DNA from: an uncultured Pelagibacteraceae bacterium
Lineage (GTDB): Bacteria; Pseudomonadota; Alphaproteobacteria; Pelagibacterales; Pelagibacteraceae
Assembly: GCA_902605865.1 (NCBI GenBank)
Contig: CACLEJ010000002.1
Span: forward strand, 1 to 64,000
Direction of reading: 5' to 3'
Length of the DNA stretch: 64,000 nucleotides
In this document: positions 1-64,000 of the stretch, piece by piece
How the letters are laid out: each line of letters begins with the position of its first letter
Numbering within the stretch: position 1 is the first letter of the stretch
Position numbers and translations under genes: made by a program
Notes under the pieces: model-generated
Databases searched by the model: none
Seen by the model: the letters and a program-made list of their open reading frames with translations, nothing else
Told to the model about the DNA's origin: nothing

Positions 1-565
1 TAATTTTCGTAATGCCTATTCTATTATTATATTTATTTTTTAAATTAAAATTGTTAACTAAGTTAAAAAAATGCTCCATAACTTCATTCTCATAAAGCTT
101 TTTTAGTTCACTAATTAGTATTTCGTCAGATAACGGATTTGAGCTATTTAATACTTTAGATATTTCTAAAGGTATAGACGCTGTTAAAGTATTATTCTTT
201 GCATTAAAAAAAATTATTTGAAAATTTAAGATTATGTCTGTTCTTGTTAAATTATCTCCTGGTATTGTAATAAAATTAATTGTTTCATTATCCAAAGTAA
301 GCACAATGACATTTTGATCATTCTCACTTAGATCATCACTCAGCACACCATAAGAAAAAACAAAGCTTTGATTGTTGATTTGTTTAGCAGTTTTAATAAG
401 TGATTTATCAATTATTGATTGTCCGTTTGATCTATCGTGAACATATTGTGTTAGTGTTTTTTCTGGGAGTATTGAACCAAAAGAAAAACCTCCATAAATA
501 ACATTATTAGTTGCTTCAACATTGCTGATTGAGCATAATAAAAAGAAAAAAATTATTTTTTTCAT
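1..565 (-). CDS. Secreted protein of unknown function (paralog A'), partial at window edge
   Basis: This ORF is not in the ORF track because its end lies outside the window; 188 residues from the start codon are open. The start ATG begins a typical export signal (MKKIIFFFLLCSISNVEA). The mature part is homologous by eye to the 390-residue protein at 5097-6269. Shared positions include a GFSF motif just after the signal, a TLTASIP / SLIASIP segment near residue 135, and NKYNNRIGI / RKYDLRIGV near the visible end. I do not recognise a named family. It is divergent from the gene at 681 and probably belongs to the same envelope locus. Confidence 0.8.
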   Translation of the reverse strand, partial: MKKIIFFFLLCSISNVEATNNVIYGGFSFGSILPEKTLTQYVHDRSNGQSIIDKSLIKTAKQINNQSFVFSYGVLSDDLSENDQNVIVLTLDNETINFITIPGDNLTRTDIILNFQIIFFNAKNNTLTASIPLEISKVLNSSNPLSDEILISELKKLYENEVMEHFFNLVNNFNLKNKYNNRIGITKI

Positions 566-628
566 ATAATCATATTAATTTAACATATAATTATATTGTT
601 TAATTGTTCTAAGAGTTATAAAAATTTG

Positions 629-645
629 CTATCAAATTTTGATAG
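629..645. promoter_or_regulatory. Palindrome plus T-run in divergent intergenic region
   Basis: CTATCAAA-T-TTTGATAG is a perfect 8-bp inverted repeat followed by six T residues on the plus strand. It lies between the divergent starts at 565 and 681. It could be an operator for a dimeric regulator, or a terminator-like hairpin in the leader of the plus-strand genes. The one-base centre favours a DNA-level operator over an RNA hairpin. Confidence 0.4.
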
Positions 646-680
646 TTTTTTCTGGCGAAGAATAATATTATATATATGAT

Positions 681-1346
681 ATGAATATTAAAATGACTAA
701 AAATCTAAAAAATTTCTTTCTAATAATTGTTTTTACAATTTTTTCATTAAATCAATCTTTAGCTTTAGAATTAAAAGTACCAAAAAATTTAAAATCACTC
801 AGCGGTGGATCAGGTGGCTTAAGTTTAAAAGATACCAAGACAAAATTCACTACAATATTTTTTGAATCAGCTTTAGAATATATGGAAGCTCAATATCATT
901 TATTTAACGCTTTAGAAATGAACGATGAGGCTGGCAAAACAAGAAAATCAATCGAGTTTGTAAAGAATAAAAAAAATAAAGAGGGCAAAAGATTAACAAA
1001 TGCATTTAATTCTGTTTCAGACAACTCTACAGCTATACAGGGTGCACTCACAAAAGAGGCAGCCATTAGCACACAAGCCAAAGTTCACTATGCAAAAGCT
1101 CTGCCACATGCTGTAAAAGGTTTAATGGGGACAATTCAGCTTCCACCGGAAGCAAAAAACTTACTAGATGCAATTAAGGCTGATAAAATGGCCATGTTAA
1201 AGCTTGGATCATTTGTTAAAGTATTGCCAAAAATTCCACAATATGTTCAAAATGCTACAACAGTGGGCAAGTTAATTGTTTCAGGAGCAAAAAGCAGAGA
1301 AGTTGAGGGTGCTGAAGATGCCACAAATAAGTTAGGTGATCTTTAA
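681..1346 (+). CDS. Secreted helical protein of unknown function (paralog B)
   Basis: A 221-residue protein with an N-terminal export signal (about residues 1-29, ending near SLALE). An internal Met at residue 5 is an alternative start. The rest is predicted helical. It resembles the C-terminal 200 residues of the protein at 3985-5088: both have an aromatic-rich 'YMEAQYHLFNALE' / 'YLRALELLNRAYE' helix, a 'YAKALPHA' / 'YEKALPYA' motif and a closing '(V/F)SGAK' followed by an acidic tail. It is followed 21 bases later by the FlgT/CsgG-like gene and is probably co-transcribed with it. No family name can be assigned. Confidence 0.8.
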   Translation: MNIKMTKNLKNFFLIIVFTIFSLNQSLALELKVPKNLKSLSGGSGGLSLKDTKTKFTTIFFESALEYMEAQYHLFNALEMNDEAGKTRKSIEFVKNKKNKEGKRLTNAFNSVSDNSTAIQGALTKEAAISTQAKVHYAKALPHAVKGLMGTIQLPPEAKNLLDAIKADKMAMLKLGSFVKVLPKIPQYVQNATTVGKLIVSGAKSREVEGAEDATNKLGDL

Positions 1347-1367
1347 TTTTTCCTAAAGAGTTTAATA

Positions 1368-2624
1368 ATGTCTAAAAATTATAAAATTATTTTACTAAAC
1401 TTATTTTTTTTTTTTATTTTTAATGTTTCCTATTCAGAAATTTCTTATATTGAAGTAAATTCCAAAGGAAAAGCTGCAACATATGATGTTGCATTAAAAA
1501 AAGCTCTAAAAGGAGCAGTTTCAAAAGTAAATGGTGTAACATTAAAAACAGATTCTGTTTTAGAAATAATTGATAAAAGCCTAACAACAAATGAAGGTAG
1601 CACAAGTTCTTTAGGAAGAAATCTGAAAGAAAATATTTCTGAAAAAACAGGTGGTTCAATAAAATCTTATGAAATACTAAATGAGTATAAAGATCCAAAT
1701 GGTTTAGAAGTAGTTGAGATAAGAGCAACAGTTGCAAAATATGTTTTATCTAAAACTGCAAACAGAAAAAGAATGGCAATAGTTCCTTTTAGAATTAATT
1801 TAAATGAAATTTCTATTTACGGAAAAACAGGGTTTGACGATGCAGAAAGTTTAAAAAAATATCTCAATCAAGAATTTACAAGTTATTTTGTCCAAACAAG
1901 AAAATTTACAATATTAGACCGAGAATTTGACAATGAAATTAAAGCTGAATTAAATAGTTTGGAAAATTCTGGCAAAATAGAGGATCAAGTAAAAATAGGT
2001 CAAAAATTATTCGCAGACTATATGATTGTTGGTAGGCTTGATTTTTTAATTTTAGAGGAGATTGAAAAAAAATTCTTAACCACAGAAAAAATTTTAAAAA
2101 AAAATATGGGTACCTTAAATTTTAGCTATAGAGTTATAGACGTTGTAACAGGTCAAATTAAGTATTCATCTAAAGTAAATTTAGAAGTTGATTTAAAAAA
2201 ACAAAGCCAACCTCTACCTTATATGTTTAATCTAACAGCTCAAAATGCTGGTTTAGAAATTATGTACGCAATATATCCAGTACTAGTGGAAAAAATTGAA
2301 GGTGATCTGTTATATTTAGGACAAGGTGGTAATCAAATCAAAGTTGATGATGTATATTCAATTTACGAGAGAACCGAAAGCAAAATCAAAGATTCCTATA
2401 CAGGTGAAACGCTCGGAAATGTTGAAAAGATCGTTGGCAAAGCTACAATAATCGAGAGCAGTTCGAAGTTTTCAGTAGCTCAAATTATTGAACAAAAGTA
2501 TGATTTAAGTGAGGATTTTAAGTCGAGAAAATATATGGTAAAACCAATCAAAGAAGTTAAAAAAACAAAAAGAAGTAATGATAAAATCAAAAAGAAAAAG
2601 AAAGCAATTGATCAAGAATGGTAA
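1368..2624 (+). CDS. Secreted FlgT/CsgG-like envelope protein
   Basis: A 418-residue exported protein with a signal peptide at about residues 1-23. Three parts can be seen. Residues 25-125 resemble the N-terminal domain of FlgT/LPP20-type proteins ('KAATYDVALKKALKGAV' followed by a beta-rich segment). Residues 138-270 resemble a CsgG-like fold ('RMAIVPFRI', 'TILDRE', 'LFADYMIVGRLD', 'YRVIDVVTGQI'). Residues 290-375 resemble the FlgT C-terminal SH3-like barrel ('VDDVYSIYERTE...TGETLGNVEKIVGKATI'). The tail is lysine-rich. FlgT belongs to the flagellar basal body and CsgG to the curli secretion pore; no flagellar or curli genes are visible here, so the role is unknown. The gene overlaps the next one by 7 bases, which implies co-translation. 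Confidence 0.72.
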   Translation: MSKNYKIILLNLFFFFIFNVSYSEISYIEVNSKGKAATYDVALKKALKGAVSKVNGVTLKTDSVLEIIDKSLTTNEGSTSSLGRNLKENISEKTGGSIKSYEILNEYKDPNGLEVVEIRATVAKYVLSKTANRKRMAIVPFRINLNEISIYGKTGFDDAESLKKYLNQEFTSYFVQTRKFTILDREFDNEIKAELNSLENSGKIEDQVKIGQKLFADYMIVGRLDFLILEEIEKKFLTTEKILKKNMGTLNFSYRVIDVVTGQIKYSSKVNLEVDLKKQSQPLPYMFNLTAQNAGLEIMYAIYPVLVEKIEGDLLYLGQGGNQIKVDDVYSIYERTESKIKDSYTGETLGNVEKIVGKATIIESSSKFSVAQIIEQKYDLSEDFKSRKYMVKPIKEVKKTKRSNDKIKKKKKAIDQEW

Positions 2625-3943
2625 AATTAATTAAATTTCCTCTAATATTTTTCTTTCTAACATTTTTATTAACTGGTTATTCCTTAGCAGAAGATAATCC
2701 AGATTTAAATCCAGATCCTGAAGGTGGAGCAGTTTTTGTATCAACCCCAACAAGAAGTGAAGCTGAAAATTTATTAAAAGAAAAAGGTTGGAAAAAAGGA
2801 AGAAACGATCGAAAAGATGGTTCATATTTTTACATATCTATTGGTTATGGTGAAATTTCAACAACAAGAGATGATAAAATGATTCATGATGCAAGATACA
2901 ATGCTTTCATTGAAGCATTTACAGAGGCAAAATCAAATTATGTAAGATCTATGGGAGAACAAATTACAAAAGAAGTTTCAATTAAAACTTATGAAAATCT
3001 TATGCCAGATACAATGGCAGAAGATGCAATTAAGTCTGCTGTAGGCACTGATAGTGGAGAGTTTGATAAACTAAAAAAACTTATTAGTCTTAAATTTGAC
3101 AGTGCGTTAAAAAAAGAAGGATACAATCCAGAATTAGCCGATGCAGAAAAACGTGCTATACAAGAAAAAATTTTAAGGTCTAGAGAAATTAATACTTTTG
3201 CAACTGCTGCTGCTCAATCAATGGTAGAGGGCTTTCAATCTTATAGAACTTTTGAGGGTGGAAAAAAAGGTGAAAGAGGATCTATTACAGTTGTGGCTAT
3301 ATGGAGTCCAAAATTGAAGCAACTAGCTGAGGCAGTCTATTCCTCGTCCATAAATGTACCTAAAGGTAAAGCTAAAAAACCAATAGAGGAACAATTAATA
3401 CTTGATGACCCCAACGTTTTATTAGCATCATTTGGTGTAAAAATGTTTACTAATGAAGTCGGAAATATGGTTCTCGTGTCTTATGGCCACGCATCACCAA
3501 GTTTTGAAAACGACCCAGGCGCACTATCCTCAGCATGTGATATGGCAGAGAGTAAAGCGAAAGAAAACATAGTTACATTTGCAAAAGAACAAATAGTTTT
3601 TAGTAGTATGCGAAAAGAAACCGATAAGACGGAAACTTTTGAGAGAGCTGGAATAGAGGCAAATAGAAGTATGAATGGAAGGGAATTTAATGATTTCATA
3701 AATAGTAAAAGTGCTATGAAACTAGAAGGGTACAATATTATAGGTACTTACCCTATAAGAAATACTGCATTATATAATTCAACTGATTGTGTGGCCGTGG
3801 TTCAATGGTCCCCAGAAGGTGTTGAGGGTGCAAATATAATTAAGAAAGATATGAGCTCTTCTTCTTCTACTGGTTCCTCTGATGCCTCAACACAAGACGC
3901 CCAGTCTACTACCTCTGGGCAATCAAGTAGTGACGATTTTTAA
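2618..3943 (+). CDS. Secreted acidic protein of unknown function in FlgT/CsgG-like locus
   Basis: A 441-residue exported protein with a signal peptide at residues 1-24 (cleavage probably after SLAEDN). A Pro/Asp-rich linker follows, then a mixed alpha/beta body beginning 'YFYISIGYGEIS', and a low-complexity Ser/Thr/Gln tail of about 30 residues. The body has two similar halves in which a 'GYGEIS...ARYNAFIEAF' or 'SYGHAS...CDMAESKAKENI' strand-helix unit recurs, as in the repeated domains of LPP20/FlgT-type proteins. I cannot give a named family. Its 7-base overlap with the preceding gene suggests that the two products act together in the periplasm or outer membrane. Confidence 0.72.
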   Translation: MVKLIKFPLIFFFLTFLLTGYSLAEDNPDLNPDPEGGAVFVSTPTRSEAENLLKEKGWKKGRNDRKDGSYFYISIGYGEISTTRDDKMIHDARYNAFIEAFTEAKSNYVRSMGEQITKEVSIKTYENLMPDTMAEDAIKSAVGTDSGEFDKLKKLISLKFDSALKKEGYNPELADAEKRAIQEKILRSREINTFATAAAQSMVEGFQSYRTFEGGKKGERGSITVVAIWSPKLKQLAEAVYSSSINVPKGKAKKPIEEQLILDDPNVLLASFGVKMFTNEVGNMVLVSYGHASPSFENDPGALSSACDMAESKAKENIVTFAKEQIVFSSMRKETDKTETFERAGIEANRSMNGREFNDFINSKSAMKLEGYNIIGTYPIRNTALYNSTDCVAVVQWSPEGVEGANIIKKDMSSSSSTGSSDASTQDAQSTTSGQSSSDDF

Positions 3944-3984
3944 ATCAACTTCTAAAAAACGTATAAAACTTAATTAAGTATTTT

Positions 3985-5088
3985 ATGTTTTTTATAAGAT
4001 TTATTCTAATTTTATTAATTACAAGTAGTTCCCTAAATGCAAAAACAATAAATTTAGGAAGTGTGCTTAACCACGAACCTTTATTAAAGGGTGAAAACTT
4101 AAAAAAATTTCTAACCGATCATAGATTGGTGCTTTCAAGAGGTGGAAGAAATATTCTGTTTGAATTTCAAGGTAAGACTTATGCAGTTATAGAAAATGAA
4201 AAAATTGTACAAAAAGGGACTTGGAAAATGAGTCTTTTAAAAAAAACAGTTAGGTTAAAACCATCTAAAGGAAAATCATTTTATTTTAAAATACTTAAAA
4301 ATAAACCAATTATATTTTATTTTAACGGTAATCCAGGAAAAGAAGGTGTTAAAAAAACTACTTATAAAATTACTAAGTCTAGCAAAACTGGAATTCAAAC
4401 ATTAATTGCTTCTTATAGCGGATCCGCCTTAAACTTTGATCAACAAGTAAAAGCTAACAAAAATAAACTTAACAAAGTTGTAAGTGGAGCTATATCAAGT
4501 ACTTTAGGATTTTCTGAACAAATGGGACAACAGTTTGGTACTACAACTGAAGTAAGTCACTATTTTTTTCAGGCATCTGAGAATTATTTGAGAGCATTAG
4601 AATTATTAAATAGAGCTTATGAGAACAATACAGAGGCAGATAAAATTTTTGCGTCATTAGCATATATGCAAAATAGCAAAATAAGCGAGGCAAAAAGATT
4701 AAATTCAACAACATTAATTATTAATCAATCACATGAAAAAATTAAATCTAAAATTCAAGACTCAAGTCACGTTTTTAGTCAAGTAGGAAGAAGTTACTAT
4801 GAAAAAGCATTGCCATATGCATTTGCAGCAATGGAGTCTACTGGAAATTTAGCTAATGCATCCTTAAGAGCAATCGATAATATAAAAAGTAATACTGGAT
4901 CTGATATGAGTAGTATGTTTGCTAAAGCTGCGGATACTTTTTCTTTGGTAAATACAGCAACAAAGATGCCAAAGTTTGTTGCGAATATGAGAAGCACTCT
5001 GAGACTTGTCTTTTCTGGAGCAAAAGAGAAAAAAATTAGAGATAATGGTAACCTAAATAAAGCTTTAGATGAATTAAATCTGGACTAA
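3985..5088 (+). CDS. Secreted two-domain protein of unknown function (paralog B')
   Basis: A 367-residue exported protein with a signal peptide at about residues 1-19. Residues 20-140 form a beta-rich domain ('ILFEFQGKTYAVIENEKIVQKGTWKM') that is absent from the 681-1346 protein. Residues 165-367 are helical and match that paralog, including 'YEKALPYA', 'KMPKFVANM' and 'FSGAKEKK'. The gene is therefore either a fusion of an extra N-terminal domain to the B module, or B is a truncated copy. It ends 8 bases from the convergent paralog-A gene. The helical module has no family name known to me. Confidence 0.78.
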   Translation: MFFIRFILILLITSSSLNAKTINLGSVLNHEPLLKGENLKKFLTDHRLVLSRGGRNILFEFQGKTYAVIENEKIVQKGTWKMSLLKKTVRLKPSKGKSFYFKILKNKPIIFYFNGNPGKEGVKKTTYKITKSSKTGIQTLIASYSGSALNFDQQVKANKNKLNKVVSGAISSTLGFSEQMGQQFGTTTEVSHYFFQASENYLRALELLNRAYENNTEADKIFASLAYMQNSKISEAKRLNSTTLIINQSHEKIKSKIQDSSHVFSQVGRSYYEKALPYAFAAMESTGNLANASLRAIDNIKSNTGSDMSSMFAKAADTFSLVNTATKMPKFVANMRSTLRLVFSGAKEKKIRDNGNLNKALDELNLD

Positions 5089-5096
5089 TAGATATC

Positions 5097-6269
5097 TTAT
5101 TTAACTCTATCAATTATTATTTTTAAATCTTTTAATTTTTTTTTAATTTTTTTCTTTGATACTTCTTTCATCCATTTTTGATTTTGTTTTGAAATATTTT
5201 TAGAAAAATTATCAAATAAAATTTCAAGATTATAATAATATTTACGCCAATTATTTATATTAACTTGTCCTTTGGGTATTTTAACTTTAGTAACACCTCT
5301 TAAAGTTTCATCAAAATAATATTTATTAATATCAGGTTGAAAAATCGCAATATTTACAAAAGAACCATATAAATAAAGATCTTCAACAGCAGTTGATTGT
5401 GCAAGAACTTTTTTAAAACCTTTTAACTCAATTTTTATATGATAATCAGGATCTGGTATTTTTATTTTATATATTTCATCAGACTGAACAAATCTTAACT
5501 TCATTGCTTTACCAATTGATTGACCTTCTATATATGGAACAATTGCAACATTATGGTTTTGAGATAATCTTTTTGAAAATGATTGAGCTATTAAGTTCTG
5601 CATAGAGTTTTCAAATTTTTTAGCATTTTCCGGTAAATCTTTAAAAGCTCTTTCTTGAATAGCTACATTTTTAACTCCAATTCTTAAATCATATTTTCTT
5701 TTAATATCAAATTGATTAATAATTTTTACTAACTCTCTAAAAGGTTTGTCATTTAAGTAAAAACTCTTTATTCTTGCAAGAACATCGTCATCACTTATTT
5801 CTTTTTTTGATAATAATGGTATTTCAAATTCAAATGGTATTGAGGCTATTAAACTCTTATCTGAAAAATCATAAAACAATACTTGAAAATAGGCATCATA
5901 AAAACCTGAAAAATTATTTGAGGAATAATTGTATTCTTGTGAAAATTCTTCATGCTGTAAAGCAACAGACATTACAATTGCATTATCTAAATATTTGTCA
6001 AAATCTAATAAATTTTTAGTATTTAAATTAATATTTTTAAATTTTTTCTCTTTTAATTCTTTTAGTAGACTATCAGAAATAATATTTAATTCTTTATCGC
6101 TTTCCTTTTTTTCAAGTAATTTAGATGTGTACTGTGTGAACATCTTATTTGACTCATAATTATTTGAAAAAGAAAATCCTGAATAAAATATCTCAATTTT
6201 CTCTTTTGAAAATGAATGCGGAATAAAAATAAAATAAATTAATATAATTCTATTTATTATGTTTTTCAT
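5097..6269 (-). CDS. Secreted protein of unknown function (paralog A)
   Basis: A 390-residue exported protein with a signal peptide at about residues 1-22. It contains 'FYSGFSFSNN' just after the signal, 'LIASIPFEFEIP' near residue 150 and 'RKYDLRIGVKN' near residue 190, all matching the partial protein at 1-565. The C-terminal half is beta-rich, then Lys-rich in the last 30 residues. It is transcribed toward the B' gene and away from the dehydrogenase at 6342. The function is unknown; the position suggests a partner of the FlgT/CsgG-like proteins. Confidence 0.78.
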   Translation of the reverse strand: MKNIINRIILIYFIFIPHSFSKEKIEIFYSGFSFSNNYESNKMFTQYTSKLLEKKESDKELNIISDSLLKELKEKKFKNINLNTKNLLDFDKYLDNAIVMSVALQHEEFSQEYNYSSNNFSGFYDAYFQVLFYDFSDKSLIASIPFEFEIPLLSKKEISDDDVLARIKSFYLNDKPFRELVKIINQFDIKRKYDLRIGVKNVAIQERAFKDLPENAKKFENSMQNLIAQSFSKRLSQNHNVAIVPYIEGQSIGKAMKLRFVQSDEIYKIKIPDPDYHIKIELKGFKKVLAQSTAVEDLYLYGSFVNIAIFQPDINKYYFDETLRGVTKVKIPKGQVNINNWRKYYYNLEILFDNFSKNISKQNQKWMKEVSKKKIKKKLKDLKIIIDRVK

Positions 6270-6341
6270 ATTATATTTATTTATTCTAAGATTAAGGATA
6301 TCAATTTAAAAATATAAATAAAACTTAAAAAGGATAAATAT

Positions 6342-7346
6342 ATGAGGTCTATACCTATTGGTGTGATTGGATTAGGAAATGCTGGTGCTCCCATTTTAGG
6401 AAATTTATTTCGATCTAATAAATATAAATTAGTAGCTTTTGATATTGATAAAAATAAATTAAATGATGTTCCTGATAATATTATAAAAGCAAAATCAATA
6501 AAAAATTTAGCTGAGCAATGTAAAGTAGTTATAACATGTTTACCTAAACCTGAACATATTTTACAGGCTGTTGATGGTGAGGATGGGTTATTACAAAATG
6601 CATCTACTGATATGGTTTGGGTCGACACTTCTACAACTGACTTTAAACAAACACAAAAATTAGCAAAAAAAGCAAAAATGTATGGTGTTTCAATGTTGGA
6701 GGCTACTCTAACTGGAGGTGTTCATGCTTTACAAAATAATAATATGGTTTGTTTAGCCGGTGGAGAAAAAGAAATATTTGAAAATTGGAAAGAGGTTTTA
6801 CAAGATGCAATAGGTGAAGTAGTTGTTTTATGTGGTGATATAGGGGCAGGGGCAATTGCAAAAGTTGTATCAAACATGCTTGCATTTACTAATATGGTTG
6901 CAGCATCTGAATGTATGATGATTGCTAAAAGAGCAGGATTAGATTTAGAGAGTTTTTTTGATGCTATTAGAGTTTCAGCTGGAAATTCCTTCGCATGGGA
7001 AACAGTTGTGCCTCATATTTTTAATCAGAAATATGAAGCTGGATTTACAATGGAGTTAGCATGTAAAGACATGAATTTAAGTTATTTACTAGGGCAACAT
7101 TTAAATGTACCTTTAGATTTACATATGGAAATTAAGAAGAAGATGGAGAAAGCAAGATTACAATATGGAGATAGTGAAGGATGTTATGTTTATCCACGCA
7201 CATTAGAAGATGAGCTTGGTGAATCATTATCATTAAAAGGATGGGATAATTGGGGTTATGACATTAAAGTTGTGGATGGATCAATTGTTGTAAAACATAA
7301 AAACAGACCTGTTTCAAAACATCCTCAGTATAATTCAAAGAATTAA
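6342..7346 (+). CDS. NAD(P)-dependent beta-hydroxyacid dehydrogenase (HIBADH family)
   Basis: A 334-residue member of the 3-hydroxyisobutyrate dehydrogenase / 6-phosphogluconate dehydrogenase-like superfamily. It has the Rossmann motif GLGNAG at residues 10-15, a TGG substrate-loop motif at 124-126 (usually SGG) and the catalytic lysine at about residue 174 in 'GAGAIAKVVSNML'. The family oxidises or reduces beta-hydroxy acids and includes tartronate semialdehyde reductase and the sulfolactaldehyde reductase YihU. The substrate cannot be read from sequence. The start has a good ribosome site (AAGGATAAATATATG). Its neighbours, a ComA-like enzyme and a TTT transporter, suggest a role in catabolism of an imported organic acid. 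Confidence 0.85.
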   Translation: MRSIPIGVIGLGNAGAPILGNLFRSNKYKLVAFDIDKNKLNDVPDNIIKAKSIKNLAEQCKVVITCLPKPEHILQAVDGEDGLLQNASTDMVWVDTSTTDFKQTQKLAKKAKMYGVSMLEATLTGGVHALQNNNMVCLAGGEKEIFENWKEVLQDAIGEVVVLCGDIGAGAIAKVVSNMLAFTNMVAASECMMIAKRAGLDLESFFDAIRVSAGNSFAWETVVPHIFNQKYEAGFTMELACKDMNLSYLLGQHLNVPLDLHMEIKKKMEKARLQYGDSEGCYVYPRTLEDELGESLSLKGWDNWGYDIKVVDGSIVVKHKNRPVSKHPQYNSKN

Positions 7347-7370
7347 ATATAATTTTTATGTTATTTATTT

Positions 7371-8234
7371 TTATTTATCTTTAACTGAAATTAATTCTGG
7401 ATACTTATCAAATAAAATATTTGCAGGTCTCTCCCCAGACCTTAATGGATCAATTAGCATCACTTGGCTGGGCATAATATTTGTTAAATTGCAGTCTGTA
7501 CCAAAGAGTTCAAAATAATTAAGGACATCTGAGTACCATCTCACTTCAGCTTCCTTTGGTGACGTAACTTCAAATGCTACTTTATTTTTACCAAAATGAT
7601 CAAGCACTCCAGTTAATACATCTGACTTACTATCATGAAGTTCGATTTCTTCATGATCAATAAGCATTGAAAATGCTCCATATTCAAAAAAAGGTTCGGC
7701 ACTTTCAACAATTTGCTTAAATGTTGCAGGAGTATTTTTTTTTGTTTTATTCCATCCACTTTCTGGATGATGTTCATAAATTATATTCATTCCATTTTTA
7801 ATTGCATGATTGCACCAAGCTTTTATTTGATTTTCAGGGATATCTCCAAATGTATTCATGAATTCCATTGCGGAAAATCCTAAGTCAGACGCAGCATCAA
7901 TAGCTTCATTCACTCTTTCTTTTTTAAAAGCTTTAACAAAGTAACCATGATCCAAGTAAGGTTCTATCGAATGTTTTTTATAAAGCGCTATCTTACGTTC
8001 CAACCATTCCTTTGGATGTCCTAGAACTTGCATTGTTGCAATTTTGACATGATCAATCCTGTCTCCAGCAACCTCAAGAAAGTCTTCTAATTCAAGCAGT
8101 CCCATTCTTTCTTGATACCAAGGACCTTCGTCAAAACCTACGTCTTTCAACCATAGTTGTGATTTGGTTCTAGGTTTAGGTTCGATCGTATTTAAATCAA
8201 ATACTTTTGATATTGAATTTTTTGTTTTAGACAT
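7371..8234 (-). CDS. Phosphosulfolactate synthase (ComA)-family TIM-barrel protein 1
   Basis: The ORF track starts at a TTG (8258); I prefer the ATG at 8234, giving 287 residues. The pattern follows archaeal ComA: a 'YLDHGYFVKAF' strand where ComA has a PGGTLFE-type motif, 'DAASDLGFSAMEFMNTFGDI', 'NGMNIIYEHHPE', 'KVAFEVTSP', and the end motif 'CNLTNIMPSQVMLIDPLRSG', which corresponds to ComA 'VNLANI...LE.LRRG'. ComA adds sulfite to phosphoenolpyruvate in coenzyme M synthesis; relatives include plant HSA32. Coenzyme M synthesis is not expected here, so a catabolic or unrelated role is more likely. It is convergent with the dehydrogenase and divergent from the transporter. Confidence 0.65.
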   Translation of the reverse strand: MSKTKNSISKVFDLNTIEPKPRTKSQLWLKDVGFDEGPWYQERMGLLELEDFLEVAGDRIDHVKIATMQVLGHPKEWLERKIALYKKHSIEPYLDHGYFVKAFKKERVNEAIDAASDLGFSAMEFMNTFGDIPENQIKAWCNHAIKNGMNIIYEHHPESGWNKTKKNTPATFKQIVESAEPFFEYGAFSMLIDHEEIELHDSKSDVLTGVLDHFGKNKVAFEVTSPKEAEVRWYSDVLNYFELFGTDCNLTNIMPSQVMLIDPLRSGERPANILFDKYPELISVKDK

Positions 8235-8324
8235 ATTTTTTGATTTTATATTAGTCAAATAGATGAATTTCTAACCAAAAACGTCATTTTTAATAATCTT
8301 GAGGATAAAAAAAAATATAATTTG

Positions 8325-8354
8325 TTGAAAAACCCATAATGAACACGTTATACT
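8325..8354 (+). promoter_or_regulatory. Candidate sigma70 promoter for the TTT transporter genes
   Basis: TTGAAA at 8325-8330 and TATACT at 8349-8354 are separated by 18 bases. They lie 31 bases upstream of the tctC-like ATG. A strong Shine-Dalgarno run (AAGGGGGG, 8373-8380) sits between, one of the most G-rich stretches in the window, which suggests high translation of the binding protein. Confidence 0.45.
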
Positions 8355-8385
8355 ACTTATAACAATATTCTCAAGGGGGGAAATA

Positions 8386-9459
8386 ATGCGTAAAATTCTA
8401 ATATTAATATTAATGTCGTTATTCTCGTTTGTATCCATTGGAAATGCAGATGTGAATTTCGCAGGCAAAACAGTTACATGGGTTGTGCCATTTAAAGAAG
8501 GTGGTGGTACGAGTAGATTTGCAAGATTTATTCAACCTTTCTTAAAAAAATATTTACCTGGAAATCCTGATGTACAAATCATGCACATACCAGGAGGTGG
8601 AGCTATTAAAGGTTCAAATTATTTTGAAAAAAATGCTAAAGCAGATGGAACTTTTATTTTTGGATGCTCAACTTCAGTAATAGTAAACGTCGCTACTGGA
8701 AATCCACTTGTTAAATATAATCTTAGTGAATATCGACCAGTAGTTTTGTTACCACAAAATACTCATTGGTTCACACGTTCAGATTTAGCTGAGCCTCACG
8801 ATCTATCTAAAATTAAAGAGAGAAAGCTGGTTCTTTATGCATTGAAAACTCCTGCATCTGCAGATTTATTTCACATATGGATTTATGAGAAGCTTGGTAT
8901 CAAAGGAGCTAAACCTATACCTGGTCTTTCATCTTCAGGAGGTTATCAAGCATTCCTAAGAGGTGAAATTCATCTAAGTTCACATGGTGCAGCAAATTAC
9001 GTAAAAAAAGTTAAGCCTGAAATAGAAAAAGGAAAAGTCGTAGATTTAATGACATTAGGAATTATTGGAGCTGACGGTTCAGTTTCTAGAAATCCTTTGG
9101 CACCAAATGCACCTACATTTCCTGAAATGTATGAGAAGGTAAATGGTAAAAAACTTGAAGGTGATGACCTAGAAGCATACTATGCAATAGGTGCTGCATG
9201 GTCTCAAGCATCTAAAGCAATGATGCTTCCAGCAGATGCATCCGATGAAATAGTAAAAGCATACAGAGATGCAGCTATTAAAATGACAAATGACCCAGAG
9301 TTTAAGGCTAAAGCTGTAAAAGCTCTTGGACCATTTCCATTAATCATAGGAGAAGAAGCTGGTGAAATTATTAAAAAGGCTGCAGTATTTTCTGATACTA
9401 CTAAAAAGCAATTAAATGCAGCTCTAAAGAAACATAAATTCACATATAGAGTTCAATAG
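8386..9459 (+). CDS. TTT-family periplasmic substrate-binding protein (TctC/Bug-like)
   Basis: A 357-residue solute-binding protein with a signal peptide at residues 1-22 (ending SIGNA). It has the Bug/TctC pattern: 'VTWVVPFKEGGGTSRFARFIQPFL' near residue 30, which corresponds to the family's PGGGTD loop, then 'MHIPGGGAIKGSNYF', and a C-terminal 'DEIVKAYRDAAIKMTNDPEFKAKA' helix. The first motif is diverged and lacks the usual Asp after Gly-Gly-Thr (Ser instead), so the ligand may not be a standard di- or tricarboxylate. A terminator-like hairpin follows at once, before the membrane component. Confidence 0.85.
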   Translation: MRKILILILMSLFSFVSIGNADVNFAGKTVTWVVPFKEGGGTSRFARFIQPFLKKYLPGNPDVQIMHIPGGGAIKGSNYFEKNAKADGTFIFGCSTSVIVNVATGNPLVKYNLSEYRPVVLLPQNTHWFTRSDLAEPHDLSKIKERKLVLYALKTPASADLFHIWIYEKLGIKGAKPIPGLSSSGGYQAFLRGEIHLSSHGAANYVKKVKPEIEKGKVVDLMTLGIIGADGSVSRNPLAPNAPTFPEMYEKVNGKKLEGDDLEAYYAIGAAWSQASKAMMLPADASDEIVKAYRDAAIKMTNDPEFKAKAVKALGPFPLIIGEEAGEIIKKAAVFSDTTKKQLNAALKKHKFTYRVQ

Positions 9460-9475
9460 AACAAATAAAAAAAGT

Positions 9476-9505
9476 GCTGCTAGCTATTAGCTAGCAGCTT
9501 TTTTT
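9476..9505 (+). terminator. Strong hairpin plus T-run between tctC-like and tctA-like genes
   Basis: GCTGCTAGC-TATTA-GCTAGCAGC forms a perfect 9-bp stem and is followed by seven T residues that end exactly at the ATG of the next gene (9506). A matching A-run lies upstream. It has the form of an intrinsic terminator. Partial read-through would give more binding protein than permease, as is common in transporter operons. Confidence 0.8.
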
Positions 9506-11491
9506 ATGGAACAATTATTAGCTGCACTTTTTCAACTTTTTGAGCCTACACATTTAGCATTTTTATTTGCAGGTACTTTACTTGGTTTAATTGTTGGTAT
9601 ACTTCCAGGTATGGGTGGAACATCAGGTTTAGCCCTTGTTTTACCTTTTGTTTTTACAATGGAACCGTCACATGCTCTTGCAATGATGATCGGAGTTCTG
9701 GCACCTACGACAACTTCAGATACTTTTCCTGCTGTGCTTATGGGAGTGCCTGGTACTGCAGGATCTCAAGCAACAGTAATGGATGGCTTTCCACTTTCTA
9801 AAAAAGGCATGGCAGCAAGGGCGTTAAGTGCTGCCTTCAGTGCTTCGTTGCTTGGAGGTATCTTTGGAGCTTTTATATTATCAATATCAATTTATTATGC
9901 CATTCCAATAATAATGGCTTTTGGATTTGGAGAACAGTTCCTATTAGTTGTGCTTGCTTTATTAATGGTGGGAGCTCTTACAGGTGACAATTTATTCAAA
10001 GGTATTGCCTCTTGTTTTTTAGGATTAATTATTGGATCAATTGGAACTGCTCCAATCACAGGAGATCCAAGATATACATTTAATACATTATATCTTTTAG
10101 AAGGTGTTCCTCTTGTTGTTGTTGGACTTGGATTATTCGCAATTCCTGAAATCGTTGGACTTCTAGACTCCAAAGGTTCAATTGCAAAATCACTTAATAC
10201 CAAAAAAGGATGGTTCACAGGTTTAAAAGATGTTGTAAAAAATTGGTTTTTAGTTTTACGATGTTCTACTCTTGGTTGTCTTGTTGGAGCTTTACCAGGG
10301 TTAGGGGGAACAGTAGTTGATTGGATTGCGTATAGTCACTTAAAACAAACAACAAAAGATACTTCTCAATTTGGTAAAGGTGATATCCGAGGAGTAATAG
10401 CACCTGAGTCTGCTAATAATGCTAAAGAGGGTGGAGCATTAATTCCAACATTAATTTTTGGAATACCTGGTTCTGGTAATAAAGTTTTATTGCTTGGAGG
10501 TTTTGTTCTCATTGGAATTGAACCTGGTTTAGATATGGTAACAACAAACCTAGATCTTACCTATCTAATGATTTGGTCATTAGCTATTGCAAATATTTTA
10601 GGTGCTGGGATTTGTATGGGCTTTTCATCTCAAATTTCAAAATTCACTCTAGTTCCATATTACATACTTGCACCTGTCATGGTTTGCTTAATATTTTTTG
10701 CAACATTTAATATTAATAGAGACTGGTATGATTTTATTGGACTATTATCATTTGGTATAATTGGTATTACCTTTAAAAATTTTGGTTGGTCTAGACCGGC
10801 ACTTTTAATTGGTTTCTTTTTATCAAGCAAAGTTGAACTGTTAAGCTATCAAACTCAAGCAGTATATGGTTTAAGTTTTTTATCCCGTCCAGTTTCAATA
10901 ATTCTTATAATTTTGTGTCTTGCTACTATCGTTCTTTTGACAAAACAAAAGTTTGACAACAATTATAGGTCTGATCTTATTAAAGGTAAGCTTACTCAAA
11001 TTTATTATATAGTCATATTACTCTGTCTACCTTTATCTATGATTTGGTTTACTAGTAGTTTAGATTATCGTGCTAACTTGTTTCCAATAAGCTTAAGTGT
11101 AATAGCTTTATCACTCTTAGTTTTCATACTTATTGTAAAAATTGCTGACTTAAAAAATTTACCATTTTTAAATAACACATTGATGAAATTTGCTCGGTCA
11201 AATATTTTTGAAATTAGTGGTAACTTCAATAATCAACTTTTTTATTATTTAAGTTTTATTGGTTTCTTATTAATGAATTTTATATTTGGTTTTCCAATTG
11301 CTGCAGCACTTTTTATTAATATGTTTATATTATTTCACAATAGGAAAGCTTATGTCTCATCAATTTGCATTTCTGCTGCATTGATGGTAATACTCTGGGC
11401 GTTATCGTCTCTGCTAACTTTACAGTTTCCAAATGGGTTGATAGGATTATTTGTTGATTTACCTTGGTGGCTTGGTGGGCAATTGAATTAA
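9506..11491 (+). CDS. TTT-family transporter, TctA-TctB fusion protein
   Basis: A 661-residue membrane protein. Residues 1-480 are TctA: 'GILPGMGGTSGLALVLPF' near residue 32, and the second repeat 'GALPGLGGTVVDWIAYS' then 'GVIAPESANNAKEGGALIPTLIFGIPGSG' near residues 260-330. Residues 490-661 have four hydrophobic segments and TctB signatures ('LDYRANLFPISLSVIAL', 'FGFPIAAALFINMFIL', and a final hydrophobic stretch ending FPNGLIG). Typical TctA has about 500 residues and TctB about 150, so this is a fusion of the large and small membrane subunits. The start codon directly follows the hairpin T-run and has no Shine-Dalgarno sequence. Confidence 0.88.
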   Translation: MEQLLAALFQLFEPTHLAFLFAGTLLGLIVGILPGMGGTSGLALVLPFVFTMEPSHALAMMIGVLAPTTTSDTFPAVLMGVPGTAGSQATVMDGFPLSKKGMAARALSAAFSASLLGGIFGAFILSISIYYAIPIIMAFGFGEQFLLVVLALLMVGALTGDNLFKGIASCFLGLIIGSIGTAPITGDPRYTFNTLYLLEGVPLVVVGLGLFAIPEIVGLLDSKGSIAKSLNTKKGWFTGLKDVVKNWFLVLRCSTLGCLVGALPGLGGTVVDWIAYSHLKQTTKDTSQFGKGDIRGVIAPESANNAKEGGALIPTLIFGIPGSGNKVLLLGGFVLIGIEPGLDMVTTNLDLTYLMIWSLAIANILGAGICMGFSSQISKFTLVPYYILAPVMVCLIFFATFNINRDWYDFIGLLSFGIIGITFKNFGWSRPALLIGFFLSSKVELLSYQTQAVYGLSFLSRPVSIILIILCLATIVLLTKQKFDNNYRSDLIKGKLTQIYYIVILLCLPLSMIWFTSSLDYRANLFPISLSVIALSLLVFILIVKIADLKNLPFLNNTLMKFARSNIFEISGNFNNQLFYYLSFIGFLLMNFIFGFPIAAALFINMFILFHNRKAYVSSICISAALMVILWALSSLLTLQFPNGLIGLFVDLPWWLGGQLN

Positions 11492-11507
11492 ATAAATAGA
11501 ATTTATA

Positions 11508-12302
11508 ATGACTGATATAACATTTCCAAAATTACCTTTCATAAAAAGAAAGGAAAAACCTCGTGAGACAGGCATAAATTATGTTAGGGCACCTGTTATG
11601 GTGGGAAATTGTATAGATGATTATTTAGAGGCATATGCAAACCTTGTTGATATCTTTAAGATTTCTGGAAAACAAGGTGCAATGATGAGCAAAAAATCTC
11701 TTTTGAGATTTATCGAAACTTGCAAAAAACATAGTGTTCAAGTTGCATTAGGAAATCCAATTATGGACGTTGCATTGTCTGGTGGTAAAGAAGTGGTAGA
11801 TGATTATCTACATACTGTTGTTAATCTGGGTATTGATATAATTGAAATTTCAAGAATAGCTCGTTCTTTAGATGATGATGAAATGTGTAGACTGATCGAA
11901 AATGCAACAGGCAAAGGGATAAAAGTTATTAATGAGGTTGGTGTTGCGTTTGCACATTCTAAGGTTATCGAGGAAGAAATTTTTGTAGAAAGAATTAAAA
12001 TGCAATCTAAAAGATTTATTGAGGCTGGTTCTTGGAAAATATTACTAGAATCAGAGGGTTTAACAGAAAATCTTGATAAAAAAAATTATAGATGGAATGT
12101 AATTGATAAAATTATTAGTCCATTAGAATTAAACCAGTTTATGGTTGAAGCTGATGATCAGGACGTATTATCAAAATATATAGAAATCTATGGTCCTGGT
12201 ATAAATATGATGGTTGATCATAGTAGAGTTCTCAAAATGGAAGATGCACGACTGGGGTATGGACCATCACAATCCCTATGGGGTAAAGTTGTAAAATATT
12301 AA
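11508..12302 (+). CDS. Phosphosulfolactate synthase (ComA)-family TIM-barrel protein 2
   Basis: A 264-residue protein with ComA-like order of motifs: 'YANLVDIFKISGKQGAMMSKKSL' (the KFGWGT-like strand), 'HSVQVALGNPIMDVAL', 'LGIDIIEISRIARSL', 'KGIKVINEVGVAF' (compare ComA 'VLTEVGKK'), 'GSWKILLESEGL', and the closing 'YGPGINMMVDHSRVLKMEDARLGYG' (compare ComA 'FGSSVNLANI...LETLRRGLRG'). It differs clearly from the ComA-like protein at 7371-8234, so the two are distant paralogs, not recent copies. It is 16 bases downstream of the TctA-TctB gene and likely co-transcribed, so its substrate may be the imported compound. Confidence 0.62.
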   Translation: MTDITFPKLPFIKRKEKPRETGINYVRAPVMVGNCIDDYLEAYANLVDIFKISGKQGAMMSKKSLLRFIETCKKHSVQVALGNPIMDVALSGGKEVVDDYLHTVVNLGIDIIEISRIARSLDDDEMCRLIENATGKGIKVINEVGVAFAHSKVIEEEIFVERIKMQSKRFIEAGSWKILLESEGLTENLDKKNYRWNVIDKIISPLELNQFMVEADDQDVLSKYIEIYGPGINMMVDHSRVLKMEDARLGYGPSQSLWGKVVKY

Positions 12303-12309
12303 GTTACCT

Positions 12310-12384
12310 GTGAAAAAATTTTTTATATTTTTATTATTTTCAATTTTTACTTTTTTAAATTATTTACAAGCCAATGTTAAATAA
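12310..12384 (+). pseudogene. Orphan signal-peptide-like mini-ORF (24 codons)
   Basis: A GTG-started reading frame encodes 24 residues (VKKFFIFLLFSIFTFLNYLQ then ANVK) that look like a complete export signal followed by a stop. It starts 7 bases after the ComA-like gene and has no ORF-track entry. It could be the remnant of a secreted protein whose body was lost, or chance: a poly-A/T stretch readily encodes Lys plus Phe/Leu/Ile. Confidence 0.3.
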
Positions 12385-12391
12385 TAATTAG

Positions 12392-13021
12392 CTAAAAATT
12401 TAATATACCTAAATAATTTAAAGAATTTAAATATTTACTATTTCGAGAGCTTAAAATTGAAAAATCATTTGTGAGATGATTTAAGTTTCTTGAATTCTTA
12501 GTATAGTTGTCAAATTTAACTTCAATTATTTTTTCGGAGGATCTTATCATTTTATTTTTAGGATTATTTAATAAGGATTTATAAATAATATTTCTATCAA
12601 GAGTAATTCTTAAATCTTTATACATGTAATATGATCTAAGATATCGTATGTTGCAAATTTCCAAAAGGTTGTTTTGTTTTAAAAATTTAAATATTTTATC
12701 AGATTTAAAAACTTTATTATTAATGAAGTTACCTTCTTCAAAATTTATTTTTTTTGATAGTTTATTTTCTTTTTTTTTGATCTCAAATCTAAAAAAATCG
12801 TCATTATTGTACCACCTAATTCTAAATTTTTGTCTCTTAGATAAACCAGTTAAATTATCGTTTGCAGATTTTAAATTAATCGTATCAAAATAAATAGAGT
12901 TAACATATCTATCTTGATATACTTTTTTTAAATTATATTTTGTAACTATGAATTTTTTAATATGAAATAAATCATAATCTTTAAAATTATATTTAATTTC
13001 TCTTCTTAAATCAAAATTCAT
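12392..13021 (-). CDS. VTC-domain protein (polyphosphate polymerase-like)
   Basis: A 209-residue protein with the VTC/triphosphate-tunnel order of motifs: 'RREIKYNF' at the N-terminus, 'YVNSIYFDT', 'RQKFRIRWY', 'RFEIKKKENKLSKK', 'RITLDRNI' and 'KIIEVKFDN'. The alternating basic and acidic residues on beta strands would line the tunnel. In yeast Vtc4 this domain makes polyphosphate; the bacterial versions often sit beside CotH-like and DUF4956 proteins and their role is not settled. It overlaps the start of the CDS for the CotH-like protein's 3' end by 11 bases, and is the last gene of the three-gene minus-strand operon. Confidence 0.8.
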   Translation of the reverse strand: MNFDLRREIKYNFKDYDLFHIKKFIVTKYNLKKVYQDRYVNSIYFDTINLKSANDNLTGLSKRQKFRIRWYNNDDFFRFEIKKKENKLSKKINFEEGNFINNKVFKSDKIFKFLKQNNLLEICNIRYLRSYYMYKDLRITLDRNIIYKSLLNNPKNKMIRSSEKIIEVKFDNYTKNSRNLNHLTNDFSILSSRNSKYLNSLNYLGILNF

Positions 13022-15722
13022 AAATTTGACTATTCAAAAGGGTATTATTATATTTATTTCGAACAACAATATCATTAACAATTAAAACATTACCCGATGT
13101 TTTTTTTAAAATTAAATCATCATATTTTTCTTTTAATTTAATATTAGTTGATGAATGTGAAAATTTCTTTTTTTTATTATATGAGGTAATGTCTGCAAAA
13201 AGAGAGTTTTTTATTGAATTTAAATTACCAGTTAGTTTGGATGAGTCCTTTACAGCAATACCAATTTTTGCTTGTTCGATCTTATTGTTATTAATATCAA
13301 CCGAACTTCTTTCTCCTATGGAGAAAGCTTTATCAGAAATATTTTTTAGAATGTTGTTATTGGCTGTTACTTTTGAAAAAGATGTATCTATTGCATCGCC
13401 TTTAACAATTAAAAATACAGAATTGTTAATAATTCCTTCTGAAAAATCTGAGTCTATAGCATCTGAACTTGTGTTTGTAATTTTAGAATTAATGAATTGA
13501 AAGTTAGTTGAAACAAAATTAATAAAATCTTCAGCTATTGAATTTTCAAAAAAACTATTTTCAATTAATACATTTGATTTATAAAAATTTAATCCACCTG
13601 TTAAATTTGATTTTGAATTATTAAAATTTGAAATATTAAAAAATTTGCTATTTTTGATAAGCGTATTATTTGAATTAACTATTTTTATTCCACCCCAATA
13701 GTTACTGTCTAAATTTTTAAAAATTATATTTTCTTTTTTAGTTCCAAGACAAATTAAATCACCATTAACAACTGTAAGTGAACTATTTTTTGCAAAGTTA
13801 AGAATTGTGCCTGGTTCAATGACTAGATTTTTGTTATTAAAAAATAAACGGCCTTTAATATCCCAAATTCCTTTCTTAATCAGGAAATTATCATCATTTT
13901 CAACTATAAAGTGATAATTAGAATTGAACTTATTAGATCTTAAAAAATTTTTTAAAATAAACTTTTTATCTTCAGTAATATATTTTTTTTTAAAAATTTT
14001 ATTATTAAATTTATAAGTTAGTTCAATTTCATCTCCAGGGTCAAATTTATTAAGCAAATCTAAATCTATCAATGTATTTTCTTTATCTATAATTATATTT
14101 TTTTTTAAATTAATTTTTTTTGTTAAATTTTTAATAGATTTAATAGTCAAAGTAGGTTCAAAATAATAATTTATTTGCAACCATTTATTAAAAATTCTTA
14201 AATAAAAATGATCTTTAATTACATCAAAGTTTTTATTTTGTATTTTAATTTTTTTTACGTTATCTTCTGAACTTTTAAAATTTGAATTATCGATATTTAA
14301 AATAATATTATTTTTATCGTTTAGAGAATTAATAGAAAAGATTTCTTTTTTTAATAATTCTTTTGAAGTTTTTATATTGGTATTCATTGTTTGAAATATT
14401 TTTTTTATTTTTAGTTCACAATTATCTAAAGAGTAAATACATACATCTTTTGAATAAATTTTTGTAAATCTATCATTATAATTATTTTCAAAATTTAAGA
14501 TAAATTTAAGCATTTTTTCTAAATATTTTTTCCTGTCTGCGTTGTTGAAAGTAAAAATTAAACTTTTACCAAATTCTGAATAAGTTTTTTCTGTAAGATT
14601 TTCTATTGGATATGGTTCCGTAGGTATTAAAAAAAATTGTTCTAAATATTCATTATAATACACTCTTAAATTATCTCGATAATAAGGATGACTGTCACCA
14701 CCAAAAATTAGTCCTAAAGATGCTATCTTTATTGTATTATCCATATTGCTATAATTATTAACTATTTTAAATTTACTCGGATCTCTTAAATTGATTAATT
14801 CTATATATGAATTGAATAAAGACCGAATATTTACATCTTTATTTTTTTTTGAATTTCCATATGAAAAAAAATGATCTCCTGTTTTTTCTATACCTCTTAA
14901 AATATCTTTATCAAAATCTTTGTATATAAAATTTATTTTATTAAGTAGTTGATACGTTTTAGTATCATCATAATATTTAAACAAAGGAAATTCTCTTTCA
15001 TTTCTATTTTCAAAAAAATCACTACTATAATACTCTTTCATGACCATTGGTCCTAAATGGTCACCATTTAAAATTAAATCTATTATTTTAAGTTTTGGTG
15101 TAAAAATACCATGATGGTTTAAAATATTTGAAAAAATAAATACATCAGGAAAAAATAAAGTATTAAAATTTTGAATAGAAAATTCATCTATATCGTAAAT
15201 TTTACTATTTTTTTTTAAATTAATTTTAAGACTAAATCTTTCATCAATATTCCAATGATCAGGCATATCACCTTTTAATCTTACTTTTGCGTAAATCTCT
15301 TCGTTTTTAAAAATTATCTTTGAATTAACATAGGCTCTTCTATCGTATAGTTGGTTAATTCTTTTTGATTTATTAATATTTTCTTTTAATACCTTGTAAT
15401 TTTTAGAATTTATATTTAAATAAATTTTATCAGGTTTTATTTTATTTTTATAAACAAAAGGTGAGGAAAGAATTAATTCATTCCAATCTTTATTAAAAAA
15501 AGATGGTCCATCTTCTGAGGTGAATTTTGTAATATCAATTATACCAGTAGAAGAAATTATTTTAATTATAGATATTCTTAAATTTTCTTTTGTTTGATTG
15601 AAACTTTTATTAAATAAAATTTTTTGTGAAAAAAAGTAAATAAAAATAAAAATAAAAATACTAATAAAAAAAACTAATTTTTTTTTAAAAACTATTTTCT
15701 TCGTAGAAAATTGAAATTTCAC
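13011..15722 (-). CDS. CotH-like protein with C-terminal parallel beta-helix
   Basis: A 903-residue protein with one N-terminal membrane anchor (about residues 14-33). Residues 100-430 resemble the CotH family, with 'YAKVRLKGDMPDHW', 'SLKINLKKN' and 'HLGPMVMKEYYSSDF'. Residues 620-840 are a right-handed beta-helix region, seen as repeated short 'NNT(L/I)IKNSKFFNIS'-type rungs ('VLIENSFFENSI', 'FQFINSKITNTSSDAIDS', 'VTANNNILKNISDKAFS'). CotH of Bacillus is a protein kinase, but I do not see its conserved catalytic motif clearly, so kinase activity is uncertain. The beta-helix may bind surface polysaccharide. It overlaps the DUF4956 gene by 38 bases. Confidence 0.72.
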   Translation of the reverse strand: MKFQFSTKKIVFKKKLVFFISIFIFIFIYFFSQKILFNKSFNQTKENLRISIIKIISSTGIIDITKFTSEDGPSFFNKDWNELILSSPFVYKNKIKPDKIYLNINSKNYKVLKENINKSKRINQLYDRRAYVNSKIIFKNEEIYAKVRLKGDMPDHWNIDERFSLKINLKKNSKIYDIDEFSIQNFNTLFFPDVFIFSNILNHHGIFTPKLKIIDLILNGDHLGPMVMKEYYSSDFFENRNEREFPLFKYYDDTKTYQLLNKINFIYKDFDKDILRGIEKTGDHFFSYGNSKKNKDVNIRSLFNSYIELINLRDPSKFKIVNNYSNMDNTIKIASLGLIFGGDSHPYYRDNLRVYYNEYLEQFFLIPTEPYPIENLTEKTYSEFGKSLIFTFNNADRKKYLEKMLKFILNFENNYNDRFTKIYSKDVCIYSLDNCELKIKKIFQTMNTNIKTSKELLKKEIFSINSLNDKNNIILNIDNSNFKSSEDNVKKIKIQNKNFDVIKDHFYLRIFNKWLQINYYFEPTLTIKSIKNLTKKINLKKNIIIDKENTLIDLDLLNKFDPGDEIELTYKFNNKIFKKKYITEDKKFILKNFLRSNKFNSNYHFIVENDDNFLIKKGIWDIKGRLFFNNKNLVIEPGTILNFAKNSSLTVVNGDLICLGTKKENIIFKNLDSNYWGGIKIVNSNNTLIKNSKFFNISNFNNSKSNLTGGLNFYKSNVLIENSFFENSIAEDFINFVSTNFQFINSKITNTSSDAIDSDFSEGIINNSVFLIVKGDAIDTSFSKVTANNNILKNISDKAFSIGERSSVDINNNKIEQAKIGIAVKDSSKLTGNLNSIKNSLFADITSYNKKKKFSHSSTNIKLKEKYDDLILKKTSGNVLIVNDIVVRNKYNNTLLNSQIYEF

Positions 15723-16341
15723 AACCTTTTAGCTTTTCTTTTAATGATTGATAATATTGATTTAATTCTATCGTGTTATTAAAATGTACTTTGCCTAAAA
15801 CTAAATTTTGATTATTATTTAATTCAATTTTCAATATCTTAATTTTACTATCTTTTTTAATTGTTTCTAAAAAAGTATGATTATTTTTTTCCTCTTCCCA
15901 TTGAACTGAAATATTGTAATCAAAATTTTTTTTTTGACCTGAATAAAACCATAAAAAAATTAAGATAAATATAAATATTAAAGATGTTAAATATACTTGA
16001 TTTGATCCATAGCCAATACCTAGAGCTATTGATAAAAATAAAAATAATAACTCTTCTGGTTCTTTTATTGGCGTCCTAAATCTCACTATCGAAAGTGCTC
16101 CAACTAATCCTAGGGATAGGGCAATTGAAGATTTTATAATTGTAATTATTAAAAAAGTTACAACTGTTAATATTGGAAGTATTGATGATATTTTCTTATT
16201 TGATAAATCATAATTTGAGTATTTATCATAAAAAAACTTTAATACATAACCACTTAAAGCACAAAATATTAATGATAAAAAAATTATAGAAAAATCATTA
16301 TTTGCTTGTGGCAAAGTCAAATATTTTTCTAACTTATCCAT
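15685..16341 (-). CDS. DUF4956-family membrane protein
   Basis: A 218-residue protein with four or five hydrophobic segments in the first 135 residues and a soluble C-terminal domain of about 80 residues. The signature 'ALSIVRFRTPIKEPEEL' near residue 82 is diagnostic of DUF4956. The family is widely found next to VTC-domain and CotH-like genes, exactly the order seen here (DUF4956, CotH-like, VTC). Its biochemical role is unknown; a part in polyphosphate or cell-surface polymer handling has been proposed from context only. Confidence 0.85.
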   Translation of the reverse strand: MDKLEKYLTLPQANNDFSIIFLSLIFCALSGYVLKFFYDKYSNYDLSNKKISSILPILTVVTFLIITIIKSSIALSLGLVGALSIVRFRTPIKEPEELLFLFLSIALGIGYGSNQVYLTSLIFIFILIFLWFYSGQKKNFDYNISVQWEEEKNNHTFLETIKKDSKIKILKIELNNNQNLVLGKVHFNNTIELNQYYQSLKEKLKGCEISIFYEENSF

Positions 16342-16397
16342 GAAGCTAATATAATATATTATAAAAACATAGATAGATAATATTATAATATAAAACT

Positions 16398-16442
16398 ATG
16401 AAAAAACTTTTAATATTCTTCTTGTTCAATTATAAACATTAG
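16398..16442 (+). pseudogene. Orphan signal-peptide-like mini-ORF (14 codons)
   Basis: ATG followed by 13 codons reading KKLLIFFLFNYKH and a stop. It resembles the first part of an export signal. It lies in the 127-base gap between the DUF4956 gene and tRNA-Leu. The rest of this gap is A/T-rich and otherwise holds only the candidate promoter below. It may be chance. Confidence 0.2.
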
Positions 16443-16450
16443 CATAAATA
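16422..16450 (+). promoter_or_regulatory. Weak candidate promoter for tRNA-Leu and nadK
   Basis: TTGTTC at 16422-16427 and TAAATA at 16445-16450 are 17 bases apart and end 18 bases before the tRNA-Leu 5' end. The boxes are poor matches to consensus; position is the main support. Confidence 0.3.
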
Positions 16451-16468
16451 CTCATGAAAATAACTCAT

Positions 16469-16554
16469 GCCCTCGTGGTGAAATTGGTAGACACAAAGGA
16501 CTTAAAATCCTTGCCATTTATGGAGTGCCAGTTCGAGTCTGGCCGAGGGCACCA
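16469..16554 (+). tRNA. tRNA-Leu (UAA)
   Basis: A class II tRNA of 86 bases with CCA encoded. The acceptor GCCCTCG pairs with CGAGGGC, the D-loop holds GAAATTGGTAGAC, the anticodon loop CTTAAAA gives UAA, a long variable arm follows (TTGCC...GGAGTGCCA region), and the T arm has GTTCGAGTC. The nadK start codon follows only four bases after CCA, so the two are probably on one transcript and separated by RNase Z or RNase E processing. Confidence 0.95.
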
Positions 16555-16558
16555 CTAA

Positions 16559-17329
16559 ATGATTAAGCCACATATCCTTTTTGATAATACAAAATTATCA
16601 AAAAAAATTAAAAACTTTTTAGATTATAAAATTAAAAATTTATCTTTAAGTAAATGCAATCTAATTATTGTCGTAGGTGGCGATGGCTTTATGCTTTCAG
16701 CGCTTAAAAAGTATAATAAGTATAAAAAACCATTCTATGGTATTAATGCTGGAAATTATGGTTTTCTGATGAATAAATTTTCATCTAAAAATACAATTAA
16801 AAACTTATCTAAAGCAAAGTCAGTTACAATTTCGCCTTTAGAAATGATTGTTAAAAATAAATTTAACAAAACTAAGAAGTCTATCGCAATAAATGAAGTA
16901 TCAATATTAAGACAAAGCAGGCAAACAGCCTCGTTACAAATTTCTAGTGGATCTCAGAAAATTATAAAAAAATTAGTTTCTGATGGAATATTAGTTTCAA
17001 CACCAGCAGGTAGCACTGCATATAATATGTCAGTTTATGGTCCTATACTAAATTTAGATTCAAAGAAGCTGTCAATTAGACCAATTAGTGCTTTTAGACC
17101 ACGAAGATGGAAGGGAAGAGTAGTTAGTGATAAATCAAAAATTGTAATCAAAAACCTAAATATACAAAAACGACCAATTAGCGCAGTAGCAGATAATTAT
17201 GAAGTAAGAAATGCTAAAATTATTTCTATTAAAATAAATAAAAAAATTAAGTTTAATCTTCTTTATGATTCAAATAGAAGTCTTCAAAAAAAAATTAAAA
17301 TAGAACAAATCAGAAAAGAAACAAATTAA
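16559..17329 (+). CDS. nadK: NAD kinase
   Basis: A 256-residue protein that phosphorylates NAD to NADP with ATP or polyphosphate. It shows the catalytic GGDG at residues 40-43, 'NYGFLM' shortly after, the conserved 'INEVSILR' and 'DGILVSTPAGSTAYNMSVYGPIL' (usual form STPTGSTAYS), and a late 'RPISA...D' segment. It is a little shorter than the E. coli enzyme (292). The gene lies directly downstream of tRNA-Leu and its stop codon overlaps the next ATG by one base. It is the only NAD kinase candidate in the window. Confidence 0.92.
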   Translation: MIKPHILFDNTKLSKKIKNFLDYKIKNLSLSKCNLIIVVGGDGFMLSALKKYNKYKKPFYGINAGNYGFLMNKFSSKNTIKNLSKAKSVTISPLEMIVKNKFNKTKKSIAINEVSILRQSRQTASLQISSGSQKIIKKLVSDGILVSTPAGSTAYNMSVYGPILNLDSKKLSIRPISAFRPRRWKGRVVSDKSKIVIKNLNIQKRPISAVADNYEVRNAKIISIKINKKIKFNLLYDSNRSLQKKIKIEQIRKETN

Positions 17330-18477
17330 TGAGCAACAAAAATTTTGGGTTTGGAACTCAAATTAGAAAATCTCCATATTTTGATTCTACAGTTAAATGG
17401 GGGGCTACTGGTTTTTCTGTTTATAATCATATGTATATACCACGTGATTTTGGTGATCCTGAACAAAATTTTTGGAACCTAATTGAAACAGCAATTTTAT
17501 GTGACGTTGCTGTTGAAAGACAAGTTGAAATTACTGGACCAGATGCTTTTAAATTTATTCAATTATTAACCCCAAGAGATCTATCAAAATTATCTGTTGG
17601 TCAATGCAAATATGTTTTAATTACAAACGAGGAAGGTGGGGTGCTAAATGACCCTGTTCTTTTACGTTTAGGAGAAAATCACTTTTGGCTATCTTTAGGT
17701 GATAGTGATATTTTATTATGGGCGCAAGGTGTAGCAATAAACTCTGGATTAAATGTGAAAATAACAGAACCAGATGTTTCCCCATTACAATTACAAGGAC
17801 CAAAGTCTGCTGAAATAATGATTAAATTATTTGGCGAAAGCATAAAAGATTTAAAATATTATTGGTTTAGAGAATTAGATTTAGATGGCATACCATTAAT
17901 TGTATCAAGAACTGGCTGGTCAAGTGAATTTGGTTATGAATTATTTTTAAGAGATGGTTTAAAAGGGAATGAACTATACGAAAAAATAATGTTAGCAGGT
18001 AAGGAATTTGGACTAAAACCAGGACACACTTCTTCCATTAGAAGAATAGAAGGTGGTATGCTTTCTTACCATGCGGATGCTGATATTCAAACAAACCCAT
18101 TTGAGCTCGGTTTAGATCGTCTAGTTAACTTAGATGGAAACATTAATTTTATCGGCAAAGAAGCACTTAAAAAAATTAAAGCTGATGGTGTAAAAAGATT
18201 ACAAGTTGGTTTAGAAATTAAATGTGAAAAATTAAGTGGACCCAACACTATATTTTGGCCCTTAGTGGTTGATAATAATGTTATAGGGAAAGTAACTTCA
18301 GCTGTTTATTCTCCACGTTTGAAAAAGAATATTGCTTTAGCTATGGTTGACATTAAATATTCCAAAATTGATTTAGAAATTGAAGTTATAATTCAGGAAA
18401 AGAATTTTAAATGTAAAGTTATTAAAAAACCTTTTTTTGATCCAAAAAAACAAATTACATCAAAATCATTAAGTTAG
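17329..18477 (+). CDS. GcvT/DmdA-like folate-dependent methyltransferase-family protein
   Basis: A 382-residue member of the glycine-cleavage T-protein family. It follows the Pelagibacter DMSP demethylase pattern more closely than GcvT: 'YNHMYIPRDF', 'CDVAVERQVEITGPDA', 'LLTPRDLSKLSVGQCKY', 'GGVLNDPVLLRLGENHFWLSLGDSD', 'SRTGWSSEFGYELF' and 'INFIGKEAL'. DmdA moves a methyl group from DMSP to tetrahydrofolate. The substrate-loop residues differ (GWSSEFGYE here against GWSKQGGYE as I recall it for DmdA), so the substrate may be another methylated osmolyte. It overlaps nadK by one base. The tRNA-Thr remnant begins three bases after its stop codon. Confidence 0.78.
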   Translation: MSNKNFGFGTQIRKSPYFDSTVKWGATGFSVYNHMYIPRDFGDPEQNFWNLIETAILCDVAVERQVEITGPDAFKFIQLLTPRDLSKLSVGQCKYVLITNEEGGVLNDPVLLRLGENHFWLSLGDSDILLWAQGVAINSGLNVKITEPDVSPLQLQGPKSAEIMIKLFGESIKDLKYYWFRELDLDGIPLIVSRTGWSSEFGYELFLRDGLKGNELYEKIMLAGKEFGLKPGHTSSIRRIEGGMLSYHADADIQTNPFELGLDRLVNLDGNINFIGKEALKKIKADGVKRLQVGLEIKCEKLSGPNTIFWPLVVDNNVIGKVTSAVYSPRLKKNIALAMVDIKYSKIDLEIEVIIQEKNFKCKVIKKPFFDPKKQITSKSLS

Positions 18478-18479
18478 TT

Positions 18480-18526
18480 TGGTGACCCCGCACGGATTCG
18501 AACCGCGGACCTATTGATTACAAATC
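18480..18526 (-). repeat. Duplicated 3' half of tRNA-Thr (candidate att site)
   Basis: These 47 bases match 20091-20137 (the anticodon loop, variable loop, T arm, acceptor 3' strand and CCA of tRNA-Thr) at 46 positions; the single difference is 18485 (A against C at 20096). Orientation is the same as the intact gene, so the two form a direct repeat 1,611 bases apart. The fragment lacks the 5' half and cannot be a functional tRNA. A displaced tRNA 3' end like this is the usual mark left by a tyrosine-recombinase integration. Confidence 0.9.
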
Positions 18527-18621
18527 GAGAGTCTTAATTCAAAAAGATAAATAACATCAACGTTAATTGAAAGTTATTTCAAATCTGTACACACTATAGG
18601 CACAGTGATAAAAGTTTATTG

Positions 18622-19407
18622 ATGATTAAATTAAATCACAAAGAATTAAACGAATACGCAAATACTATTTTAAATGATTATGATAGCAATAATCCAAGCT
18701 CACTTTTTAAAACAAAAATAAAATTAAGCAATAATGATGCGCTACTTATCCAGTCAAAAATCTCAAAATTAAGAATTGATAGAGGTGAAGAAGTTATGGG
18801 CTATAAGATTGGTTGTGTTTCAAAAGATACCCAAAAAAAAATGGGTTTCACTCAGCCTGCTTGGGGAACACTTTGGAAAAGTGAATTATACAAAAGTGGG
18901 GTAGAGCTAAATAAAAAAGATTATTCTAATCCTGCTATGGAAGCTGAGTTTGGTGTTAAGTTAAATCGTGACATAGATCCAAAACTTGTTTCTTTCGATT
19001 ATATACTCAACTCAATCGATTCAATTTATCCTTTAATAGAAATTCATAATTTAGTTTTTAACGGAGAAGAACCTTATGGCGCAGAACTATTAGCAAATAA
19101 TGCATTACACGCTGGCGTTATTTTAGGACCTAAAAATGAATTTTCAAAAGATCAAAAAATAACAGATCTAAAACTAATTTATGATAATAAAACAATAGAT
19201 ACGTGGACAGATAAAAAATGGCCCTTTGATATGTTGTCTGAAGTTGAATGGTTAGTTAAAGAACAAGCCAAGATAAATGTTATTTTAAAAAAAGATGATT
19301 TAATTTTAACTGGGGCGTACGGTTTTCCAGTTCCTATAAATAACAATACATTAATTAAAGTTTCTTCATCAGAATTTGGAGATGTAGAGGCCAAATTTAA
19401 ACAATGA
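18622..19407 (+). CDS. 2-keto-4-pentenoate hydratase / FAH-like family protein (MhpD-like)
   Basis: The track starts at a TTG (18619); the next codon, ATG at 18622, is the likelier start, giving 261 residues. It has the hydratase/decarboxylase pattern: 'GYKIGCVSKDTQKKMG' near residue 60, 'PAMEAEFGVKLNRD' (metal-binding Glu residues) near 108, 'SIYPLIEIHNLVF' near 135 and a late 'DLILTGAYGFPVPI'. The family hydrates 2-hydroxypenta-2,4-dienoates in aromatic catabolism or decarboxylates related acids. No other aromatic pathway gene is nearby. It is the first gene inside the tRNA-Thr-flanked segment and overlaps the next gene by four bases (ATGA). Confidence 0.8.
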   Translation: MIKLNHKELNEYANTILNDYDSNNPSSLFKTKIKLSNNDALLIQSKISKLRIDRGEEVMGYKIGCVSKDTQKKMGFTQPAWGTLWKSELYKSGVELNKKDYSNPAMEAEFGVKLNRDIDPKLVSFDYILNSIDSIYPLIEIHNLVFNGEEPYGAELLANNALHAGVILGPKNEFSKDQKITDLKLIYDNKTIDTWTDKKWPFDMLSEVEWLVKEQAKINVILKKDDLILTGAYGFPVPINNNTLIKVSSSEFGDVEAKFKQ

Positions 19408-19697
19408 AAAAACTTTTAGGGATCGTGGTTCTGGGTTTGATATTGAGTGTAGATGTTTTTGCAGAATATCAAGGTAGATATTGTGAGATGGATGGAGCCT
19501 ATACCGAAAGTGGTAAAGCAGTTTATGGAGAATTTTATATGTATAGTGAAAACTATGGCGAGTCTGACGGTGCCTATACAGAGGACAACGAATATGTTTA
19601 TGGAGAGTGCTATAGGTATAGTGGAAGATATTGTGAAATGGATGGCGCATATACAGACGCTGGTGAGTCAGTTTATGGTGAGTGTTATATTTATTAA
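19404..19697 (+). CDS. Secreted protein of three tandem 25-residue aromatic repeats
   Basis: A 97-residue protein: a signal peptide (residues 1-21, ending VFA), then three copies of a unit with consensus GRYCEMDGAYTE(S/D)(G/N)(K/E)xVYGE(C/F)YxYS, the last lacking its final Ser. Each unit is 75 bases: 19473-19547, 19548-19622, 19623-19694. Units 1 and 3 are closest; unit 2 has lost the CEM sequence (YGESDG). The Tyr/Gly spacing recalls MORN-like hairpins, but no clear MORN match is claimed. Cys residues occur in all units, so disulfides are possible after export. Its start overlaps the hydratase stop. Confidence 0.8.
   Translation: MKKLLGIVVLGLILSVDVFAEYQGRYCEMDGAYTESGKAVYGEFYMYSENYGESDGAYTEDNEYVYGECYRYSGRYCEMDGAYTDAGESVYGECYIY
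19473..19697 (+). repeat. Three tandem 75-base repeats within the secreted repeat protein
   Basis: The repeat unit begins GG(T/A)AGATATTGTGA(G/A)ATGGATGG in copies 1 and 3 and has diverged in copy 2. It stays in frame and so encodes a repeating peptide, as expected of duplication within a coding region. Confidence 0.85.
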
Positions 19698-19850
19698 ATG
19701 AAAAAATTTTTAGTGATAATCTTTATTCTGGGTATACTTGGATATTTAGCTCACTTATGGACTGAAAATATGTGTAGAGACGTAGTTAAAAAATTGAATC
19801 TAACTGGTACAGAAGCTAAAGATAAATATGAAGAATGTAAAAAGTTTTAA
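19698..19850 (+). CDS. Small membrane-anchored protein, 50 residues
   Basis: An ORF below the track's length limit. It begins at the base after the preceding stop codon (ATG at 19698). Residues 1-20 (MKKFLVIIFILGILGYLAHL) are a signal or membrane anchor; the remainder is a charged helix 'MCRDVVKKLNLTGTEAKDKYEECKKF' with two Cys. The tight spacing to the repeat protein and the signal-like start favour a real gene. No family is recognised. Confidence 0.55.
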   Translation: MKKFLVIIFILGILGYLAHLWTENMCRDVVKKLNLTGTEAKDKYEECKKF

Positions 19851-19878
19851 TGCTATGCTTTCAGTAGAATAATTTTTT

Positions 19879-20058
19879 ATGGCAAAAGAATTTCGATATC
19901 TTGTTCAAAATACAATTGTTGAATCAAATAAGGAATTTGAAGAATGGCTAAATGATTGGGGTGATATTGGCTGGGAGTTAATAAATGTTCACATCATAAG
20001 AGAAGAATGGACAGGTACAGGTTATGCAAAGGGAACTAGAGAAGTTTTTAAGTCCTAG
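19879..20058 (+). CDS. Small DUF4177-like protein, 59 residues
   Basis: This ORF is shorter than the track reports. The 'FEEWLNDWGDIGWELINVHII' segment matches the DUF4177 pattern of a helix ending LNxxGxxGWELV followed by a strand. The preceding 'FRYLVQNTIVES' would be the first strand. DUF4177 proteins are small, of unknown function and common in phages and mobile DNA, which fits its place inside the tRNA-Thr-flanked segment, 32 bases before the tRNA 3' end. Confidence 0.5.
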   Translation: MAKEFRYLVQNTIVESNKEFEEWLNDWGDIGWELINVHIIREEWTGTGYAKGTREVFKS

Positions 20059-20090
20059 CAAAAATAAAAAGTGTTGATTTTATTAAGTGA

Positions 20091-20137
20091 TGGTGCCCCC
20101 GCACGGATTCGAACCGCGGACCTATTGATTACAAATC
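20091..20137 (-). repeat. tRNA-Thr 3' half, intact copy of the direct repeat
   Basis: This is the second member of the 47-base direct repeat with 18480-18526. The 1,564 bases between the copies hold four plus-strand genes. The direction fits integration at the tRNA 3' end: intact tRNA, then cassette, then displaced 3' fragment. Confidence 0.88.
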
Positions 20138-20166
20138 AATTGCTCTACCAGCTGAGCTACAAGGGC
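20091..20166 (-). tRNA. tRNA-Thr (UGU)
   Basis: A complete 76-base tRNA with encoded CCA. Acceptor GCCCTTG pairs with CGGGGGC (two G-U pairs), the D arm is GCTCAGCTGGTAGAGC, the anticodon loop TTTGTAA between TTGAT and ATCAA gives UGU, and the T arm has GGTTCGAATCC. Its 3' 47 bases are repeated at 18480-18526. Confidence 0.95.
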
Positions 20167-20207
20167 TTGTTGCGTTTTTTAATAGCATTTAATATATTAT
20201 CAAGAAT

Positions 20208-20945
20208 TTATTTTTGTTGATTTATATGGTGAAAAACAATTGCTGCACTGTTTGATATATTTAAACTCTCAACATTTTTATTTATATTTATCTTTACTGA
20301 AAAGTCAGTGTATTTTTTTGTATGTTGATTTAGACCATGTCCTTCAGAACCAAACAGTAATACATTATTTCCATTCCACTCGACTTCAGTAAAATTTTTT
20401 TCGCTATTAGCAGTGAAACCATATATCCAAAAATTTTTATCTCTTAAATATTTTAATGTTGTATTGATATTTGATACTTGAAAAATATTTAAGCGTTCGA
20501 CACAACCACTAGCTGATTTATACAATAACTTACTTTCACTTGGAAAATGTCTTTCTTTTACAATCAGACCATCTATATTGAATGAAGCGGCACTTCTAAT
20601 TAAGGAACCTATATTCCTAGGATCAGTTACTTCGTCTAAACAAACAAATGTTAAATTACTTTTCTCTTTAATAAACTCTTTTAGCTCAGGACTTTCTAAA
20701 TGTTCTATTTCTGCAACATAACCCTGATGTAAAATATCTTCACTTCTGCAATATTTATCCAATTCTCTTTTAGTTTTGAAAAAAACTTTTATATCCTTTA
20801 ATAAATTTTTATGGGGGTTTTGCTTATGAATATTTTTTTTACTTTCTTCTGTTAAGAATATTTTGATTACTCTTCTAAGTGGGTTCCTTAAAGCTCCAAT
20901 TACAGCATGGCGTCCAGCAATAAAAAAGGATGATTTTTGTGTCAT
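20208..20945 (-). CDS. rlmB: 23S rRNA 2'-O-methyltransferase, TrmH/SpoU family (RlmB-like)
   Basis: A 245-residue SPOUT methyltransferase. It has the N-terminal substrate-binding domain ('AGRHAVIGALRN' start), motif 1 'EVTDPRNIGSLIRSAASF', motif 2 'LFGSEGHGLN' and motif 3 'ESLNISNSAAIVFHH', which form the knotted SAM site. RlmB methylates G2251 of 23S rRNA in the peptidyl-transferase centre. Assignment to RlmB over TrmH rests on the N-terminal domain and length. It is transcribed away from the tRNA-Tyr/tuf cluster. Confidence 0.85.
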   Translation of the reverse strand: MTQKSSFFIAGRHAVIGALRNPLRRVIKIFLTEESKKNIHKQNPHKNLLKDIKVFFKTKRELDKYCRSEDILHQGYVAEIEHLESPELKEFIKEKSNLTFVCLDEVTDPRNIGSLIRSAASFNIDGLIVKERHFPSESKLLYKSASGCVERLNIFQVSNINTTLKYLRDKNFWIYGFTANSEKNFTEVEWNGNNVLLFGSEGHGLNQHTKKYTDFSVKININKNVESLNISNSAAIVFHHINQQK

Positions 20946-20996
20946 ATTTTATGAATTTATAAGGTTTTTTATACTATTTTTTCTGAAATTCACGTA

Positions 20997-21024
20997 TTGC
21001 ATTTGTACAATAAAAATATATAAA
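20997..21024 (+). promoter_or_regulatory. Candidate promoter for the tRNA-Tyr-Gly-tuf-Trp-secE-nusG cluster
   Basis: TTGCAT at 20997-21002 and TATAAA at 21019-21024 are 16 bases apart, about 54 bases upstream of tRNA-Tyr. The same 16-base spacing occurs in the candidates before rpsL, rpsM and the lyase-like gene. Confidence 0.4.
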
Positions 21025-21053
21025 ACGCATGTTGTTTAAAGCTTTATTGAACA

Positions 21054-21069
21054 AGGGGACGCTTCCCCT
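21054..21069 (+). other. GC-rich hairpin before tRNA-Tyr
   Basis: AGGGGA-CGCT-TCCCCT is a perfect 6-bp stem nine bases before the tRNA-Tyr 5' end. No T-run follows, so it is not an intrinsic terminator. It may shield the tRNA precursor's 5' leader or mark a processing site. Confidence 0.4.
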
Positions 21070-21077
21070 ACTATTAG

Positions 21078-21163
<86 letters not shown>

Positions 21164-21205
21164 CTCAATAAATATTTAAATAATTTAGGAGTGTACTTGG
21201 GTGAT

Positions 21206-21279
21206 GCGGGTGTAGTTCAATGGTAGAACGCTAGCCTTCCAAGCTGGATGTAAGGGTTCGATTCCCTTTACCCGCTCCA
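21206..21279 (+). tRNA. tRNA-Gly (UCC)
   Basis: A 74-base tRNA with encoded CCA. Acceptor GCGGGTG pairs with TACCCGC (one G-U pair), the D arm is TAGTTCAATGGTAGAA, the anticodon loop CTTCCAA gives UCC, and the T arm is GGGTTCGATTCCC. It lies 40 bases before tuf. Confidence 0.95.
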
Positions 21280-21319
21280 AATATTAAAAAGTAAAAAAAG
21301 AAAAAGAGGTAAAAAAGTA

Positions 21320-22510
21320 ATGTCAAAAGAAAAGTTTGTAAGAAATAAACCGCACTGTAACATTGGAACTATTGGTCACGTCGATCACGGTAAAACAACG
21401 TTAACTGCTGCGATAACAAAAGTTTTAGCAGAGTCAGGTGGTGCACAATTTACTGCTTATGATCAAATTGATAAGGCTCCAGAAGAAAAGGAAAGAGGGA
21501 TAACTATATCAACAGCTCACGTAGAATATGAAACTGCAAATAGACATTATGCCCACGTAGATTGTCCAGGCCATGCAGATTATGTAAAGAATATGATTAC
21601 AGGCGCTGCACAAATGGATGGAGCAATTTTAGTTGTGAATGCAGCTGATGGTCCAATGCCACAAACAAGAGAGCATATTCTTTTAGCACGTCAAGTTGGT
21701 GTTCCTGCTATTGTTGTTTACTTAAACAAGGTAGATCAAGTTGACGATAAAGAAATGATTGACTTAGTTGAAGAAGAAATTAAAGATTTATTGACATCTT
21801 ATAAATTTCCAGGTGATAAAACTCCAATCGTAAAAGGTTCTGCTTTAGCTGCAGTAGAGGGTAAAGATGATGAAATTGGTAAAAATTCAATTATGGAGTT
21901 AATGAAAGCTGTTGATGAATTTATTCCACAACCAGATAGACCCAAAGATAAAGATTTTTTAATGCCCGTTGAAGATGTGTTTTCTATTTCTGGAAGAGGA
22001 ACTGTTGTAACAGGAAGAGTTGAATCTGGTGTAATCAAAACTGGAGAAGAAATAGAAATAGTTGGTATTAGAGAGACTAAAAAATCAGTTTGTACTGGAG
22101 TTGAAATGTTTAGAAAACTACTTGACTCAGGAGAAGCTGGGGACAATATTGGAGCTTTGCTTAGAGGCGTGGAAAGAACTGATGTTGAAAGAGGTCAGGT
22201 GCTATGTAAACCTGGATCTATTAAACCACACACTAAATTTGAAGCTCAAGCCTATGTATTAAAAAAAGAGGAAGGTGGCAGACACACACCATTTTTCACT
22301 AAATACAGACCTCAATTTTACTTTAGAACAACAGATGTAACAGGCGAAGTAGAGTTACCTGCAGGAACAGAAATGGTGATGCCAGGTGATGATGCTAAAT
22401 TTACAGTAAAACTTATCACACCAATTGCAATGGACGAAAAACTTAATTTTGCAATTAGAGAAGGTGGTAGAACAGTAGGAGCAGGAGTAGTAACTAAGAT
22501 TATAGAGTAA
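21320..22510 (+). CDS. tuf: Elongation factor Tu
   Basis: A 396-residue GTPase that delivers aminoacyl-tRNA to the ribosome. G1 is [10 protein letters not shown] (residues 19-28), G3 is DCPGHADY, G4 is NKVD, and the switch I segment '[18 protein letters not shown]' is intact. Domains 2 and 3 are full length. It sits between tRNA-Gly and tRNA-Trp, as tufB does in many bacteria; there is no second copy after fusA in the str cluster. The purine-rich leader AAAAAGAGGTAAAAAAG supplies the ribosome site. Confidence 0.98.
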
Positions 22511-22517
22511 ACTCAAT

Positions 22518-22593
22518 AGGAGTGTAGCTCAATTGGTAGAGCGCCGGTCTCCAAAACCGGAGGTTGGGGGTTCGATTCCCTTCGCTCCTGCCA
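22518..22593 (+). tRNA. tRNA-Trp (CCA)
   Basis: A 76-base tRNA with encoded CCA. Acceptor AGGAGTG pairs with CGCTCCT, the D arm is GCTCAATTGGTAGAGC, the anticodon loop CTCCAAA gives CCA, and the T arm is GGGTTCGATTCCC. It lies seven bases after tuf and 17 bases before secE. Confidence 0.95.
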
Positions 22594-22610
22594 TATAGTT
22601 AATTTCAATT

Positions 22611-22802
22611 ATGAAGAATCCTTTAAAATTTATTCAAGATGTAAAACAAGAAGCTTTTAAAGTAACTTGGCCTACCGCCAAAGAAACAATCCAGGGAGCC
22701 TTAATGGTTTTTGCAATGGCAGTCATAGCATCTTTATTTTTTTTGTTACTAGATCAGATATTAAAATTTTTTTTAGAAATTGTTCTTAAGGTAAGCATAT
22801 AA
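22611..22802 (+). CDS. secE: Preprotein translocase subunit SecE
   Basis: A 63-residue single-span SecE. The amphipathic 'FIQDVKQEAFKVTWPTAKET' helix precedes one membrane segment (about residues 33-58), the minimal form usual outside enteric bacteria. It clamps SecY, encoded at 45423. Its stop overlaps the nusG start. Confidence 0.93.
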   Translation: MKNPLKFIQDVKQEAFKVTWPTAKETIQGALMVFAMAVIASLFFLLLDQILKFFLEIVLKVSI

Positions 22803-23332
22803 TGAAAAATTGGTATATTGTTCAATCACACTCCAGTTTTGAAAATAAAGTTGCTCAATTAATTAAAGAAGAAGCAGAAAAAGCTAAAGTTGCTGAAAAA
22901 ATTGAAGAAATAATAGTCCCAACCCATGACATAACTGAGGTCAAAAGAGGAAAAAGGGTTCAAAGGAAAAAAAAATATTTTCCTGGATATGTTTTAATTA
23001 AAAGTGAAATGGATAATAATATTTACCACATGATTAAAAATTTAAAAAAAGTTAGTGGCTTTCTTGGATCAAAAGGAACACCTATACCGGTTTCAGATAA
23101 AGAGATTGAAAAAATATTAGGTCAGATAAAAGATGGAGTGGCTCAACCAAAATCAGGAATAGAATACAATGTGGGAGAAAAGGTTCAGGTCATAGATGGT
23201 CCATTTGCTTCTTTTAGTGGTTTAGTTGAGGATATTGACGAGGAAAAATTAAGATTAAAAGTTTCTGTTTCTATTTTTGGTCGACCAACACCCGTAGATT
23301 TAGAATATAACCAAGTAGAAAAGGAAAGCTAA
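22802..23332 (+). CDS. nusG: Transcription termination/antitermination factor NusG
   Basis: A 176-residue NusG. The NGN domain starts '[19 protein letters not shown]' and includes '[10 protein letters not shown]'; the C-terminal KOW domain is '[22 protein letters not shown]'. It binds RNA polymerase, and its KOW domain contacts Rho or ribosomal S10. Its ends overlap secE and rplK by one base each. Confidence 0.96.
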
Positions 23333-23760
23333 TGGCAAAAAAAGAAATCAGTGGATATGTAAAATTACAAATTAAAGGTGGCCAAGCAAATCCTGCACCG
23401 CCAGTTGGACCAGCACTTGGACAAAGGGGAATCAATATAATGGAGTTTTGTAAAGCATTTAATGAAAAAACTAAATCATTTGCTGGAAAACCAGTTCCAG
23501 TAATTATAACTGTCTATAAGGACAAAAAATTTGATTTTATTATTAAATCACCTCCAGCGTCCCATTTCATAAAAGAAGCAATGAAATTAAAAAGTGGATC
23601 AAAAGAACCTGGAAGAAATATTATTGGAACAATTTCTAAGCAACAACTAAAAGATATAGCTGAAAAAAAAATGGATGACTTGAACGCACATGATTTAGAT
23701 GAAGCAGCTAAAATAATTGCTGGATCGGCTAGATCAATGGGTATAGAGGTTAAGGAATAA
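23332..23760 (+). CDS. rplK: 50S ribosomal protein L11
   Basis: A 142-residue L11 of normal length, with '[24 protein letters not shown]' in the N-terminal domain and '[10 protein letters not shown]' at the end. It forms the stalk base with L10 and is part of the GTPase-associated centre. It overlaps nusG and rplA by one base each. Confidence 0.97.
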
Positions 23761-24449
23761 TGAAATCAAAAAGATACAAAAAACTTCCAATTAACACAAA
23801 AGAATTAAAATCAGATTCAATAGATAAAATTTTAAGTAAAATTAAAAATAATTGTACAGCAAAGTTTGATGAGTCAATTGATTTAAGCTTTAGAATAAAT
23901 AATAAACAAAAAAAAAGTGAAGTAAGTTTAAGAACTGTTGTAAATATGCCAGGTGGCACAGGTAAAACAATAAAAGTAGCAGTTGTTTGCGAAGATAATA
24001 AAATTGATGAAGCTAAAAATGCAAATGCAGATTTATTTGGTGGTGATGATTTGATTGAGAAAATTAAAAATGGTGACTTAAATTTTGATAAACTTATTTG
24101 CACACCTTCTATGATGATTAAACTTTCAAAATTAGGTAAAGTATTGGGTCCCAAAGGTTTAATGCCAAACCCAAAACTTGGAACAGTAACCAATGACATT
24201 GTGAAAGCTATTAATGAAGCAAAAGCAGGTCAAGTCGAAATCAGAAATGATAAAGATGGTAATATAGGTTTAAGCATAGGAAAAAAATCTTTTGAGGATG
24301 AAAAATTAATTCAAAATTATAATGCTATCATTGATGCATTGGATAAGGAGAAATCTAACTTAACAATAAAAGGTGATTTAGTTAAACAGGTATTTGTTAC
24401 ATCGAGCATGGGTGTATCTTATAAAATTAAAATGGATAAGAGTTTATAA
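23760..24449 (+). CDS. rplA: 50S ribosomal protein L1
   Basis: A 229-residue L1 with the typical 'LGKVLGPKGLMPNPKLGTVT' motif and 'NAIIDAL' near the end. L1 binds the mobile L1 stalk of 23S rRNA and in many bacteria represses its own operon. There is no intergenic room before rplK or rplJ for a classical L10 leader. Confidence 0.96.
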   Translation: MKSKRYKKLPINTKELKSDSIDKILSKIKNNCTAKFDESIDLSFRINNKQKKSEVSLRTVVNMPGGTGKTIKVAVVCEDNKIDEAKNANADLFGGDDLIEKIKNGDLNFDKLICTPSMMIKLSKLGKVLGPKGLMPNPKLGTVTNDIVKAINEAKAGQVEIRNDKDGNIGLSIGKKSFEDEKLIQNYNAIIDALDKEKSNLTIKGDLVKQVFVTSSMGVSYKIKMDKSL

Positions 24450-24451
24450 TT

Positions 24452-24961
24452 ATGATGAACAAAGATCAAAAGAAACAGTATATAGATAAAATGGCAACAC
24501 AGTTTGATAAGTCTGAAGCTGTTATAGTTACACATTATCAAGGTCTCAATGTATCTCAACTAGATGACTTAAGAAAAAAAATGCGTGAGCACGGTATAAA
24601 GTTTAAAATAACAAATAATAGGATTACAAAACTAGCTTTAGAAAAAACTAAATGTAAAGAACTTTCAGAATTATTTTCTGGACCAACTGCTGTCGCTCTA
24701 TCCGAAGATGCAATAACTTCCGCTAAAATTCTAACTAAATTTTCAAAAGAAAATGAAAACTTAAAAATCTTAGGTGGAATCATGGGTGCAGATATTTTAG
24801 ATGTAGCTGGTGTAAAAAATGTAGCAACATTACCCTCTTTAGATGAGGCTAGAGCTAAAATAGTAGGTATTTTAAGGTCACCTGCACAAAAAATAGCAAG
24901 TATTTTACTTGCACCGGCGTCAAAAATCGCTATTTTAGCGCTCGAAAAATCAAAAAAATAA
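24452..24961 (+). CDS. rplJ: 50S ribosomal protein L10
   Basis: A 169-residue L10. The rRNA-binding part holds 'VTHYQGLNVSQLDDLRKKMREHG' and 'SGPTAVAL'; the C-terminal helix carries the L7/L12 dimers. Two Met codons start the protein (24452 or 24455). The spacing of two bases after rplA leaves no separate leader. Confidence 0.95.
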   Translation: MMNKDQKKQYIDKMATQFDKSEAVIVTHYQGLNVSQLDDLRKKMREHGIKFKITNNRITKLALEKTKCKELSELFSGPTAVALSEDAITSAKILTKFSKENENLKILGGIMGADILDVAGVKNVATLPSLDEARAKIVGILRSPAQKIASILLAPASKIAILALEKSKK

Positions 24962-24985
24962 CCAGGGACAAATTAGATTATTATT

Positions 24986-25357
24986 ATGGCTGACTTAAAT
25001 AAAATTATAGAAGATTTATCAAGCTTAACTGTTGTTGAAGCAGCTGAGCTATCAAAACAATTAGAAGAAAAGTGGGGAGTAACAGCTGCAGCTGCAGTTG
25101 CTGCTGCGCCTGCCGCCGCCGGTGGAGAAGCTCCTGCTGAGGAGAAAGATGATTTTACAATTATGTTAACTTCTGCTGGAGATAAAAAAATTAATGTTAT
25201 AAAAGAAGTAAGAGCCGTAACAGAGCTTGGATTAAAAGAAGCAAAAGATTTAGTTGAAGGTGCACCAAAAGAAGTCAAATCTGGTGTTAATAAAAAAGAA
25301 GCTGAAGAAATAAAAGCTAAGTTAGAAGCTGCAGGCGCAACAGTAGAACTTAAATAA
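24986..25357 (+). CDS. rplL: 50S ribosomal protein L7/L12
   Basis: A 123-residue stalk protein with the N-terminal dimerisation helices, an Ala/Gly-rich hinge (about residues 36-52) and the C-terminal domain '[31 protein letters not shown]' region that contacts elongation factors. It is the last gene before the hairpin that precedes rpoB. Confidence 0.97.
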
Positions 25358-25377
25358 ATAAACAAGAAAGAATAGAA

Positions 25378-25404
25378 AATTGCTGACAAATATAATCAGC
25401 AATT
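25378..25404 (+). other. Hairpin in the rplL-rpoB spacer
   Basis: AATTGCTGA-(9 bases)-TCAGCAATT is a perfect 9-bp stem ending nine bases before the rpoB ATG. It has no T-run. In E. coli the same spacer holds an attenuator and an RNase III site; this hairpin is a candidate processing or attenuation site that sets rpoB against rplL expression. Confidence 0.65.
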
Positions 25405-25413
25405 AATTGATAT

Positions 25414-28400
25414 ATGCAATTATCTTTTACAGAAAAAAAGAATATTAGAAAATCTTTTGGAAAGCTTAAGGAAAGCCTCTCAATACCAAACTTAATAGAA
25501 GTACAAAAAAACTCATACAAAGAATTAACAGATTTTAAAGGTGAAGTGGAACAGCACCTGGTCAAAGGTTTTCATAGAGTATTTAAAAGCATATTCCCCA
25601 TTGAAGACTTAAATGATAAAGCAACATTGGAGTATATTTCATATAGACTTGAAAAACCTAAATTTGATGTTGATGAGTGTATTACTAGGGGTTTAACTTA
25701 TTCAGCAGCACTTAAGTGTACTTTAAGATTAGTAGTTTACGAGATAGACCAAGAAAATAATACTAAAGATATTTTATCTGCTAAGGAACAGGAAGTTTAT
25801 ATGGGTGAAGTACCAATGATGACTAATAGTGGTACTTTTATTACTAACGGAGTACAAAGGGTTGTAGTAAATCAAATGCATAGAAGTCCAGGTGTATTTT
25901 TTGATCATGATAAAGGTAAATCGCATGCAAGTGGAAAACTATTATTTAATTGTAGAGTAATTCCAAATAGAGGTTCTTGGTTAGATTTTGAATTTGACGT
26001 TAAAGATTTTTTGTATTTTAGAATTGATAGGAAGAAAAAAATTTTTGTATCAACCTTATTACAAGCATTAGGGTACTCAAAAAATGATATAGTAGATGAG
26101 TTTTATGAAAAAGAAATTTTTACTTATGACGATAATCTAGCTAAATGGAAGACTAAATTTGACCCTGAAAATTATAAAGCTAAAAATTTTTCTGAAGAAA
26201 TAATAGATGCAAAAAATAATAAAGTTTTAGTAAAAACAGGTGAACAAATAAACTTTTTAACTGCAAAAAAACTTGCAAATGATGGTCTAAAAGAAATTCT
26301 AGTATCAAACAGCTCACTTTATGGTCAGTTTTTACATAAAGATATAACTGTTGGTGAGGATAATTTTAAAATTGGAACTGAATTAAATGAGACAATTATT
26401 GAGAAAATTATTGAACACAGAATTAAAACAATAGAAATATCAAAAACAAATTCTATTTCAAAAGGACCTTACCTTTTACAGACGCTTTTAAATGACAAAA
26501 ATGAAAATAAGAATGATGCAATAACTGAGATATATAAAATACTAAGACCGGGCGAACCTCCTACTATTGAAATTGCTGCGCAAATATTTAATAACTTATT
26601 CTTTAGTTCTGATAGATATGACCTGTCAGATGTTGGAAGAGTAAAGATGAATTCTAGATTAGATCTTAACTGTTCTGATAAAATCACAATTTTAAGAAAT
26701 GATGACATACTGGCAATCGTTAAGAAAATGCTAGACCTAAGAGATGGAAAAGACGAAGTAGACGATATAGATCATCTTGGAAATAGAAGAGTAAGATCTG
26801 TAGGAGAACTAGTAGAGAACCAAGCAAGAATTGGTGTTTACAGAATGGAAAGAGCTATAAAGGAAAAAATGACAACATTAGATGTTGAGTCTGCAATGCC
26901 ACAGGATTTGATAAATGCAAAACCATTGACTATCTCGTTAAAAGATTTTTTTGCAACATCCCAACTGTCTCAATTTATGGATCAAACAAATCCTTTATCT
27001 GAAATTACTCACAAAAGAAGAGTTTCAGCCTTAGGACCTGGAGGACTTACAAGAGAAAGAGCTGGATTTGAGGTCAGAGACGTTCATCCAACTCATTATG
27101 GACGTATATGTCCAATAGAAACCCCAGAGGGTCCAAACATTGGATTAATAAATAGTCTTTCAACTTATTCAAAAATTAATAAATATGGCTTTATAGAAAG
27201 TCCCTATAAAAAAGTAGAAAATGGAGTGGTACAGGACAAAATAGAATACCTATCAGCAATGGAAGAAACAAAATTCACGATTGCGCAGGCCAACTCAGTT
27301 TTAGATAAGAATGGAAAATTTGTTGAGGAATTAATTTCTAGTAGAGCAAATTTAGACTTTATTTTGTCAAAACCAGAGAATATAGATTATATAGATGTGT
27401 CTCCCAAACAATTAGTGTCAGTTGCTGCATCTTTGATTCCATTTCTAGAGAATGATGATGCAAATAGAGCTTTAATGGGATCTAATATGATGAGACAGGC
27501 AGTGCCATTATTAAAACCTGAAGCGCCACTTGTTGGCACGGGTATTGAAAGCGATGTTGCACTAGACTCTGGCGTTACAATTGTTGCAAAAAGAGATGGA
27601 ATTGTTGACAAAATTGACGGAAAAAGAATAGTAATTAAAGCTTCAAATGAGAAAGATTATTCAGAGTCTGGTGTAGACATTTATAATTTACAAAAATTTA
27701 AAAGATCAAACCAAAATACATGCATTAACCAAAAACCATTAGTTAGAGTTGGGGATAAGGTAAAATCTGGAGATATAATAGCAGATGGACCATCAACAAA
27801 AACTGGAGAATTAGCTTTAGGTAAAAATGTTACAGTAGCCTTTATGCCTTGGCAAGGATATAATTTTGAGGATTCAATTTTAATATCTGAAAGATGTGTA
27901 ACAGATGACGTATTTACATCAATTCACATTGAGGAATATGAAATTATGGCTAGAGATACTAAGCTAGGTGAAGAAGATATTACCAGGGATATACCCAATA
28001 TAAATGAAGAAGCTTTAAAAAATTTAGATGAATCAGGAATTGTTTATATAGGAGCAGAGGTAAAACCAGGAGATATTTTAGTCGGTAAAGTAACACCAAA
28101 AGGTGATTCCGCATCGGGACCTGAGGAAAAACTTCTAAGATCTATATTTGGAGAAAAAGCTATTGATGTAACAGATACATCTCTAAAAATGCCAAGTGGA
28201 AGTGGTGGAATAGTAGTCGATGTAAGAGTTTTTAATAGACATGGTATTGAAAAAGATGAAAGATCAATAACAATCGAAAGAGCTGAAATTGAGAGTGTTC
28301 AACAAGATAAGATAGTTGAAGAAGATATTTTGGAGAGAAGTATTAAGCAAAGAGCAACATCAATATTATCAAATACTAAATTAAATAAAAAAATAAAAAA

Positions 28401-29496
28401 TTATGATATGGGCACTAGTTTAAATGAGGAAATAATTTTTGATTTATTAGTCTCCGATTTATTCAAAATAAGTGTTGATGATACAAAAAAAAACGAAACT
28501 TTGATACAATTAAGATCTCAATATGAAAATGCAAAAAAAGATATTCAAGAAAGGTTTGAAGACAAAGTTCTAAAAATTAGACAAGGAGATGATTTATTAC
28601 CAAGTGTAATGAAAATGGTCAAAGTCTTTGTTGCAATAAAAAGAAGGTTAAGACCAGGTGATAAAATGTCAGGTAGACATGGTAATAAAGGTGTTGTCAG
28701 TAAAATAGTTCCAGTAGAGGACATGCCATATAGAGAAAATGGGAAACCTGTTGATATTGTTTTAAACCCACTAGGTGTACCAAGTAGAATGAATGTGGGT
28801 CAAATTTTAGAAACCCATCTTGGATGGTCGTGTAAAGAACTTGGTGAACAATTGACTAATTTAATAAATAAAAACCAGAAGAAAATTGAAAAAGAGGAAA
28901 AAATTTCTAAATTTTTAAAATCTGTGTACGGAAATGAAGTTTATGATGTTAATATTGATAATTTGACAAACTCTGAATTTAGAGATTTATGTCAAAATAT
29001 TCAAAATGGAGTTCCAATTTCTACTCCTGTTTTTGATGGTGCAAAAGAAAAAGATGTAACTAAGATGTTGGATTTAGCAAACTTACCTAAGTCAGGTCAG
29101 ACTTCTTTATGGGATGGTAGAACAGGAGAGAAATTCGATAGACCCGTTACAGTTGGAATTATTTATATGCTTAAATTACATCACTTGGTAGAAGATAAAA
29201 TTCATGCAAGATCAACAGGACCTTATAGCTTAGTGACTCAACAACCACTTGGAGGAAAAGCACAGTTAGGTGGCCAAAGATTTGGTGAAATGGAGGTTTG
29301 GGCCCTTGAAGCGTATGGTGCCTCTTACACTCTACAAGAAATATTAACAGTGAAATCAGATGATGTTGCCGGAAGAGTAAAAGTTTATGAAACAATTGTA
29401 AAAGGTGAGGAAAATTTCGAGTCGGGTATACCTGAATCATTTAACGTATTAGTAAAAGAAATTAAGTCATTAGCTTTAAATGTGGAGTTAAATTAA
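25414..29496 (+). CDS. rpoB: RNA polymerase subunit beta
   Basis: A 1360-residue beta subunit. It contains the rifampicin region '[20 protein letters not shown]' near residues 515-535, '[20 protein letters not shown]', '[14 protein letters not shown]' near 1085 and the C-terminal '[20 protein letters not shown]'. All belong to the catalytic core. The rifampicin-contact residues D and H in this segment are the usual sensitive-type ones. The gene is three bases ahead of rpoC. Confidence 0.99.
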
Positions 29497-29499
29497 AAT

Positions 29500-32400
29500 A
29501 TGAGCAAAGAACTATCAGATTTATTTAAATCATCAGAAATATCTGAAGCACAAAATTTTAATAGTATTAAAATTACATTGGCAAGTCCTGAAAAAATAAA
29601 ATCGTGGACTTTTGGTGAAATAAAAAAACCAGAAACAATAAATTATAGAACTTTTAGACCAGAAAAAGACGGCCTGTTTTGTGCAAGAATCTTTGGACCA
29701 ATCAAAGATTACGAATGCTTATGTGGTAAATATAAGCGAATGAAATTTCGAGGTATTATTTGTGAAAAATGTGGTGTTGAGGTTACAAAATCAAATGTAC
29801 GTAGAGAGAGAATGGGTCATATCAATCTAGCAACACCAGTTGCTCATATTTGGTTTTTAAAGTCTCTACCTAGCAGAATTTCTTTAGTTGTAGACATGAA
29901 ATTAAAAGAGGTAGAAAGAGTACTGTATTTTGAAAACTTTATTGTAATTGAACCAGGATTAACCGGTTTAAAGAAAAACCAATTATTAGGCGAAGAGGAA
30001 CTTATTAAATATCAAGATGATTATGGCGAAGAAGCATTTACCGCTGGTATAGGTGCCGAAGCAATACTTGAAATTCTTAAATCAATAAATTTAGAAGAAG
30101 AAAGAGAACTGCTTATTAAGAATATTAAAGAAACAAAATCAAAAGTTAATGAGGAAAGATCTATTAAAAGATTAAAATTAATAGAATCATTTATTGAAAC
30201 AGGCAATAAACCAGAATGGATGATACTTACTACAGTTCCCGTTATTCCTCCAGAATTAAGACCCTTAGTTCCTTTAGATGGTGGTCGATTTGCAACATCT
30301 GATTTAAATGATCTTTACAGAAGAGTTATAAACAGAAATAACAGATTAAAAAGACTTATAGACTTAAAAGCACCTGACATAATTGTTAGAAATGAAAAGA
30401 GAATGCTTCAAGAGTCTGTAGATGCACTTTTTGATAATGGTAGAAGAGGAAGAGTAATAACTGGCACAGGAAAAAGACCTCTTAAATCTTTGGCAGAAAT
30501 GTTAAAAGGAAAACAAGGAAGATTTAGACAAAATCTTTTAGGTAAAAGAGTTGACTATTCAGGTAGATCAGTAATCGTTGTAGGTCCAGATCTTAAACTA
30601 CATGAGTGTGGATTACCAAAAAAAATGGCATTAGAATTATTTAAACCATTTTTATACGCCCGTTTAAATAAGCTAGGTTTAGCTTCAACTATTAAACAAG
30701 CTAAGAAATTAGTTGAACGAGAGAGAACAGAGGTCTGGGATGCGCTAGAGTTAATAGTAAGAGAACATCCAGTAATATTAAATAGAGCTCCTACACTTCA
30801 CAGATTAGGTGTTCAAGCTTTCGAACCAAAACTAATTGAAGGTAATGCAATAGAGCTTCATCCTTTAACATGCGCAGCATTTAATGCAGATTTTGATGGT
30901 GATCAGATGGCGGTACACGTGCCATTGAGTTTAGAAGCACAATTAGAGGCAAGAGTGTTAATGATGTCTACAAATAATATTTTAAGTCCTTCTAATGGTA
31001 AGCCTATAATTGTTCCGAGTCAGGACATGATACTTGGTATATATTATTTATCACAACCTCCAGTTCAAGACGAAAGAGTTGAAGGATATTTTGTTAATAC
31101 TTCTGAAATAGAGCATGCATTAGAATCAGGACAAATTAAAGTACATTCTAGAATAGTTTCTAGATTTGAAACTGTTGATGAAAAAGGTAATACCAAGTTT
31201 GAAAAACATATAAGTACAGCAGGAAGATTTTTATTATCAAATATAATTCCAAAAAATATAAATAATAACTTTTCATTAGTTGACAGATTGCTACCAAAAA
31301 AAATAGTTTCTGAAGTTATTGATCATGTTTTTAGATTTTCTGGTCAGAAAAGTACTGTAATTTTTTGTGATAAATTAAAAGATATTGGATTTAAACATGC
31401 ATTCAAGGCTGGAATTTCATTTGGAAAAGATGATCTTTTAATACCAGATAATAAAGAACAATTAATTGATGAGACTAAAAAGTTAATTGCTGATTACGAA
31501 GGACAATATGCTGAAGGTCTTATAACAAGAGGTGAGAAGTATAATAAGGTAATTGATGCATGGTCTAAATGTACAGATAGAGTTGCATCAGAAATGATGA
31601 AAAGAATTTCAGCTACTGAAGTTACTGAAGATGGTTTAAAAATTAATTCTGTTTTCATGATGGCAGATAGTGGTGCCAGAGGTTCAGCTGCACAAATGAA
31701 ACAATTAGCTGGGATGAGAGGTTTAATAGCTAAACCCTCTGGTGAAATTATTGAAACTCCAATTACCTCAAATTTTAAAGAGGGACTTACTGCACTTGAA
31801 TATTTTAACTCAACACACGGAGCTAGAAAAGGTTTAGCTGATACAGCCCTTAAAACAGCTAGCTCAGGTTATTTAACCAGAAGATTGTGTGATGTTGCTC
31901 AGGACTTAACTGTAACAAAAATAAAATGTGATAATCCAGGATCTATTGAACTTTCAGAAGTTTTGGAAGGTGGAAATATCATGGTTAGTTTATCAGAGCG
32001 TGCTTTAGGAAGAGTTACAGCACAAGACGTAAAGAATCCATTATCAGGGGATATAATTATTAAAAAAGAAGAAATGATCGATGAAGCTGCTTGTGAAAAA
32101 ATAGATGCAGCAGGAGTTAAATTGTTAAAAGTCTACTCTGTTATGACATGCAGTTCTAAAGAAGGCGTCTGCGCAACGTGTTACGGAAGAGATCTTTCGA
32201 GAGGTAAAATGGTTCATGTAGGAGAAGCTATTGGTATGATTTCAGCTCAATCAATTGGAGAACCAGGAACACAGTTAACTATGAGAACCTTCCACGTTGG
32301 AGGGACAGCATCAGTTAAACAAGAGTCTCAAATTGTATCAAATTCAGAGGGAACGTTAAAAATTGTTAATACAAACTTAATAAAAGACTCAAAAAATAAT

Positions 32401-33663
32401 CAAATTGTTATGGGTAGAAATACAGTTATATCAATAGAGGATGACAATGGATTACAAGTAGCAACTTATAAAGTTCCCTACGGTTCAAAATTATTCTTTG
32501 AAAATGATCAAAAAATTAAAAAAGGTGCTAAAATTTGTGAATGGGATCCTTATACAACACCAGTCATTGCAGAAAAAGATGGTATAGCTAATTATGTAGA
32601 TTTAATTGATGGAGTTTCAATTGCAGAAACAGTAGATGATGCCACTGGAATATCAACAAAAGCAGTAGTCGATTGGAAAACTCAATCAAAAAATACTGAC
32701 TTAAAACCAAGAATAACTTTAAGGGATGCAAAAGGAAATGTTATTAAAAAAGCTGACGATAATGAAGCAAGGTATTATTTAGTTCCAGACTCGATTTTAT
32801 CAGTCAAAGATGGTGCAAAGATTTCAGCTGGTGATGTTATTGCAAGATTACCTAAAGAAACAACAAAAACAAAAGATATTACTGGTGGGTTACCTAGAGT
32901 TGCTGAGTTATTTGAAGCAAGAAAAGCAAAAGATAGTGCAATTATAGCTGAAAATGATGGAAGTGTTATTTTTGGTAAAGAAGTTAGAGGTAAACAAAGA
33001 GTTACAATTGAAGCTGAAAATGGCGATACATCAAGTTACTTAATCCCTAAGGGCAAACATATTAATTTTAACCAAGGTGAAAAGATTAAAAAAGGTGAAT
33101 ATCTACTTGATGGTCAACCGTTGCCTCATGATATTTTAAGAATATTGGGTATAGAGGAATTGACAGAATATTTTGTTAACCAAGTTCAAGATGTTTATAG
33201 ACTTCAAGGTGTAATTATAAACGATAAACATATTGAAACTATCCTAAGACAAATGCTTAAAAAAGTTGAAGTCAAAGAGACAGGAGATAGCAAGTTATTA
33301 CCAGGTGAAGTAGTGGATAGAATAAAATTTGAGACTATGAATGAAGAATTAGTTGCAGATGGAAAAAAACCTGCGGTGGGTGAAAGAGTGTTAATGGGTA
33401 TCACTAAAGCTTCATTACAAACAGAGTCATTTATTTCAGCTGCGTCCTTCCAAGAAACTACAAGAGTATTAACTGATGCCGCAATTAAAGGAAAAGTTGA
33501 TAAACTTACAGGTCTAAAGGAAAACGTAATTGTTGGAAGATTAGTTCCTGCTGGCACAGGCGCGATCAAAAATTCGTGGAATAAAAAAGCAATAAATGAT
33601 GACCAAAAATTTTTATCAGAGCAAGAGAGCTCTGACACATCTGAAGCTCAAATAAATCAATAA
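29500..33663 (+). CDS. rpoC: RNA polymerase subunit beta'
   Basis: A 1387-residue beta' subunit. The N-terminal zinc site is '[23 protein letters not shown]' (about residues 70-92), the catalytic Mg motif NADFDGDQ lies near residue 463, the second zinc site has '[17 protein letters not shown]', and the trigger-loop region '[16 protein letters not shown]' is intact. The C-terminal tail is Ser/Glu/Gln-rich. A 162-base gap follows before rpsL. Confidence 0.99.
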
Positions 33664-33692
33664 TTTTAAGTACTTTTAAGCCTTTATTTAGT

Positions 33693-33720
33693 TTGACAAA
33701 TACAATTTCTAATGTATTTT
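33693..33720 (+). promoter_or_regulatory. Candidate promoter of the rpsL (str/S10) gene cluster
   Basis: TTGACA (33693-33698), a perfect -35 box, and TATTTT (33715-33720) are 16 bases apart and about 105 bases upstream of the rpsL ATG. It is the best promoter match in the superoperon and would uncouple the ribosomal genes from rpoBC. Confidence 0.6.
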
Positions 33721-33825
33721 GGCCATGTTTTTGGTTGGAATGTAGTGACTAGTTCACTAAACGCTGCCACAAATAACATGCCAGTTATTTTCATCAAAAA
33801 TATAAAAATTTAGTAAAAAATAATT
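33721..33825 (+). promoter_or_regulatory. rpsL leader with two small hairpins
   Basis: The presumed leader carries AGTGA-CTAGT-TCACT (5-bp stem) and AAATAAC-ATGCCA-GTTATTT (7-bp stem), the latter followed by a short T-rich stretch. Leaders before rpsL have been proposed as attenuators in some proteobacteria, including Rickettsiales; whether this one belongs to such a family cannot be told here. Confidence 0.4.
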
Positions 33826-34197
33826 ATGCCGACTATTAATCAGTTAGTTAGAAAAAGTAGAGTTAAACAAATAACAAGAAACAAAGTGCCTGCTTTGCAG
33901 AAGCAACCTTTGAAGAGAGGTGTTTGCGTAAAGGTTTATACAACAACTCCCAAAAAACCTAATTCAGCCTTAAGAAAAGTAGCTCGTGTTAGATTATCAA
34001 ATGGTTTTGAAGTAACCGCATATATTCCAGGCGAAGGTCATAATTTGCAAGAGCACTCAGTTGTATTAATTCGAGGTGGAAGAGTTAAGGATTTACCAGG
34101 TGTTCGTTATCATATTTTAAGAGGTAATTTAGATACTCAAGGAGTTGCAAATAGAAAACAAAGACGTTCTTTATACGGAACAAAAAAGGGTAAATAA
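33826..34197 (+). CDS. rpsL: 30S ribosomal protein S12
   Basis: A 123-residue S12 with '[21 protein letters not shown]' (the K43-region loop at the decoding centre) and '[14 protein letters not shown]' (the K88 region). Residues linked to streptomycin sensitivity are the wild-type lysines. It is the first gene after the candidate promoter. Confidence 0.98.
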
Positions 34198-34200
34198 TAA

Positions 34201-34671
34201 ATGTCTAGAAAACGTAAAGCTCCAAAAAAATTAGCTGTTATAGACCCTAAATATAAATCAACAATAATTCCAAAGTTAATAAATTCAATTATGTATGATG
34301 GAAAAAAAACTATTGCTGAAAAAATTATTTACGATGCAATTGAAAAGATTAAAAGCAAATCAAAAGATGAGCCTTTAAACGTTTTTAATGATGCAATTAA
34401 TAATATTAGACCAACAGTTGAAGTAAGATCAAGAAGAGTAGGAGGAGCAACCTATCAGGTTCCTGTTGAAGTAAAATCTAAAAGATCACAAGCTTTAGCT
34501 TTAAGATGGTTAATTGATGCATCCAGAAAACGTAAAGATAAAAAAATGTCTGATAAAATATTTAACGAGATTTATGATGCATATCAAAACAGAGGATCTG
34601 CAATCAAAAAAAAAGAAGACACACATAAAATGGCTGAGTCAAATAAAGCATTTGCTCACTTTAGATGGTAA
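34201..34671 (+). CDS. rpsG: 30S ribosomal protein S7
   Basis: A 156-residue S7, the usual length. It has 'PTVEVRSRRVGGATYQVPVEV' and 'RALRWL'-like 'ALALRWLIDASRKR', and binds the 16S rRNA 3' major domain. Three bases separate it from rpsL. Confidence 0.98.
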   Translation: MSRKRKAPKKLAVIDPKYKSTIIPKLINSIMYDGKKTIAEKIIYDAIEKIKSKSKDEPLNVFNDAINNIRPTVEVRSRRVGGATYQVPVEVKSKRSQALALRWLIDASRKRKDKKMSDKIFNEIYDAYQNRGSAIKKKEDTHKMAESNKAFAHFRW

Positions 34672-34677
34672 TAACTT

Positions 34678-36753
34678 ATGACAAGAACACATACATTAAA
34701 TAAATATAGAAATATTGGAATTATGGCACACATTGATGCCGGCAAGACAACAACTACAGAGAGAATTCTTTATTACACTGGTAAAAGTCATAAAATTGGG
34801 GAAGTACATGATGGTGCTGCAACAATGGACTGGATGGAACAAGAACAAGAAAGAGGAATTACAATAACTTCTGCAGCAACAACATGCTTTTGGAATGATC
34901 ATAGGATTAATATTATTGATACGCCAGGACATGTTGATTTTACAATTGAAGTTGAAAGATCACTAAAAGTTCTTGATGGAGCTGTTGCAGTATTTGATGG
35001 AGTTGCAGGTGTTGAACCTCAATCAGAAACTGTTTGGAGGCAAGCTGATAAATATAAAGTTCCTAGAATTTGTTTTGTAAACAAACTTGATAGAACTGGA
35101 GCAGATTTTTTTCGATGTGTAGAAATGATAAAAGATAGACTGGGTGCAAAACCATTGGTAATGCAAATTCCTATTGGTATTGAAGCATCTTTAAAAGGTG
35201 TTGTTGATTTAGTTAAAATGAAAGCATTAGTATGGAAAAATGAAGATTTAGGTGCGGCATGGGAACTAACAGATATACCTGATGAATTAAAAGACATTTC
35301 TCAAAAATATAGACAAGAATTAGTAGAAACTGCAGTAGAACAAGACGAAAAACTTATGGAAGATTATTTAAGTGGTAGTGATATTTCAGAAAAAGACTTG
35401 ATAAAATGTATTAGAAAGGGTTGTTTGGGGTTTGATTTTGTACCTGTACTTACAGGATCAGCTTTTAAAAACAAAGGTGTTCAACCATTATTAGACGCTG
35501 TGGTAAATTATTTACCTAGCCCAGAGGATATAGGATTAATTAAAGGAACAAGACCTGGATCAGACGATGAAATAGAAATGAAGTTTGATGACAACGCACC
35601 ATTCTCTGCATTAGCATTTAAAGTTGCTAATGATCCATTTGTTGGAAGTTTAACTTTCATAAGAATTTATTCAGGAACTGTAAAATCTGGAACTGGAATT
35701 TATAATACCTCTAAGGATAAAGAGGAAAGGGTTGGTCGTATGCTATTAATGCATGCTAATTCAAGAGAAGATATAAAAGAAGCCAATGCTGGAGACATTG
35801 TTGCTTTAGCAGGATTAAAAAATACAATTACAGGTCATACGCTTGCAAATAAAGATAATCCAGTTTTACTTGAACCAATGGAATTTCCAGACCCAGTTAT
35901 AGAAATTGCTGTTGAGCCTAAAACAAAAGCAGATCAAGAAAAAATGGGAGAAGCCCTTGGAAGATTAGCTAAAGAAGATCCATCTTTTAGAGTAACCTCT
36001 GACGAAGAGTCTGGACAAACAATTATAAAAGGAATGGGAGAACTACACTTGGATATAATAGTTGATAGAATGAAAAGAGAGTTTAAAGTTGAGGCCAATG
36101 TCGGAGCCCCTCAAGTTGCATACAGAGAAACTATACTATCCCCAGCAGAAAATGATTATACACATAAAAAACAAAGTGGTGGTGCCGGGCAATTTGCAAG
36201 AGTAAAACTTACAGTAGAACCACTTGAACCTGGAAAAGGTAGAGAGATAGAAAGTAAAATTAAGGGTGGAGCAATACCAAAAGAATTTATTCCTGGAGTA
36301 GAAAAGGGTGTAGAGACTGTAGCAGATGGAGGTATATTAGCAGGATTCCCACTTATTGATTATAAAGTAACAATTGTAGATGGCTTACACCATGATGTTG
36401 ACTCAAGCGTTTTAGCTTTTGAGTTAGCTTCAAGACAATGCTTTAAAGAAGCTTGTACAAAGGCAACATTGAAATTACTAGAACCAATAATGAGAGTTGA
36501 AGTAGTTACCCCTGAAGATTATATGGGTGATGTAATTGGTGATTTAAACAGTAGGAGAGGCCAAATAAGCACACAAGAACAAAGAGGTAATGCTACTGTT
36601 ATAACAGCTATGGTGCCATTAGCAAATATGTTTGGGTACATAAATAATTTAAGATCAATGTCGCAAGGTAGAGCACAATATTCTATGTTCTTCGATCATT
36701 ACGATAAAGTTCCTCAAAATGTTCAGGATGAAGTAACTAAAAAGACAGGTTAA
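34678..36753 (+). CDS. fusA: Elongation factor G
   Basis: A 691-residue translocase. G1 is [14 protein letters not shown] (near residue 17), G3 is DTPGHVDF, G4 is NKLD; the domain IV segment 'YRETI...[16 protein letters not shown]' and the C-terminal 'GRAQYSM' are present. No tuf follows; rpsJ starts three bases after its stop codon. Confidence 0.98.
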
Positions 36754-36755
36754 TT

Positions 36756-37064
36756 ATGGAAAAGCAAAATATTAGAATAAAACTTAGAGCATATGATAAC
36801 AAAGTTTTAGATCAATCAACCGAAGAAATCGTCAATACTGTAAAAAGGACTGGTGCTAATATAAAAGGCCCAATACCACTTCCTACTAAAAAAGAGAGAT
36901 ACACTGTACTGAGATCACCACATATAGATAAAAAAAGTAGAGAACAGTTTGAAACAAGGACCCACAAAAGATTAATAGATATTATTGAACCAACGCCTGC
37001 AACAGTAGAGGCATTAATGAAGCTAGACTTAGCATCAGGAGTTGATGTGGAGATTAAAATATAA
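36756..37064 (+). CDS. rpsJ: 30S ribosomal protein S10
   Basis: A 102-residue S10, with '[29 protein letters not shown]' (long loop that contacts the 30S head) and '[14 protein letters not shown]'. It also serves as NusE in antitermination. It overlaps rplC by one base, so the str and S10 clusters are joined without a gap. Confidence 0.98.
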
Positions 37065-37771
37065 TGAGTGAAATCGGATTAATTGGAAAAAAAATTGGTA
37101 TGTCTAGAGAATTTTTTAAAACTGGTCAAACAATACCAGTGACTGTTTTAAAAGTAGAAAAGGCAAGGGTTATTCAATTAATTAACAAAGAAAATAGAGG
37201 ATACGATGCAGTGCAACTTGGATTTGGTAAAATTAAAAATTCAAAGTTATCGAAGTCAATGAAGGGTTATTATTCTAAAAAAAATACAGAAGCAAAAAAA
37301 ATTTTAAAAGAATTTAGAGTTAAAAATTTAGATCAATACAAAGAAGGTAATGAATTTGGTATTGAAATATTTAAAGATATAAAATTTTTAGACGTGAGAT
37401 CAAAAACTATAGGTAAAGGATTTGCAGGTGCAATGAAAAGACATAACTTTGGAGGTTTAAGAGCATCACACGGAGTTTCTGTCTCTCACAGAGCACATGG
37501 TTCCACTGGTCAAAACCAAGATCCTGGAAAAGTATTTAAAGGAAAAAAAATGGCAGGTCATATGGGTGATAAAATAAGAACTATGCAAAATCTTGAAATT
37601 ATTAAAACAGATTTAGATAATGATTTAATTTATTTAAAAGGATCCATTCCTGGTTCTAAAAATTCAGAAGTATTACTTAAGAAAGCTGTAAAGAATATTA
37701 AAAAACTTACAATTAATGAAAAAATTGAAATTTATGAAAAATCAAAAAAAATTAAAGAGAAAAAAAAATAA
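37064..37771 (+). CDS. rplC: 50S ribosomal protein L3
   Basis: A 235-residue L3 with '[12 protein letters not shown]' at the start and '[26 protein letters not shown]' in the extended loop that reaches toward the peptidyl-transferase centre. It is longer than the E. coli protein (209) because of a Lys-rich C-terminal tail of about 25 residues. Confidence 0.97.
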
Positions 37772-37774
37772 TTT

Positions 37775-38395
37775 ATGAAAATAGATAAATTAAATATTGA
37801 GGGAAAAATAAATACTATTGAAGTCTCAGACAAAGTAGTTTCTGCAAAGATAAATAACAAACTTGTAAGTAATGTTTTGTATAAAACTAATGCTAACTAC
37901 AAAGGTAGAAAAGCCAAAACAAAACAAAAAAATGAAATTAAAGGATCAACAGCAAAAATATATGCACAAAAAGGAACTGGAAATGCAAGACATGCCAGTA
38001 AAAAAGCTCCTATATTTGTTGGTGGAGGTGTAGCTCATGGTCCAAAAGGTGAGCCTAATTACAAAAAAAGGAAATTAAATAAAAGTGAGAAAAAACTTAG
38101 CATAGCATCATTAATTACAAAAAAAAATGTAACCAAAGATTTAATAATAATAGACGATTTTCAAAAAGAAATTTTAAAAACCAAAGAAATGAATAATTTA
38201 CTTATTAAATTTGAAGCAAAAAATTCAATAATAATTGCAGATAAAATATCTAAAAATAATATATTTAAATCAGTTAAAAATATACCGAATGTAAAAATAA
38301 CTGATATTAATCATTTTAGTGCCTATGATTTAGCAAAATTTAAAAAAGTCATATTTACAGAAACCTCAATTAAGGAATTAGAAAAAAGATATTAA
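37775..38395 (+). CDS. rplD: 50S ribosomal protein L4
   Basis: A 206-residue L4. The tunnel loop is 'KIYAQKGTGNARHASKKAPIFVGGGVAHGPK'; the C-terminal domain is lysine-rich. In E. coli L4 represses the S10 operon, but there is no S10 leader here because rpsJ directly follows fusA. Confidence 0.95.
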   Translation: MKIDKLNIEGKINTIEVSDKVVSAKINNKLVSNVLYKTNANYKGRKAKTKQKNEIKGSTAKIYAQKGTGNARHASKKAPIFVGGGVAHGPKGEPNYKKRKLNKSEKKLSIASLITKKNVTKDLIIIDDFQKEILKTKEMNNLLIKFEAKNSIIIADKISKNNIFKSVKNIPNVKITDINHFSAYDLAKFKKVIFTETSIKELEKRY

Positions 38396-38398
38396 ATT

Positions 38399-38692
38399 AT
38401 GGAAAAGATACATCTATACGATAAAATAATTTCGCCATTGGTTACTGAGAAATCGACCAATCTTTCAGAGCAAAATAAAATTATTTTTAAAGTACATACA
38501 AAAGCAAATAAAAAAAATTTAAAAAAAAATATTGAAAAAATATTTAAGGTTGAGGTAATTAAGGTAAATATAATTAATAAAAAAACCAGAACTAAAATCA
38601 CAAGAGGCAAAAAAGTTAAAGTTAAGGGATACAAAAAAGCAATACTAACTTTAAAAAAAGGTCAAAATATTGATCTGACAACTGGAATATAA
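38399..38692 (+). CDS. rplW: 50S ribosomal protein L23
   Basis: A 97-residue L23 with 'IISPLVTEKS' near the start and a Lys-rich loop that ends in the tunnel exit region, where trigger factor and SRP dock. Three bases separate it from rplD and from rplB. Confidence 0.95.
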   Translation: MEKIHLYDKIISPLVTEKSTNLSEQNKIIFKVHTKANKKNLKKNIEKIFKVEVIKVNIINKKTRTKITRGKKVKVKGYKKAILTLKKGQNIDLTTGI

Positions 38693-38695
38693 AAT

Positions 38696-39529
38696 ATGGG
38701 ACTAAAAACATTTAAACCATACACAAAATCAACTAGAGGAACTATTTTAGTTAGTAGAGAAGGTCTATGGAAGGGTAAGCCATTTAAGACGCTTACATCA
38801 CCAAATAACTCCTCTAAAGGAAGAAACAATTATGGAAGAATTACATCTAGAAACCATGGTGGTGGACACAAACATAAATATAGAAAAATTGATTTTCATA
38901 GAAAAAAATTAGATATATCTGCAGAAGTAGAAAGGATTGAATACGATCCTAATAGATCATGCCATATAATGTTAGTAAAATTTGAAGATGGAGAAAGATT
39001 TTATTATTTAGCACCTAAAGATATAAAAGTAGGCGATAAAATTCAAAATGGAACAAGCTCAGAAATTAAAATTGGAAATTGTCTTCCATTAAAGGATATA
39101 CCTGTAGGAATAAATATCCATAATGTAGAAATTAACCCAGGTGGAGGTGGAAAAATAGCAAGATCAGCAGGTACGTCTGTATCAATTTCAGGTATCGATG
39201 GAAACTATTCTATTATAAAAATGACATCAGGTGAAGTTCGACGGATAAATTCAAATTCCGTTGCAACTGTTGGTGTATTATCTAATCCAGATCAAAAAAA
39301 CATTAAAATTGGTAAGGCAGGAAGATCAAGATGGCTTGGTAGAAGGCCTCATACTAGAGGTGTGGTAAAAAATCCAGTAGATCACCCTCATGGTGGTGGT
39401 GAAGGAAAATCAGCAGGAGGAAGACACCCTGTATCTCCAACTGGTCAATCTGCAAAAGGATTAAAAACAAGAGATAACAAAAGAACAGATAAATTTATAA
39501 TAAGAAGAAGAAAGAAAAAAAGAGGATAA
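38696..39529 (+). CDS. rplB: 50S ribosomal protein L2
   Basis: A 277-residue L2 with the conserved 'GRNNYGRITSRNHGGGHKHKYR' and 'NPVDHPHGGGEGKSAGGRHPVSP' (contains the His implicated near the peptidyl-transferase centre). The length is normal (E. coli 273). Confidence 0.98.
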   Translation: MGLKTFKPYTKSTRGTILVSREGLWKGKPFKTLTSPNNSSKGRNNYGRITSRNHGGGHKHKYRKIDFHRKKLDISAEVERIEYDPNRSCHIMLVKFEDGERFYYLAPKDIKVGDKIQNGTSSEIKIGNCLPLKDIPVGINIHNVEINPGGGGKIARSAGTSVSISGIDGNYSIIKMTSGEVRRINSNSVATVGVLSNPDQKNIKIGKAGRSRWLGRRPHTRGVVKNPVDHPHGGGEGKSAGGRHPVSPTGQSAKGLKTRDNKRTDKFIIRRRKKKRG

Positions 39530-39532
39530 ATT

Positions 39533-39832
39533 ATGGCTAGATCAGTTTGGAAAGGACCTTTTGTTGAAGAAAGTTTGATAAAAAAAGTAGGCAAATTAAA
39601 AAATGAACCTGTTAAAAAACCTATTAAAACATGGTCAAGAAAATCAACAATTATTCCAGATTTTGTAGGAATAAGCTTTTTAATATATAACGGGAAAAAA
39701 TTTATTCCAATTACTGTTTCAGAAGATATGGTTGGTCATAAATTTGGTGAATTCGCACCAACAAGACAGTTTTTTGGTCATACTCCTGCAGATAAAAAAG
39801 CTAAAGTAGAAGGTGGAGCAGCTAAAAAATAA
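39533..39832 (+). CDS. rpsS: 30S ribosomal protein S19
   Basis: A 99-residue S19 with '[15 protein letters not shown]' at the start and '[16 protein letters not shown]' near the end. It binds the 30S head. Its stop codon overlaps the rplV start by one base. Confidence 0.97.
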
Positions 39833-40227
39833 TGTCCAAGTTAAATAAAATAATTGACTCAAAAATTGTCAAATCTGTGAATAAAAATGTGAGATCAAGC
39901 ACAAGAAAACTTAATCCAATACTAAAATCTATAGTAGGAAAAAAGGTTGATGTTGCAATCAGGGACTTATCGTTTTCAGATAAAAGAATATCAAAAGATA
40001 TAAGAAAAACAATTTCTTCAGCTGTAGCAAATGCAGAAAACAATTATCAATATGATATTGATAAATTGATTGTTAAAGAAGCTTATTGTGGAAAACAAGT
40101 TGTAATGAAAAGATTCAGAGCAAGAGCCAAAGGAAGAGCAGCAGAAATTATGAAACCATATTCTAATTTAACTATAATTTTAACAGAACAGACAAAACAA
40201 ATGGAGCGTCATGGGACAAAAAGTTAA
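39832..40227 (+). CDS. rplV: 50S ribosomal protein L22
   Basis: A 131-residue L22. The extended beta-hairpin '[25 protein letters not shown]' lines the exit tunnel. The gene overlaps rpsC by 17 bases, a longer overlap than its neighbours, so rpsC translation is likely coupled. Confidence 0.95.
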
Positions 40228-40870
40228 TCCAGTTGGTCTAAGATTAGGAATCAATAGAGGATGGGATTCTGTCTGGTATGCAAAAAAAAAAGATTTTGGA
40301 AATAATCTAATAGAGGATTTTAAAATAAGAGAATATATCAAAAAAAATGTAGTAAACTCAGGTGTAGCAAAGGTAATGATAGAACGTACTACAAAAAAAT
40401 GTTTTGTCACAATATATACCTCAAGACCTGGTTTTGTTATTGGGAAAAAAGGTACTGATATTGAAAAAATAAAAGGAAATTTATCAAAATTAACTAATAA
40501 CGAAGTTGTATTAAATATAAAAGAGGTAAAAAAACCAGAGACAAACAGTTATTTGGTTGCAGAAAATATTTCGCAACAGTTAGTTAAAAGGGTATCTTAT
40601 AGAAGGGCAATGAAAAGAGCTATGCAATCAGCATTAAGACTTGGAGCAAAAGGAATTAAAGTTTCAATCAGTGGAAGACTTGGTGGTAATGAAATAGCAA
40701 GAACAGAGTGGTTGAGAGAGGGAAGTATACCATCGCACACTTTAAGAGCTGATATTGATTATGCAGAAGCAGAAGCGTTAACAACTTACGGCATTATTGG
40801 AATTAAAATTTGGATCTATAAAGGAGAAATTTTTACAAAGGAATTTAGCCAAGAAAGGAATAAAGGTTAA
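40211..40870 (+). CDS. rpsC: 30S ribosomal protein S3
   Basis: A 219-residue S3 with '[19 protein letters not shown]' at the start, the KH motif '[16 protein letters not shown]', and '[23 protein letters not shown]'. It forms the mRNA entry site with S4 and S5. Confidence 0.97.
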
Positions 40871-40871
40871 A

Positions 40872-41279
40872 ATGTTACAACCAACAAGAACAAAATTTAG
40901 AAAAGCACACAAAGGCAGAATCCATGGTAATGCATCAAGATGTAATTTAATGAATTATGGTTCTTTTGGACTAAAAGCTATACAGCCTGAACGTATAATA
41001 TCGAGACAAATAGAAGCTGCAAGAGTTGCTTTAACAAGACATATGAAAAGACAAGGTAGAGTTTGGACTAGAATGTTTCCAAACATACCAGTATCAAAAA
41101 AACCAACAGAAGTCCGAATGGGTAAAGGAAAAGGTTCACCAGAATTTTGGGCATGCAGAGTAAAACCTGGAAGAATTTTATTTGAAGTAGATGGTGTGTC
41201 TGAACAAATAGCAAAAGAAGCATTATACAAGGCATCAGCAAAATTACCTATTAAATGTAAATTTATTAAGAGAATTTAA
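40872..41279 (+). CDS. rplP: 50S ribosomal protein L16
   Basis: The track extends this to 40797, but that part lies inside rpsC and is unlike L16. The family start [11 protein letters not shown] is the ATG at 40872, giving 135 residues, close to the usual 136-138. '[19 protein letters not shown]' is the rRNA-binding core. Confidence 0.96.
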
Positions 41280-41281
41280 AA

Positions 41282-41470
41282 ATGAAAAAAAAAGAAATTA
41301 AAAAATTAACAAACCAGCAATTATTAGAAAACTTAGAAAAACTTAAGAAGGATTTGTTTAACTTTAGATTTCAAAAAATCAATGGTCAAATTAAAAGTCC
41401 AGCAAAAATAACAGAAACCAAAAAAAATATAGCACGAATAAAAACGTTAATAGAGGTTAATAATGCCTAA
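41282..41470 (+). CDS. rpmC: 50S ribosomal protein L29
   Basis: A 62-residue L29 with two helices and 'LKKDLFNFRFQKINGQI' as the signature. It lies at the tunnel exit beside L23. It overlaps rpsQ by eight bases. Confidence 0.95.
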   Translation: MKKKEIKKLTNQQLLENLEKLKKDLFNFRFQKINGQIKSPAKITETKKNIARIKTLIEVNNA

Positions 41471-41699
41471 GAAAATACTAAATGGAATTGTTGTGAGTGA
41501 TAAACCAAATAAAACAATTACAGTTATGGTTGAAAGAAAGTATCAACACCCTGTTCTTAAAAAGGTTTTGAAAGCAAGAAAAAAATATAATGCACACGAT
41601 GAAGATAATAAATTTAAAATAGGTGACAAAGTATCAATTAGAGAAAGTAGACCATACTCAAAAAATAAAAAATTTGAAGTTATAGGAGAAAGTAAATGA
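41463..41699 (+). CDS. rpsQ: 30S ribosomal protein S17
   Basis: A 78-residue S17 with '[25 protein letters not shown]' and '[21 protein letters not shown]'. It binds helix 11 of 16S rRNA early in assembly. It overlaps both rpmC and rplN. Confidence 0.96.
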
Positions 41700-42064
41700 T
41701 ACAGGTTCAAACTGAACTTTTAGTTGCAGATAATACTGGTGCAAAAAAAATAGAATGCATAAAAGTATTAGGTGGGTCAAAGAGAAGATATGCAAGTATA
41801 GGAGATATAATTGTTGTAGCTGTTAAAGAGGCTATTCCAAAAGGTAAAGTAAAAAAAGGCTCAGTTCATAAAGCCGTTGTAGTAAGGGTAAAAAAAGGAA
41901 TACATAGAAACGATGGTTCAAAAGTTAGATTTGATAATAATGCAGCTGTACTGACTGATGAAAAAGGAGAACCAATAGGAACAAGAATTTTTGGACCTGT
42001 TACAAGAGAACTGCGAAACAGAGGTCAAATGAAAATTATATCGTTGGCACCAGAGGTCTTATAA
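41696..42064 (+). CDS. rplN: 50S ribosomal protein L14
   Basis: A 122-residue L14 with '[33 protein letters not shown]' and '[13 protein letters not shown]'. The length is exactly that of E. coli L14 less one. Overlap with rpsQ is four bases (ATGA). Confidence 0.97.
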
Positions 42065-42303
42065 TGATTAGAAAAGGATTTAAAGTGAGGATATTAGTAG
42101 GAAAAGACAAAAATAAAGAAGGTGAAGTTATAGAAATTGACAGAAAGCTGAACAGAGCAAAGGTAAAAGGAATTAATATTGTAAAAAAACACGTGAAAAC
42201 AACAAAAGAAAAAAAAGGTGGAATAATTTCAAAAGAAAATTTTGTTCATATGTCAAATTTGAAACAAATGAATAAAACTGTAAAAGAAGAGACTAAAAAA
42301 TAA
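42064..42303 (+). CDS. rplX: 50S ribosomal protein L24
   Basis: A 79-residue L24 with the KOW motif '[23 protein letters not shown]' and '[10 protein letters not shown]'. It is shorter than E. coli L24 (104) and lacks the C-terminal part, which may reflect genome streamlining. It overlaps rplE by one base. Confidence 0.93.
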
Positions 42304-42857
42304 TGGAACCAAGATTAAAAGAAATAATAATGAAAGAAATAAATCCAAGCTTAAAGGAGATGTTTGGTTATAAAAGTATGTATATGGGGCCAAAAATTCA
42401 AAAAATTGTAATAAATATGGGATTAGGATTAGATGGAAATGACTCTAAAATTATTAGCTCATGTCAAGATGACTTAGCAAAAATAACAGGACAAAAACCT
42501 GTTATAACTAAATTCAGAAAATCAATAGCTAATTTTAAAACAAGGAAAAATACTAACTCAGGATTAAAAGTTACACTAAGAAAGAATATGATGTACGAGT
42601 TTATTGATAGATTAATAAATATAGCATTACCAAGAATAAAAGATTTCAGAGGATTAAGTTCAAAAGGTTTTGATAAATTTGGAAACTACACATTCGGAAT
42701 AAAGGAACAGATTATTTTTCCAGAAGTAAATTTTGACAAAGTTGATAAAATTAGAGGTTTGGATATTACAGTAGTTATTAAAACAATGGATATTAAGCAT
42801 AGTTACGAACTTCTTAAAAAGTTAAACTTTCCATTCAATGAAAATAGGAGCAATTAA
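42303..42857 (+). CDS. rplE: 50S ribosomal protein L5
   Basis: A 184-residue L5 with '[12 protein letters not shown]', '[19 protein letters not shown]' and '[16 protein letters not shown]'. It binds 5S rRNA. An in-frame Met follows at residue 10, but the first ATG overlaps the rplX stop in the usual way. Confidence 0.96.
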
Positions 42858-43162
42858 TGGCTAAATTGAGCGCAATAAATAAGAATAATAAAAGAATAAA
42901 ATTATCTAATAAACTTTATAAAAAAAGAAGAATGCTAAAAAAAGTTATAATGGATAAAAAAATATCATTCGAAGATAGGTTTAAAGCTCAACAAAAACTT
43001 GCTCAATTACCTAGAAATTCTGCAAAAGTAAGAGTGAGAAATAGATGTCAAATTACAGGAAGACCACACGGTGTTTACAGAAAACTTAAAATATCAAGAA
43101 TTGCATTGAGGCAATTAGGGTTAGAAGGCAAAATCCCTGGTATGGTAAAATCGAGCTGGTAG
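42857..43162 (+). CDS. rpsN: 30S ribosomal protein S14 (zinc-free form)
   Basis: A 101-residue S14 of the C-minus type: only one Cys occurs in '[29 protein letters not shown]' and there is no CxxC pair, so no zinc ribbon. The last residues 'PGMVKSSW' are typical. Confidence 0.96.
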
Positions 43163-43172
43163 AAAGGAAAAT

Positions 43173-43568
43173 ATGAGTTTAAGTGATCCAATAGGAGATA
43201 TGTTAGCAAGATTAAAAAATTCTCAAATGAGAAATCATAAAAAAATTGAACTCCCGTCATCAAAGTTTAAAGCAAAAATTGCTGAAATTTTGAAAAGCGA
43301 AGGATATATAATTGATTATGAGGTAATATCACAGCAAAATAAGACAAATCTACTTATAAGTTTAAAGTATAGTTCAGGTATTCCTGTAATTAATTCGATT
43401 GTGAGAGTTTCAAAACCAGGTAGAAGAATTTTTTCTAGCGCAGGAAGTCTTCCAAAAGTAAACAATGGATTAGGAATTGCAATTATATCTACCCCAAAAG
43501 GTGTCATGACGGATATAGATGCTAGAAAACAAAATATAGGTGGAGAAATTATTTGTAAGGTATTTTAA
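43173..43568 (+). CDS. rpsH: 30S ribosomal protein S8
   Basis: A 131-residue S8 with 'DPIGDMLARLKNSQMRNH' at the start and 'STPKGVMTDIDARKQNIGGEIICKVF' at the end. E. coli S8 represses the spc operon through the rplE leader; the tight packing here leaves only coding sequence for such a site. Confidence 0.97.
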   Translation: MSLSDPIGDMLARLKNSQMRNHKKIELPSSKFKAKIAEILKSEGYIIDYEVISQQNKTNLLISLKYSSGIPVINSIVRVSKPGRRIFSSAGSLPKVNNGLGIAIISTPKGVMTDIDARKQNIGGEIICKVF

Positions 43569-44107
43569 TGTCAAAAATAGGTAAAATAAATATTAATATC
43601 CCGGAAAAAGTAAAAGTTTTATTAAGTGGAAATAATATAAATATAGAGGGACCACTAGGAAAAAAAACTTTAAATATAGATTTAGATATATTTGAACTAA
43701 ATATTAACGATGGAAAAGAAGTTTCAATAAAACCAAAAATAAACAATAAGAATAATAAAAGATTATGGGGGATGAATAGGAGTTTAATTAATAATGCAAT
43801 TATTGGTGCAAGCAAAGGATATGAAAAGACACTCGAATTAACTGGCGTTGGTTATAGAGCTTCATTAAATGGAAATAACTTGAATCTTCAATTAGGTTTT
43901 AGTCATGATATAAATTTTGAAATACCTGATGGTGTTAAAATTAAAGTTGAAAAACAAAATATACTCAAAATTTCAGGCTCTGATAAACAGCAAGTAGGGA
44001 TGGTGGCTGCTGAAATCAAAGGAATAAGACCTCCAGAGCCATATAAAGGAAAAGGCATAAAAGAACAAGGTCAATATATTCTGAGAAAAGAAGGTAAGAA
44101 AAAATAA
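43568..44107 (+). CDS. rplF: 50S ribosomal protein L6
   Basis: A 179-residue L6 with '[25 protein letters not shown]' and '[27 protein letters not shown]'. It sits near the sarcin-ricin loop. It overlaps rpsH and rplR by one base each. Confidence 0.97.
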
Positions 44108-44460
44108 TGAAAATTACAAAAGAAATAAGAAAAAAATTTAGAATCAGAAATAAGGTTAAAAAAGTCTCATCTAGTGAAAGATTTAGACTAAGTGTAAATA
44201 GATCAACAAAGAATATAAGTGCACAAATAATTGATGATAAAAAAAATATTACATTGTTATCTGTGTCATCGAACACAAAAGAAATAAAAACTCAAAAAAA
44301 AAATAAAAAAGAACTTTCAACAATAGTTGCAGAAAAACTTGCATCAAAAGCTAAAGAAATGAACATAACGAAAGTCTTTTTTGATAGAGGCGTATATAAA
44401 TATCACGGTAGAGTTAAATTGTTAGCAGATGAATTAAGAAAAAATGGAATGGAATTTTAA
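44107..44460 (+). CDS. rplR: 50S ribosomal protein L18
   Basis: A 117-residue L18 with '[20 protein letters not shown]' and '[28 protein letters not shown]', which binds 5S rRNA. The N-terminal basic region is as expected. Confidence 0.96.
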
Positions 44461-44462
44461 AT

Positions 44463-44963
44463 ATGGAAAAAAATATAGAATTTGTAGAAAAGTTAGTTCA
44501 TATTAATAGAATAACTAAAGTTGTTAAAGGTGGAAGAAGATTTGGGTTTTCAGCTCTCGTAGTTGTAGGAAATCAAAATGGAAAAATTGGTGTTGCTCAT
44601 GCAAAAGCTAAACAAGTGCCTGATGCAATTAAAAAAGCTAATGAATTAGCCAGAAGAAACCTTGTACAAATTCCTTTAAGAGAAGGTAGAACAATTCATC
44701 ATGATATATATGGTAAAGATGGAGCTGGTAAGATAAAATTAAGAGCAGCACCAAAGGGTACAGGTATAATTGCAGGCGGTGCAGTTAGAGCTGTTTGTGA
44801 AGTTCTTGGAATTAAAGATATTGTAGCAAAATCATTAGGTACAGCAAATCCCCACAATGTTATAAGAGCATGTATGAAAGCTTTATCAAACCAAAATTCA
44901 CCAAAAAATATTTCATTGTTAAGAAATAAAAAAATTTCTGAAATAATAGAGAAAAGAGGATAA
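44463..44963 (+). CDS. rpsE: 30S ribosomal protein S5
   Basis: A 166-residue S5 with '[31 protein letters not shown]' and '[19 protein letters not shown]'. In most bacteria rpmD (L30) comes next; here the rpsE stop codon overlaps the rplO ATG by one base, so no gene can lie between. Confidence 0.97.
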
Positions 44964-45421
44964 TGAGCCTTTTAAATGTTAATGTAAAAATAAAAGATAA
45001 GAAAAAAAGATTAGGTAGAGGAATAGGATCTGGTAAGGGAAAAACATCTGGAAGAGGTGTAAAAGGTCAAAAATCAAGATCTGGTGTTGCAATAAAAAGT
45101 TTTGAAGGTGGGCAAATGCCTCTTTATAGAAGGCTTCCTAAAAGAGGATTTAACCCCGTAAATAAAGAAAAGATAGCTAAAATCAACTTGGAAAAGCTAC
45201 AAATGTTTGTAGATAATAATAAATTAGACGTTGGTAGTAAAATTGATTTGGAAATTTTAAAAAAAAATAAAATAATAAAAAAATCTTATTCAAAATTTAA
45301 AATCTTGGGAAGCGGTAATATAACATCAAAAATAAATATTGAGGCTGATTATTCATCAATTTCAGCAAAAGATAAGATTGAAAAAATTGGCGGAGTCATA
45401 AAAATAAAAAATCCAAAATAA
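44963..45421 (+). CDS. rplO: 50S ribosomal protein L15
   Basis: A 152-residue L15 with the Gly-rich 'RLGRGIGSGKGKTSGRGVKGQKSRSG' and 'FEGGQMPLYRRLPKRGF'. It directly follows rpsE, with rpmD missing between them, and is one base before secY. Confidence 0.96.
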   Translation: MSLLNVNVKIKDKKKRLGRGIGSGKGKTSGRGVKGQKSRSGVAIKSFEGGQMPLYRRLPKRGFNPVNKEKIAKINLEKLQMFVDNNKLDVGSKIDLEILKKNKIIKKSYSKFKILGSGNITSKINIEADYSSISAKDKIEKIGGVIKIKNPK

Positions 45422-45422
45422 A

Positions 45423-46703
45423 ATGAGTGAGTCATCACAAACCAATGATTTAAGAAATAGGATCCTATTTACAATTTTTATTCTTGCAATTTATAGACTG
45501 GGAACTTTTGTTCCATTACCAGGAATTGATCCTGAGCAATTACAAGTCATGATGGATAGTAATCAAAAAGGTTTGTTAGGAATGTTCAATGTATTTGCGG
45601 GTGGTGCTGTAAGTAGAATGGCAATATTTGCTCTTGGAATTATGCCATACATATCCTCATCTATTATTGTCCAACTTTTAACTGGTGTGACTGACTATTT
45701 TAAAAATTTAAAGGCACAAGGTGAGATTGGAAGACAAAAAATTACTCAAATAACACGATACGGAACAGTTTTGTTGGCTACTGTTCAAGGGTATGGACTT
45801 GCTGTTGGATTAGAATCGTCAGCAGATTTAGTTATAAACCCTGGAGTTTTTTTTAAAATTTCAACTGTAACTACTATAGTAGCAGGAACCATATTTCTGA
45901 TGTGGCTTGGTGAGCAAATTACACAGAGAGGTATAGGTAACGGTATATCTTTAATAATATTTTCAGGAATCGTTGCAGAGATTCCAAGAGCATTAGTTAC
46001 TACTTTTGAACTTGGTAGAACAGGTGCAATATCGACATTAATGATAATAGTTATTTTTTTATTATTAATATTAACAATTTTGTTTATAGTTTTTATGGAG
46101 AGAGCTTTAAGAAAAATACTGATCAACTATCCAAAAAGACAAATGGGAAATAAAATGTATGGCGGAGAGTCATCACATTTACCACTTAAAATTAATTCAG
46201 CGGGTGTTATTCCTGCAATTTTTGCCTCTGCACTATTACTACTGCCTGTTACTTTTTCAAATTTTAATGTTTCTCAGAACGAAATATTCTTAAATATTTC
46301 ATCATACTTTTCTCAAGGTCAACCATTGTATATGATCTTATATGCATCAGGGATTATTTTTTTTACTTTTTTTTATACTTCGATAACTTTTAATCCAAAT
46401 GAGACAGCAGAGAATCTTAGAAAGTATGGAGGTTTTATACCAGGAATAAGACCAGGTGAAAGTACAGCATTGTATATAGATACGATACTTACAAGGTTAA
46501 CTACAATCGGCGCTTTATATCTTACTCTAGTTTGTTTAATGCCAGAATTTCTGATCGCAAATTATCCAATTCCATTTTATCTAGGGGGTGCTTCAGTCCT
46601 AATTGTTGTTGTGGTGGCTATTGATACTGTAACCCAGGTTCAAACTAGATTAATGAGTTCTCAATATGAACAACTGATTAAAAAAACAAAATTTGGTAGA
46701 TAA
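45423..46703 (+). CDS. secY: Preprotein translocase subunit SecY
   Basis: A 426-residue channel protein with about ten membrane spans. It has 'RIFTIF'-like start, 'LFNVFAGGAVSRMAIFALGIMPYISSSIIVQLL', 'GQxITxRGIGNGISLIIF' and 'YPKRQMGNKMYGGESSHLPLKINSAGVIPAIFA'. It partners with SecE (22611). It follows rplO by one base. Confidence 0.97.
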   Translation: MSESSQTNDLRNRILFTIFILAIYRLGTFVPLPGIDPEQLQVMMDSNQKGLLGMFNVFAGGAVSRMAIFALGIMPYISSSIIVQLLTGVTDYFKNLKAQGEIGRQKITQITRYGTVLLATVQGYGLAVGLESSADLVINPGVFFKISTVTTIVAGTIFLMWLGEQITQRGIGNGISLIIFSGIVAEIPRALVTTFELGRTGAISTLMIIVIFLLLILTILFIVFMERALRKILINYPKRQMGNKMYGGESSHLPLKINSAGVIPAIFASALLLLPVTFSNFNVSQNEIFLNISSYFSQGQPLYMILYASGIIFFTFFYTSITFNPNETAENLRKYGGFIPGIRPGESTALYIDTILTRLTTIGALYLTLVCLMPEFLIANYPIPFYLGGASVLIVVVVAIDTVTQVQTRLMSSQYEQLIKKTKFGR

Positions 46704-46709
46704 TATTAA

Positions 46710-47273
46710 GTGAATGTTATAATTTTTGGACCACCAGGAGCAGGCAAGGGAACTCAAGCCAACAATATTGTAAATAAATTTAACCTTTACCAAGTATCAA
46801 CTGGTGATCTTTTACGTAATGAGATTAAAAATCAGACAGATATAGGTAAAGATATAGAAAATACTATTTCCAAGGGTGGATTTGCAACAGATGAAATAGT
46901 TAATAAACTAATTAAAAATCTAATTTATGATCCTGATAAAAAAAATAAATTAATTTTTGATGGATACCCTAGATCATTAACTCAGGCTAAAAATTTAGAA
47001 TTCTTGTTAAATTGCACAAATCAAAAAATAGATTTTGTATTTTTTCTTAATGTAGACAAAGAGACAATAATAAAAAGAATTGAGAAAAGAAAAATTTTAG
47101 AAAAAAGATCTGATGATAATTTAAATACGATTCTGAAAAGATATGATACATATATGGAAACGACTAGACCTGTCTTAGATTTTTACTCAAAAAATCCAAA
47201 TTTTTATGAAATTGATGGAGGTGATCAAATTCATGAAATTTCAAGTAAAATTGAGCAAAAACTATCAGTTTAA
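46710..47273 (+). CDS. adk: Adenylate kinase (short-LID form)
   Basis: A 187-residue kinase that equilibrates ATP + AMP with 2 ADP. It has the P-loop 'GPPGAGKGTQ' at residues 7-16, 'STGDLLR', 'FDGYPRSLTQAKNLE' and 'KRSDDNLNTILKRYDTY'. The zinc-type LID insertion (about 30 residues) is absent, as in many alphaproteobacteria. The start is GTG; a six-base spacing after secY supports it. No rpmJ lies between secY and adk. Confidence 0.95.
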   Translation: MNVIIFGPPGAGKGTQANNIVNKFNLYQVSTGDLLRNEIKNQTDIGKDIENTISKGGFATDEIVNKLIKNLIYDPDKKNKLIFDGYPRSLTQAKNLEFLLNCTNQKIDFVFFLNVDKETIIKRIEKRKILEKRSDDNLNTILKRYDTYMETTRPVLDFYSKNPNFYEIDGGDQIHEISSKIEQKLSV

Positions 47274-47277
47274 GACA

Positions 47278-47305
47278 TTGACTTTAAAAAAACTTCTTAT
47301 ATAAA
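47278..47305 (+). promoter_or_regulatory. Candidate promoter for rpsM-rpsK-rpoA-rplQ
   Basis: TTGACT (47278-47283) and TATAAA (47300-47305) are 16 bases apart in the 55-base spacer between adk and rpsM, 23 bases before the rpsM ATG. This is one of the few real gaps in the superoperon, and the match is good. Confidence 0.6.
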
Positions 47306-47328
47306 AGGCTAAATTTTATCACATAATT

Positions 47329-47712
47329 ATGGCGCGTATAGCAGGTGTAAACATACCACAAAATAAATTAGTTAGAATAGGACTAACATATATCTTTGGA
47401 ATTGGGGAAAGAAATTCCAATGACATATGCAAGTCATTAAAAATACCAGATACAAAAAGAGTAAACGAGCTAACAGATGATGAGATTCTAAAAATAAGAG
47501 AATTTATTGACCAGAAGTTTACTGTAGAGGGAGATTTAAGAAGAGACACTTCATTAAATATTAAAAGATTAATAGATTTAGCATCTTATAGAGGATCTAG
47601 ACATAGAAAAAAACTACCTGTCAGAGGTCAGAGAACTAGATGTAATGCAAGAACGCGTAAAGGAAAGGCAATTGCTATTGCTGGTAAAAAATTAACACCA
47701 TTAAAAAAATAA
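47329..47712 (+). CDS. rpsM: 30S ribosomal protein S13
   Basis: A 127-residue S13, with '[25 protein letters not shown]' and '[25 protein letters not shown]'. It is slightly longer at the C-terminus than the E. coli protein (118). Confidence 0.97.
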
Positions 47713-47713
47713 A

Positions 47714-48157
47714 ATGACTAAAGATAAAACTGATACACAAGACCAGAAAAAAGAAAGTTCAGTAAAATCTAAAAAAAGTTCATACTCAAAGAAAAAAAAA
47801 AATAAAAAAAATATTCTGAATGGTATTGCTTATGTTCAATCTACATTTAATAATACTATTGTTTCGATAGCAGACACAAATGGTAATGTTATTTCTTGGG
47901 CATCTGCTGGTCAGAAAGGATTTAAAGGCTCTAGAAAATCAACACCATATGCTGCACAAGTTGCTGCAGACTCAGCTGCTGTTAAAGCCTTAGAAGTTGG
48001 TATGAAAATTTTATCTGTAGAAGTTAAAGGTCCTGGATCTGGGAGAGAAACTGCTCTTAGAGCCTTACAAGCAAGAGGATTTAAAATTATTTCAATTAAA
48101 GATACAACACCAATGCCACACAATGGATCAAGGCCGCCAAAAAAAAGGAGAGTATAA
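47714..48157 (+). CDS. rpsK: 30S ribosomal protein S11 with N-terminal basic extension
   Basis: A 147-residue S11. The family core starts at about residue 35 ('[25 protein letters not shown]') and has '[20 protein letters not shown]' and '[13 protein letters not shown]'. The first 33 residues are a Lys/Ser-rich extension ([11 protein letters not shown]) longer than in E. coli (129 total). The ATG lies one base after rpsM. Confidence 0.96.
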
Positions 48158-49186
48158 ATGGAATCTGTAGATGTTAATGTAAAAAACTGGAAATCACTTA
48201 TAAAACCACCAAAACTAGATGTAAATTTAAGTGATGATAAAACATATGCAAAGATAATTGCCGAACCTCTAGAGAAAGGTTATGGGCTTACTTTGGGAAA
48301 TTCTTTAAGGAGAATACTTTTATCTTCAATAAGAGGTACTGCTGTTACAGCTATCCAAATTGATGGTGTCTTACATGAATTTACCTCAATTAAAGGTGTT
48401 AGAGAAGATGTAACCGATATAGTTTTAAATATAAAATCACTTGCTTTAAAAGGTAATTCTGAAACAACAAATAAGCTTATTTTGGATGCCAAAGGACCGG
48501 GTGAAATTAAAGCATCTAACATCACAACATCTGCAGATATTGAAATATTAAACCCTGATTTAGTAATTTGTAATTTAGATGAAAATACTAACTTTCATAT
48601 GGAAATGACCGTAAGTAGTGGAAAAGGTTACGTTTCTGCAGATATGAATAAACCAGAGGAGCCACCACTAGGATTAATACCAATAGACTCACTTTTTAGC
48701 CCTGTTAAAAAGGTTTCTTATTCAATAAGTACAGCAAGAGAAGGTAAAGCTTTAGATTACGATAAATTAACAATGGAAGTTGAAACTAACGGATCAATCT
48801 CAGCTGAAGATGCTGTCGCCTATTCAGCAAGAATTTTTCAAGACCAACTTGGAATGTTTGTCAATTTTGATGAACCACAAGAGGTTATTGTAAGAGAACA
48901 ACCAGCAGAACCTGAATTTAATAAAAATCTTTTGAGAAAAGTTGATGAGCTTGAACTTTCTGTAAGATCAATGAATTGTCTAAAAAATGATAATATAATT
49001 TATATTGGAGATCTAGTTCAAAAATCTGAAGGAGAAATGTTAAGAACACCAAACTTTGGAAGAAAATCACTTAATGAAATAAAAGAAGTTTTAACAGGCA
49101 TGTCACTCTATCTTGGAATGGAGATACCAAACTGGCCTCCAGATAATATAGCTGAACTTTCTAAAAAGCTTGAGGAAGCAATCTAA
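48158..49186 (+). CDS. rpoA: RNA polymerase subunit alpha
   Basis: A 342-residue alpha subunit. The N-terminal dimerisation domain has '[49 protein letters not shown]'; the C-terminal domain has '[37 protein letters not shown]'. The core alphaCTD helices for UP-element and activator contact are intact. Confidence 0.98.
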
Positions 49187-49632
49187 TGAGACATAAAATG
49201 GGTTATAAAAAGCTCAATAGAACATCTGAGCACAGAAAAGCATTAATTAAGAATATGCTAAATTCACTTGTTAAGTATGAACAAATAACAACAACACTAC
49301 CAAAAGCAAAAGTATTAAAACCCCAAGCTGATAAATTAATTACATTAGGCAAAAAAGATACACTTCAAAATACTAGAACATTGATATCTAAACTTCAAGA
49401 CGAGAGCTCAGCAAGCAAAATTAAAAAAACATTATCAAAAAGATATGAAAATAGAAAAGGTGGATATACAAGAATAATTAAGGCAGGTTTTAGATACGGA
49501 GATAATGCGCCTATGGCAGTAATAGAATTTGTAGATCGTGATATAGAAGCAAAAAAAGTAGATAAAAAGAAAACAGAAAAATCTACAGTAACTGATAAAA
49601 AAACAGAAACACCTAAAGAAGCTACAGCTTAG
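49186..49632 (+). CDS. rplQ: 50S ribosomal protein L17 with C-terminal extension
   Basis: A 148-residue L17 with '[42 protein letters not shown]' and 'NRKGGYTRIIKAGFRYGDNAPMAVIEFV'. The last 30 residues are Lys/Thr/Glu-rich and exceed the family core. It is the last gene of the superoperon and overlaps rpoA by one base. Confidence 0.97.
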   Translation: MRHKMGYKKLNRTSEHRKALIKNMLNSLVKYEQITTTLPKAKVLKPQADKLITLGKKDTLQNTRTLISKLQDESSASKIKKTLSKRYENRKGGYTRIIKAGFRYGDNAPMAVIEFVDRDIEAKKVDKKKTEKSTVTDKKTETPKEATA

Positions 49633-49655
49633 TCTTTAATTCATATTTAATTTAA

Positions 49656-49683
49656 TTGATATTGTAAAACAATTATCTAATAT
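49656..49683 (+). promoter_or_regulatory. Candidate promoter for the lyase-like secreted gene
   Basis: TTGATA (49656-49661) and TAATAT (49678-49683) are 16 bases apart, 14 bases before the ATG at 49698. The spacer contains TTGTAAAACAA, a short inverted repeat. Confidence 0.45.
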
Positions 49684-49697
49684 TTTATATTAACAAA

Positions 49698-50615
49698 ATG
49701 AAAAATATAATTTTTCAAATAATTATAATATTTTTTTTTACATCAAATATTTTAAAAGCAAATCCATCAAAAATAGACGGTATAAAATTTTATACGTTAG
49801 GTGATGATAACATGCCTTGGTTTAATTTAGACAATGAAAAAGATTTAATTGACTTGTCAAATATTGACTGCCAATGGAGTCATGGAAAAAAAACTAAATG
49901 CAGAATGCACTTGTCACCTTTATATAACTTTCCCAAAGATGGATTATTAATTCAAAATAAAATTGTTAGATCTGGCAAAATTGCTTGGAAATTTAAAAAT
50001 GGTGATGGTGATTGTGGTCAACAAAGAAAATCAGACGAGTGCAATACCTTTAGAGAAAGATCTGAAGTTAGTATGTTAGGATTAAAGTCTAAAAATACAT
50101 GGTTTAAATTTAGCATTTATATTCCCGAAAATAGTGAATTTACTATTCCTATAAGTAATACTATATGGCAAATACATTCTAAAGCGGGTCCAGTAAATTT
50201 TATGTTTAGAATTGCTCCAAATGGAGATTTACAATGGACAGATTTTGTAAATCATAGTTTTGGAGGATTTGATACTTATAAAATTTTAGAAGCAAATAAT
50301 GTAAAAGGTAAATGGAATGATTTTGTTATTAATATTGAATTTGTTGATTGGCCAAATAAGAGTTTTATTAAGATTTGGGCTAATAACGAACTTGTAGTTA
50401 ATTACAATGGATTGACTAATAATAATATAAGCAAACAGTCGTATATGAAGTTTGGAATATACAAAAGTAATATTAATAGGTTTAATATAATGCATAAAGG
50501 TAATCCTCCAAAAAGAGCTGATACAATTGTATATTATGACTCTATTGCTATAGGTAAAAAGTGCAAAGATCTTAAGTTAGATGAAGAAAATAATAGTTGC
50601 AAAAAATTAAAATAA
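49698..50615 (+). CDS. Secreted polysaccharide-lyase-like beta-jelly-roll protein
   Basis: A 305-residue exported protein with a signal peptide at about residues 1-21 (ending ILKA). The pattern matches the heparin-lyase-I-like polysaccharide lyase fold (Pfam Polysacc_lyase): an 'RERSEVSML' strand near residue 115, 'TWFKFSIYIP' near 135, 'IWQIHSK' near 157, 'GKWNDFVINIEF' near 205 and the closing 'KFGIYK...DTIVYYDSIAIG'. Four Cys residues precede the jelly roll (CQW, CRM, CGQ, CNT) and could form disulfides. Catalytic residues cannot be fixed by eye. It would act in the periplasm or outside on an acidic polysaccharide. Confidence 0.65.
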   Translation: MKNIIFQIIIIFFFTSNILKANPSKIDGIKFYTLGDDNMPWFNLDNEKDLIDLSNIDCQWSHGKKTKCRMHLSPLYNFPKDGLLIQNKIVRSGKIAWKFKNGDGDCGQQRKSDECNTFRERSEVSMLGLKSKNTWFKFSIYIPENSEFTIPISNTIWQIHSKAGPVNFMFRIAPNGDLQWTDFVNHSFGGFDTYKILEANNVKGKWNDFVINIEFVDWPNKSFIKIWANNELVVNYNGLTNNNISKQSYMKFGIYKSNINRFNIMHKGNPPKRADTIVYYDSIAIGKKCKDLKLDEENNSCKKLK

Positions 50616-50617
50616 AA

Positions 50618-51526
50618 ATGAAAAAATCAATTAACGTAGACAAATCCTTTAATGACATGCGCATTGATAGATTTATTCGAAATCATTTAGGAAAAATTCC
50701 ACAAGGACTTATTGAAAAAAACCTCAGAAATGGAAAATTAAAATTAAATCAAAAAAAAATAAAAAGCTCCCAAAAAGTTAAAACTGGTGACAAACTTAAT
50801 ATTTATAATTTAAATTTTGAGGAAAAAATTGAGCAAATCAAAAAAAAATACAATCCTAGTAATGAAATTATAAAAGAAAATGAAGATTTAATTATTGAAA
50901 ATAACGAAAATTTTGTCGTTCTAAATAAAAAATCAGGAATTTCAGTGCAGGGTGGTACAAAATCTAAAAAAAATATAATTGATATATTTGCAAAAAGTAA
51001 TTTATTTAGAGATGAGAAGCCTTATTCTGTTCACAGATTAGATAAGGATACTTCTGGCGTTTTTATAATTGCAAAGAGTAGGGAAACAGCCCAATTGCTC
51101 ACTTCACTTTTTAGATTAAGAAAAGTTTACAAAACGTATTTAGCAATATGTAATGGTGAATTAATTTTAATAGATAAAGGAGTGATAAAAGATGATTTAA
51201 TAAGATTTGAAAATAAAAAAAAAATTATTGAAAAAGCTGAAACAAAATATGAAATCTTAGATAAAAATAATAATGCGACCTTCATTCAGCTAAATCCAAT
51301 TACAGGGAGAAAACACCAACTAAGAAAACAATTATTTAATTTAGGTAACTCCATTATTGGTGATAAAAAATATAATTCAACGAATAACTCAAAAATAAAT
51401 AATAAAAACTTAATGTTACATTCTTATGAAATAAAATTTAAAATAAATGAGAAAAAATACACTTTTAGAGCCACTCCTCCAGATTATTTTAGAAATATGT
51501 TAAAAACTAAAAGACTTAATTTTTAA
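50618..51526 (+). CDS. rluC: Ribosomal large-subunit pseudouridine synthase (RluC/RluD family)
   Basis: The track starts at a TTG (50597) inside the preceding gene; the ATG at 50618, three bases after that gene's stop codon, gives 302 residues. Residues 10-60 form an S4 RNA-binding domain ('[30 protein letters not shown]'); the catalytic motif '[10 protein letters not shown]' holds the active-site Asp, followed by '[13 protein letters not shown]'. RluC modifies 23S U955, U2504 and U2580; RluC against RluD cannot be decided. It overlaps lipB (minus strand) by 11 bases. Confidence 0.88.
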
Positions 51527-52139
51527 TATTTGATAAAAAATTTTTTATCAAATTATTCTCAATGTTTTTATAATTTTGTTTTTTAATCTTATTTAAATTT
51601 GAAACTCCTCTATCTCTGATTCCACAAGGAACTATTTTTTTATATACATTAAGATCATTAGAAATATTTAATGCAAAACCGTGATAAGCGATCCATTTCT
51701 TTACTTTTATCCCTATTGCAGCAATTTTATCTATTTTACCAGATTTGTGCTCTAACCAAATTCCAATATTTTTTCTATCAGCAAAACACTTTATATTGTA
51801 ATTTTTTAAAGTATCTACAATTGTCTTTTCGATTGCAGTTATAATTTTTTTTATATTCTTACCTCTTTTGTTTAAGTCAATCACAAAATAAAAAACTAAT
51901 TGACCAGGACCGTGATATGTTATTTTTCCACCTCTATTTGTTTTGACTAAATTTATTGATTTATCTAATAATTCATTATCCTTATAACTGGTTCCAGCCG
52001 TGTAAACCTCTTGATGTTCTAAAATCCATATCAGCTCATTTCTTTTTTTCGTATGAATTTCATCCAATCTTTTTTCTAAAAATGTAATAGCATTTTCATA
52101 TTTTACTGGTTTTATTGACTTTTTAATCTCTATTATCAT
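51516..52139 (-). CDS. lipB: Octanoyl-[ACP]:protein N-octanoyltransferase (lipoate synthesis)
   Basis: A 207-residue LipB. It has '[22 protein letters not shown]'-type motif (near residue 70), '[23 protein letters not shown]' (near 135; the catalytic Lys region) and '[14 protein letters not shown]' with the catalytic Cys. It transfers octanoate from ACP to lipoyl domains of 2-oxoacid dehydrogenases. It is convergent with rluC. Confidence 0.95.
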
Positions 52140-52199
52140 TATAAATTTGTAATATTAATGTTTTGTATTAATAGTGCCAACTAAATTATAGATAAAATT

Positions 52200-53573
52200 A
52201 TGACTTTAGTAAAAAAAATTAAAGATAAAAAAGTTAACTTTGAATTCAATAAAGAATTTATCAAAGTAGTGACAGACAAGATTTCTTCAAATGATGCAGA
52301 ATTTATCACTAATTCATTTAATGATATGCACCCTGCGGATGCAGCAGATATTATTGAACATTTAAATGAAAACGATAGAGAAAGTTTAATAAAATTAAAT
52401 AATTTTAAAGTTGATCCTGAAGTGTTTGTTGAACTGAATGAGTCAATACAATCTGAATTGATTGCATATTTATCATCAGAGTCTATTGTAAATATATTAA
52501 AAAATCTAGAATCTGATGATGCCATTAAAATTTTAGAAAATGTTGATGAAAAAGATAAGAATACTATTTTAGGATCTCTTCCACCAAAAGACCGGTTCGC
52601 CTTATTAGAAAGTTTAAGCTACCCAGAAGATTCAGCTGCAAGAATAATGCAAAGAGAATTTACTGCTATACCAAGCAATTGGTCTGTTGGTCAGACTATA
52701 GACTATTTAAGAGAAAATAAAGATTTACCTGAAGAGTTTCTAGAAATCTTTATTGTAGATGAGAACTTTAAACCTATTGGAACTGTGCCATCTTCAAAAG
52801 TACTAAGAACTCCAAGAGAATCAAAAATGATGTCAATAATGTCCGAGTCTCAACTTTTAATACCTGTTGACATGGATAAAGAGGAAGTTGGAAATTTATT
52901 TGAAAATTACAATTTAAGCTCAGCCGCAGTCACCGATAAAAATGATAAATTGGTGGGGATGATAGCTTATGATGATGTTTTAACTGTACTTAAAGAAGAA
53001 GCTGAAGAAGATGCATTAAGACTTGCTGGAGTAGGCGATGAAGAAATAACTGACGGTGTAATTACAAAAACTAAGCGGAGATTTAATTGGCTTTTATTAA
53101 ATTTATTCACAGCTTTTTTAGCAACTTATTGTATTAGTTTATTTGGCGCTACCATAGAACAGATGGTTGTTTTAGCTTTTTTAATGCCTATTGTTGCATC
53201 AATGGGTGGCAATGCTGGTATGCAAACACTAGCAGTAACTGTAAGATCATTAGCTACACAAGATTTAACAAAAAATAATTTTACAAATAATATAATTAAA
53301 GAATTTAACATAGGTATTTTAAATGGAATTATCTTTGCAATTATAAGTTCAGTAATTGTTTATTTCTGGTTTAATGACATTCAACTTGCATTAATAATAT
53401 CAATATCAATGGTTTTAACAATGATAGTTGCTGGACTTTTTGGAATTTTAATACCAGTAACTCTAAAAAAAATGAACATAGATCCTGCTATTTCCTCTAG
53501 TGTTTTTGTGACTACAATTACAGATGTAATAGGTTTTGTCTCTTTTTTAGGTGTTGGAGCTTATTTTTTATAA
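52200..53573 (+). CDS. mgtE: Magnesium transporter MgtE
   Basis: A 457-residue MgtE. Residues 1-130 are the N domain with 'DMHPADAADIIEHL'; residues 135-265 are two CBS domains ('AARIMQREFTAIPSNWSVGQTIDYLR', 'AAVTDKNDKLVGMIAYDDVL'); five membrane spans follow from about 300 with 'MPIVASMGGNAGMQTLAVTVRSLAT', the pore motif. It ends directly before convergent panC. Confidence 0.95.
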   Translation: MTLVKKIKDKKVNFEFNKEFIKVVTDKISSNDAEFITNSFNDMHPADAADIIEHLNENDRESLIKLNNFKVDPEVFVELNESIQSELIAYLSSESIVNILKNLESDDAIKILENVDEKDKNTILGSLPPKDRFALLESLSYPEDSAARIMQREFTAIPSNWSVGQTIDYLRENKDLPEEFLEIFIVDENFKPIGTVPSSKVLRTPRESKMMSIMSESQLLIPVDMDKEEVGNLFENYNLSSAAVTDKNDKLVGMIAYDDVLTVLKEEAEEDALRLAGVGDEEITDGVITKTKRRFNWLLLNLFTAFLATYCISLFGATIEQMVVLAFLMPIVASMGGNAGMQTLAVTVRSLATQDLTKNNFTNNIIKEFNIGILNGIIFAIISSVIVYFWFNDIQLALIISISMVLTMIVAGLFGILIPVTLKKMNIDPAISSSVFVTTITDVIGFVSFLGVGAYFL

Positions 53574-54386
53574 TTAATAATTATCAATTAACCTAACATT
53601 GTCTATTTTATAAGCAACAAAAAGCCTATATTTATTTTTGAAATTATTAAGCTTTAAATTCTTTTCGTCTCTAAATTCTAAATAATCTATTTTAATATTG
53701 TATTTTTTTTCTAATTCTTTTTTGTGTTCAGGTAAACTAAGAGCTAATTTAGTGCCTAGTAATTTTGATTTATGCTTTATTTTTTTTAAAAATAATGCGA
53801 TTTGCGAGGCTTTTTTAAAAGATCTCTTTTTTAATAATTTGTTTCGTGTTGATAACGCAATTTTGTTATTTATTCTGATAGTTGGGCATGAATTAACACG
53901 TACCTTAAATTTTTTTGATAGGAATTTTTTTATTAGATATAACTGCTGATAATCTTTTTCACCCATATATAAATCTTTTGATTTTATAATGGTCAGTAAT
54001 CTATTCATAATATTTAGAACACCCTCAAAATGACCAACTCTAAACTTCGCACACAAAATCTTGTCTTTTTTTTTTAAATCAAATTTCTTAGCTTTAAATT
54101 TGTACATATCTTTGGCATTAGGTGCGAATAAATATTCTACATTTAATTTTTTTAATATAGCAATATCATTATGAATATTTCTTGGATATTTCTTAAAATC
54201 ATCTTTTTTATTGAATTGAGTAGGATTTACAAAAATACTTACAATAGTCATTCTTTTTTTATTTTGTGAGGCTTTTATTAAGGATTTATGACCCTCATGT
54301 ATTCCACCCATGGTAGGCACAAATCCAATATTTTTATAGTTTTTAATCTCTTTATTTAAATCAAAAATGCTTGTAATTATTTTCAT
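53574..54386 (-). CDS. panC: Pantothenate synthetase
   Basis: A 270-residue PanC that joins pantoate and beta-alanine with ATP. It has 'GFVPTMGGIHEGHKSLI' (HIGH-like motif), 'SIFVNPTQF', 'MGEKDYQQLYLI' and a KMSKS-type 'ALSTRNKLL'. It overlaps no gene and converges on mgtE with no spacer. No panB is nearby. Confidence 0.95.
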   Translation of the reverse strand: MKIITSIFDLNKEIKNYKNIGFVPTMGGIHEGHKSLIKASQNKKRMTIVSIFVNPTQFNKKDDFKKYPRNIHNDIAILKKLNVEYLFAPNAKDMYKFKAKKFDLKKKDKILCAKFRVGHFEGVLNIMNRLLTIIKSKDLYMGEKDYQQLYLIKKFLSKKFKVRVNSCPTIRINNKIALSTRNKLLKKRSFKKASQIALFLKKIKHKSKLLGTKLALSLPEHKKELEKKYNIKIDYLEFRDEKNLKLNNFKNKYRLFVAYKIDNVRLIDNY

Positions 54387-54420
54387 TTTCTAAATATATG
54401 TTTATAAATAAATTATCTTT

Positions 54421-55236
54421 ATGATTAAACAAGCTATTATTCCACTAGCTGGATTAGGAACAAGACTTTTGCCATTGACTAGTGTCTTTGCTAAAGAATT
54501 ATTACCTATAAATGGCAAGCCTGGAATTGAATATATTCTTGATGAGTGCATAGATGCAGGTATTACAGAAATAATTTTCATTATTTCCAAAAAAAAAGAA
54601 ATGATAAAGAAATATTTTTATAATGACATTTTTTATAAATCATTAATCAAAAAGAAAAATGATCCAAGAGTAATTAAAGAATATAAAAAAATTTTACAGT
54701 ATAAAAAAAAAATCAAATTTGTTTATCAAAACAAACCCTTAGGAACTGGTGACGCTGTTTTAAAAACCAAAAAATATATTAAAAATAAATATTTTTTAAT
54801 GCTTCTTCCAGATGATTTAATTATGAAAAAGAATTGTTCAAAAGATATGATCAAAATACATAAAAAATATAAAGCCTCTGTAATGGCTAGTATGACAGTC
54901 AGCAAAAATAATGTGAATCGTTGGGGCATATATTCATCATCCAAAAAACTTAATAATCAGAATTTTATAATTTCAGATGTTATTGAAAAACCTAACACTA
55001 AAGAAGCTCCGTCAAATAATGCTGTAATTGGAAGATATATACTGAGCAAGGATATTTTTAAAATTCTAAAAAAACAAAAAAAAGGCAAAGGTGGCGAGAT
55101 TCATATTACTGACTCAATTAAAACAATGATTGACAATAAATCATTATTCATTGGTCATAAATTTTCAGGAAAATATTTAGATTGTGGTTCTATGAGTGGT
55201 TATATTAATTCAACGTTAGAAATTGCAAAATTATGA
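54421..55236 (+). CDS. galU: UTP-glucose-1-phosphate uridylyltransferase
   Basis: A 271-residue nucleotidyltransferase. It starts 'IPLAGLGTRLLPLTSVFAKELLPINGKPGIEYILDE', and has 'PLGTGDAVLKTK', 'LLPDDLIMKK' and 'GKYLDCGSMSGYI'. It makes UDP-glucose, and its stop overlaps the ugd start by four bases (ATGA), so the pair makes UDP-glucuronate. Confidence 0.95.
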   Translation: MIKQAIIPLAGLGTRLLPLTSVFAKELLPINGKPGIEYILDECIDAGITEIIFIISKKKEMIKKYFYNDIFYKSLIKKKNDPRVIKEYKKILQYKKKIKFVYQNKPLGTGDAVLKTKKYIKNKYFLMLLPDDLIMKKNCSKDMIKIHKKYKASVMASMTVSKNNVNRWGIYSSSKKLNNQNFIISDVIEKPNTKEAPSNNAVIGRYILSKDIFKILKKQKKGKGGEIHITDSIKTMIDNKSLFIGHKFSGKYLDCGSMSGYINSTLEIAKL

Positions 55237-56528
55237 AAATATGCATAATTGGATCAGGTTATGTTGGGTTAGTAAGTGGTGCATGTTTTGCTGAACTTGG
55301 TAACAATGTTATTTGTGTAGACAAAAACCTAAATAAAATATCTAATCTAAAGAAAGGAGCAATTCCAATTTACGAACCAGGATTAGAAGAATTAATTCAA
55401 AGAAACGTTACGCAAAAAAGACTTCAATTTTCATCAAATATATCAGAGTCTATTAAAAAAGGAGATCTTGTATTTATATGTGTTGGAACTCCGACTAAAA
55501 ATAAATCTAACGAAGCAGATTTAAAATATATATTTCAAGTAGTAAAAGATCTAAAAAAGAATTTAAACAAATATAAAATAATCATTACTAAATCTACAGT
55601 ACCAGTAACTACTGGTGACAAAATTCAAAAATTATTAACAACTAAAACAAATAAAAAATTATTCGATGTTGTTTCCAATCCAGAATTTTTAAGAGAAGGC
55701 GAAGCTATCAGAGATTTCATGTTTCCTGATCGAGTTGTAGTTGGTACAAATAGCAAAAAGGCTAATAATATTTTAAAAAATTTATATTCTCCAATTATTA
55801 AAAAGAAGGGTAGATATTTCAACACATCAAGACGTGCAGCCGAAGTTATAAAATACGCATCCAATGCATTTCTAGCAACAAAAATTACATTTATTAATGA
55901 AATTGCAAATTTATGTGAAAAACTTAAAGTTGACGTTACCGATGTTTCGTTAGGTATTGGAACTGATGACAGAATAGGAGCAAGATTTTTAAGAGCAGGA
56001 CCAGGTTATGGTGGTTCTTGTTTTCCAAAAGATACACGTGCTTTAATTTCTACTTCAAAAAAATTTAAAATTAATCTATCTATAGTTAAATCAACAATTA
56101 ACTCTAATGAAAATAGGCACAAATATTTATTAGCTAAAATTAGAGAAATATTGAATAATAATCTAAAAAGTAAGAAAATTACTTTTTTAGGCGTTACTTT
56201 TAAGGCTGGTACTGACGATATGAGAGACTCAGCATCTCTAAAATTAATTCCATATTTGATCAACAAAGGATCCAAAGTTTCATATTATGAACCTACTGGA
56301 ATTAAAAATGATTTTGATAAAAAAAAAGTAGCCTATTTTAATAATATTAAAGACGCATGTAACAATAGTGATCTTCTCATTATACATACAGAGTGGAATG
56401 AGTTTAAGCAGTTAAACTTTAAAAAGTTGAATAATAAAAAGAAATTTAAGATTTATGATTTAAGAAATTTATATTCACCCTCAAAAATGAAAAGTAAAAA
56501 TATCGAATATTATAGTATAGGTAGATAA
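55233..56528 (+). CDS. ugd: UDP-glucose 6-dehydrogenase
   Basis: A 431-residue enzyme that oxidises UDP-glucose to UDP-glucuronate with two NAD. It has the Rossmann motif 'IGSGYVGLVSGACFAELG', 'NPEFLREGEAI', 'FINEIANLCEKL' and the catalytic Cys in 'GPGYGGSCFPKDTRAL', and 'GVTFKAGTDDMRDSASL' in the C-terminal domain. It is co-translated with galU. UDP-glucuronate would feed surface polysaccharide or lipid synthesis. Confidence 0.95.
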   Translation: MKICIIGSGYVGLVSGACFAELGNNVICVDKNLNKISNLKKGAIPIYEPGLEELIQRNVTQKRLQFSSNISESIKKGDLVFICVGTPTKNKSNEADLKYIFQVVKDLKKNLNKYKIIITKSTVPVTTGDKIQKLLTTKTNKKLFDVVSNPEFLREGEAIRDFMFPDRVVVGTNSKKANNILKNLYSPIIKKKGRYFNTSRRAAEVIKYASNAFLATKITFINEIANLCEKLKVDVTDVSLGIGTDDRIGARFLRAGPGYGGSCFPKDTRALISTSKKFKINLSIVKSTINSNENRHKYLLAKIREILNNNLKSKKITFLGVTFKAGTDDMRDSASLKLIPYLINKGSKVSYYEPTGIKNDFDKKKVAYFNNIKDACNNSDLLIIHTEWNEFKQLNFKKLNNKKKFKIYDLRNLYSPSKMKSKNIEYYSIGR

Positions 56529-56531
56529 CTA

Positions 56532-56990
56532 TTAAATCTCGAATATTGCGTCAACTTCAACCGCTACACCTAAAGGCAAACTATTAGTACTTACAGCAGC
56601 ACGTGTATGTGTACCCTTATCCCCAAAGAGATCTTTAATTAAATCTGATGCACCATTTATTACTTTTGGTTGTTCAATAAAGTCATCTGTAGAATTAACA
56701 AAACCTGTTAATCTAACGCATGATTTAATTTTTGATAAATCATCTGAACAGGCTTTTTTAGCTTGAGCAACTATATTTAAAGCGCATCTTTGTGCAGCTT
56801 TGTAAGCCTCCTCCGTATTAAAGTCTTTTCCAACTTTCCCTTTAATTAATTGTCCATTTGCATCGATTGATATTTGTCCTGAAATATAAAGTAAATTGCC
56901 AGAAATTTTTGTGGCAACATATGAACCAACTGGATCAGTTGCTTTAGGTAAAACTAAACCCATTTCTTTTAATTTTGTATCAATAGACAT
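56532..56990 (-). CDS. RidA/YjgF-family protein
   Basis: A 152-residue member of the RidA/YjgF superfamily: 'ISGNLLYISGQISIDANGQLIKGKVG' near residue 30 and 'AAVSTNSLPLGVAVEVDAIFEI' at the end. The Arg of the RidA deaminase motif is seen as 'TRAAV'. It may deaminate enamine/imine intermediates, or belong to a subgroup without that activity. It overlaps topA by one base and is its downstream partner. Confidence 0.88.
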   Translation of the reverse strand: MSIDTKLKEMGLVLPKATDPVGSYVATKISGNLLYISGQISIDANGQLIKGKVGKDFNTEEAYKAAQRCALNIVAQAKKACSDDLSKIKSCVRLTGFVNSTDDFIEQPKVINGASDLIKDLFGDKGTHTRAAVSTNSLPLGVAVEVDAIFEI

Positions 56991-59548
56991 TATTTACCTT
57001 TCTTTTTCTTTTTATTCTTATCGTACTCTTTTCTTTTCTCAATTAAAATAAGAGCTTCTTCCATTGTTAATTCAATTGGGTCTTTTTCCTCAGGTATAGT
57101 AGCGTTTAATGATTTGTATTTAATATAAGGCCCATATTGACCTTTCATAATTCTTACTGGTTTTTTATCCTCTGGATGTTCACCGAGATCTTTAATCAAA
57201 GATGATGAAATTCTTCCAGGTTTTGCCTCAGCGATTAGAGTTACCGCTCTATTAAGACCAATGCTAAATATTTCTTCAACATTTTCTAAACGTGCAGATT
57301 TATTTTCACACTTTAAATAAGGCCCAAAGCGACCAACATTTACAGTAATATCTTTATCATTTTCTGGATTTTTACCTAAACTTATTGGAAGTGAACATAA
57401 ATACTTAGCTCTATCTAAATCTATACTTTTAATATCAATTCCCTTGGGGATAGATACATTTTTCATATTATTATCTTCTTTTTTTATTTTTTTCTTTTTC
57501 TTTTTTTCTTCTTCAACATCAATTTTTTTTTCATATTGTAGATAGGGACCAAATCTTCCATTTTTTAAATATATGTCTTTACCTATATCATTTTGACCAA
57601 TTAATTTTGGTTCAGCTAAAGTTAATTGTTGAGCTGCTTTTGACTTTGAAAGAGGTCGTGTAAATTTACAATCTGGATAATTTGAACATCCAATAAAAGC
57701 ACCACCACGAAAACTATTTTTTAAACTTAATTGACCACTATCACATAATTTGCATTTTCTGTTAATTTTTCCGTCTTTATCGACCTCAAATATTAATGAG
57801 CCTAAACTCTCATTAAGCATATCTAAGACTTCTCTAGTACGTTTTTCTTTAACTTCTGATACATTCAAATTAAAATCTCTCCAAAATTCCTCCAAGACTT
57901 TAATCCAATTTTCTTTGCCAGCTGTAATATCGTCTAATTGATCTTCCAATTTAGCAGTAAAATCATAATCAACATATTTTGAAAATAATTTTTCAAGAAA
58001 AGCAGAGAGTAACTTACCTCTATCAGTTGGAAAAAATCTTTTGTTTTCTATGTCTGCATAACCTCTATTTGAAATAACTGAAATTATACTTGCATATGTT
58101 GAAGGTCGTCCAATTCCTAATTCTTCTAACTTTTTAACAAGACTTGCTTCTGAATATCTTGGTGGTGGCTGAGTGAAATGTTGTTCATCCGTAAAGTCAT
58201 TAAACTTTACTTCACCTTTACCAACTTCTGGTAATATATTTTCATCATCTTTATTTTCATCTAATCTTGAAACCTTTAAAAAACCGTCAAATTTTAAAGT
58301 TGAACCACTAGCTTTACATATATTTTTATTATCTTCAGATGTTATTGTTATAGTTTTTCTATCAAATTTTGCTGATTCCATTTGTGAGGATAATGATCTT
58401 GACCATATTAAGTTGTAAAGTTTGTATTGATCTGTGCTTAAATATTTTTTCATATCCTCAGGGACTCTACCAATTTCTGTTGGTCTGATAGCTTCATGAG
58501 CTTCTTGCGCATTTTTTGCCTTTTTGCCTGAATAATTTAAAGGGGAAGGTGGCAAATATGTTTCACCATAATTTTGAGTAATGAAATCTCTAAAAGTAGC
58601 TACAGCATCTTTTGATATATTAGTTCCATCTGTACGCATATAAGTAATTAATCCAACAGTTTCTCCATCAATATCAATACCTTGATAAAGTCTTTGAGCG
58701 ATTTGCATTGTTCTAGAGGCTCCAAAACCCAGTTTACTTGATGAAGTTTGCTGTAAAGTAGAAGTTGTAAAAGGACCAGAAGGGTTTCGTGTATAAATTT
58801 TAGATATTATATCTGTAATATTATATTTTTTATTTTTAATTAAATCTAAAGCATTATTAATATCTTCTTTATTTTTAAATGAGAATTTTTCAATTTTTTT
58901 ATCATCTAGTTGAGTAATAGATGTATTTATATTTAGATTTTCCTTTGTTAAGAAATTTAAGTTAAGTGTCCAAAACTCATCTGGTTTAAAAACTTCAATT
59001 TCATGCTCTCTTTCTGTTAATAGTCTAAGAGCAACAGATTGAACTCTTCCAGCTGACTTAGATCCTGGTAATTTTGTCCATAAAATCGGTGAAATATTAA
59101 AACCTACTAAATAGTCTAGCGCTCTTCTTGCCATATAGGCATCAACAAGTTCATTTTCTATATCCCTTGGATTGTCTATACCGTTTGTTACAGCTGTTTT
59201 TGTTATTTCATTAAAAACTACACGTTCTATTTTTTTATCTTTAAGAAGTTTTTTTTCATTTAAAAACTCTTTTACATGCCAAGCTATTGCTTCACCTTCT
59301 CGATCAGGGTCAGTAGCAAGGATAATTTTTTCTGAGTTTCTAGCAGTATCTGTGATTTCTTTTAAATATTTTTTTGAGAAACTGTCTATTTCCCAGATCA
59401 TTTTAAAAGAATTTTCTGGATCAACTGAACCATTTTTTGAAGGCAGGTCTCTAATATGACCATAACTTGCCAAAACCGTGTAATCTGAACCTAGATATTT
59501 ATTTATAGTTTTAGCTTTTGCAGGACTTTCAACAATTACAAGATTCAT
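56990..59548 (-). CDS. topA: DNA topoisomerase I
   Basis: An 852-residue type IA topoisomerase. The TOPRIM domain starts 'NLVIVESPAKAKTINKYLG' and has 'DPDREGEAIAWH'; the active Tyr lies in 'GLITYMRTDG' (near residue 308). A four-Cys zinc finger follows (CKLCDSGQ ... GCSNYPDCKF), then three GRFGPYLxY-type C-terminal repeats and a Lys-rich tail. It relaxes negative supercoils. Confidence 0.97.
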   Translation of the reverse strand: MNLVIVESPAKAKTINKYLGSDYTVLASYGHIRDLPSKNGSVDPENSFKMIWEIDSFSKKYLKEITDTARNSEKIILATDPDREGEAIAWHVKEFLNEKKLLKDKKIERVVFNEITKTAVTNGIDNPRDIENELVDAYMARRALDYLVGFNISPILWTKLPGSKSAGRVQSVALRLLTEREHEIEVFKPDEFWTLNLNFLTKENLNINTSITQLDDKKIEKFSFKNKEDINNALDLIKNKKYNITDIISKIYTRNPSGPFTTSTLQQTSSSKLGFGASRTMQIAQRLYQGIDIDGETVGLITYMRTDGTNISKDAVATFRDFITQNYGETYLPPSPLNYSGKKAKNAQEAHEAIRPTEIGRVPEDMKKYLSTDQYKLYNLIWSRSLSSQMESAKFDRKTITITSEDNKNICKASGSTLKFDGFLKVSRLDENKDDENILPEVGKGEVKFNDFTDEQHFTQPPPRYSEASLVKKLEELGIGRPSTYASIISVISNRGYADIENKRFFPTDRGKLLSAFLEKLFSKYVDYDFTAKLEDQLDDITAGKENWIKVLEEFWRDFNLNVSEVKEKRTREVLDMLNESLGSLIFEVDKDGKINRKCKLCDSGQLSLKNSFRGGAFIGCSNYPDCKFTRPLSKSKAAQQLTLAEPKLIGQNDIGKDIYLKNGRFGPYLQYEKKIDVEEEKKKKKKIKKEDNNMKNVSIPKGIDIKSIDLDRAKYLCSLPISLGKNPENDKDITVNVGRFGPYLKCENKSARLENVEEIFSIGLNRAVTLIAEAKPGRISSSLIKDLGEHPEDKKPVRIMKGQYGPYIKYKSLNATIPEEKDPIELTMEEALILIEKRKEYDKNKKKKKGK

Positions 59549-59585
59549 AATTAGTCAAACTACTTATAACTATTAATCTGTCAAA

Positions 59586-60161
59586 TTAATAAATTTTACT
59601 CTTGGTTTCTTCTTTGTTTATTAATCTTTTTATATTTTCTCTATGTGTATAAAAAATTAAAACAAACATAATAATGAAAAAAATTATATTACCCCGATCA
59701 ATGATTGCTAAGTAGATTGGTATTGAAATTGAAGCAAACAAAGATGATAGAGACGAATACTTTGATATTAAAAAAGTTAAAATCCAAATAGTTCCAAAAA
59801 CTAGTGCATAATAAATATTTATAGAAATCAAAATCCCAACAAAAGTTGCTACACCTTTGCCACCTTTAAATTTTAGCCAAATTGGGAATAAATGTCCTAA
59901 AAATGCACAAAGTGCTGATATATAAACTAGATCAGGATAATTGAACTTTATATAGATAACAGGGACAACAGCTTTTGCTATATCTAAAATAAGAGTTAGA
60001 TAACCCAATGACTTATTTCCAGTTCTTAAAACATTTGTAGCGCCAATATTTCCTGATCCTACACTTCTAATATCTTTTTTAAGTAAAATTTTTGTGAAAA
60101 GATATCCGAAAGGAATAGAGCCAAATAGATAAGATATTAAAGCTGTTACTATATAATCCAT
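59586..60161 (-). CDS. plsY: Glycerol-3-phosphate acyltransferase PlsY
   Basis: A 191-residue membrane protein with about five spans. It has 'GSIPFGYLF', 'DIRSVGSGNIGATNVLRTG' (the acyl-phosphate site) and 'WLKFKGGKGVATFVG'. It makes lysophosphatidate from acyl-phosphate. It overlaps pyrC by one base. Confidence 0.95.
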   Translation of the reverse strand: MDYIVTALISYLFGSIPFGYLFTKILLKKDIRSVGSGNIGATNVLRTGNKSLGYLTLILDIAKAVVPVIYIKFNYPDLVYISALCAFLGHLFPIWLKFKGGKGVATFVGILISINIYYALVFGTIWILTFLISKYSSLSSLFASISIPIYLAIIDRGNIIFFIIMFVLIFYTHRENIKRLINKEETKSKIY

Positions 60162-61450
60162 TATTCAGATTTAAATAATTCTTCACCACTAACAAATGTA
60201 TTTAATACTTTGCCTTGAAGTTTTTTATCCTCAATAGGGGTATTTTTTGATTTTGATATCAATTTATCTTTTCTAACAACCCAAGGTTTATTTATATCTA
60301 CAATACAAAAATCAGCATCGTTTCCTATTGATAAATTACCTTTATTTATTTTAAGTATTTCAGCTGGTTTTGATGTTAAGGCTTCTATTATAGTTTCTAA
60401 GTCCACTGATCCATTATGATATAGTTCTAAGCTTAATGGTAATAAAGTTTCTATACCTGATGCACCTGTTTCTGCTTGAGCAAAAGTTAATCTTTTATTT
60501 TCTTCATCTTCTGGTTTGTGATCAGAAACAATAACATCAATTGTTTTATCATTTAATCCTTGAACTAAAGCATTTCTATCAGTTTCTGTTCTTAAAGGTG
60601 GTGATAATTTTAAAAAAGTTTTAAAATCACCAATGTCATTTTCATTTAATGATAAATTATTTATAGAAACACCGCAACTGAAGTCTACTTTATTTTTTCT
60701 TTCTCTGATTATATCTACAGAATTTGCGGATGAAATCTGGGCAATATGATACCTACAATTATTATATTCTAACAATGTTAGGTCTCTCTCTATAATTAAT
60801 AATTCAGCACTTATTGGAATTCCTTGAAGACCAAGTTTTGTAGCTATGATACCATCATTAATCATTCCATCTTTTGATAACTCTGCATCTTCAGCATGTT
60901 GTATTATTAAAGATTTTAAGTCCGACGCTGAATTCATAATCCTATTCATAATTCTGGGATTTTGAATTGTTTTTACTCCATCAGTAAAACCAATTATTCC
61001 TTTGCTCTGTAATAATCCAAATTCAGTCATATTTTCTCCTTCTACTTTTACTGTTAATGCAGCTGTTGGATAAATATTAATTTTTGATTTGTCTCTTCCT
61101 CTTCTTTTAAGAAAATCAACTATTGAAACATTATCGATTACTGGATTTGTATTTGGCATTGTAACTACTGATGTTACACCACCAGACAAAGCAGCTTCAC
61201 TAAGCGTTCTAAAATTTTCTTTATATTCATATCCTGGTTCACCAACAAAAACTCGCATATCTACAATACCTGGAAATATGTATTTCCCTTTTAAATCTGT
61301 TATTTTTTCTCTAGATGGAATGTTGTTGGTATTTACTTTTTTTCCGACAGCTTCAATTTTTCCATTTTCTCCGATTATTATTCCTCCAATTTCATTTAAG
61401 GAATTATGAGGGTCAATTATATTTGCATTTATAAAATATTTTTTTTTCAT
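60161..61450 (-). CDS. pyrC: Dihydroorotase-like protein lacking metal ligands (PyrC/PyrX-type)
   Basis: A 429-residue amidohydrolase-fold protein. The family HxH metal motif after the PG(I/F)VD strand reads 'GIVDMRVFVGEPG', with Arg and Phe in place of both His residues. A later ligand His is replaced in 'YHIAQISSA' (family HIAHxS). 'IIQHAEDAEL' and 'VIVSDHKPEDEE' are kept. Noncatalytic PyrC-like proteins pair with PyrB in several bacteria, which fits the adjacent pyrB. It is thus more likely structural than catalytic. One base separates it from pyrB. Confidence 0.85.
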   Translation of the reverse strand: MKKKYFINANIIDPHNSLNEIGGIIIGENGKIEAVGKKVNTNNIPSREKITDLKGKYIFPGIVDMRVFVGEPGYEYKENFRTLSEAALSGGVTSVVTMPNTNPVIDNVSIVDFLKRRGRDKSKINIYPTAALTVKVEGENMTEFGLLQSKGIIGFTDGVKTIQNPRIMNRIMNSASDLKSLIIQHAEDAELSKDGMINDGIIATKLGLQGIPISAELLIIERDLTLLEYNNCRYHIAQISSANSVDIIRERKNKVDFSCGVSINNLSLNENDIGDFKTFLKLSPPLRTETDRNALVQGLNDKTIDVIVSDHKPEDEENKRLTFAQAETGASGIETLLPLSLELYHNGSVDLETIIEALTSKPAEILKINKGNLSIGNDADFCIVDINKPWVVRKDKLISKSKNTPIEDKKLQGKVLNTFVSGEELFKSE

Positions 61451-62392
61451 TTATTCACAAAAAATCTTTAAGCAAGCCATCCTTACTGCTACGCCTAATT
61501 CAACTTGTTCTTTTATTACACTTTTGTTTATATCGTCTGCTAGGTTCGTATCAATTTCAATTCCTCTATTCATTGGTCCTGGATGCATTATTAAAGCATC
61601 CTCTTTAGCATATTGAATTTTATCAGGTGTTAAGCCATAATACTCATAGTATTCTCTGTTAGACGATAGAAACGAGCTTGTCATTCTTTCATTTTGTAAT
61701 CTTAACATCATTACTATGTCGCAATCTTTAACACCTTTTTTCATATCGGAAAAAATATTTACACCAAATTTTTCAATTTCATTTGGCATCAAGTTTGTTG
61801 GTGCCACAATATTTACTTCTGCACCCAACATGTTTAGAAGATAAATATTTGATCTTGCTACTCTTGAATGTAGTATATCTCCACATATTGCAATTTTAAG
61901 ACCTTCTATTTTTTTTCTTCTATTTAAAATTGTTAAAGCATCTAATAATGCCTGCGTTGGATGCTCTCTTCTACCATCACCTGCGTTTAGTACTGCACAA
62001 TTAACTTTTTGAGATAGAAGGTTACAAGCTCCTGAATCTTGATGTCTTATTACAATAATGTCTGGATGCATTGCATTTAATGTCATAGCAGTGTCTATTA
62101 ACGTTTCACCTTTTTTGATTGCAGAATTTGTAATATTCATTGACATTACATCCGCACCTAATCTTTTTCCTGCTAATTCGAACGAGCTCTGTGTTCTTGT
62201 TGATGGTTCAAAAAATAAATTAATTTGAGTTTTCCCTTTTAAAATATCAATTTTTTTATTTCTGCTTTTATTTAATTCTATGAATTTAGAGGCTTCATTC
62301 AGGATAGTGGTAACATCGCTAACGGATAAATCCTGAATACCTAATAAATGTTTTTGAGATATTTTAATAGCTTTTTTTGATTTAGTTGCCAT
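61451..62392 (-). CDS. pyrB: Aspartate carbamoyltransferase, catalytic subunit
   Basis: A 313-residue enzyme for the first committed step of pyrimidine synthesis. It has '[23 protein letters not shown]' (carbamoyl-phosphate site), 'VIRHQDSGA', '[12 protein letters not shown]' and '[11 protein letters not shown]'. It is followed by the PyrC-like gene, as in other dodecameric PyrB/PyrC pairs. Confidence 0.96.
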
Positions 62393-62402
62393 TAAAATTA
62401 AC

Positions 62403-62431
62403 TCTATAACTATATAGGATTAACTATGCAA
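62403..62431 (-). promoter_or_regulatory. Candidate promoter for pyrB-pyrC-plsY
   Basis: On the minus strand, TTGCAT (62431-62426) and TATAGA (62408-62403) are 17 bases apart, in the 42-base spacer between ruvX and pyrB. Its close position, 11 bases before the pyrB start, would give a very short leader. Confidence 0.4.
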
Positions 62432-62434
62432 CCA

Positions 62435-62890
62435 TTAATTTTGAATAAAATCTAAAGCACCTTGTAAAATAAAAGCTGCTGCAAACTTATCAATATCTTT
62501 CTCTCTTTTACTGACATTTATATCTAATTCACTTGATAAATTGAAAGCACCAACAGTAGATAGCCTTTCATCCCACAAAGACACAGGAATATCAATTTTA
62601 TTTGAAATATTGATTGCTATATCTTTTGCTGATTGTGAAGATTTTCCGTAGGTGCCATCCATATTTATTGGATTACCTATAATAATTCCTTTGATGTCAT
62701 ATTCTGTAATAATACTTTCTAGTGCATCAATTAATTTACCTTGTTTAGATTTATCTATGGTTTGAAGGGGAGTGGCAATTTTTTGATTATAATCACTTAT
62801 TGCAATTCCGATCCTTTTTGTGCCTAAATCTATACCCAATAATCTTGAACCAATTGATAATTTGTTTTTGAATTCATTAATTGTGATCAT
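62435..62890 (-). CDS. ruvX: Holliday-junction resolvase-like protein YqgF/RuvX
   Basis: A 151-residue RNase H-fold protein with 'LLGIDLGTKRIGIAISDYN' near residue 17 and 'GIIIGNPINMDGTYGKSSQ', 'WDERLSTV' and 'FAAAFILQGALDF' later, the usual acid residues of the active site. It is implicated in 16S rRNA 3' end maturation. It is divergent from gatC. Confidence 0.93.
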   Translation of the reverse strand: MITINEFKNKLSIGSRLLGIDLGTKRIGIAISDYNQKIATPLQTIDKSKQGKLIDALESIITEYDIKGIIIGNPINMDGTYGKSSQSAKDIAINISNKIDIPVSLWDERLSTVGAFNLSSELDINVSKREKDIDKFAAAFILQGALDFIQN

Positions 62891-62940
62891 ATTGTATATT
62901 TTTAACTTAAGTGGTACTTTGCGACATTATTTTTTACCAT

Positions 62941-63228
62941 ATGACGATAGATCTTAAAACTGTAAAACACATATCAAAATTAGCAAGGATCTCACTTGAA
63001 GAGAAAAAAGCTGAAAAATTGGCAGATGATATGAATTCTATATTTGAATTTATTGAAAAATTAAACGAACTAAAAACTGAGAATGTTGAACCATTAACCT
63101 CTATAGCTGAAACAACTTTGAGATTCAGAGAAGATAAAATAACTAGTGACAATATAAGGGAAAAAATTCTTAAAAATTCTCCTGAAAAAAATGATGATTT
63201 TTTTGTTGTGCCGAAAGTAGTTGAGTAA
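62941..63228 (+). CDS. gatC: Asp/Glu-tRNA amidotransferase subunit C
   Basis: The track starts upstream at 62911; the family start is the ATG at 62941 ('MTIDLKTVKHISKLARI'), giving 95 residues. GatC wraps GatA and GatB and has no catalytic site. 'LTSIAETTLRFREDKIT' is a typical C-terminal segment. Its stop overlaps gatA by one base. Confidence 0.92.
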   Translation: MTIDLKTVKHISKLARISLEEKKAEKLADDMNSIFEFIEKLNELKTENVEPLTSIAETTLRFREDKITSDNIREKILKNSPEKNDDFFVVPKVVE

Positions 63229-64000
63229 TGACAGAAATAACATCTTTAAGCCTTTTTGAATTAATTAAAAATATTAAAGAAAAGAAAATATCATCAAATG
63301 AAGCCGCAAAATCTTTTGTTGATAGATCTGAAAAGTCAAAAAAACTAAATACATATGTAACTGAAAATTTTGAAAATTGTCTTAAACTTTCAAAAGAGTT
63401 TGATAACAAACCAAATTTTGATTTAAAACTTCCAGGTATTCCAATTGCTGTAAAAGATCTATTTTGTACAAATGAAGTAAGAACAACAGCTGGAAGCAAT
63501 ATCTTAAATAATTTTGTTCCCAGCTATGAATCTACTGTAACACAAAATATATGGAATGAAGGTGGTATTTTGCTCGGCAAACTTAATTGTGATGAATTTG
63601 CAATGGGCTCATCTAATGAAACAAGTTTTTTTGGTAATGTTCAAAACCCAATTGCAAAAGATTTAGTTCCAGGTGGATCATCAGGTGGTTCCTCATCGGC
63701 TTTAGCAGCTAATTTAACACCTGTAACGATAGGAACTGACACTGGTGGATCTATTAGGCAGCCAGCTTCCTTTACTGGAACTGTTGGTCTAAAACCCACT
63801 TATGGAAGCTGTTCAAGATATGGAATTGTTGCCTTTGCATCATCTCTAGATCAAGCAGGACCGATGAGCAAAGACGTCAAAGATAGCTCTATTCTTTTAG
63901 AAGTAATCTCATCATTTGATAAAAAAGACTCAACTTCAATAGATTTTAAAAGAAATAATTATTCATCAGAACTAACTAGAAATATCAAAGGTATAAAGAT
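63228..64000 (+). CDS. gatA: Asp/Glu-tRNA amidotransferase subunit A, partial at window edge
   Basis: 257 residues lie in the window; the rest is outside. The amidase-signature triad is visible: the Lys in 'GIPIAVKDLF' (near residue 72), the cis-Ser in 'PGGSSGGSSSALAA' and the nucleophile Ser in 'GTDTGGSIRQPA'. It releases ammonia from Gln for Asp-tRNA(Asn) or Glu-tRNA(Gln). It is not in the ORF track because it has no stop here. Confidence 0.97.
   Translation, partial: MTEITSLSLFELIKNIKEKKISSNEAAKSFVDRSEKSKKLNTYVTENFENCLKLSKEFDNKPNFDLKLPGIPIAVKDLFCTNEVRTTAGSNILNNFVPSYESTVTQNIWNEGGILLGKLNCDEFAMGSSNETSFFGNVQNPIAKDLVPGGSSGGSSSALAANLTPVTIGTDTGGSIRQPASFTGTVGLKPTYGSCSRYGIVAFASSLDQAGPMSKDVKDSSILLEVISSFDKKDSTSIDFKRNNYSSELTRNIKGIK

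Follow-up and report, generated by a model that had tools for sequence, protein, structure and literature searches.

We describe a conserved, operon-like unit of some SAR11 bacteria, in which a TTT transporter is combined with two divergent ComA-superfamily proteins, both under selection and termed here ComA1 and ComA2. Whilst both proteins belong to the ComA family, neither is, by sequence criteria, a phosphosulfolactate synthase. We tentatively favour, at somewhat less than even confidence, a role for this ‘cassette’ in taking up and degrading a C4-C6 polycarboxylate or hydroxycarboxylate, with ComA1 and ComA2 acting on the import. The unit lies within a window of 64,000 nucleotides from an uncultured Pelagibacteraceae bacterium (GenBank assembly GCA_902605865.1, contig CACLEJ010000002.1, positions 1 to 64,000), this being the whole stretch of DNA that was analysed.

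Organisation and conservation of the cassette

All five open reading frames described in an initial annotation of the window were recovered at the same coordinates (Table 1). ComA1 faces tctC-tctAB-ComA2 across ~150 bp, and ComA2 starts 16 bp 3' of tctAB; the start of ComA1 is likely the ATG at 8234, with a TTG 24 bp further upstream as a possible alternative. This four-gene core was intact, and its order constant, in every long-enough SAR11 copy fetched (n=30, plus the window), with flanking genes on either side that vary from copy to copy. Amongst 147 genomes of the order, 4 carried ComA1 and ComA2, neither gene occurring without the other, and 31 of the 32 ComA2-bearing loci from named species genomes are from Pelagibacteraceae; the cassette is an accessory and rare trait of some SAR11.

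Table 1. Features of the cassette and its surroundings, in window coordinates
Feature	Position	Strand	Evidence
HIBADH-family beta-hydroxyacid dehydrogenase, optional neighbour	6342..7346	+	PF03446 4.5e-32; PF14833 9.1e-27
ComA1, divergent ComA-superfamily TIM-barrel protein, 287 aa	7371..8234	-	PF02679 2.7e-40
Divergent intergenic region, ComA1/transporter	8235..8385		of similar length throughout the SAR11 alignment
Sigma-70-type promoter-like site before tctC, TTGAAA-18-TATACT	8325..8354	+	joint best site of scan; conserved
TctC-type substrate-binding protein, 357 aa	8386..9459	+	homology to TTT binding proteins
Intrinsic-terminator-like hairpin, tctC/tctAB gap	9476..9498	+	10-bp stem, 3-base loop, 7 T
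Fused TctA-TctB permease, 661 aa	9506..11491	+	PF01970 5.7e-119; PF07331 weak
ComA2, divergent ComA-superfamily TIM-barrel protein, 264 aa	11508..12302	+	PF02679 1.1e-47

Median pairwise dN/dS was ~0.07 for ComA1, ~0.01 for TctC, ~0.03 for TctAB and ~0.05 for ComA2 (HIBADH, ~0.11), a range for the core genes of 0.01-0.07 that indicates strong purifying selection. These values rule out a reading of the cassette genes as pseudogenes or spurious ORFs. An Rfam scan of the cassette returned nothing. The promoter-like site is conserved in an alignment of 31 SAR11 copies, and the terminator-like hairpin recurs between tctC and tctAB in 32/32 copies, with changes in the loop and, in one copy, in the stem; it would likely lower expression of the permease relative to the binding protein.

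The initial annotation had set a HIBADH-family dehydrogenase beside the first barrel, which is true of the window; as a part of the cassette it does not stand, the gene adjoining ComA1 in only 12 of 31 SAR11 copies (and lying one gene away in three more), and we therefore dropped it from an invariant module to an ‘optional’ neighbour. The protein falls below every NCBIfam equivalog cut-off tested. Its best score in the set was with tartronate semialdehyde (2-hydroxy-3-oxopropionate) reductase (NF008592; 166.5 bits, cut-off 397), higher than that with sulfolactaldehyde 3-reductase (NF012005; 109.5 bits, cut-off 348), and the hint that had been drawn from the presence of sulfolactaldehyde reductase in this family was not borne out.

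ComA1 and ComA2 as divergent ComA-family proteins

Profile searches bore out the proposed assignment of both TIM barrels to the ComA family, with scores against the Pfam model PF02679 of 138.8 bits for ComA1 and 163.0 bits for ComA2 (gathering cut-off 25.2). Against the phosphosulfolactate synthase equivalog (TIGR03849/arch_ComA; cut-off 280), they scored 64.1 and 73.7 bits, respectively, each short by ~200 bits. In a PDB sequence search, the first solid match of both was M. jannaschii ComA (1QWG), with B. subtilis 1U83 also amongst the first solid matches of ComA2. The AlphaFold model of ComA2, which is of moderate quality (66) and was used for fold only, was likewise best matched by 1QWG (TM 0.72); that of ComA1 was poor (pLDDT 48, pTM 0.51), because only close SAR11 relatives were usable as alignment input. 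The two barrels are, as had been noted, only distantly alike (23% identity over 236 aligned positions, E 1e-9).

An alignment of CoM-type proteins (M. jannaschii, B. subtilis, a Nocardioides CoM plasmid and three alphaproteobacterial loci) with many other ComA-like proteins, in which residue roles are assigned from conservation rather than from a ligand-bound structure, indicates that the presumed active-site residues of ComA are kept in part and lost in part. Lys43, Glu103, Glu133 and Arg240 (K43, E103, E133, R240) are retained in every aligned row, ComA1 and ComA2 included. K137, E79 and R170 (the arginine of the GRESG motif) are invariant in the aligned CoM-type proteins and lost in both window proteins, where these positions are occupied by E, V and E in ComA1 and by A, D and E in ComA2. 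R170 is restricted to CoM-type proteins; K137 is replaced in only two clades, that of ComA2 (by Q, and in the window by A) and that of ComA1 (by E); and E79 is lost in both of these clades and kept in nearly all other ComA-like proteins aligned.

In our tree, which has some long branches and is unsure in its deep order, ComA1 and ComA2 both fall outside the CoM clade. ComA1 groups only with a protein from Allorhizobium ampelinum pAtS4c, its nearest relative outside SAR11 (~50% identity); unlike ComA1, this is encoded at the end of an operon for a sugar-type ABC transporter, with no TTT. Relatives of ComA1 amongst 399 genomes of the phylum comprised the SAR11 copy and remote matches only; there were none in 299 genomes of a family presumed to be Rhizobiaceae (a search run without a positive control), and none in viral contigs. 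ComA2 has haloarchaeal, Salinibacter and methanotroph proteins as its sister group (100/99), with which it shares ESEG[IL]TE-type and VDH motifs. They differ from it, however, in sequence (~28-35% identity), in keeping GG motifs in two loops that ComA2 has lost, and in their partner, which is MmgE/PrpD rather than a TTT. The C-terminal VDH motif of ComA2 may also resemble plant HSA32. As an automatically assigned name, ‘phosphosulfolactate synthase’ is probably a misnomer in this case, as in many other genomes.

The TTT transporter

As had been proposed, the two barrels flank a complete TTT transporter, with TctA, TctB and a TctC-type binding protein, the last recognised by homology. The TctA domain is fused to a weak TctB (PF07331; 18.9 bits, below the cut-off of 29.1), and the binding protein, for which there was no Pfam match, shares 37-40% identity with alphaproteobacterial proteins from outside SAR11 that are annotated as TTT binding proteins, and is 96-100% identical across SAR11 copies.

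In trees of TctA and TctC, where the window transporter sits on a long branch, it groups with TcuA/PrpF-linked TTTs in clades of 15 and 14 rows, respectively (both 100/100; 13-14 companions), most members of which adjoin genes for TcuA/TcuB, PrpF/4-oxalomesaconate tautomerase, Iso_dh, MmgE/PrpD or AcnA. In a SAR11 relative (locus L128), the same kind of TTT is found inside a tcuA-prpF-iso_dh-acnA cluster, with a TcuA over its NCBIfam cut-off and an AcnA well over. Like the transporters of tricarballylate/aconitate clusters (tcuAB, prpF), that of the window pairs a binding protein with a fused TctA-TctB and lies in the same clade; unlike them, it is accompanied by ComA-like genes instead of tcuAB/prpF, and its closest TctAB relative is ~51% identical.

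The sulfonate idea was tested directly with SuyAB-linked TTTs located on plasmids. These SlcHFG (sulfolactate) transporters are of the same type, and a Paracoccus seriniphilus copy beside suyAB-type genes also has a fused TctAB, but they are separated from the window TTT by 100/100 branches in both trees. TctAB of the window scored 209 bits with SlcFG against 480-670 with tricarboxylate-type TTTs, and TctC scored 25 bits with SlcH against 170-230.

Genomic neighbourhoods of ComA-like genes

One query set was run against 35 ComA-like loci lying outside CoM clusters, which were drawn from annotated plasmids and from alphaproteobacterial genomes, and against 4 CoM-type loci. It was also run against 32 control stretches taken from those same alphaproteobacterial genomes; the plasmid loci are without matched controls. 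MmgE/PrpD genes lay within ~8-10 kb at 21/35 ComA-like loci, 0/4 CoM-type loci and 1/32 controls, and TTT genes at 10/35, 0/4 and 1/32, respectively; these counts come from loci that are partly interrelated (haloarchaea; one alphaproteobacterial order), and part of the queries was taken from the same loci. The sole TTT-positive control stretch shares a contig with a ComA-like locus. TcuA and PrpF were each found near 3/35 ComA-like loci and near no control.

At one locus (L091; GntR - ComA-like - tctC - tctAB), a ComA-like gene of a different subfamily directly precedes tctC and a fused tctAB of the window TTT subclade, and ComA-TTT pairing therefore recurs independently; this cluster differs from the cassette in having one ComA-like gene, placed before tctC, and in the aconitate hydratase (over cut-off) and sulfatase downstream. 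Amongst the papers searched, none ties phosphosulfolactate synthase to a TTT. The proposal in the initial annotation that ComA-like enzymes are used outside coenzyme M synthesis, and are tied to an uptake system, is upheld.

Discussion

Synthesis of these results leads us to the model that we tentatively favour, wherein the TTT would import a C4-C6 polycarboxylate or hydroxycarboxylate, most likely one that is aconitate- or tricarballylate-like, and ComA1 and ComA2 would then act on the imported acid. By analogy with the chemistry of the family, this might proceed through a metal-stabilised enolate next to a carboxylate, with a group being added to or removed from the beta carbon by hydration, dehydration, isomerisation or lysis; the product would feed central metabolism, these steps being set out in a presumed order, and in copies that have HIBADH, this enzyme would act on a beta-hydroxyacid product. 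The enolate mechanism is the published view of ComA, and may not apply to ComA1 and ComA2 because K137 and E79 are lost. Counting against a polycarboxylate is that the neighbours which define this substrate class elsewhere are missing, there being no TcuA, PrpF, MmgE/PrpD or aconitase in the cassette; PrpF was also not found in the assembled genome of the window.

A further point against a polycarboxylate comes from a ComA2 orthologue (82% identical; locus L032) that is followed, in the same direction, by hexuronate genes (uxaC, a fructuronate-reductase-like gene and uxuA). Together with pAtS4c, where the nearest relative of ComA1 follows a sugar-type ABC transporter, this makes a sugar acid the main rival substrate: the TTT would import an aldarate or uronate, the ComA-like barrels would be a dehydratase or aldolase, and HIBADH, in line with its best score, would be a tartronate-semialdehyde-type reductase. 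A galactarate/glucarate TTT is indeed listed (PMC5812351). We nevertheless think this route unlikely, as the transporter clade is linked to tricarboxylate genes and not to sugar acids, HIBADH is not constant in the cassette, and the L032 evidence is one contig that is cut within ComA2 and has 129 bp between this gene and uxaC; a search of the L032 genome for TctAB found none. It has also to be considered whether ComA1 and ComA2 assemble as unequal subunits into a single hetero-oligomer, in which one or both have lost part of the site and each alone is inactive. True ComA is reportedly a trimer with sites at the subunit interfaces, the two SAR11 genes are always inherited together, and they have lost different residues; however, their nearest relatives outside SAR11 occur singly, and the proteins are highly diverged from each other and encoded on opposite strands, such that we regard this arrangement as improbable.

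ComA is the first enzyme of coenzyme M synthesis and joins sulfite to PEP, and the initial annotation had suggested that the unit takes up and degrades a C3 sulfonate (sulfolactate, DHPS) or a similar hydroxy acid, with ComA-like enzymes making or breaking a C-S bond. A hydroxy acid is plausible; a C3 sulfonate appears to us quite unlikely. The window's own genome does carry suyAB-like genes, xsc, a TauE-type gene and aprA (on another contig, C4), and TauE-type genes, the only remaining hint of sulfite, were found near 3/35 ComA-like loci (two in one genus) and 0/32 controls. A sulfolactate TTT is also known (PMC5812351). Against this, the core or near-core genes reported for Pelagibacteraceae include suyAB and xsc (PMC12636525), which thus do not explain a rare cassette, and the window transporter falls outside the SlcHFG branch. 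Neither SuyAB, HpsN, SlcC nor any sulfonate-degradation cluster was found beside the 35 ComA-like loci, where queries with HpsO, SlcD and SlcH/SlcFG met general SDR, dehydrogenase and TTT relatives only, and the single match to Xsc (22% identity) is annotated as acetolactate synthase. Loss of K137 and the GRESG arginine, and scores far under the equivalog cut-off, speak against C-S bond chemistry and, along with placement outside the CoM clade, make it scarcely credible that these proteins are, as automatic annotation would have it on the strength of PF02679 membership, true phosphosulfolactate synthases serving the synthesis of coenzyme M or sulfolactate.

Returning to the polycarboxylate reading, we speculate more broadly, and doubtfully, that the ComA superfamily might be mainly catabolic, its enzymes adding small groups to polycarboxylates or eliminating them, with coenzyme M synthesis as one branch, and that the SAR11 cassette, with two strongly altered members that possibly form one heteromeric enzyme, could serve a marine polycarboxylate that SAR11 is not yet known to use.

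Nearly all such ComA-like proteins are named phosphosulfolactate synthase by automatic annotation, a name that implies chemistry of coenzyme M or sulfonates in bacteria and haloarchaea whose gene neighbourhood speaks for polycarboxylates; for the whole ComA-like enzyme group, the neighbour statistics offer a testable function. SAR11 is an abundant marine lineage in which the cassette is rare and accessory and its binding protein highly conserved, so that one screen for ligands could bring to light a new dissolved-organic-carbon substrate.

Genes flanking the cassette

To the right of the cassette, SAR11 copies share a conserved flank consisting of an NAD kinase gene followed by a gene for a DmdA-like (DMSP-demethylase-like) protein, which in the window scores 376 bits, slightly below the NCBIfam cut-off of 410. 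A row of three consecutive genes that the window carries beyond ComA2 was not found in the same region of other SAR11 copies. Left of the cassette, several proteins encoded at 681-6269 have either no Pfam match or weak and uninformative ones. In SAR11 copies without an adjacent HIBADH gene (loci L008, L020, L021, L028, L031 and others), a gene pair sits next to ComA1 or 3' of ComA2, and putatively encodes glucosyl-3-phosphoglycerate synthase and its phosphatase; these identities were read from the sequence, without profile search.

Features of the window flanks and of two compared loci
Feature	Location	Strand	Remark
DUF6844 protein	window 2618-3943		no informative Pfam match
Protein weakly matching DUF1759 and NlpE	window 3985-5088		within 681-6269
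VTC-domain protein, large protein with right-handed beta-helix region, DUF4956 membrane protein	window 12392-16341	-	consecutive
DmdA-like protein	window 17329-18477		right flank
ComA2 orthologue and hexuronate genes	L032:1-4880		alphaproteobacterial MAG
Tricarboxylate-type cluster	L128 (G007:C1:197000-214000)		SAR11-family genome

ComA-like genes and related clusters elsewhere

The ComA2 orthologue of L032 (82% identical, truncated by the contig start) is followed downstream, in the same direction, by genes for glucuronate isomerase, a fructuronate-reductase-like protein and mannonate dehydratase. The L128 cluster comprises MmgE/PrpD, a D-2-hydroxyacid dehydrogenase, an isocitrate-type dehydrogenase, TcuA, a TTT transporter, PrpF and aconitase A.

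Among the contexts examined, the closest to a sulfonate type is that of L046, a Natrinema halophilum plasmid locus, where LLM flavin oxidoreductases, a TauE/SafE exporter, a CoA-transferase and a TAXI-TRAP transporter surround the ComA-like gene, with a sulfite oxidase in the vicinity. Related ComA-like genes at seven other loci (L077, L078, L079, L150, L151, L154 and L155) are each clustered with one to four MmgE/PrpD genes and, in most cases, with an ornithine-cyclodeaminase-family gene; such company recalls iminodisuccinate-type chemistry.

Follow-up and report, generated by a model that had tools for sequence, protein, structure and literature searches.

A 1.6-kb integrase-less cassette at a tRNA-Thr gene of an uncultured Pelagibacteraceae bacterium and its counterparts in relatives

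Positions 18480–20090 of the 64,000-nucleotide stretch of Pelagibacteraceae DNA analysed here (the window) are best explained, with a probability of roughly 0.7, as a 1.6-kb non-autonomous integrative cassette whose integration took place in trans or through accretion with satellites that bear an integrase. This cassette is no lone oddity: its class is common across the genus. SAR11 bacteria, whose cells belong to the most abundant groups in the ocean, have been characterised as streamlined, with little mobile DNA.

The unit in the window

The repeat unit (18480–20090, 1,611 bp) is delimited by two copies of the 3' half of a tRNA-Thr gene. The integration target, an intact tRNA-Thr(TGT) gene identified by ARAGORN, lies on the minus strand at 20091–20166, and its 3' half (20091–20137) constitutes the second att copy. 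The distal copy is a minus-strand fragment at 18480–18526, corresponding to tRNA positions 30–76, and represents the att core in its displaced chromosomal version. Both copies are in direct orientation, share 46 of their 47 bases (the sole mismatch being G71T), and span the anticodon loop, the T arm, and the CCA. In a scan of the 64-kb window with a 40-nt probe and up to 7 mismatches allowed, the fragment was the sole extra copy among the 3' halves of the five tRNAs tested, and so is no chance match. Beyond it lies the dmdA 3' end, which in L039, a relative with an empty site, comes directly after the tRNA, and the neighbours of the cassette in the window are this DMSP demethylase-like gene (dmdA) and an rlmB-like gene.

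The two tRNA copies enclose four ORFs, all on the plus strand (261/262, 97, 50, and 59 aa). The first gene (18622–19407, 261 aa), whose ATG stands 95 bp from the core, encodes a protein resembling 2-oxo-hept-4-ene-1,7-dioate hydratase or 2-keto-4-pentenoate hydratase, with a match to NCBIfam TIGR02312 (E 5e-22) that falls below the equivalog cutoff. It is followed by a predicted secreted protein with internal repeats (19404–19697, 97 aa) and a small membrane protein (19698–19850, 50 aa), neither of which belongs to a family, the latter having a copy with 90% identity inside the tRNA-Thr segment of L056. The fourth gene (19879–20058, 59 aa) is weakly DUF4177-like (PF13783, E 3.6e-4, under the gathering score). 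Domain and family searches found no integrase among these four proteins, and satellite replication and packaging genes are absent from the cassette; the only Phage_integrase-family gene of the window genome lies ~80 kb away. The original prediction, which had described the direct 47-base copy of the tRNA-Thr 3' half and the four plus-strand genes with no integrase between the copies, is borne out on both counts by the tRNA annotation, the ORF list, and the domain searches. The cassette that it outlined is also real, but the bounds required correction: the unit ends at 20090, 20091–20137 being the second copy of the repeat.

The tRNA-Thr site and the cassette ends in relatives

Orthologous loci (L handles) were taken via rlmB from 80 Pelagibacteraceae records and from further genomes (G handles); the two sets partly comprise the same assemblies, and their counts are kept separate. 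At 32 of the 80 loci, the next conserved gene, dmdA or a NAD-kinase gene, begins 4–10 bp from the tRNA, with nothing in between. Clean empty sites account for 30 of them; the other two hold a truncated tRNA copy upstream (L103) or a fragment beyond the NAD-kinase gene (L107). At least one unit ending in a tRNA-Thr 3' fragment is present at 25 of the 80 loci, 16 hold other content with no recognisable fragment, and seven were assigned to no class. Units are mostly of 0.8–2 kb (median ~1.5 kb over 24 small cassettes), some measure 3.5–7.5 kb, and two cassettes stand in tandem in L048, L057, L060, L061, L074, and L080. The tRNA-Thr gene is, therefore, a real integration hotspot in these relatives: the empty sites, alternative contents, and tandem cassettes support the tRNA-targeted insertion originally predicted, and the same genes are not present in all relatives.

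When the cassette DNA was compared with 201 genomes, the cargo differed, whereas short modules at both ends (A, ~90 bp, and C, ~30 bp) recurred. The A arm (18527–18621, plus strand), an attP-like leader that extends from the core to the first cargo ATG, is 85–95% conserved over 84–99 bp in over 20 further genomes, where it also adjoins a tRNA-Thr fragment. The C arm (20059–20090), the end of the cassette that abuts the 3' end of the intact tRNA, is represented beside tRNA-Thr in relatives by 31–33 bp at 81–94% identity. A arms fall into families, with F1–F4 present in small cassettes and F5 in large ones. The window's arm, of the F1 type, bears a repeat (CACTGTGCCTATAGTGTGTACAGA, 18584–18607, minus strand) exactly 57 bp from the core, the form expected of an F1-type arm being TGTGnnnATAGTGTG at about 57 bp. 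The F1/F2 arm motif has 22 matches in the 201 genomes, compared with none for a reversed-pattern control, and in 21 of them the repeat stands exactly 57 bp from the tRNA-Thr core, the 22nd running off the end of its contig. Since the repeat taken alone scores no better than shuffled sequences in many F1 arms, including that of the window, the case is built on this constant position rather than on the significance of individual arms. A composite query that joins the A arm, core, and C arm of the F1 family is 97–100% identical to the tandem junctions of G075, G196, G071, and G173, and recovers 132 of 399 genomes at E 1e-20 or better, mostly through the core and the C arm. No promoter-like hexamers were found in the A arm, in a scan that was overall no richer than chance, and neither the F1 arm, the C arm, nor the F1 arm-core junction had matches in the viral collection.

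The cargo is also arranged in a fixed manner. The first cargo ATG stands 92–97 bp from the core in 28 of the 46 measurable fragments, and those 28 first genes fall into 24 unrelated groups. Moreover, 48 of the 50 ORFs of at least 50 aa in 24 small cassettes are read away from the A arm. Domains encoded in small cassettes include MORN, TPR, trypsin-like, Mrr, PLD, T5orf172, and polysaccharide lyase, and large F5 elements carry restriction-modification systems. No integrase family match was found among 82 cassette proteins of relatives. The tRNA-Thr elements of 3.5–7.5 kb in L046, L059, L070, L072, L077, L087, and L095 have an arm family of their own; most of them encode restriction-modification genes, and no integrase was found in them.

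Movement of cassettes and the enzyme involved

The window's A arm and hydratase gene are 97% identical over 881 bp to those of G024 and G235, while the rlmB and NAD-kinase genes of the window share only 75–78% of their DNA sequence with these genomes, and the downstream neighbour is different (dmdA versus NAD kinase). These comparisons show signs of a recent movement of this cassette type between divergent species with no integrase aboard. In L046, L050, L059, and L063, the intact tRNA carries A59, whereas the displaced fragment keeps G59, which is also the common allele among empty sites. Such a pattern would follow from replacement of the tRNA 3' half upon integration. The reverse pattern (intact G59, fragment A59) occurs in L060, L074, and L157; it requires elements that carry G59, and its support is less direct.

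The window, G024, and G235 remain nearly identical across the hydratase gene and the opening ~36 bases of the gene after it, beyond which the sequences are unrelated. This stretch, here called module B (19404–19439, plus strand), comprises the initial 12 codons of a signal-peptide sequence, encoding MKKLLGIVVLGL, and is conserved at the DNA level, with the gene bodies changing after it. The fetched loci hold 64 distinct copies fronting many unrelated genes for secreted proteins, many of them inside tRNA-Thr or tRNA-Met cassettes and others elsewhere. Codons that are rare in this genome are conserved in it: GGG in 50 of the 64 copies (5% of background Gly codons), ATC in 56 (8%), GTG in 46 (8%), and CTG in 42 (3%). 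Module B may be a homology tract where gene bodies are exchanged. The peptide string MKKLLGI was not mentioned in the literature searched.

Other arrangements were observed around these tRNA genes. In L078 (10769–12355), L103 (10772–19006), L198 (5492–10438), and L201 (7687–9325), a truncated 5' part of tRNA-Thr, reaching tRNA position ~41–45, lies near rlmB, and the intact tRNA stands further on; these are insertions of opposite polarity at the same tRNA-Thr. In L157 (6830–6876) and L107 (14624–14670), a tRNA-Thr fragment with an F1 arm is located past the NAD-kinase and tRNA-Leu genes, away from tRNA-Thr. In L138 (249–9727; G055), about ten copies of module B follow each other over ~9.5 kb beside tRNA-Thr, where no tRNA fragment was seen. 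In L143 (2841–4749) and L148 (1898–4558), a tRNA-Met gene and downstream copies of its 3' half bound module-B genes; these units are cassettes of the same kind, but at a second tRNA.

Among integrase-bearing elements, viral contig L116 holds the exact 47-bp tRNA-Thr core, the repeat TGCGGACATAGTGCGGACAGA, and an integrase gene that starts 102 bp from the core. It also encodes AAA_25 and Terminase_2 (small terminase) proteins, a combination that leads to its reading as a phage satellite. In its integrase (7478–8461), the catalytic motif close to the tyrosine reads GN where GH is usual. Pelagibacter G307 encodes an integrase 73% identical to that of L116, which starts 103 bp from a tRNA-Thr fragment abutting the NAD-kinase gene, and a 76%-identical integrase is found with the same layout in G312, in a ~6.4-kb element at tRNA-Asn. 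This satellite-like element (L258, 11277–17787) has arm-like repeats at both ends. A recombinase whose att core matches the 47 bases, for which a search had been proposed, is thus present in L116, but the genomes and the viral collection searched yielded no integrase associated with an F1 arm like that of the window. The L116, G307, and G312 integrases are probably not the direct enzyme of the F1 cassettes, because the arm repeat of the known tRNA-Thr integrases (L116 and G307) lies 67–71 bp from the core, versus 57–59 bp in F1.

The L116 integrase had no relatives in the viral contigs except itself and one distant match, and no annotated phage record contained the exact core, the matches being complete phage tRNA-Thr genes or distant integrases. 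Most viral contigs with the 33-bp core were rejected as att carriers, as they hold full phage tRNAs; viral contig L115 (779–854) has a full-length tRNA-Thr gene whose sequence is identical to the Pelagibacter one. An integrase on the tRNA-Thr contig of G072 was likewise discarded as the cassette enzyme, being located beyond the NAD-kinase gene among phage genes. No locus was seen where an integrase-bearing element and an integrase-less cassette stand side by side at tRNA-Thr, the element at this site in G307 bearing an integrase.

According to the preferred reading, the attP would consist of the tRNA-Thr 3' half (core) between two short arms, C and A, and the cassette would sit in the tRNA-Thr attB, with the incoming core restoring the tRNA. 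The A arm and the core would be equivalent to the structure that precedes the integrase gene in satellite-type elements, with the cargo operon in place of this gene; the cargo stands near the position of the satellites' integrase, as judged from the distances of both starts to the core (92–97 versus 102–103 bp). A tyrosine integrase acting in trans would carry out integration and excision or, alternatively, the cassette would accrete beside a satellite or prophage that occupies the same tRNA and encodes an integrase. The original prediction had left open a decayed element or a cassette moved in trans, and the latter is favoured by the fixed attP-like arms, the fixed cargo start, the many unrelated cargoes, and the recent integrase-less transfer. 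A trans-acting enzyme, cargo expression from the arm, and current mobility are inferences, the first because the searches yielded no integrase that bears the window's arm family.

The cassette could instead be the immobile remnant of a larger satellite or prophage that lost its integrase and most of its genes, and is now inherited only vertically. The lack of a cognate integrase in the window genome, the mutated fragment (G71T), and the use of the same tRNA by integrase-bearing elements agree with this explanation. However, independent decay would not fix the start of the cargo at one position across 24 unrelated groups of genes, nor confine sizes to the narrow range of 0.8–2 kb (median ~1.5 kb), the cores and arms are intact in tandem arrays, and this cassette has recently passed between divergent species in the absence of an integrase, all of which makes a remnant rather unlikely.

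Two further explanations concern how the cassettes move. Homologous recombination through the conserved flanks and the tRNA, following DNA uptake or transduction and with no site-specific enzyme acting at present, draws on a process that is frequent in SAR11 (PMC2217521); in addition, module B and the tRNA offer short homologies, and breakpoints do occur at module B. It is nevertheless highly improbable, as the flanks of the window, G024, and G235 are only ~75–78% identical at rlmB and NAD kinase and differ in the downstream neighbour, and the duplicated cores and the switching of tRNA alleles are the signature of site-specific integration. Scarcely credible is that the mover is the resident tyrosine recombinase of 305–325 aa, of another type and present as a single copy in most of the 201 genomes, even though it is the sole member of the family in the window genome and most relatives. 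This protein comprises only the Pfam SAM-like and catalytic domains, a Xer-like layout with no visible arm-binding region, whereas the arm-type repeats of the cassettes suggest a phage-type integrase.

Relation to known systems and significance

Cassettes bounded by tRNA fragments are already known from other streamlined marine bacteria, namely the additive flexible genomic islands (fGIs) of Ca. Actinomarinales (PMC7771536) and fGI-2 of Ca. Methylopumilus (PMC10872708). As far as the available portions of these sources go, the window shares with them a streamlined aquatic host, small tRNA cassettes, and direct repeats of the tRNA 3' part, and the SAR11 cassettes likewise encode many proteins of unknown function. 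Its locus class shows the small variable cassettes between tRNA-fragment repeats that define additive fGIs. These portions describe other lineages and tRNAs, repeats of 20 bp and sizes of up to 42 kb in Methylopumilus, and they do not mention arms, a fixed cargo start, an integrase counterpart, or a signal-peptide junction. Tycheposons, as presented in PMC10872708, are also tRNA-associated cargo elements of a streamlined marine bacterium but, unlike the window cassette, measure 4–200 kb and are associated with a tyrosine recombinase. No description of tRNA-Thr cassettes in Pelagibacter was found in the literature searched, nor one of the tRNA-Thr site in the accessible part of PMC7318151. The arm architecture, the layout with cargo in place of the integrase, and the DNA-conserved signal-peptide junction are new.

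With tRNA-targeted elements in general, the unit shares the intact tRNA with a displaced fragment and the empty site, but not an integrase of its own. PICI-type phage satellites have a tyrosine integrase and a tRNA att site, as does L116 with the same tRNA-Thr core, while the window cassette lacks satellite genes and has only ~1.6 kb. CIMEs are att-flanked, integrase-less elements that accrete in tandem at one tRNA, although they derive from ICEs and are larger. The window cassette resembles such products of ICE and IME accretion in its att flanks and the absence of an integrase, and no conjugation genes were seen in the cassettes analysed here.

Like integron cassettes, these units are small, interchangeable, uniformly oriented, and found in tandem, with the enzyme encoded outside the cassette. 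Contrary to integrons, however, recombination takes place at half of a tRNA gene flanked by arms of the phage type rather than at an attC, there is no IntI, and many SAR11 tRNA-Thr cassettes hold several genes. No attC sites are reported for the SAR11 hypervariable regions, one of which is flanked by tRNAs (PMC2217521). As a tentative proposal, which is possible but doubtful, an integron-like cassette economy may operate on tRNA genes, where cassettes would land at tRNA-Thr (and tRNA-Met), the tRNA half and the phage-type arm would position the first gene for expression, satellite or phage integrases would act in trans on many cassettes, and module B would serve as a second swap point for genes of secreted proteins.

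A single tRNA gene with exchangeable integrase-less cassettes in about one third of the genomes represents a concrete, testable route of gene exchange, linked to phage satellites and to the restriction systems that this site also harbours. With arm and core in a constant geometry, the missing integrase can be searched for and excision can be put to the test. The cassettes retain docking sequences of the satellite type, but no longer carry the gene for the inserting enzyme. Thus, the streamlined genomes of SAR11 swap genes at one set location, and the enzyme that they use is probably borrowed.
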